From a virus, in the IMG/VR virus record IMGVR_UViG_3300034418_008659, positions 1 through 21,726 of that record: DNA of 21,726 nt; one strand, 5' to 3'. The notes below the pieces were generated by a model. The model had not been told where the DNA came from. It searched no databases and saw nothing but the letters and a program-made list of their open reading frames with translations. The position numbers were made by a program, and so were the translations under genes. Shown here piece after piece: positions 1 to 21,726 of the stretch (its first letter is position 1; every line of letters begins with the position of its first letter).

Positions 1-2182
1 TGTTTGCACCGCTTACACCATTATTAAGTAGAATAAGAGGATCACTAACAACTGTATTATTTGATTCAATAGTTGTTACATCACCAACAATTGTAAAGTT
101 ACCACTAACAACAAGATTTGCAACTTCAAGATCTGCAAAAGTAACCGCTTCATTTGATAGTGCGAAGTTAGAATTAGCATAAGATGCAAAACTGTCTAAA
201 ACTGCAACATCAGTGCTTAAATTAGCCTGTACAGTATCAACTAAGCTACTTACTGCAGTGTAGGTTGCATGGTCATTTGCTTGGAAAGCTGTAGTGGTAG
301 CGACTGTAGTAAAAGATAGCTGTCCTCCACCATTACTTACTAAAGCCTGTCCAGAAGAACCGTCAGCTGTAGGGAAAGTATAGGCATCATTAAAAGTAAT
401 TGCTCCGCTATCATTACCATCGATCTTAAACTGAGCCTGTGCTGCATCAACAGTGTTTCCATCTTCACTTACAGCAAGAGTAAGTTGAAATCTATCTGCA
501 TTCGAAGAGTTTGTATCAACCGCTAATTGACCAACAGTTGTATAGGTGCTACCATTATAGCGTTCGTGATTACTTCTATATATAAAATCACCTGCCGCAT
601 TTTTTGCAGGAGAATCAGCAGTGCCACGTGATTTACGGGTTCTAATATCAGGAGCATCGCTGCTATCATTGTGCTGCTCCATTCGAATTTGAGCAGTTTG
701 AGCACCTTCACCTGTCATATGAAGAGTGACTTCAGGGTTAGTCTGATTAATACCTAGTCTGTTATTACCAGTGTCGACTCCAAGAGTACTGTCACTCACG
801 ATACTAGTACCATCTGCACCTACGACTAGTAATTCATTAGCATTTCCAAGGGTGATGCCTGTAACACCATCTAAAAGATTTAGTTCAGAAGCTGTTGCTG
901 TAAGATCAGTGCTTCCGATTCGAAGAGAGTCAGTTTTTAAGCCTGCTACCTCAATAGAATTTGTAGTAGTATTTCCAGTAGTGGTAATTTGGTGTACGTT
1001 TTGAGCTACATTATCCTGAACGGCATTAATACTTGAGATTAAAGTGGTGTATGTTGCATAATCGTTAGCTGCACTGTCAGGTATAGCATTTACGTTATCT
1101 TGTACTGTATCGATTAAGCTTACAAGAGTGGTATAAGTGCTATAGTCATTTGCAGCACTTTGTGTTTGTATTGTGGCATTAAGATTAATTGTTGTATGTG
1201 TAGCTCCTCCATCACCAATAAATACATGATCTGTTGGAAGATTGGGAATAGCATTAGTACGACCAGCGCCCATAACAATAATAGAGCCATCAGTTGCATC
1301 AGCACGAAGAACTTTTGCAATCTTTTGAATTTCAACGCTTGAACCTGTAGGACGTGTATTTTGTAGTGTACCTACAGTTGTAGATACATAAAGCTCATCG
1401 CCTGGGGCAAAGGACGAAGTATTTAACGTTGTTATAGTACCGTAGGTTACAACTCTTTGGTTTGAATTTGTGTTTGCTGATTCAAGAGTAATACCAAGTG
1501 CAGGCATCGCACCTGCTAAATCTGCATCAGCTGGAGCAATAGTTGGTCGTGATCCACCAGCACTATATCCTGTAATATAAACAGGAACACCTGCAGCAAT
1601 AGTAGAACCAGACTCGTTACGAGCTGACACAACTATAGACTGAGATTGATCTACTCGAATAAAGTCTGAAGTATCTACCTCTCCATATTCCCAAGTCTCA
1701 AGAGTTTCATTCCAACGGAACTGTACATTTGCTTGAGCTCCGCGATTTACTTCTAAACCAGCGTTTTCAGTAGGAGTTACTCCACTTCCAAGAGATGAAT
1801 TTAGAGTGATAATATTATCTTCTACTTCAAGAGTCTCAGTATTAACATAGGTAGTATTACCACTAACAGTTAAATTACCTGTAATAGTTAGATCACCAGG
1901 AGCAATCAGATTATCTGGGAGAGAAAGGGTAACAGAGGTTGATCCTGAAACATCAATTTCATTTGCAGTTCCAGATACTGAAGAAACAAAAGTTGAATTT
2001 GCATAAGAAGCAAAAGTATCTACATTATCTTGAACTGCATTAACATTTGCTAAAACGCGAGAATCAATATCACTAACAACATCGCGATACTCAACAACAT
2101 CATTCGCACCTACGTAGACCAGTAAGTCTCCGTCGGTGGCGTTTGATGTGTTTAGTTGTCCAATTTTAAGTTCTATTGTCAT
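1..2182 (-). CDS. tail fibre/adhesin, partial (3' end beyond left edge)
   Basis: An open frame starts at the ATG complementary to 2180-2182 (MTIELKIGQLN) and stays open to base 1, so at least 727 residues are present and the C-terminus lies outside. It is a structural virion protein by composition: Asn/Thr/Ser/Val rich, few charged residues, several VQDNV segments. The N-terminus TDGDLLVYVGAN recurs in the 1664-aa fibre (6275-11269). Two copies of the GNLTVSGNTT...L.NG beta module and an FPTADGSSGQALVSNGGG motif link it to its neighbours. The part GVDTGNNRLGINQTNPEVTL resembles stretches that in many phage fibres precede an intramolecular chaperone, which could lie beyond the edge (inference). 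Six bases separate it from the upstream gene. Fibre assignment is by composition and context, not by a catalytic motif. Confidence 0.8.
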   Translation of the reverse strand, partial: MTIELKIGQLNTSNATDGDLLVYVGANDVVEYRDVVSDIDSRVLANVNAVQDNVDTFASYANSTFVSSVSGTANEIDVSGSTSVTLSLPDNLIAPGDLTITGNLTVSGNTTYVNTETLEVEDNIITLNSSLGSGVTPTENAGLEVNRGAQANVQFRWNETLETWEYGEVDTSDFIRVDQSQSIVVSARNESGSTIAAGVPVYITGYSAGGSRPTIAPADADLAGAMPALGITLESANTNSNQRVVTYGTITTLNTSSFAPGDELYVSTTVGTLQNTRPTGSSVEIQKIAKVLRADATDGSIIVMGAGRTNAIPNLPTDHVFIGDGGATHTTINLNATIQTQSAANDYSTYTTLVSLIDTVQDNVNAIPDSAANDYATYTTLISSINAVQDNVAQNVHQITTTGNTTTNSIEVAGLKTDSLRIGSTDLTATASELNLLDGVTGITLGNANELLVVGADGTSIVSDSTLGVDTGNNRLGINQTNPEVTLHMTGEGAQTAQIRMEQHNDSSDAPDIRTRKSRGTADSPAKNAAGDFIYRSNHERYNGSTYTTVGQLAVDTNSSNADRFQLTLAVSEDGNTVDAAQAQFKIDGNDSGAITFNDAYTFPTADGSSGQALVSNGGGQLSFTTVATTTAFQANDHATYTAVSSLVDTVQANLSTDVAVLDSFASYANSNFALSNEAVTFADLEVANLVVSGNFTIVGDVTTIESNNTVVSDPLILLNNGVSGAN

Positions 2183-2188
2183 GAGTTT

Positions 2189-3601
2189 TTACACCTGATG
2201 TCCTGCACCTTGAGACTTTGCTCTTGAAAGCTCTCCTACGTCTGTTGTATTTGTATCAGAAGAAAATGGGTGTTTATCAATTGTGGTACTACCAGGGCCA
2301 CCAGTAGCGTAACCATGGGTTGTAGAAGATTGACCCGCCTGATAAATTCTTGAATCTACAGTATCTCCAATGTCTGTAGCTCCAGAGTCAGAAGAAAAAG
2401 AGAATTTATTCATTACTTGTTGTGTAATATGATAACCATGAGTACTTGAACTCTGTCCAGCACCGCTGGTATTAGTAGCTGCTAATTCACCAACATCAGT
2501 TGCATCTGTATCTGAAGAGAATGGGAATTTTTCGATAATATTACTGCCGCCTCCTCCAGTAGCGTATCCGTGAGTTGATGAAGACTGTCCTGCAAGGCCT
2601 CCTCTAGCATTTGTTAAATTTCCAACCCTACTTGCATTTGTATCTGAAGAAAATGGAAATTTATCTATTTTAGCTGTATTATTGGGTTCGAGTCCTCCTG
2701 AATCATAACCATAAAACTCTGATGACTGGCCTGTGCTTTGATTCAGTCCTACGGTCAAATCTCCTACGCTTACTCCATTCGAATCTGAGGAGAATGAAAA
2801 TTTCTCTATATTACTTGGCCTATTGGGGAAACCGCCGTGTACATATCCATAAGTTGTAGAAGATGTTCCAGCCAAAAGTCTTCGACCAATCGATAAATCT
2901 GCTATATCAGTACCGTTAGAGTCTGAAGTAAAAGAAAATTTCTCTATATCTGTAACACCCAGATTGCCAACATAACCTCCACTCATATAACCGTAAGAAG
3001 TTCCTTGGAAAGCGTATGGAGCAGGCGCCGGTGCTGGTGATCCTGTTCCTCCAGAAAAATCAAAAAAATCAAAATAACGTACCTCAAGAGTTGAATCTGC
3101 TATAAGTGGTTTTGAGTTAGAGATATTTAATGTTGATCCTGTTATTTCATACTGATTTGGCTCTTGTAATAATCCATTGTAAGAAATGAGAACCATATGA
3201 GAGTTAGCCACGCCTTTAACCAAACTAAAAGAGTTAGCACTGCCATCCACTGGAATAGTTTGAGAAGTTACATTACTCATATTTGTAGTGAATGTCACTA
3301 CAGAAGAAGTAGCATTAGCTGTAAGAGATACGCCATTACCTGCTTCAAGTATAATTGAGGTATTTGATACTTGTGTGTCTCCTACATAAACAGAGGTATC
3401 TGCTGTAGAAGAAGAAAAGAAAAGGTTCCCACTACCATCAGTAGTGAGAACCTGTCCAGATGTTCCAACAGAGCCAGGAAGTTGTAATGACACATTAGAT
3501 GCAAGATCAGCATTAGCTGTTAAGGTTGTATAAAACCCGTTTGATCTAAGCTTTACGTTGGACGTATTGAGTCCATCAATTTTAAAGTCTTGTTGTGCCA
3601 T
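2189..3601 (-). CDS. tail fibre/receptor-binding protein with six beta-propeller-like repeats
   Basis: 470 residues starting MAQQDFKIDGL, with AGGGAAA as ribosome-binding site on the minus strand. Residues about 30-65 hold the LPGSVGTSGQVLTTDGSGNL motif common to the neighbouring fibres; 90-180 look like a beta-rich linker; a Pro/Ala hinge (GSPAPAPAPY) sits near residue 190. The C-terminal 280 residues are six tandem repeats of about 41-47 residues with the pattern GxSSxxxGYxxGG...IxKFxFSSDxxxxxVGxL, reminiscent of Kelch-type blades; six copies could close a propeller. Such domains in phage tails are plausible receptor binders at the fibre tip. One repeat (the fifth) lacks the GG pair. Function is inferred from repeats and position. 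Confidence 0.78.
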   Translation of the reverse strand: MAQQDFKIDGLNTSNVKLRSNGFYTTLTANADLASNVSLQLPGSVGTSGQVLTTDGSGNLFFSSSTADTSVYVGDTQVSNTSIILEAGNGVSLTANATSSVVTFTTNMSNVTSQTIPVDGSANSFSLVKGVANSHMVLISYNGLLQEPNQYEITGSTLNISNSKPLIADSTLEVRYFDFFDFSGGTGSPAPAPAPYAFQGTSYGYMSGGYVGNLGVTDIEKFSFTSDSNGTDIADLSIGRRLLAGTSSTTYGYVHGGFPNRPSNIEKFSFSSDSNGVSVGDLTVGLNQSTGQSSEFYGYDSGGLEPNNTAKIDKFPFSSDTNASRVGNLTNARGGLAGQSSSTHGYATGGGGSNIIEKFPFSSDTDATDVGELAATNTSGAGQSSSTHGYHITQQVMNKFSFSSDSGATDIGDTVDSRIYQAGQSSTTHGYATGGPGSTTIDKHPFSSDTNTTDVGELSRAKSQGAGHQV

Positions 3602-3630
3602 TAGTTTCCCTATCCACTAATTAGCTAACA

Positions 3631-5358
3631 TTATTGTAATAATAGATGTTGAGCTACAGTAATTTTCTTATTAGCGCTTCCGCCTGTTGTTTTAATTGAA
3701 ATAACGTCTGATCCATCGATTGCGACGTTAAATGTTGCTAGTTCGTCTGTTCCAGTATGTACAGCTCCATATTCTGTGAAGTGTACATCTGTACCATCAT
3801 GCACAATTAACATTTTGTTAATTTGATACTCTGAATTAGTAATATCTTGCGTCATGAGTAGTAGTTCTGCACCACGATATGTAGCTCCTGGGAAACTAAA
3901 TAGTGTAGTTTCTGTTGATCCAATTCCTGTTGCTGAGTTAGACTCAATAGCAAAGGTTGAATCGAGTGTTAAATTACCACCATCTAGAGTTTGATTACCA
4001 TTTAAATCAATTCCTGTAAAGGCTGTTGATCCACTCTGTAGAGACGATACATTTGATTGTACAGTATCAACATTAGACGATACAGTATTAATCTTTGTAG
4101 TATTAGCTGCAACATTGTCTTGTACCTGATCAATATCGCCACCCACTGCTGAGTTAATCGTTAATTGGTCAGCTGCAGTTGTAAGGGTAATACCTGTGCC
4201 TGCTACAAAAGTAAAGCTATCTGCATTAGCTGATGCTTCAATGTCAGACTCTCCAGATACCTGGAAGGTACGATAGTATTTTAGTGAGTCTAGTCGACCT
4301 TCGTTAGCAACTGTATTACCTGAAATTGTAGGTAGATCAGTTTCAACTGTTGTTAAGTTTCCATCACGAGTAGCGATGTCCACACCATCAACGGTACCAT
4401 CAACAACAATGTTATTAAAGCGAGCATTTACATATGAAGCAATGGTAAAGTCAGAAGTTACATTTCCACCTTCATCAGTAGTAAAGGCTGCTACAAACTG
4501 ATCTGCTGATTCGTCATAACCAACAAACACATTTGAGTCGCTTCCACGATTTAAGAGTAAACCAACATCAAATGATGCACTTGAAGCGCCATTAGCAAGA
4601 ACAATGGTTCTATCAGAAATAGTAGTATCAGTTGATTCAATTGAAGTTGTTGAACCTCCAACAATTAAATCACCATTAACTGTAAGATTGTCTTGCATTG
4701 TAACTGCACCAGTAAATGGTGTAGTGCCATCAATGATACTAGCAATATTTGCTTCGGCTGCATTTACGTTATCTTGTACAGAATCAATGTCTGTTGAACC
4801 GTCAACATGAATTTCAATAGTATCTGTACCTGCATCACCGATAAGAGTAATACCATCACCAGCTGCGAGAGTTAACGAATCAGCATTTGAAGATGCTGTT
4901 ATATTAACACCATTAGCTGTAATAGTGCGATAGTATTTTAGTGAGTCTAAACGTCCAGCATTTGCAGCAACGTTATCTTGAACTGTATCAACATCCCCAC
5001 TTAGTGTTGTAATGCTTGAAGCATTAGTTGCAACGTTATCTTGTACTGTATCAATATCACTATCAAGAGCACTAACATCACTAGCTAAGCTAGTAACATT
5101 ACCTTGAACTGTATTAATACGCCCATTTAGAGTTGTATATGTGTTATATGTATTAGCAACGCCAGTTTGAATTGAACTAGCATTAGTTGCTACATTATCT
5201 TGTACGGTATCTACGGCAGATTGGAGTGCCACACTCGATCCGCCGACAGATAGGGTATTTGCTGTTGAGTCATAAAGGAAACCGTTTGTTACCGAAGCAA
5301 TATTTGCTCCAACGATAATACCTTTTTTGACCTTAAAGTCTTTTTGCTCAGTGGCCAT
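3631..5358 (-). CDS. tail fibre protein with coiled-coil-like VQDNV repeats
   Basis: 575 residues starting MATEQKDFKVKKGI, preceded by a clear AGGAG on the minus strand. Residues 46-135 are heptad-like VQDNVATNASS segments, a pattern seen in trimeric fibre shafts. An internal duplication is visible: residues about 136-198 and 354-416 both begin GRLDSLKYYRT and end in DxVQDNV, with a 22-base stretch identical between the copies. Residues about 223-300 carry the GDLIVGGSTTSIEST...LLLNRGSD...FVGYDE module also found in the 1664-aa protein. The last 98 residues form a domain (LL..TQDIT..EYQ...LIVHDGT.V..TEY) shared with the 301-aa neighbour. Virion fibre role is inferred from composition and neighbours. 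Confidence 0.8.
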   Translation of the reverse strand: MATEQKDFKVKKGIIVGANIASVTNGFLYDSTANTLSVGGSSVALQSAVDTVQDNVATNASSIQTGVANTYNTYTTLNGRINTVQGNVTSLASDVSALDSDIDTVQDNVATNASSITTLSGDVDTVQDNVAANAGRLDSLKYYRTITANGVNITASSNADSLTLAAGDGITLIGDAGTDTIEIHVDGSTDIDSVQDNVNAAEANIASIIDGTTPFTGAVTMQDNLTVNGDLIVGGSTTSIESTDTTISDRTIVLANGASSASFDVGLLLNRGSDSNVFVGYDESADQFVAAFTTDEGGNVTSDFTIASYVNARFNNIVVDGTVDGVDIATRDGNLTTVETDLPTISGNTVANEGRLDSLKYYRTFQVSGESDIEASANADSFTFVAGTGITLTTAADQLTINSAVGGDIDQVQDNVAANTTKINTVSSNVDTVQSNVSSLQSGSTAFTGIDLNGNQTLDGGNLTLDSTFAIESNSATGIGSTETTLFSFPGATYRGAELLLMTQDITNSEYQINKMLIVHDGTDVHFTEYGAVHTGTDELATFNVAIDGSDVISIKTTGGSANKKITVAQHLLLQ

Positions 5359-5369
5359 TCTGTATCTCC

Positions 5370-6275
5370 TTAGTTAAGAATTCTTAAAATTCTAACTGTA
5401 TTATTTGCACTATTCGCATTTGCTTTTAGTACGACATTATTGCTTTCAATGAAAGCATTAAAAGTTATTAAAGGTTCAGTAGACGTATATATTAACGCAT
5501 ATTCCGTTAGTTTTACATTCGTTCCATCATGAACTAATAATACCTCAGAACTTTGATATTGTCCATATGTAATATCTTCAGTATTCACAATTAGCTTTGC
5601 AAAATTGAAGTCATTTTTATTCCAAGTGCTTATCTCACTCTCTCCTATTGCAACATCAGTTGCTATAGCAGTATCAATTACAGCACTAGAGGTTGAAAAA
5701 GTAATATTAGAAACAGCTGCTAACTCAGATATATTTTCTACGCCAATAGTTCCAGTATATCTTGCGCCTGTTATAAAAATACTTTTACCTGAAAAATTTA
5801 TACCATTAGGTAGGTTTGTACCAATAAAGTGTAATACTCCTGAAGAGTAGTCAAAGAACCACTCATCATTATTACCTGATCCTGTTGTAAAAAGTTTTGT
5901 ACCGTTTGTTTCAGGAGAGCTCTCACCAGCGGTTGCAACGTAAACACTAACTAGATAAGTAGATCCAAATTCAGGTGGTATCCAGTTTGTAAGATTTGTT
6001 TTCCATGTTCTATATTGGGCAGCTGTATTATCAGCAGAACACTCAACTGTATTTCCTACAGCGTCTGAGTATCGGGTAACAACTCCTGATGAGGTTGCAG
6101 GATTGACTCCAGGAATTCTATCAGCTTGAATCCAAGAAGTATCGCCACGATTTAACATTGGTGATGGAATAGATTCGTTAGCTGCTAGTTTATTAGCATT
6201 AGTATCTGTTTTGGTTACTGCATAACCAACTTTTTTCCATAGATAGTCGACTTTTTGGGTATCAGTAATAGCCAT
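5370..6275 (-). CDS. virion/fibre-associated protein, KVDYLWKK family
   Basis: 301 residues starting MAITDTQKVDYLWKK. Its ATG overlaps the stop of the 1664-aa gene by one base (TAATG on the minus strand), which suggests translational coupling. The N-terminal 100 residues (KVDYLWKKVGY, TKTDTNANKLAANE, WIPPEFGSTYLVSVYV) match a type I recall from T4-like marine phages, usually annotated only as structural. Residues about 200-301 are a domain also ending the 575-aa fibre (ATDVAIGESE, TEDITYGQYQSSEVLLVHDG, VKLTEYALIYT), so the two genes probably share a terminal trimerisation or receptor-facing module. No enzymatic motif is seen. The exact virion position is unknown. Confidence 0.75.
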   Translation of the reverse strand: MAITDTQKVDYLWKKVGYAVTKTDTNANKLAANESIPSPMLNRGDTSWIQADRIPGVNPATSSGVVTRYSDAVGNTVECSADNTAAQYRTWKTNLTNWIPPEFGSTYLVSVYVATAGESSPETNGTKLFTTGSGNNDEWFFDYSSGVLHFIGTNLPNGINFSGKSIFITGARYTGTIGVENISELAAVSNITFSTSSAVIDTAIATDVAIGESEISTWNKNDFNFAKLIVNTEDITYGQYQSSEVLLVHDGTNVKLTEYALIYTSTEPLITFNAFIESNNVVLKANANSANNTVRILRILN

Positions 6276-9200
6276 TATGAAGTCTCCTCGAAGCTTAGTG
6301 CAGTGATAGAATCACCACTAGCAAGTCCTATAGAAATTAATACTTGGTTACCGGTTGAGTTAGATGCGTTTTCTGTACCAAAGGTTAGAGTATACGTTTG
6401 ATTAGATATTGAAGTTCCTGTTGGTATAATATCTCCTCCAGTGAGTGCACAACCATCTGATCCATTACCACCATTTCCAGTATTTGAACCAGGCTGTCCA
6501 GCACCTGCGTACTGAACAGTTGCGTCCAACCAACCATTAGATCCAGAAGAATCATCAATGCCTGACCCTGGAAGAGCAATATTGAAAGATGAAATCTGAC
6601 CGCTTATACGTACTACAAAATTACTCATGTTAGAACGTCTAAACGCCATTCTAAAATATTGAGTACCTGAGCGTCCAGTATTTAGGTCAGGACCTACAGG
6701 CAAATATCCAGTACTAAGATCAGTAGTAAAGTGTGATAACGTACCCCATCTAACAACTGACTCGTCAGTGCCAGCAATTGTTTGTGAACCACTCCAAGCT
6801 GCACCAGTATAGTAGTTAGTTGCACTATTGAAACCTGGTGTAGCTCCTGATGCACCAGAAATTACAATACGTTTTCCATCATCATCATAGGTTGCTCCTA
6901 AATCATCACTTACAGTGATAAGCTCTTCATTAAATCCTGAAATTGAGTCACTATAGGCTTGAATTTTAGTTCCTGTAAATTCTGAATAAGATCCTGATCC
7001 GTTCACGTTTAACATCCTAAATTTTAGTGTTTCTATTGCACGAGCTGTTCCATCTATATTAATATTAATATTACCAAGAGAGTAGGCAGCTCCAGAGTTT
7101 ATTCCTGTTCCTTTAATTGGAATACCTCCAGACAAGAAAGTAGAGCTACCATCAATAGAAGTATACGATCTTGTTTGTGAGTTTATAACATCTCCGCTTG
7201 TAGATTCGTCATTTGTACCTGCCTCAATTTGGAAAGGAGTTGTTGTGTCACGATATGTTTGATCAATCCAGTTATAAACTTGCGCGCCTGAGAGAGTTAC
7301 GCTGCCTCCTGTATTATAGTAAGGAATACCTGAAATATAACGTTGTGTTCCAGCTGCGTTTTGCGAGAGAGTAGCACTAGATAGGTCTATCGTTGGGGTA
7401 GTAGTTAGCGATTCTTTAATAAACTCTAGAGTATTTGTATTGCCACTCTCACTGTGTGAAAGTCTAAATGAGTTTACTCCATCAGACAGTGCAGTGGCAC
7501 TTTTTTGAATATAGGCTTTAAATACACGATAGAAGCCTGTTGGGTAAATTTTACTACCGCCAGATACAGTATTACCACCGCTATCTACAGTATTTGCATC
7601 AATATCAGATGAAATAACTAGTGAGGTATAAGTGCCTGAATCATCACCTGTAGTAAATGCTTTTGAACCATCTACACTTCCATTCACTGTAGCAGAAAGC
7701 GTTCCTGTGTTAGAGGTACCTGCAAAAGTTGAAAGAACATCTGTAGTAATAAATCCAACTTGATCTACAGTTCTTGGTAAGTCATCACCTGCAGTGGCAG
7801 AAGCACCTCCAGTATTGTCGTCAAAGTTAGCTGCAAGTTTTGGATCAGTACCAACATCTTCTCCACTCATTGTAATAGTCTTAGAACTTAAGCCTGCAGG
7901 AGGTGTTGGGTTAGAGGCTATTGTGATATAGTTAGATAGAGTATCTGTATCATCAGTAGCACTGAGAGAGTATGTTCCATTTGCTGTTAACTCAACTGTA
8001 AAGTTTCCTACAGTTGCGTACTCATGAACAATATTTCCACCTGTAGGCGTTCCATCAGCTCCTTCAGCTAAGATAACAGTATTTGAATCACCAAAGTCCC
8101 ACTCATAGTCAGCAGTATTTTCTGACTGGTTTAAGAAGGTTACAACATTACGCTTATTACCAAGATAGTCAGTAAATAGATATCCTGTGCGAACACTTGA
8201 AGAAGTTAGCCCAGTAGACTGATTTACAAAAGTTCCAGTAAACTCTGCACGAGGATCAGGATTCACAGTAATTGTAGTGTTAGCACTTGCAAAAGGTGAA
8301 GATGAATGACCATTATATAGTTGTAGCTGTACTTCAAAGGTCTGCTGCACCTCACGATCTGAAAGTGCAAAAGTATGATCAATAGTTTGTGATGTATCAC
8401 CAGCAGATCCGCTTCCAGATGACACGCTGTTTGTAGTGCCATCACCCCAAGTCCAAACATACTGAATTGTATCTGGATAAGACGAGTTAGCGCCTGGAGA
8501 GGTTGAAGTGGTATTAGTAAAGCGTACTGGAAGACCAGAAGTGGCTTCTTCATTATTACCAGATGTAACATTAGAAGAGAAGGTGGGAGAATGAGTGGAG
8601 TACACGTATACTTCGTCTGTAGTAGAATCGTCCTGTCCGTTCGACGAGGATGCTGCGGTTAAAATTATAGTATAGGTTGCATCTCCACCCGTATTGGTGT
8701 AGGCATGAGTAATCGCACCTCCACCTGGAGTGCCTGCTCCACTAGAGCCTAGTGAAGTGTTAGCCGATCCATCTCCCCAATCAATTTCATAGGAGTCTGT
8801 ATATTGTGAAATATTTGTAAGTGATACACTAGAAGAGGAGTCTAGCGTATCATCAGCTAGCGTAAATCCAGCAATTGGAGCTGGTGTTGCAAGAGAAATA
8901 TAGTCTGCACGAGTATTTGAAGCCTCAGAACCTTCTCCACTGCCTGATGTATTTTTAGCAGTTACAGTAATAGTTTGAGTTCCACCTTCAGGAACTGTAT
9001 ATGTATGAGAAGGAGTTGAGAAAGAGGTTGTAGTATTAGAGGTTCCGTCTCCCCAGTCAATTTCATACTGATTTGCATTGCCTGTAGCACTGATAGATAG
9101 TGCTACACTAAGCGGAGAATTACCACTAGTAGGAGAAGCGGTAAAGCTGACTGATTTTACAAATGTGTCATTACGAACATTTTCAATCACCTCATTTAAA

Positions 9201-11269
9201 GTATCAATTGCATCTGTGAGTGAATCACCAGATTCAAAAGACTGATATGCGCCGTCAGTAAACGTTCCGTCACTTGGAGCACCTAAGACAATTCCAACAC
9301 CTGATCCACCGCCTGAGTTGTCATTTTTAAAGAACAGATTACCTGCACCATCGGTGGCAAGAACTTGATTTGAAGTTCCGTCTTCGGTTGGGAAGGTTAG
9401 CGAGTTAACAGTAACAATCTCAAGTGCTGTAACATTTGCAGTTTGTGAAACTATGTTACCTGTAATATTACCAGTAACGTCACCTTCTACACCACCAACA
9501 ATTGTATTAGCACTGAGTGAGTTAGCGCTTAGTGTTTCAACATCAATGCTTACTGTAGTGATGCTATCGCTAACGTTTACAGTTGTTGCCTCAACATTTC
9601 CACGAACGTTACCCTCAAACCAGTCATAGGCTACCACATAGTTTGCATCAACTACATTTGCACTTAAATCGTCAAGAGTTACATCTCCAAAGCGTACATC
9701 GCCATGCGTTCCAGAAAACTCTTCTTCTGAGTTTACAGCGTCTACAAAGAATGTAAATGCATTAGCGTCATTATCATAACCAAAGAAACCAAGCTTGCTT
9801 TGTGAGTCTTCATAGTATCTAAATTCAACACCACGATCTTTACCGTCATCCACTGTAAGCGCACTATTGCCACCAAGAGTGACAATCGGATCTTGCAAGG
9901 TGGTAACTGTAGAATCTACCTGAGTAGTATTGCCTTCTACAATTAGATTACCTTGGACTAGTATATCTGTGCCGTCAAAAGTAAGCGTTCCCTCTGTAGC
10001 ACTAATGTTTGAACCGGCGATGCTAATGCCACCTACAGATGCGTTTGTGGAAATCTCTAACGACTCAGCTGAGATGGAAGTGTTAACACTCAATGCAGAG
10101 AAGTTAGTCTTGTTAAAGATTTCATTGATCGCTGCAACTAGATGTACTGTATTTGCTGTAACTAGATCTTCAAGCTCACCTGTGATAGCGTGAATTGCTG
10201 CGTTAGATGCAAGATCACTAGCAACAATCTGTACGCTTTCAACGGCATTTGCATCAGCTGCAATATCAACACCTGGAATGCGAATTGAACCGTCTGCGTC
10301 AACATTAAAGTTGCCGAGTGTTATTGTTTCAGAGGTGATTGATGTGTTAACACCAATAAAGATTGTTCCATCACTGACATAGATGTCTCGAATTTGAGCG
10401 TCAGGAGCACCAATGCTATATACAGCATTGCCATCTGGAATAAGATTAGAGGAGAAGATGATATTAGCATCAGGTGATGTGACGTTTGCAGAAAGATAGA
10501 GGTGTTTAGCGTCTGAAGAAAGAACTGTAATTTCATTCTGCAGACTACCCACACCAACGGTTACATTTCCATGACCTACTAGTGCATCAAGATTAGACTG
10601 AACTAAGTCTACATTAGCGCTTACACGAGTTTCAAGCGATTGCGCATTTGCCTCTAGTATATTTAAATTGGCAACGACACGCGTTTCAAGAGCATCAACA
10701 TTTGAAGATACGATATCTACATTAGCGGCAAGTGCAGTAACATTGTCTTGTACCTGTCCAGCAGAACCACCCGCAATGAGTGCATTGGCGGTTGCGGCAT
10801 ATGCATCAAGGTTCGCTTGGACCACAGCAGTATTTGCGGCCGCGCGAATTTCAGCGCTCTCGACATTCGATGACACAACGTCCACATTGGCGGTAAGAGC
10901 CACCACATTATCGTGTATAGAGGATAGATCGAGCTCTTCATCGTCTACAATTTGCCCAACTTCAAATCGAGCATTTGCAGCCACATAAACAAGCAAATCA
11001 CCATCGGTGACGCCAGTTAGATCAATATCGGTAAGAGAGTCAGAAGTAAGAGAGCTAAGATTGGATTGAACCAGATCTACATTAGAAGATACTATATCTA
11101 CATTAGCGGTAAGAGCATATACATTGTCTTGTACACGATTTACCTCATCAACAGCATCGCGACCCGCAGGACCACGTACGCCAACGCTTACAACCTTTGC
11201 GGTTCCTCCGCTTGGATCAGTTATAATTACTTGGTTGGTAGATTCTTGAACAGTGACGTCATGGCTCAT
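6275..11269 (-). CDS. giant PKD-repeat tail fibre/adhesin
   Basis: 1664 residues. It opens with a beta strand and a short collagen-like VRGPAGRDA hinge (31-39), followed by VQDNV/SSNVDLVQSN coiled-coil-like repeats to about residue 245. Residues about 436-515 are the GNLIVEGNTTQVDST...RYYEDSQSKLGFFGYD module shared with other fibres here, and about 626-647 the FPTEDGTSNQVLATDGAGNL motif. Four PKD (Ig-like) domains follow, at about 705-790, 795-890, 895-1003 and 1005-1117, each with a YxxxWGDG or YEWDFGD signature. The remaining 550 residues are Gly/Ser/Thr-rich and probably beta-structured. PKD domains in virion proteins usually act as spacers or sugar/surface-binding modules. The start overlaps the upstream stop as ATGA. 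A long tail fibre or large adhesin is the best reading. Confidence 0.85.
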   Translation of the reverse strand: MSHDVTVQESTNQVIITDPSGGTAKVVSVGVRGPAGRDAVDEVNRVQDNVYALTANVDIVSSNVDLVQSNLSSLTSDSLTDIDLTGVTDGDLLVYVAANARFEVGQIVDDEELDLSSIHDNVVALTANVDVVSSNVESAEIRAAANTAVVQANLDAYAATANALIAGGSAGQVQDNVTALAANVDIVSSNVDALETRVVANLNILEANAQSLETRVSANVDLVQSNLDALVGHGNVTVGVGSLQNEITVLSSDAKHLYLSANVTSPDANIIFSSNLIPDGNAVYSIGAPDAQIRDIYVSDGTIFIGVNTSITSETITLGNFNVDADGSIRIPGVDIAADANAVESVQIVASDLASNAAIHAITGELEDLVTANTVHLVAAINEIFNKTNFSALSVNTSISAESLEISTNASVGGISIAGSNISATEGTLTFDGTDILVQGNLIVEGNTTQVDSTVTTLQDPIVTLGGNSALTVDDGKDRGVEFRYYEDSQSKLGFFGYDNDANAFTFFVDAVNSEEEFSGTHGDVRFGDVTLDDLSANVVDANYVVAYDWFEGNVRGNVEATTVNVSDSITTVSIDVETLSANSLSANTIVGGVEGDVTGNITGNIVSQTANVTALEIVTVNSLTFPTEDGTSNQVLATDGAGNLFFKNDNSGGGSGVGIVLGAPSDGTFTDGAYQSFESGDSLTDAIDTLNEVIENVRNDTFVKSVSFTASPTSGNSPLSVALSISATGNANQYEIDWGDGTSNTTTSFSTPSHTYTVPEGGTQTITVTAKNTSGSGEGSEASNTRADYISLATPAPIAGFTLADDTLDSSSSVSLTNISQYTDSYEIDWGDGSANTSLGSSGAGTPGGGAITHAYTNTGGDATYTIILTAASSSNGQDDSTTDEVYVYSTHSPTFSSNVTSGNNEEATSGLPVRFTNTTSTSPGANSSYPDTIQYVWTWGDGTTNSVSSGSGSAGDTSQTIDHTFALSDREVQQTFEVQLQLYNGHSSSPFASANTTITVNPDPRAEFTGTFVNQSTGLTSSSVRTGYLFTDYLGNKRNVVTFLNQSENTADYEWDFGDSNTVILAEGADGTPTGGNIVHEYATVGNFTVELTANGTYSLSATDDTDTLSNYITIASNPTPPAGLSSKTITMSGEDVGTDPKLAANFDDNTGGASATAGDDLPRTVDQVGFITTDVLSTFAGTSNTGTLSATVNGSVDGSKAFTTGDDSGTYTSLVISSDIDANTVDSGGNTVSGGSKIYPTGFYRVFKAYIQKSATALSDGVNSFRLSHSESGNTNTLEFIKESLTTTPTIDLSSATLSQNAAGTQRYISGIPYYNTGGSVTLSGAQVYNWIDQTYRDTTTPFQIEAGTNDESTSGDVINSQTRSYTSIDGSSTFLSGGIPIKGTGINSGAAYSLGNININIDGTARAIETLKFRMLNVNGSGSYSEFTGTKIQAYSDSISGFNEELITVSDDLGATYDDDGKRIVISGASGATPGFNSATNYYTGAAWSGSQTIAGTDESVVRWGTLSHFTTDLSTGYLPVGPDLNTGRSGTQYFRMAFRRSNMSNFVVRISGQISSFNIALPGSGIDDSSGSNGWLDATVQYAGAGQPGSNTGNGGNGSDGCALTGGDIIPTGTSISNQTYTLTFGTENASNSTGNQVLISIGLASGDSITALSFEETS

Positions 11270-11646
11270 TCAGTTATCTCAGGCACTACATTGAATTTTC
11301 CTTCAATCAGCCTGGTAACATGTCCGGTTTGAGAGCGTAACTCTAAGTCATATCTCAGTGACTTGGCAGGGAGGTTCACAGTGTTAGCAGCAGCCATATA
11401 GATACGAACGTTGCCATTGGCTCCGTCTTCGCTATCTTCTGAGCTACCTGAGATGACGCAAGCTCCGTTTGCAGTTGCATTAGAAGAAAACGCTACAATA
11501 AGCGGTCCTCCTGCATATTCTCGAACGTGCATATTGGCGAAGTAGTTAGAAAGGTCTACGGCTGTGCCATTTGCGTCTTTATATGTGATGATACGATCAA
11601 ATGTGGCTCCTTGCTCACACGTGAAATTATACTTTCCTGCTGACAT
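11266..11646 (-). CDS. small virion protein, upstream of fibres
   Basis: 126 residues (MSAGKYNFTCEQGATFDRII). The beginning (F.CEQGATF.R...Y.D.NG..VDLS.Y) and the strand-rich body resemble small Ig-like/baseplate-type proteins often placed directly before fibre genes in tailed phages. The ATG immediately follows the TAA of the small-terminase-like gene with no gap, and its stop overlaps the next start as ATGA, so it belongs to the same late operon. No catalytic residues are evident. A fibre-attachment or baseplate role is an inference from order and fold-like pattern only. Confidence 0.7.
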   Translation of the reverse strand: MSAGKYNFTCEQGATFDRIITYKDANGTAVDLSNYFANMHVREYAGGPLIVAFSSNATANGACVISGSSEDSEDGANGNVRIYMAAANTVNLPAKSLRYDLELRSQTGHVTRLIEGKFNVVPEITE

Positions 11647-12102
11647 TTACTTTTTGTCTCCAAGCAGATCCTTCATTAAGGAATCGTAGTTATTATTTAT
11701 TTGAACGGCTACTCCAGCCTGAGGTTTAGGTCTGGCAGCACCTTCCATATCATTTAGAAGTTTCATCCAATCGAGTAAATCTTTCTTAGTATAAACGCCT
11801 GATTCAAAAGCCTCTTGTAGTTTTTCGTCAATCACTTTATTAATGATCGCCATGCGTTTGACTCGATTTAAGTATCCTTGAGAAAGATATACATTATCAA
11901 TATAAGATTTAACTTCCTTTTTTTCTATTATCTCAATTACCTGGTCCATTGTCAAACTGTGAGATTCTGACAAACTCTCAATGCTGCTACCAGCGAGATA
12001 GTCATTTGCTACAGCAAGAAGTGTTGGATCTAAGGCTGGCGCTGAAAGCGCCTCATTGAGCTGTTCTGAGTATGTCAATACTTTTACATCTTCGTCACTC
12101 AT
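11647..12102 (-). CDS. putative small terminase subunit
   Basis: 151 residues (MSDEDVKVLTYSEQLNEAL). The segment LLAVANDYLAGSSIESLSESHSLTMDQVIEIIEKKEVKSYIDNVYL reads as a helix-turn-helix followed by a helical arm, and NRVKRMAIINKVIDEKLQEAFESGVYTKKDLLDWMKLLNDMEG continues with long helices. This is the architecture of DNA-recognition small terminase subunits and matches, as I recall, proteins so annotated in marine T4-like phages. It would recognise phage DNA for packaging with a large terminase that is not in this window. Start overlaps the upstream stop by four bases (ATGA). An unassigned HTH virion-operon protein is the alternative. Confidence 0.6.
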   Translation of the reverse strand: MSDEDVKVLTYSEQLNEALSAPALDPTLLAVANDYLAGSSIESLSESHSLTMDQVIEIIEKKEVKSYIDNVYLSQGYLNRVKRMAIINKVIDEKLQEAFESGVYTKKDLLDWMKLLNDMEGAARPKPQAGVAVQINNNYDSLMKDLLGDKK

Positions 12103-12584
12103 GAGTGCTCCTCTACTAAATAGGTGGCTAAAATATTTATCTCACACACGCCAGCTGGCGCCATTACTCCCTCGTCAGTGCTTATGTCTATAATTCGCAG
12201 TTCTACAAAACAAGGATGACGAGAAGGCACATGTGTGAGCACATGATCGATATCATCGATTAAGGCTTCTGCGCTAGCATTGATATCGTCATCATCTTCA
12301 TCATAAACATATCCACGAAGGTTGATTAACACATTACCATATTTTACACCTGCCCCTATGTGGGCACGGGTTTCTTCGAGCGCGTGTAGGCAAATTGTTG
12401 GAAAGTCATTTAGCTCTTCTAAAAACATAAATCTAGGATATACATTTTCATGTACATTGTGGGTAAACTGATACCCGTCATGTCCGAATTCTGACATTCC
12501 GTATTTTGTATCTAAAGAACTTCTACCCCCATCTATGAATCGAAGTTCTTTTACTAAAATTTCTATAAGTTCATGCTTGTTCAT
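12099..12584 (-). CDS. putative tail terminator/tail-completion protein
   Basis: 161 residues (MNKHELIEILVKELRF). N-terminal helix, then alternating strands with YPRFMFLEELNDFPTICLH, VLINLRGYVYDEDDDDINASAEALIDDIDHVL and a late VELRIIDISTDEGVMAPAGVCEINI. The order (amphipathic helix, beta strands, an acidic loop followed by a long helix, then an edge strand with TDEG...P.G) resembles the lambda gpU-type tail terminator fold used at the head-tail joint. It is the first gene of the minus-strand late operon. No good Shine-Dalgarno sequence is seen before the ATG, and the candidate promoter lies almost on top of it. The assignment is by pattern and position and is moderate. Confidence 0.55.
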   Translation of the reverse strand: MNKHELIEILVKELRFIDGGRSSLDTKYGMSEFGHDGYQFTHNVHENVYPRFMFLEELNDFPTICLHALEETRAHIGAGVKYGNVLINLRGYVYDEDDDDINASAEALIDDIDHVLTHVPSRHPCFVELRIIDISTDEGVMAPAGVCEINILATYLVEEHS

Positions 12585-12593
12585 CTTATGTAT

Positions 12594-12623
12594 ACTATAC
12601 TATAGGCTTTAGCCTATGTCCAA
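12594..12623 (-). promoter_or_regulatory. candidate late-operon promoter with internal palindrome
   Basis: Read on the minus strand, TTGGAC (12618-12623) is followed after 18 bases by TATAGT (12594-12599). The spacer contains a perfect inverted repeat, ATAGGCT-TT-AGCCTAT, at 12602-12617, a likely operator. A second TATAGT at 12599-12604 is too close to the -35 box. Transcription from here would start within a few bases of the ATG at 12584, giving a nearly leaderless message. Confidence 0.4.
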
Positions 12624-12738
12624 CTCTTTTAACTAAATTTCAAAAATTCCTGTGTAAAGTGCGTGAGGATGGGCGCTACGCACGCGTTGAAATGCAGGTC
12701 TCATAACCGCCCTACCCTAGCCCCATGAATGGATTGAT

Positions 12739-12757
12739 ATGTTGCATAAATGTCACA
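12739..12757 (-). promoter_or_regulatory. type A box, reversed copy
   Basis: The minus strand matches TGTGACATATTTGCAACAC at 16 of 19 positions. The same box occurs on the plus strand at 16509-16527, 18594-18612 and, more diverged, 20574-20592, each time just upstream of an early promoter. Here it lies about 45 bases before the -35 of the first early promoter. Confidence 0.5.
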
Positions 12758-12803
12758 CAAATGGCTAAATGCGAAAAAAATACAAAATAATGGCGTTTTA
12801 TCC

Positions 12804-12832
12804 TTGCAATTTATGATGAAATGCGCTATATA
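12804..12832 (+). promoter_or_regulatory. early promoter P1
   Basis: TTGCAA (12804-12809), 17-base spacer, TATATA (12827-12832), with an overlapping TATAAT at 12831-12836. The leader TATAAGATAAAC is nearly the same as those behind the promoters at 13269 and 15450, which supports a shared early-promoter family. Confidence 0.65.
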
Positions 12833-12871
12833 TAATATATAAGATAAACTATTTCATGAAAGGAAATTAAA

Positions 12872-13057
12872 ATGAGATATACAACAAAAATTGCTAAAAC
12901 TCTTCTTCAAAAAGGATTTACATTCAAAACTTCTGAAACAGTTTTGATACCTGAAATCTTTAAAATTGTTTCAAAAGATTTCCAAAATAAAACTCAAATC
13001 TCATTCATTATGAATGATCCAGATTTCATCTCTGATGTTATCGATGAATTATCATAA
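12872..13057 (+). CDS. small early protein, unknown
   Basis: 61 residues, MRYTTKIAKTLLQKGFTF..., preceded by AAAGGA and by promoter P1. It is Lys-rich in the N-terminal half and acidic at the end (DVIDELS). The tail NDPDFISD resembles TDDPDFEI near the end of the 19170-19391 product, but no further similarity is visible. It is the first early gene next to the divergent control region, a position typical of host-takeover genes in phages. I do not recognise the family. Confidence 0.65.
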   Translation: MRYTTKIAKTLLQKGFTFKTSETVLIPEIFKIVSKDFQNKTQISFIMNDPDFISDVIDELS

Positions 13058-13081
13058 AAAAATATAAATTAATTACTTTTT

Positions 13082-13205
13082 ACCCTTTTAATTCAAAGGG
13101 TTAGCCCAGCCCGGGCGCCGAATTTTATCAATAAAAACAATGGGTTACAAGCTTGACGCGCCAGCGGAACAAATCGTGAACAAAAGGCAGGCGCTAACCC
13201 CTTGA
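13082..13205 (+). repeat. intergenic cassette E1 (expanded copy)
   Basis: A hairpin ACCCTTT-taattc-AAAGGGT (13082-13101) follows the first early gene. GGGTTAGC (13098-13105) is matched by GCTAACCC (13193-13200), an 8-base inverted repeat about 87 bases apart. In other cassettes these arms are only 15-25 bases apart. Between them lie a GC-rich core with CCCGGG (13104-13120) and a GAAC-N7-GAAC site. After the right arm comes CTTGAAAACATT, like the tail of the other cassettes. Confidence 0.65.
13167..13181 (+). promoter_or_regulatory. GAAC-N7-GAAC site 1
   Basis: GAACAAATCGTGAAC, identical in all 15 bases to sites at 13888-13902 and 13921-13935. It fits the alphaproteobacterial LexA box (GTTC-N7-GTTC, read on the other strand), but could equally be an iteron or another operator. 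About 90 bases upstream of the next -35. Confidence 0.55.
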
Positions 13206-13268
13206 AAACATTAATTAATTTAATTTATAAGTCATTGAAAACAAACAAAACTTTTTTCACTCTGCCTC

Positions 13269-13297
13269 TTGAAATTTGCCTTTGGAATGCTTATATT
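13269..13297 (+). promoter_or_regulatory. early promoter P2
   Basis: TTGAAA (13269-13274), 17-base spacer ending AATGCT, TATATT (13292-13297), then TATATAAGATAAACAA as leader. The layout and leader closely copy P1. Confidence 0.7.
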
Positions 13298-13331
13298 AGT
13301 TATATAAGATAAACAATTAAAGGATTAAAAA

Positions 13332-13799
13332 ATGACTTTTCAAAATATCGTAATCTTCGACTTAGATGGAACAACGATTGATAGCACTCATCGTCAAGCA
13401 ACTCTTGCTGATGGAACTCTCAATCTTGCCGCTTGGAAAGAAGCGGCAACGCCTGAAAAAATCTTTCAAGATCAAGTTTTACCGCTTGGTCATCTTGTCA
13501 ATCGCATTGGCAAAAAAGCCTATACCATTATTTGCACTGCTCGCAATATGAGCGATGCTGATTATGAGTTTTTAATGGATAATGGAATCAATGTTGATAA
13601 AATTATCTCAAGACCTCATGGCAACAATGAGCCTGATGGTGAATTGAAAAAGAAACAACTTAATTCGTTTCTATCACTCAAACAATTCAAACATAAAAAT
13701 AAGATCATGTTTGATGATGCTTCTTCTGTAAGATCAATTTTAAGAAAAATTGGAATTACAGTTATCCATCCAGATAAGGTTAATGCAAAATTAGCCTAA
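13332..13799 (+). CDS. HAD-superfamily phosphatase, copy 1
   Basis: 155 residues with AAAGGA before the ATG. HAD motif I is FDLDGT with nucleophile D10 and acid/base D12; motif II is the Thr of CTAR (68-71); a Lys in ELKKKQL (106-108) serves motif III; MFDD (126-129) gives the motif IV acids. The region SRPHGNNEPDG resembles the 3'-phosphatase domain of T4-type polynucleotide kinases, so the substrate may be a nucleic-acid end or nucleotide, but there is no kinase domain. It forms its own transcription unit between cassettes E1 and E2. A paralogue sits at 18709-19173 with the same motif spacing and length. Substrate is not determinable here. Confidence 0.88.
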   Translation: MTFQNIVIFDLDGTTIDSTHRQATLADGTLNLAAWKEAATPEKIFQDQVLPLGHLVNRIGKKAYTIICTARNMSDADYEFLMDNGINVDKIISRPHGNNEPDGELKKKQLNSFLSLKQFKHKNKIMFDDASSVRSILRKIGITVIHPDKVNAKLA

Positions 13800-13814
13800 T
13801 TTCCCAATTAAATC

Positions 13815-13846
13815 AAACACTTACGGCCGCCCGGCCGCCTGCTAAC
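13815..13846 (+). repeat. intergenic cassette E2
   Basis: CAAACACTTA arm, a 16-base G/C-only core (13824-13839, containing CCCGG), and GCTAAC as right arm. The usual tail GTCA-TGAAA-CATTGAAT appears only about 100 bases later (near 13950-13970), so the GAAC-site segment seems to be inserted into the cassette. Confidence 0.75.
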
Positions 13847-13887
13847 TATTTGTTTTTATTGCATTTTTTAGCATGAGGCACCGCTTG

Positions 13888-13935
13888 GAACAAATCGTGA
13901 ACAGATCAGGGTCTAGCCGAGAACAAATCGTGAAC
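13888..13935 (+). promoter_or_regulatory. GAAC-N7-GAAC sites 2 and 3
   Basis: Two exact copies of GAACAAATCGTGAAC at 13888-13902 and 13921-13935. Their starts are 33 bases apart, about three helical turns, so bound proteins would lie on one face of the DNA. They sit 60-110 bases upstream of P3. Confidence 0.6.
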
Positions 13936-13997
13936 AAAAAAAATTACAAGTCACTGAAAACATTGAATAAAAAAATGAAAAAAATGCGTTTTAGGGG

Positions 13998-14025
13998 TTG
14001 AAATAATCTGAATAATGCTTATATT
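13998..14025 (+). promoter_or_regulatory. early promoter P3
   Basis: TTGAAA (13998-14003), 16-base spacer ending AATGCT, TATATT (14020-14025). Same AATGCTTATATTA stretch as P2. It serves the nuclease-like gene at 14053. Confidence 0.65.
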
Positions 14026-14052
14026 AATATTATGAACAACGGAGGTTATTCC

Positions 14053-14661
14053 ATGATTAACTCTTTTTCTGATCTTGATTCTCGTTTTGCCGCTATCGCT
14101 GGCAAGCCTCATGCAGTCACTCGCAAGAGCGCGGGCGCGGTTGGTGAATTGTTTGAAACGTTAATGATTGGTGGCATTGTTGGCAATCAAAAGGGTGCAG
14201 ATTTTGCCGCGATTGATACAGAAGCAAAGGTTCACTATGCTAAGAATCCCACAACAATTTTCTCTTTCGCTTTTACGCAAGGTATGAAGCCAAGCGATTT
14301 TTCCAAGCGGTTTAATTCTGGAATTGCTCGCGCTGGCGCGACTAACAAGCATGGTCATAGCGTGACTGTTAAAGGTGATATGGTTCAGGTCACTGTAAAT
14401 GGTCAAGCGGTGGCTGGCTGGACTATTGCCGAGATTGCCGAGCGTATCGAAATGAAGATGCCAAATCTCGCAATGGTTGACGCTACCAAGCGCGGCAATC
14501 AGGTGATCTTCAATGAGATGTTTGTTGGCAAACGGGTAGTCGCTGAGCGGTTTATCGAAGCGATTGCAAGCGGTGCGGTAGTGATCGAGATGCGTAGCGG
14601 TGCGGTGCAGTTTAGAGCAAAGCCAGCGACCATCAAAGAATGGTTTGAGACAATCCATTAA
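14053..14661 (+). CDS. putative MutH/Sau3AI/MvaI-type DNA endonuclease
   Basis: 202 residues from the ATG at 14053, chosen because GGAGG (14041-14045) sits 7 bases before it; an ATG at 14032 would place that site inside the gene. The stretch V30-G-E-L-F-E35 is followed by D50 and by E57-A-K59, that is E-x14-D-x6-E-x-K. This is nearly the layout of the MutH catalytic region (E56, D70, E77-x-K79, in a VGxLLE context) and of MvaI/BcnI-type enzymes, members of the PD-(D/E)xK fold. The expected function is sequence-specific DNA cleavage in the cytoplasm, perhaps of host DNA. No methyltransferase is seen nearby. The gene forms its own unit and is followed by a hairpin. The family call rests on motif spacing and is moderate. 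Confidence 0.6.
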   Translation: MINSFSDLDSRFAAIAGKPHAVTRKSAGAVGELFETLMIGGIVGNQKGADFAAIDTEAKVHYAKNPTTIFSFAFTQGMKPSDFSKRFNSGIARAGATNKHGHSVTVKGDMVQVTVNGQAVAGWTIAEIAERIEMKMPNLAMVDATKRGNQVIFNEMFVGKRVVAERFIEAIASGAVVIEMRSGAVQFRAKPATIKEWFETIH

Positions 14662-14662
14662 G

Positions 14663-14682
14663 GTGTGGCAGAAATGCCACAC
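14663..14682 (+). terminator. hairpin with GAAA loop after the nuclease gene
   Basis: GTGTGGCA-GAAA-TGCCACAC is a perfect 8-base stem with a GNRA tetraloop, directly behind the stop codon. No T-tract follows, so it is either a weak terminator or a 3'-end stabiliser of the message. Confidence 0.55.
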
Positions 14683-14718
14683 TCTAGAAGAAAAATGAAA
14701 GAAAAACGCAATTAACCC

Positions 14719-14747
14719 TTGAAATATCACGCTAGATGTATTATATA
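14719..14747 (+). promoter_or_regulatory. early promoter P4
   Basis: TTGAAA (14719-14724), 17-base spacer, TATATA (14742-14747). Belongs to the TTGAAA group with P2 and P3; no GC cassette precedes it, only the hairpin. Confidence 0.65.
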
Positions 14748-14774
14748 TAAAGGGTAACAACGAGAGGTAATACG

Positions 14775-14981
14775 ATGCAAGTTATGATTCAAGATGTTCC
14801 TGTAATGACTGATAAAGAACTGGAAACAATCCAGATCAATCTTGAGGGAACTCATGTTGTGGGCTTTAATGCTCAACTGTTGTCTGCTGTTAAATCAGAA
14901 TTGGAGACTAGAAATGCAGAATGGTTCGCAGAAACCTTTGATGAAGAAGGCGAAGAAGATCTCTTTGAACTCTTCGCCTAA
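14775..14981 (+). CDS. small acidic early protein, unknown
   Basis: 68 residues, MQVMIQDVPVMTDKEL..., preceded by GAGAGG at a 7-base distance. The last third is strongly acidic (EWFAETFDEEGEEDLFELFA), with the aromatic residues interspersed. Small acidic phage proteins often bind host enzymes or mimic DNA, but nothing here shows that. It heads a unit with two membrane peptides (15057-15140 and 15145-15348). Family not recognised. Confidence 0.7.
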   Translation: MQVMIQDVPVMTDKELETIQINLEGTHVVGFNAQLLSAVKSELETRNAEWFAETFDEEGEEDLFELFA

Positions 14982-15056
14982 GATCACCCAGATCATTAGA
15001 TCTAAAAAAGGCATCCATGCCTTACGCAATGAAATCGCGCTGAGAGAGGTAAAACT

Positions 15057-15140
15057 ATGCTCTGGAAATCAATAGAAATCTTTTGTATCATTCTTGGGAT
15101 GCTGATGGTATCCTCACTTCCAATCTTGCTGATATGGTGA
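15057..15140 (+). CDS. 27-aa membrane peptide
   Basis: MLWKSIEIFCIILGMLMVSSLPILLIW with GAGAGAGG just upstream (about 15041-15049). The whole peptide is one hydrophobic helix. The stop lies four bases before the ATG of the next membrane protein, so the two may be translated together. Too short for family assignment; good ribosome-binding site and spacing support it. Confidence 0.5.
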   Translation: MLWKSIEIFCIILGMLMVSSLPILLIW

Positions 15141-15144
15141 TGCT

Positions 15145-15348
15145 ATGTTTGGTTTGATTGGAACTGTTCTTGTAATCTGGCAAATGAGCGCGTTGGCTAA
15201 TGGCGCGCCTCATTGGGCTTTGATGATGGGTTGTGGTGCGGCTGTGGCTTGGATGGTGCATGGTTATCAGCGTCAAGATATATGGATACTGACAACCAAT
15301 GTTATCCTACTAGGTATCGCAACATATGGTTTAGTTTCAAACACTTAG
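15145..15348 (+). CDS. three-helix small membrane protein
   Basis: 67 residues with three hydrophobic segments at about 1-19, 24-41 and 46-64. The last part (AWMVHGYQRQDIWILTTN) recalls the WxxYGxxxxDxxIxxxN pattern of SemiSWEET/PQ-loop proteins, which are also three-helix units, but the protein is shorter than usual SemiSWEETs and the first-helix PQ is missing, so this is only a possibility. A small phage membrane modulator is an alternative. Its last residues SNT and the stop TAG lie inside cassette E3 (CAAACACTTAG). Confidence 0.65.
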   Translation: MFGLIGTVLVIWQMSALANGAPHWALMMGCGAAVAWMVHGYQRQDIWILTTNVILLGIATYGLVSNT

Positions 15349-15379
15349 GAGGCGCCCGGGGGCGGGCTAAGTCATTGTT
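15338..15379 (+). repeat. intergenic cassette E3
   Basis: CAAACACTTAG arm (CTTAG at 15344-15348), 17-base G/C-only core with CCCGGG (15351-15367), and CTAAGTCATTG as right arm (CTAAG at 15367-15371). The left arm codes for the end of the preceding gene. Confidence 0.8.
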
Positions 15380-15407
15380 ATTAAACGAAACTTTTTTTAT
15401 TTTTTTG

Positions 15408-15440
15408 TGCATTTTGTTGTAATCTGAACACTATTGGTCG
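15408..15440 (+). promoter_or_regulatory. type B box upstream of P5
   Basis: TGCATTTTGTTGTAATCT followed by GAACACTATTGGTCG. The pair recurs at 17578-17609 and 19440-19473 at the same distance before an early promoter, so it is probably a regulator or polymerase contact site. Confidence 0.6.
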
Positions 15441-15449
15441 CTTATAGGA

Positions 15450-15478
15450 CAGACTTTTCTAAAAATGTCGTGTATAAC
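15450..15478 (+). promoter_or_regulatory. early promoter P5
   Basis: CAGACT (15450-15455), followed by TTTCT as in the other promoters of this group, 17-base spacer, TATAAC (15473-15478) within TATAACTATAG. The -35 is one of the weaker versions. Confidence 0.65.
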
Positions 15479-15510
15479 TATAGATAAGATAAACAAATAA
15501 GGAATGAAAG

Positions 15511-15675
15511 ATGTTTAAGATTATCGTTGATACACTACCATTCGATCCACCATATCGCAAAATTCCAGCGGTATATAAGGATCGCTTTGGGAATGTAGTT
15601 AAAAACCCAGCCAAGCACCTTGCAAAGATGCAGGCTCGTGAATTGGCTGAAAAGATTTTGAAGGAAGGAAAATAA
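15511..15675 (+). CDS. 54-aa basic early protein
   Basis: MFKIIVDTLPFDPPYRKIP..., with AAGGAA six bases upstream and P5 before it. Lys/Arg-rich, with a C-terminal helix-like stretch (NPAKHLAKMQARELAEKIL). The stop is followed after one base by the ATG of the deoxyribosyltransferase-like gene, whose ribosome-binding site (GGAAGGA) lies in the end of this one, so the two are coupled. Family not recognised. Confidence 0.7.
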   Translation: MFKIIVDTLPFDPPYRKIPAVYKDRFGNVVKNPAKHLAKMQARELAEKILKEGK

Positions 15676-15676
15676 A

Positions 15677-16126
15677 ATGCTGACATTTTACACTGCTGGA
15701 AAAGTTTGGCACAATAGCAAATTTCAGGCTCTGCGTGGTAAGGGTTTCCCTGTAAAGGCACGCTGGATTGATCTAGATAATGAAAGCGATTTTGTTCTAA
15801 ATCGTAAGGATCAACTCTGGAATCTCTGCTATGAGGATGTGCGAGATAGTGACTTTGTGTTGCTATATTGTGAAGATGCTAGCGAAGAACAGCGCGGTGC
15901 GCTTGTTGAGATTGGCATGGCCTTTGGCTTTGGCAAGCCTGTATATGCTGTTGGATCGTGTAAAACAATCAAGCCAAATGAAATCTCTGATGTGGCTTTT
16001 ACCCACTTCAAAAATTGGACTTGGTTAAATACTGATGATCTGACTGAAGGTGCAATGATTGCGCTAGAGACTGAGCGCATGAAGCGCGTTGCTAAACAAA
16101 TCGAACTTGAACTGGAGACAGCATAA
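15677..16126 (+). CDS. nucleoside 2-deoxyribosyltransferase-like protein
   Basis: 149 residues. FYTAGKVWH at the start, then CYEDVRDSDFVLLYCED (51-67) and RGALVEIGMAFGFGKPVYAVG (73-93). This fits the Rossmann-like nucleoside 2-deoxyribosyltransferase-like superfamily, in which the Asp of DxxxxD helps hold the sugar and the Glu of the RGxxxEIGxA motif (E78) is the nucleophile. Enzymes of this type move or hydrolyse deoxyribose from nucleosides or nucleotides, so a role in nucleotide recycling or depletion during infection is plausible. It lies second in a three-gene unit. The exact substrate cannot be read from the sequence. Confidence 0.8.
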   Translation: MLTFYTAGKVWHNSKFQALRGKGFPVKARWIDLDNESDFVLNRKDQLWNLCYEDVRDSDFVLLYCEDASEEQRGALVEIGMAFGFGKPVYAVGSCKTIKPNEISDVAFTHFKNWTWLNTDDLTEGAMIALETERMKRVAKQIELELETA

Positions 16127-16422
16127 TGCCTTATATTCCTGAACCACAACGCTTTGAAGCAGACAAGATTATGCGTGATGAAGGGCTGTTGCAATATGTA
16201 CCCTCAAACGCTGGAGAACTGAACTGGATAGTTACAACGCTGATTGATAACTATCTCAAACATACTGGCACACGCTATGCCCATCTTAATGAGATGATAG
16301 GCGCGTTGGAATGTTGCAAACTTGAACTCTATCGTCGTATTGCGTCACCCTATGAGGATGATGTAAAAGAGATAAATGGCGATGCGTATTTTTGCAATCG
16401 CCAGATGGGGGCTGATTACTAG
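16126..16422 (+). CDS. conserved phage protein, MPYIPE family
   Basis: 98 residues. Start overlaps the previous stop by one base (TAATG). MPYIPEPQRFEAD, AGELNWIVTTLIDNYL, RYAHLNEMIGALECCKLELYRR and ASPYEDDVKEINGDAY match, as I recall, a widespread family of about 90-100 residue proteins in phages and bacteria with no known function (GELNY... and ALExxKxExYRR signatures). Mostly helical, soluble. Context with a nucleotide enzyme suggests metabolism but does not prove it. Confidence 0.8.
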   Translation: MPYIPEPQRFEADKIMRDEGLLQYVPSNAGELNWIVTTLIDNYLKHTGTRYAHLNEMIGALECCKLELYRRIASPYEDDVKEINGDAYFCNRQMGADY

Positions 16423-16427
16423 CCCTC
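16407..16427 (+). terminator. hairpin overlapping a stop codon, then T-rich run
   Basis: GGGGGCT-gattact-AGCCCTC forms a 7-base stem (one G-T pair) that includes the last codons and stop of the preceding gene, followed by ATTTTCTCTGCTTTTTC. A plausible terminator of the three-gene unit. Confidence 0.5.
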
Positions 16428-16441
16428 ATTTTCTCTGCTTT

Positions 16442-16496
16442 TTCAACCACTTACGAGGCACCGGGCGCGACCTGCTAAGTCCTTGAATTTATTGAG
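16442..16496 (+). repeat. intergenic cassette E4
   Basis: TTCAACCACTTAC arm, GC-rich core with CCGGG (16455-16474), GCTAAGTCCTTGAA right arm and the second half-repeat TTATTGAG. It follows a hairpin rather than a gene end. Confidence 0.75.
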
Positions 16497-16508
16497 TTTT
16501 TTCGGGTG

Positions 16509-16527
16509 TGTGACATATTTGCAACAC
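16509..16527 (+). promoter_or_regulatory. type A box upstream of P6
   Basis: TGTGACATATTTGCAACAC, an imperfect GTG...CAC dyad, followed by AAAAAACGCAT and TCAATTT, also conserved behind the copy at 18594-18612. Confidence 0.6.
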
Positions 16528-16562
16528 TAGTCATAAAAAACGCATTGGGGTCAATTTAGTTG

Positions 16563-16591
16563 TTGACTTTTTAGTTTTTTTGTTGTATAAC
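16563..16591 (+). promoter_or_regulatory. early promoter P6
   Basis: TTGACT (16563-16568), T-rich 17-base spacer, TATAAC (16586-16591) in TATAACTATAT. Near-consensus for this group. Confidence 0.75.
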
Positions 16592-16620
16592 TATATATGA
16601 AATTAACGAGGAGAATTATC

Positions 16621-16908
16621 ATGATGGTCATCGAAACTCACCAAAAGGCTTTTGGTTTTCACACTGTTTTCACTCTTGATGGTGAGGTTGTTAGTCAACT
16701 TCACACTAACTTTCAGCCTACGATTGAGGAAATCGAGGCGAGGCGTGAACAGATTCTCACACCTGGATGTGATGACTGTGCTTTTCTAAAGCATCGCTGT
16801 GGCGAATGTTTAGAATACGATTTTGAGGACGATGACTATGATGATGGTCAACCCTCTTGGGAACAAGAGTGGGAAGATTTTGGGGAGGTATATTCTGATG
16901 AGTATTGA
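16621..16908 (+). CDS. small Cys-rich (zinc-ribbon-like) acidic protein
   Basis: 95 residues. The ATG at 16621 is chosen because GAGGAG (16607-16612) lies 8 bases upstream; an ATG at 16597 has the site inside. C50-x2-C53 and C60-x2-C63 form a two-knuckle zinc-binding pattern, followed by a very acidic tail (EDDDYDDGQ...). A protein- or nucleic-acid-contacting adaptor is possible. It overlaps the PPK2 gene by 11 bases, with the PPK2 ribosome-binding site inside its last codons. Family not recognised. Confidence 0.72.
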   Translation: MMVIETHQKAFGFHTVFTLDGEVVSQLHTNFQPTIEEIEARREQILTPGCDDCAFLKHRCGECLEYDFEDDDYDDGQPSWEQEWEDFGEVYSDEY

Positions 16909-17527
16909 GAACTTAATCAAACTAAATGAATTTGCTGAACAGGTGCATAACCAAGGTAAGCGTGTGGCTATCCTATTAGAAGGTCGTGATGGTGCTGGTA
17001 AGTCTGGTACTATTCGAGAATTAACTCGCTATCTTCCACCATATACCTATAAGGTACTTCCATCGTTTATGCCAACTAAACGCATGATGAAAGCATGGTT
17101 GCCTGAATGGAAAAAACTACTTCCTGAATCTGGACAGATAGTTTTCTATGATCGCTCTTGGTATTCTCGCGCATTACTTCAGCCTGTTATGGGTTGGTGT
17201 TCAGATCGTCAATATCAAAACTTTATGTCAAAAGTTATTGGTTGGGAATGTTCACAAGATGTTTCTATTATGAAAATTTGGCTATCTGTTGATGAAGCAA
17301 AGCAACGAGCATTGTTAGAGCGGCGAGAAAGTGACCCTCTGCGTTATTGGAAATTCTCACCTAATGACGCTAAGACTGTTAGCAAGTTTGATGACATCTC
17401 TATAAAAAAGCAATCTATGTTTTCCACAGATAACAACTGGCAAATTATAGATATGTCTGACAAAGATCAGGGTCGTGATAATGCGTTGGTGCGAGTCGTT
17501 GATTTCCTAGCGAAATCAATGGCTTAG
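16898..17527 (+). CDS. ppk2: PPK2-family polyphosphate kinase
   Basis: 209 residues from the ATG at 16898 (GGGGAGG a few bases before it); an upstream ATG at 16823 would add 25 residues inside the previous gene and lacks a site. Walker A is EGRDGAGKSG (28-37), Walker B-like FYDRSWYSRA at 83-92, a lid arginine region LLERRESDP (139-147) and the WKFSPND motif (151-157). These are the signature elements of polyphosphate kinase 2, which transfers phosphate between polyphosphate and nucleotides (GDP/ADP or NMPs). At 209 residues it is a short single-domain form. In an infected cell it could make NTPs from host polyphosphate. Single-domain class and substrate cannot be told by eye. Confidence 0.9.
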   Translation: MSIENLIKLNEFAEQVHNQGKRVAILLEGRDGAGKSGTIRELTRYLPPYTYKVLPSFMPTKRMMKAWLPEWKKLLPESGQIVFYDRSWYSRALLQPVMGWCSDRQYQNFMSKVIGWECSQDVSIMKIWLSVDEAKQRALLERRESDPLRYWKFSPNDAKTVSKFDDISIKKQSMFSTDNNWQIIDMSDKDQGRDNALVRVVDFLAKSMA

Positions 17528-17567
17528 CCAGCGGCCGGGGGCGCGCTAAGTCATTGAAATCATTGAA
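17515..17567 (+). repeat. intergenic cassette E5
   Basis: ATCAATGGCTTAGC arm with CTTAGC (17523-17528), core with CCGGG (17531-17546), GCTAAG (17545-17550) and tandem TCATTGAAATCATTGAA. CTTAGC/GCTAAG is a perfect 6-base inverted repeat. The PPK2 stop codon lies inside the left arm. Confidence 0.8.
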
Positions 17568-17577
17568 TAATTAATTT

Positions 17578-17609
17578 GCATTTTGTCGTGAATTGAACAC
17601 TATTGGTCG
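17578..17609 (+). promoter_or_regulatory. type B box upstream of P7
   Basis: TGCATTTTGTCGTGAATT then GAACACTATTGGTCGT, almost identical to 15408-15440. Confidence 0.6.
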
Positions 17610-17618
17610 TTCTCAGGC

Positions 17619-17647
17619 GAGAAAGTTTTAATTTTTTACTGTATAAC
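17619..17647 (+). promoter_or_regulatory. early promoter P7, weak -35
   Basis: TATAAC (17642-17647) in TATAACTATAT with the usual T-rich spacer, but the -35 position reads GAGAAA (17619-17624) rather than TTGACT. It may need an activator at the type B box. Confidence 0.5.
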
Positions 17648-17669
17648 TATATACATGATGAGAAAACAA

Positions 17670-17801
17670 ATGAACAAAAAAGCAAATCCAATGGCAAAGT
17701 CACTGCGAGTTTTTCGCCCTGCTGTTGTGCGCTCTAAAAAAGCCTACTCAAGAAAGGGTCAAAAGATTGACGCAAAAAGGTTGGATGTGTCAAATTACTG
17801 A
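17670..17801 (+). CDS. tiny very basic protein
   Basis: 43 residues from the ATG at 17670 (MNKKANPMAKSLRVF...), rich in Lys/Arg (VVRSKKAYSRKGQK). An in-frame ATG at 17655 would give 48 residues but would lie on the expected transcription start; GATGAG seven bases before 17670 is a weak site. The stop TGA overlaps the approach to promoter P8. Nucleic-acid binding is likely from charge alone. Family not recognised. Confidence 0.55.
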   Translation: MNKKANPMAKSLRVFRPAVVRSKKAYSRKGQKIDAKRLDVSNY

Positions 17802-17802
17802 C

Positions 17803-17831
17803 TTGACTTTTCTGTTTTTTTGTGGTATAAC
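17803..17831 (+). promoter_or_regulatory. early promoter P8
   Basis: TTGACT (17803-17808), T-rich 17-base spacer, TATAAC (17826-17831) in TATAACTATAT. It starts two bases after the previous stop and has no GC cassette before it. Confidence 0.75.
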
Positions 17832-17875
17832 TATATTATCAAATGAAACGAAATAGCCAAATAGGAGGATTACTC

Positions 17876-18208
17876 ATGGCTCAAGCATCTACAAAGGTTG
17901 TCAACTATACCTCAGAAATGGTTGAAAAAATGGTTGCTATGTATTCAGAACTTGGCAACGATGGTCTGGATCAGATCGCAGAAGCAATGGACAAATCTGT
18001 TCGCTCTGTTCGTTCCAAACTTGTTCGCGAGGGCGTTTATATTGCGTCCCCAAAGGGCAAGCCTTCTTCTTCAAAGTCTCAAGAGCCAACTAAAAAAGAA
18101 CTCTTGAACCAACTGGAAGAAATTGTTGGTTTTGATTGCACCTCACTTACAGGGGCAACCAAACAAGGCTTGGCAATGCTGATTGACTACACTCAGCAAC
18201 AAGCCTAA
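17876..18208 (+). CDS. small helix-turn-helix-like protein, copy 1
   Basis: 110 residues from 17876, where AGGAGG (17863-17868) stands 7 bases upstream; the ATG at 17843 is rejected. A helical DNA-binding-like unit covers about 10-60 (VNYTSEMVEKMVAMYSELG, IAEAMDKSVRSVRSKLVREGVYIA), then a Ser/Lys linker and a C-terminal helical part (KKELLNQLEEIVGFD...TGATKQG). It resembles a family frequent in marine phages. SVRSVRSKLVREGVYIA is the likely recognition helix, shared exactly with the copy at 21037-21348. Regulatory or nucleoid-binding role is inferred. Confidence 0.82.
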   Translation: MAQASTKVVNYTSEMVEKMVAMYSELGNDGLDQIAEAMDKSVRSVRSKLVREGVYIASPKGKPSSSKSQEPTKKELLNQLEEIVGFDCTSLTGATKQGLAMLIDYTQQQA

Positions 18209-18211
18209 CTT

Positions 18212-18230
18212 GAGGGGGCTTTGCCCCCTC
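18212..18230 (+). terminator. perfect GC hairpin between genes
   Basis: GAGGGGGC-TTT-GCCCCCTC, a perfect 8-base stem with a 3-base loop directly after the stop codon. There is no T-run and more genes follow, so partial termination or message processing/stability is likely. Confidence 0.6.
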
Positions 18231-18255
18231 ACCTCTCTAGACTAAGGATGAAAAA

Positions 18256-18405
18256 ATGGCAAAAAAATTCTCTACTTCCAAAATCCAGCATGAACCAAAA
18301 TTCAAGCACACTTCACAGGCTGGACGCAAGGGATCGCTCAAAACTTCTAGCATGAACAAGCACAAGCGCAGACGCTCTAAACTCTACGCACGCCAAGGTC
18401 GTTAA
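18256..18405 (+). CDS. 49-aa basic protein, SSMNKHKRR motif
   Basis: MAKKFSTSKIQHEPKF..., with AAGGATG upstream. Ends KTSSMNKHKRRRSKLYARQGR. This ending, as I recall, is a recurrent small basic protein motif in marine phages with no known function. Strong positive charge suggests RNA or DNA binding. It sits between the HTH-like gene and a membrane peptide in one unit. Confidence 0.65.
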   Translation: MAKKFSTSKIQHEPKFKHTSQAGRKGSLKTSSMNKHKRRRSKLYARQGR

Positions 18406-18423
18406 CTTTTCTGGAGGATTGAC

Positions 18424-18528
18424 ATGAAAAAATTTTTCGTTGGTCTTTATCTTGCTTACAGTGTTGCCACTGATACCATCATCTGGGGTGGGGCTATCTA
18501 TATACTTATCAAGGGCTTGATTATTTAA
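18424..18528 (+). CDS. 34-aa single-helix membrane peptide
   Basis: MKKFFVGLYLAYSVATDTI..., with GGAGG (18413-18417) six bases upstream. Positively charged start followed by one or two hydrophobic segments (FFVGLYLAYSV and IIWGGAIYILIKGLII). Strong ribosome-binding site supports it as a real gene. Function unknown. Confidence 0.6.
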   Translation: MKKFFVGLYLAYSVATDTIIWGGAIYILIKGLII

Positions 18529-18533
18529 CAATA

Positions 18534-18592
18534 TCAAGCACTTGCACGGCCCCGGGGCCTGGTTAACTCATTGAATTCATTACACTTTTTCA
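18534..18592 (+). repeat. intergenic cassette E6
   Basis: TCAAGCACTTGC arm, core with the 12-base palindrome GGCCCCGGGGCC (18548-18559), GGTTAACTCATTGAATTCATT right arm. The arms here are degenerate (TTG instead of TTAG). Confidence 0.75.
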
Positions 18593-18593
18593 C

Positions 18594-18612
18594 TGTGACA
18601 TATTTACAACAC
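18594..18612 (+). promoter_or_regulatory. type A box upstream of P9
   Basis: TGTGACATATTTACAACAC, one mismatch to the copy at 16509-16527, followed again by AAAAAAAGCAT and TCAATTT. Confidence 0.6.
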
Positions 18613-18647
18613 TCCTACAAAAAAAGCATCTGGCATCAATTTTCCGC

Positions 18648-18677
18648 TTGACTTTTCCTATATTTTCATGCTATAAA
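18648..18677 (+). promoter_or_regulatory. early promoter P9
   Basis: TTGACT (18648-18653), 18-base T-rich spacer, TATAAA (18672-18677). Confidence 0.7.
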
Positions 18678-18708
18678 AGGTTATCAATAACAAAAAAGGA
18701 ATATCCTA

Positions 18709-19173
18709 ATGAAAGAAAAAAGAGTTTTTATTTTTGACCTAGATGGAACAGTTATAGATAGCGAGCATCGCACACCACGCGATAGCGAAGGGAAACTAAT
18801 TCTACAAAAATGGTTTGATCTTGCTACACCTTCAAACATTGCTAAAGATACTCTACTTCCTCTGGCTTCACTTTTCAGAAAAGCAAAACAAAGACGACAT
18901 CATGTTGTGATCTGCACAGCCAGAACTCTCACAAATGCAGATCGTGCATTCTTAGCAAGACACGCACTTGCTGCCCCTATTGTTCTTTCAAGACCAGAAG
19001 GTGATATTACACCAGATGGAATCTTTAAGAAACAACTCTTAGAAGACCTTTTTAAGATTCGTTTTCACAACATGAAAAAAATCATGTTTGATGACAATGA
19101 TGAGGTTAGATCAGAGGTTCGCAAACTTGGCATCAAGGTTGTTGATCCTAGACCACTAAATGAGGTTGCATGA
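18709..19173 (+). CDS. HAD-superfamily phosphatase, copy 2
   Basis: 154 residues, AAAAAGGA upstream. FDLDGT gives D10 and D12; ICTAR (68-72) supplies the motif II Thr; TPDGIFKKQL (101-110) the motif III Lys; MFDDND (126-131) the final acids. Length, order and linking segments match the copy at 13332-13799, including LSRPEGDITPDG against ISRPHGNNEPDG, so the two arose by duplication long ago. Again no kinase domain. The stop overlaps the next start (ATGA), so this copy is coupled to the 19170 gene. Substrate not known. Confidence 0.88.
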   Translation: MKEKRVFIFDLDGTVIDSEHRTPRDSEGKLILQKWFDLATPSNIAKDTLLPLASLFRKAKQRRHHVVICTARTLTNADRAFLARHALAAPIVLSRPEGDITPDGIFKKQLLEDLFKIRFHNMKKIMFDDNDEVRSEVRKLGIKVVDPRPLNEVA

Positions 19174-19391
19174 TGTTAATACTAAAAGGACGCTCTAGGC
19201 ACGGCAAAAATCGCATTGCTGCTTTTGGCTCTAGGTTTGAGATTGCAGAAACACGACAGCACATAAACACTGTCACACATCGCAATTGCATTGGACCTTT
19301 TGCTTTTTTGCACTCGCTTGATACCCCAGAGGCTAGCCGCTGGATATCACTTACAGATGATCCAGATTTCGAAATCATTTCAAACACTTAA
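19170..19391 (+). CDS. small early protein, SRHGKNRI motif
   Basis: 73 residues, MMLILKGRSRHGKNRIAAFG..., starting inside the stop of the HAD gene (ATGATG; the second ATG is an equally possible start). The SRHGKNRI stretch recurs, as I recall, in small phage proteins of unknown function. The C-terminal ITLT/ISLTDDPDFEIISNT ends with SNT and TAA, encoded by the left arm of cassette E7, exactly as in the unrelated protein ending at 15348. Confidence 0.7.
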   Translation: MMLILKGRSRHGKNRIAAFGSRFEIAETRQHINTVTHRNCIGPFAFLHSLDTPEASRWISLTDDPDFEIISNT

Positions 19392-19430
19392 GCGCGGCCC
19401 GGGGGCTGGCTAACTCATTGAAATCATTGG
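19379..19430 (+). repeat. intergenic cassette E7
   Basis: TCAAACACTTAAGC arm, 15-base G/C-only core with CCCGGG (19392-19406), GGCTAACTCATTGAAATCATTGG right arm. The left arm supplies the last three codons and stop of the preceding gene. Confidence 0.8.
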
Positions 19431-19439
19431 AAAAGAAAA

Positions 19440-19473
19440 TGCACTTTTGTCGCAAAAAGAACAATATTGGTCG
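19440..19473 (+). promoter_or_regulatory. type B box upstream of P10
   Basis: TGCACTTTTGTCGCAAAAA then GAACAATATTGGTCG; differs from the 17578 copy mainly in the spacer and one base of the second part. Confidence 0.55.
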
Positions 19474-19482
19474 TTTTAGGGC

Positions 19483-19511
19483 TTGACTTTTCTGAATTTA
19501 TGCTGTATAAC
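19483..19511 (+). promoter_or_regulatory. early promoter P10
   Basis: TTGACT (19483-19488), 17-base spacer beginning TTTCT, TATAAC (19506-19511) in TATAACTATAT. Confidence 0.75.
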
Positions 19512-19541
19512 TATATCAACAATGACTGATAAGGAATGAAA

Positions 19542-20231
19542 ATGAAATCGACTAAATTTTTGGTGCTAGATGTTGAGACTGATGGGCGTGATAATGTTGT
19601 TGACCTTGGTTGGTGTCTGCGAACACGCAAAGAGGTTCTAGGTTCTGGAGGCTTTTTGATGATGGATATTTTTGCTAAAAAAGGTTCTTACTATTCAAAG
19701 GATTATCTTGGCATGGCTGACAGACGCGAGATCGAGCCAACACTGTTCGAGCAAGCGCGAGAATTTATTAACAACTTGGTCAACTCACTAGATGGTCGCG
19801 TTATTCTCTGCGCCTATAATGCGTCATTTGACAGGCGTGCGCTCAACAAAACTTCACTTCGTCATGATGGCACTTTTTTCTTCAATCGCTATTTTGACTG
19901 GATGGATATTTGGCGTGCTTGGGCTAATGTTGTCCCACGCGCCTATCGTGAACTTGCCCCTTTCTCAGCATCTGGCAAATATCTTTCGACAACTGCTGAG
20001 AATGTTTATCGCTTTGAGTTTCAAGACCCATGGTTTGAGGAAGCACACACAGGCGAGGCAGATGCGATAATTGAGAGCGATATTCTGGATCGCGTTCTAA
20101 AACGCAAAAAACGCTTACCAATCAACGACATGAAAGGCATGGTCTGGAGAGACTTTGCCGCTTCTAGCGATGATGAAACACTACAACGCGAATTTGAACA
20201 AACACTAACAAGGATGGGATCAAATGGCTAA
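19542..20231 (+). CDS. DEDDh 3'-5' exonuclease (DnaQ-like)
   Basis: 229 residues from the ATG at 19542, with AAGGAA (19531-19536) upstream; the ATG at 19536 overlaps that site. ExoI motif LDVETDG gives D10 and E12; ExoII is YNASFDRRAL near residue 93; the ExoIII motif is HTGEADA, with His and Asp five apart as in DEDDh enzymes. These residues bind the two metal ions that cleave DNA or RNA from the 3' end. No polymerase domain is attached. It could proofread, process ends, or degrade nucleic acid in infection. The last eight bases overlap the next gene. Confidence 0.87.
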   Translation: MKSTKFLVLDVETDGRDNVVDLGWCLRTRKEVLGSGGFLMMDIFAKKGSYYSKDYLGMADRREIEPTLFEQAREFINNLVNSLDGRVILCAYNASFDRRALNKTSLRHDGTFFFNRYFDWMDIWRAWANVVPRAYRELAPFSASGKYLSTTAENVYRFEFQDPWFEEAHTGEADAIIESDILDRVLKRKKRLPINDMKGMVWRDFAASSDDETLQREFEQTLTRMGSNG

Positions 20232-20436
20232 ACGCAACTATGGCACAATTAGCGGCAAATGCTCACATTGTGGAATCAATCTTTATGCAGAATTACAAAA
20301 TCGTCCTCACAGCATTGCAATGCCTTGCAATCTGCGCGGTTGTCCTTTTGAAACAAGAGAGGCACAACAGCAACGATATCAAGAGGATATGAAGGTTTTG
20401 CCAGCCAGCGAAGGCATGACATATTATGAGGGCTAA
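20224..20436 (+). CDS. small zinc-finger-like protein
   Basis: 70 residues, overlapping the exonuclease stop by 8 bases. C13-x2-C16 and C35-x4-C40 form a probable zinc site (GKCSHCGINLYAE, MPCNLRGCPF). Basic start, acidic end. The coupling to a nuclease suggests a nucleic-acid contact, but nothing proves it. Its stop codon lies in the loop of a 12-base-pair hairpin. Confidence 0.75.
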   Translation: MAKRNYGTISGKCSHCGINLYAELQNRPHSIAMPCNLRGCPFETREAQQQRYQEDMKVLPASEGMTYYEG

Positions 20437-20450
20437 AAAGCCTTCATAAT
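20423..20450 (+). terminator. 12-bp hairpin containing the stop codon
   Basis: ATTATGAGGGCT-AAAA-AGCCTTCATAAT, 12 base pairs with one G-T pair, and TTTTA soon after. Likely the 3' end of the exonuclease/zinc-finger unit. Confidence 0.6.
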
Positions 20451-20500
20451 CAATGTTTTAGCGGGGCCCCGGGCACCCTCTAACCTTTTGAAATATAACA
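20447..20500 (+). repeat. intergenic cassette E8
   Basis: AATCAATGTTTTAGC arm, 14-base G/C-only core (20461-20474) with GGGGCCCCGGG, CTCTAACCTTTTGAAATATAACA right arm. A second short GC patch with CCCGG follows at 20512-20524. The most diverged copy. Confidence 0.65.
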
Positions 20501-20573
20501 ATAAATACGCACCCGGCCGCGCCGACCATTTGTCAAGTGAAATCGTACATTCTTCTGCACATTTTTCTCTTGC

Positions 20574-20592
20574 TGTGATATAATTACAACAC
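20574..20592 (+). promoter_or_regulatory. type A box, diverged copy
   Basis: TGTGATATAATTACAACAC; differs from the 18594 copy at three positions and thereby creates TATAAT (20579-20584). A weak TGCACA lies 17 bases before it, so it might itself act as a promoter. Confidence 0.45.
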
Positions 20593-20597
20593 AACCT

Positions 20598-20830
20598 ATG
20601 GTTGAAAAACTTTCTCTTGACTCGCCTGTTGATATGCTCTATAATAATGCTTTCAGCCACCACTTTGCTCTACCATGTGCGTAGCACCAGTAGTAGTTCG
20701 GCGAAGTCAAGTAAAAAGTGCACGCGCGAAGCAAAAAAAGTGAATTCAGATGCAAGTCTATGTAGCACCGCCTGCAGTAGTAGATCGACTATTCAAAGCC
20801 GCGGCGCCTCGTTGTCAAGTAGAAAATTGA
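20598..20830 (+). other. stretch of tiny ORFs or non-coding RNA
   Basis: No convincing gene. Three short frames read MVEKLSLDSPVDML... (20598-20684, 28 aa), MCVAPVVVRRSQVKS... (20675-20743, 22 aa) and MQVYVAPPAVVDRLFK... (20750-20830, 26 aa). The last two share VAP-(V/A)VV-R and a QV near the end, and the DNA repeats GTAGCACC and AGTAGTAG. None has a good ribosome-binding site. It may be a small RNA from P11, a leader region, or remnants of a gene. Confidence 0.35.
20617..20645 (+). promoter_or_regulatory. strong promoter P11 without a clear gene behind it
   Basis: TTGACT (20617-20622), 17-base spacer, TATAAT (20640-20645), the best consensus match in the window. What follows for 190 bases has only tiny ORFs. 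Confidence 0.6.
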
Positions 20831-20878
20831 GCGCAAGTGTCAATTTTTTTCTTGCGCTCGCGCTAAAAAAAGCGTAAG
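20823..20878 (+). promoter_or_regulatory. three mutually exclusive hairpins
   Basis: Stem A: AAAATTGA (20823-20830) with TCAATTTT (20040+800-20847), followed by TTT. Stem B: GAGCGCAAG (20829-20837) with CTTGCGCTC (20851-20859), perfect 9 bp. Stem C: CTTGCGCT (20851-20858) with AGCGTAAG (20871-20878). A excludes B and B excludes C, the layout of an attenuator. (Right arm of stem A is 20840-20847.). Confidence 0.45.
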
Positions 20879-20938
20879 ATAGAAAAAATTGAGAAAGAGG
20901 ATTGAGCGAAGCGCGAACCATATACATTCACTTTTCAC

Positions 20939-20967
20939 TTGCGCGTTGCTTAAAACTTTGATATAGT
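20939..20967 (+). promoter_or_regulatory. promoter P12 for the second HTH-like gene
   Basis: TTGCGC (20939-20944), 17-base spacer, TATAGT (20962-20967). It leaves a leader of about 60 bases containing AGCCA...TGGCT, able to form a short hairpin before the gene at 21037. Confidence 0.5.
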
Positions 20968-21036
20968 AGTTTTATCAAATGAGGGAACAGCCAGCCTCTG
21001 ACATGGCTTCATCTTTGCAAATAGTGAGGTTTTACA

Positions 21037-21348
21037 ATGGCAAAGACTGTTAACTACACCAAAGAGCAGGTGTCTAAAATGCTCGAAATGTACGCTGAAG
21101 TTGGCAATGAGGGTCTTGAGCAGATTGCTGAGGCTGTCGAAAAGTCAGTACGCAGTGTACGATCTAAACTGGTACGCGAAGGTGTGTATATTGCTACGCC
21201 TCGCGCTGCGGCAACTCGCAAGGATATGGGTCCTAGCAAGAAAGAGTTGCTGAACGACCTCCAGAGCATCGTTGGCTTTGATGTCACTGGTTTCTCTGGG
21301 GCGACTAAGCCAGCAATTCAAGCGCTAATCACTCGACTGAGTGCCTAA
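21037..21348 (+). CDS. small helix-turn-helix-like protein, copy 2
   Basis: 103 residues, MAKTVNYTKEQVSKML..., with GTGAGG (about 21025-21030) upstream. Paralogue of 17876-18208: IAEAxxKSVRSVRSKLVREGVYIA(T/S)P, (P)(S/T)KKELLN and IVGFD.TG..GATK are shared, the linker differs. Third codon positions differ widely while the protein core is fixed, so the duplication is old and the sequence is under selection. Expected to bind DNA through the SVRSVRSKLVREG helix. It has its own promoter and a strong terminator, so it is a single-gene unit. Confidence 0.85.
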   Translation: MAKTVNYTKEQVSKMLEMYAEVGNEGLEQIAEAVEKSVRSVRSKLVREGVYIATPRAAATRKDMGPSKKELLNDLQSIVGFDVTGFSGATKPAIQALITRLSA

Positions 21349-21369
21349 GCGGTTGAAATAGGGGGGAAC

Positions 21370-21400
21370 AAGGGTAGTGCTTCGGCGCTACCCTTTTTTT
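21370..21400 (+). terminator. rho-independent terminator
   Basis: AAGGGTAGTGC-TTCG-GCGCTACCCTT, an 11-base stem (one G-T pair) with a UUCG tetraloop, followed by seven T. The only textbook terminator in the window. Confidence 0.92.
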
Positions 21401-21726
21401 GTACCCTCGCGCCATCTTCGTGGCGCTCGTGTATTGTTCAAGGGTTAGACCCCTCCCCACCCTGGTATAATAGCATATATTTAGGGTTGATGCAAGAGGA
21501 ATCTATCATTATTTAGTACGAAAACTTAAAAAAATGTAGAAATATCGAAAAACTGGAAAAACGCTCTAAAAACAGCGATTTTTTGCGCCCTGGCAAAGGT
21601 AGGAAAAACTGCAAGATAGTGCTTGCTTGGCTATCGAATTGAACTGAGTGAGGTTAAAACCAAGGTTGATATTGCGTAGAGAGATGCTAAAAACAAAGTG
21701 TATTTTAGATGTAGTTCTCCCCTAGT
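21401..21726. other. gene-less right end
   Basis: 326 bases with no ORF of more than about 14 codons starting with ATG. Holds GCGCCA-tcttcg-TGGCGC (21409-21426), TTCAAGGGTTAGACCC (from 21437) like the left arm of cassette E1, a TATAAT (21466-21471) with only a weak -35, and CGCT...AGCG followed by ATTTTTT (21562-21584), a weak terminator. A leader of a gene beyond the edge or a small RNA are both possible. Confidence 0.4.

Follow-up and report, generated by a model that had tools for sequence, protein, structure and literature searches.

How the fast-changing host-takeover regions of lytic phages are assembled is a long-standing question, and several described systems resemble what is seen here. 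RIB/RIP elements, the IHF-site-containing BIMEs of enterobacteria, have one IHF site between two palindromic units; in integrons, an imperfect inverted repeat (attC) marks the bounds of each single-gene cassette. The promoter early stem-loop cassettes (PeSLs) of T4-like myoviruses (Arbiol 2010; Comeau 2014) are described in PMC4503421 as small cassettes with a regulatory role that stand next to host-type promoters where shuffled modules of the early region meet. The elements of the window (the whole stretch of DNA analysed, 21,726 nucleotides) likewise lie at module junctions next to promoter-like sequences of host type, in a region called 'early' from its gene content; however, their phages, with a T5-related large terminase and a protease-major head fusion, are not T4-like, and where PeSLs in that account have a stem-loop, the elements have inverted IHF-like sites around a GC core, arms without covariation, and a lineage-specific word. 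With RIB/RIP they share the character of intergenic repeats with IHF sites near the 3' ends of genes, but they have two inverted IHF-like sites outside one GC core, and occur in phages. As with attC, single-gene cassettes are bounded by imperfect inverted repeats, but the arms are unpaired, the cassettes seem to have promoters of their own, and no attC core motifs were noticed on reading the sequence. We consider it reasonably probable that the CCSGG sites of the window are the cores of boundary elements, with IHF-bound arms, which divide the host-takeover region of a lytic phage into exchangeable cassettes.

The GC cores are the centres of a DNA element in which an inverted pair of arms resembling the sites of IHF, a DNA-bending protein of bacteria, flanks a core of about 17-22 nt, the arms being oriented with their TTR end facing the core. 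The arm motif was found de novo in the AT-rich flanks of GC islands, in whose selection the arms played no part; this motif, AWATCAANSRSTTA, matches the IHF consensus of the literature, WATCAANNNNTTR. AWATCAANSRSTTAGS is present in 87% of 434 GC-island flanks in the motif search, and 79% of flanks match 8 or more of the 9 consensus positions in the orientation towards the core (vs 4% of windows taken at random, 2% of flanks after shuffling and 7% on the other strand); both flanks reach this match in 161 of 235 GC islands. The features of the window are as follows (fractions give the match of an arm to the IHF consensus; rc, reverse complement):

13091-13205, plus strand: element 1; left arm ATTCAAAGGGTTA (13091-13103), core GCCCAGCCCGGGCGCCG (13104-13120), right arm GCTAACCCCTTGA (from 13193)
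13167-13181, plus strand: LexA-type box GAACAAATCGTGAAC, GAAC-N7-GAAC
13811-13855, plus strand: element 2; arms AATCAAACACTTA (9/9) and AAACAAATAGTTA (rc, 8/9), core CGGCCGCCCGGCCGCC
14053-14661, plus strand: predicted BcnI/MvaI-fold nuclease gene, 202 aa, from profile, fold and catalytic residues
15335-15380, plus strand: element 3; arms TTTCAAACACTTA (8/9) and TAACAATGACTTA (rc, 8/9), core GGAGGCGCCCGGGGGCGGGC
16441-16488, plus strand: element 4; arms TTTCAACCACTTA (8/9) and ATTCAAGGACTTA (rc, 8/9), core GAGGCACCGGGCGCGACCTGC
16563-16591, plus strand: promoter-like TTGACT-17-TATAAC downstream of element 4, from direct reading and repeat families
17514-17559, plus strand: element 5; arms AATCAATGGCTTA (9/9) and TTTCAATGACTTA (rc, 8/9), core GCCAGCGGCCGGGGGCGCGC
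18532-18576, plus strand: element 6; arms TATCAAGCACTTG (9/9) and ATTCAATGAGTTA (rc, 8/9), core GCACGGCCCCGGGGCCTGG
19378-19423, plus strand: element 7; arms TTTCAAACACTTA (8/9) and TTTCAATGAGTTA (rc, 8/9), core AGCGCGGCCCGGGGGCTGGC
20448-20493, plus strand: element 8; arms AATCAATGTTTTA (9/9) and TTTCAAAAGGTTA (rc, 8/9), core AGCGGGGCCCCGGGCACCC
20508-20527, plus strand: ninth GC core CGCACCCGGCCGCGCCGACC, arms not recognisable (best 6/9)

The ninth core appears to be decayed or unrelated. In element 1, some 70 nt including the LexA-type box separate the core from the right arm; in element 3, the end of the left arm holds the stop codon of ORF 15145-15348; elements 4 and 8 are each preceded by a terminator-like hairpin (16403-16431, separate from the element, and 20423-20450). 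Sequences similar to the promoter-like one after element 4 stand at 17803-17831, 18648-18677 (after element 6) and 19483-19511 (after element 7); the consensus promoter score adjoining elements shows only a small excess over shuffled sequence (8.99 vs 8.41), and these sequences may be active as promoters. Further LexA-type boxes lie at 13888 and 13921. We take the boxes to be of the alphaproteobacterial type, and the host, judged only by them, is probably alphaproteobacterial. The phage appears to be lytic and its large terminase related to those of T5-type phages, which give the best, distant matches; a protease-major head protein fusion and a portal are also found in these phages. Rfam and tRNA searches of the window gave no matches, a literature search with the arm sequence gave nothing relevant, and near relatives among isolated phages were found neither by DNA nor by the nuclease, nucleoside-deoxyribosyltransferase-like or D5-like proteins; the elements are absent from the first 50 kb of JSF10, one T5-type isolate.

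The arm-core-arm pattern matches more than 100 viral stretches, a lower bound; bacterial and archaeal genomes totalling 257 Gb yield 3 matches to its GC-core version, with convincing elements in one only. With a defined boundary element that its sequence reveals in many uncultured phages, and that bacterial genomes almost entirely lack, the shuffling of cassettes can be traced and tested directly. The element separates shuffled gene cassettes, and homology blocks tend to break there: group A contigs carry the same gene families in differing orders with elements between them, and in a relative, L240, a 90% identical HADa cassette starts exactly at the right arm of element 1. Every phage lineage uses a core word of its own, the longest word shared by cores having a mean of 8.95 within contigs vs 7.09 +/- 0.09 with labels permuted; in the lineage of the window it is CCSGG, mostly CCCGGG, and the cores of group B/C phages mostly avoid CCSGG. 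Such lineage-specific words suggest a code, possibly one that governs which phages exchange genes. Of 256 homology-block starts, 58 fall no more than 40 nt from the centre of a core (about 19 at random); homology fades in intergenic DNA for ordinary reasons too, and part of this clustering of ends is expected without recombination.

In the mechanism that we propose, host IHF would bind each arm and bend it, and the stiff GC core between these bends would stay exposed; one transcription unit would end at the element, with the promoter of the next lying downstream; cassettes would be joined or exchanged at it by recombination, perhaps in the core itself; and the core word would be kept within each phage lineage, as CCSGG, mostly CCCGGG, in that of the window. 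The recurrence of arms and core at each junction is the reason for reading the element as an exchange site.

Between two cassettes, the original prediction placed a nuclease with a catalytic layout like that of MvaI and BcnI, and profile and model bear it out: the 14053 protein scores 25.2 bits against Pfam PF15515, at the gathering threshold of 25; its structure model (pLDDT 81) has six Foldseek matches at E<=0.001, all of them BcnI and MvaI chains, with VIA-align Z scores of 17.0 for MvaI and 16.0 for BcnI (range 15-17); and E35, D50, E57 and K59, aligned with MvaI, are invariant in ten homologues. The predicted fold is thus that of BcnI (CC^SGG), MvaI (CC^WGG) and PF15515, matched over the whole length together with the E/D/E-x-K layout, but the protein is phage-encoded, has 16-19% identity to the solved enzymes and, unlike theirs, its gene lies among cassettes with CCSGG at their boundaries. 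The nuclease gene, element 2 and ORF 14775 sit between HADa and ORF 15145, which are adjacent in most relatives without the nuclease (L240 is a close example), and the position of the nuclease cassette varies between clades. A protected-site system was also envisaged; PF00145 and PF01555 (cytosine-C5 or N4/N6 methyltransferases) have no match in 12 records, which are fragments and include a 70-kb relative, so that, judged by these two families, a classical system of this kind would lack a visible protector.

In nuclease-bearing phages, window included, CCSGG occurs in 47 of 50 cores, 4.5 times the 10.4 expected from shuffled cores, and CCCGGG in 38 of 50, vs 120 and 30 of 247 cores in relatives where the nuclease is not seen. 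The carriers fall into three separate backbone clades in a tail-terminator tree, and every carrier found has CCSGG-type cores. The suggested link between site and nuclease thus has an association in its favour, but two close kin without the nuclease, L099 and L208, have CCSGG in all cores, so the core word can do without it; a functional link between the two is conceivable. There is a substantial chance, though below even, that the nuclease serves to break down host DNA, or to attack rival phages, at CCNGG and owes a coincidental link with the core word to shared ancestry: only three clades carry it, which makes a chance association possible, and L099, L208 and L240 can share the word with no nuclease seen; less easily accommodated is that all three clades are nearly all-CCSGG, and most relatives are not. 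A more tentative reading, which would add to that of the boundary elements, is a cassette-borne homing-like endonuclease that cuts the CCSGG cores of co-infecting phages lacking it, repair copying its own or neighbouring cassettes into the break, while protein binding, timing or modification of the DNA would protect the cores of the phage that carries it. The intact catalytic residues of the modelled fold, the confinement of the nuclease to CCSGG-core phages, the changing place of its cassette with the empty arrangement in L240, and the lack of C5 or N4/N6 methyltransferase matches in the 12 records would suit such an enzyme; on the other side, MvaI, which cuts CCWGG, is matched just as well in structure, the kin without the nuclease have all-CCSGG cores, and with carriage in three clades the association may be due to chance. 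More doubtful is the fullest version, a cassette-exchange system built into a phage family, in which paired IHF sites show the lineage word at each junction and a cassette-borne BcnI-like nuclease reads CCSGG and opens junctions in co-infecting relatives, lineages with the same word exchanging and others being excluded; if the nuclease does read the core word, a restriction-enzyme fold would be used for gene mobility.

It is unlikely that the elements are ordinary promoter and terminator cassettes in the manner of PeSLs, the GC core acting as a hairpin in the RNA at which transcription stops, and CCSGG being a by-product of its GC-rich palindrome. Half of the elements between tandem genes do begin no more than 40 nt from the stop codon of the gene upstream, promoter-like sequences follow, the core is GC-rich, and cassettes shuffle as in the PeSLs outlined in PMC4503421; but a covariation test finds no compensatory pairing across the core at four variable arm positions, cores fold no better than shuffled cores (z -0.08, a weak test, since GC-only sequences always fold), no T-run directly adjoins the core, and the core word, specific to its lineage, occurs more often than composition predicts. 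With no arm covariation, weak core folding and separate terminator-like hairpins present before elements 4 and 8, an RNA hairpin or terminator was rejected as the main identity. Because its arms lack compensatory pairing, the element looks like protein-bound DNA. The arms may be bound by IHF, which would have to come from the host, since no DNABII protein (phage-encoded IHF/HU) is found in the phage records searched. Arms placed head to head, exactly 3 nt apart, are also seen in two other phage groups; two IHF dimers do not fit together at that spacing, and the ligand there may be another protein with similar sites.

Every GC core had been said to hold CCCGG or CCGGG, and the rest of the window neither; both observations are correct, though they took in neither the paired IHF-like sites around the cores nor the core words particular to each phage lineage. 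The nine separate CCSGG sites (13110, 13830, 15355, 16461, 17535, 18551, 19398, 20468 and 20512; 14 overlapping matches) all lie in the cores (9 of 9, span 13110-20516), with none in the remaining ~21.5 kb. CCWGG stands at expectation (19 observed, 18.4 expected), and the zero for CCSGG is set against a model-dependent number: 13 from order-0 composition, 5.7 from dinucleotides, 1.8 from trinucleotides and 0.7 from tetranucleotides. The expectation of about ten was therefore overstated, falling to 0.7-1.8 once the model knows the depletion of CCGG (4 observed vs 17 expected) and GGCC (7 vs 29). As this shortage accounts for most of the deficit, the zero is little surprise; absence of CCSGG outside the cores is ordinary in these phages, which are generally short of CCGG and GGCC. 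Depletion of CCGG and CCSGG is common to all phage groups compared: CCSGG outside the cores has an O/E of 0.33 in nuclease-bearing phages and 0.32 in those without, and lowest, 0.03, in groups where no nuclease is seen and cores mostly lack CCSGG. Genome-wide avoidance driven by the nuclease was rejected, depletion being the same with and without it. That a host enzyme cutting CCSGG/CCGG purged the sites and the cores escaped, as was also proposed, is improbable: it would fit the depletion in every group (CCGG O/E 0.08 in group B/C contigs), but not one indifferent to the nuclease and strongest where none is seen, nor the 4.5-fold excess in cores of the window's lineage, which is retention, nor group B/C cores that mostly avoid CCSGG too. 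Extended to relatives, the exclusivity of CCSGG to cores fails: the 70-kb relative, with a homologous nuclease, has 17 arm-less CCSGG sites within ORFs in addition to those in its cores.

The window has nine separate sites of CCSGG, the word cut by BcnI, all of them inside GC-rich cores (range 13110-20516); the original sighting that the word is confined to the cassette cores is correct. Set against Markov models fitted on the window sequence outside the cores, the zero found there stands, but the expectation shrinks with model order, from 13 (order-0) through 5.7 (order-1) and 1.8 (order-2) to 0.7 (order-3). This makes the zero less striking than it looks, and the reason lies in a shortage of both CCGG (4 found against 17 expected) and GGCC (7 against 29). 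CCWGG, the MvaI site, whose count had been proposed as a check, matches its expectation in the window. What is surprising in the sighting is the cores themselves, not the absence of the word elsewhere.

Each core is flanked by two arms in inverted orientation. An EM motif search on the AT-rich flanks of GC islands in the window's phage group (group A), for which arms played no part in selection, returned AWATCAANSRSTTAGS in 87% of 434 flanks; this motif includes the published IHF consensus, WATCAANNNNTTR. At least 8 of the 9 consensus positions are matched, in core-facing orientation, in 79% of flanks; the corresponding share is 4% for random windows, 2% for flanks after shuffling, and 7% for the opposite strand of the same flanks. 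Both flanks reach this level in 161 of 235 islands, and both arms in seven of the nine window elements; counts shift slightly with the definitions of island and arm, which were not the same in every script (windows of 12-14 nt; an arm required on one side or on both). Features of the window and of group A are as follows.

Element 1: right arm displaced by about 70 nt further on
Ninth core of the window: armless
13167, 13888 and 13921: GAAC-N7-GAAC boxes
Cassette families of group A: HAD phosphatase; nucleoside deoxyribosyltransferase-like protein with DUF6899; exonuclease; D5-like DNA-binding protein; small Cys-rich protein; nuclease

Group A phages share these gene families in varying order, with elements between them. 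Of 256 starts of homology blocks between contigs, 58 lie no more than 40 nt from the centre of a core, where chance would give about 19; in 54 cases the start lies near a core in both partners. A 600-bp block shared by the window and contig L240 at 90% identity (promoter region and HAD gene) starts exactly at the right arm of an element, and the sequence across the core is unrelated. The elements are most likely boundaries of phage modules, built from paired IHF-like sites around a lineage-specific core. The longest shared core word averages 8.95 within contigs, against 7.09 ± 0.09 with labels permuted; for the window and its kin it is CCSGG, mostly CCCGGG.

The cassettes themselves include a Polyphosphate kinase 2 homologue (16901-17527; PF03976, E 1e-41) and two small D5-like DNA-binding paralogues (17876-18208 and 21037-21348; PHROG match), each its own cassette, of which relatives have up to three copies. 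Promoter-like TTGACT-17-TATAAC follows several window elements; general promoter scoring near elements gives only a slight excess. Several cassettes have a conserved stretch close to GAACACTATTGGTCGT upstream of the -10 box (window ~15427, ~17596, ~19462; contig L061), and another conserved motif, found as TGTTGCATAAATGTCACA or as its complement, lies near several elements (window 12740-12757, 16507-16526, 18597-18614; L240 2833; L005 3223).

The product of the gene at 14053..14661 (+), likened originally to the MvaI family, does resemble that family: its Pfam MvaI_BcnI match is just above threshold, BcnI and MvaI are by far the best matches to its predicted structure (pLDDT 81), and the catalytic residues do not vary among ten homologues. 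A search of 12 records for a C5 or N4/N6 methyltransferase found none. Among contigs dereplicated for this count, those bearing the nuclease total 50 cores, of which 47 contain CCSGG, where shuffling the cores would give 10.4, and 38 contain CCCGGG. Of the 247 cores in contigs where the nuclease was not seen, 120 and 30, respectively, contain these words; the comparison is between fragments, and a nuclease missing from one need not be missing from the phage. This association, first spotted in the data later used to test it, was extended by added relatives. In a tail-terminator tree, likewise dereplicated (several contigs are otherwise near-copies), the nuclease falls in three separate clades, all with nearly all-CCSGG cores. 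The nuclease has so far been found only together with the word, whereas the word can occur alone: the close relatives L099 and L208 lack the gene, and all their cores contain CCSGG. HADa and ORF 15145, which adjoin in most relatives without the nuclease, are separated in the window by the nuclease, ORF 14775 and element 2 (13811..13855). This would fit a mobile cassette, although three clades are few, and a homing-like role of the nuclease at the cores is possible. In contig L015 (7761-8435), from a phage with a different core word, a GIY-YIG nuclease gene is flanked by two elements.

Among pooled relatives, CCSGG outside the elements is depleted to the same degree in nuclease-bearing contigs (20 found against 60 expected) as in contigs that lack the nuclease and have mixed cores (53 against 168); the depletion is most pronounced in other phage groups, in which no nuclease was seen (2 against 76). 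A 70-kb contig that encodes a homologous nuclease carries 17 CCSGG within ORFs, away from arms; core exclusivity thus belongs to the window and is not a general rule.

GAAC-N7-GAAC boxes are LexA sites in Alphaproteobacteria. Such boxes, often exactly GAACAAAACGTGAAC, recur near elements in group A, from which we infer an alphaproteobacterial host; SOS control of the cassettes is possible on this pattern. Besides the window, they occur in L005, L200, L203, L204, L210, L250 (a run of them) and others. That the elements are RNA hairpins is disfavoured as far as tested, since, across 123 elements together with 112 head-to-head units, compensatory pairing at the four variable arm positions does not exceed shuffles. 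Nor do the cores fold better than their shuffled versions, a weak test, as GC-only sequence always folds. Separate terminator-like hairpins precede elements 4 and 8.

An arm-based pattern scan found at least 119 stretches in viral contigs; the GC-run version, applied to 257 Gb of bacterial and archaeal genomes, gave three matches, only one of which, in a short contig, has convincing elements. The general pattern occurs in 19 of 20 viral records, mostly in 2 to 9 copies, and a control pattern in one; as these records were picked for having the element, the figures describe copy number, not prevalence. Three phage sets carry it: group A, whose large terminase is nearest to those of T5-type phages and which has a protease-major head fusion and a different gene complement, and groups B and C, where head-to-head arms exactly 3 nt apart are found as well (103 cases). 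In L155, L108, L150, L118, L146 and other contigs of these two groups, such pairs place a 25-bp near-palindrome on either side of the core. L252 and L265 are unusually rich in elements: each packs about 19 GC cores into about 20 kb. The window also holds long tail-fibre-like ORFs (2-11269) with repeated VQDNV motifs.
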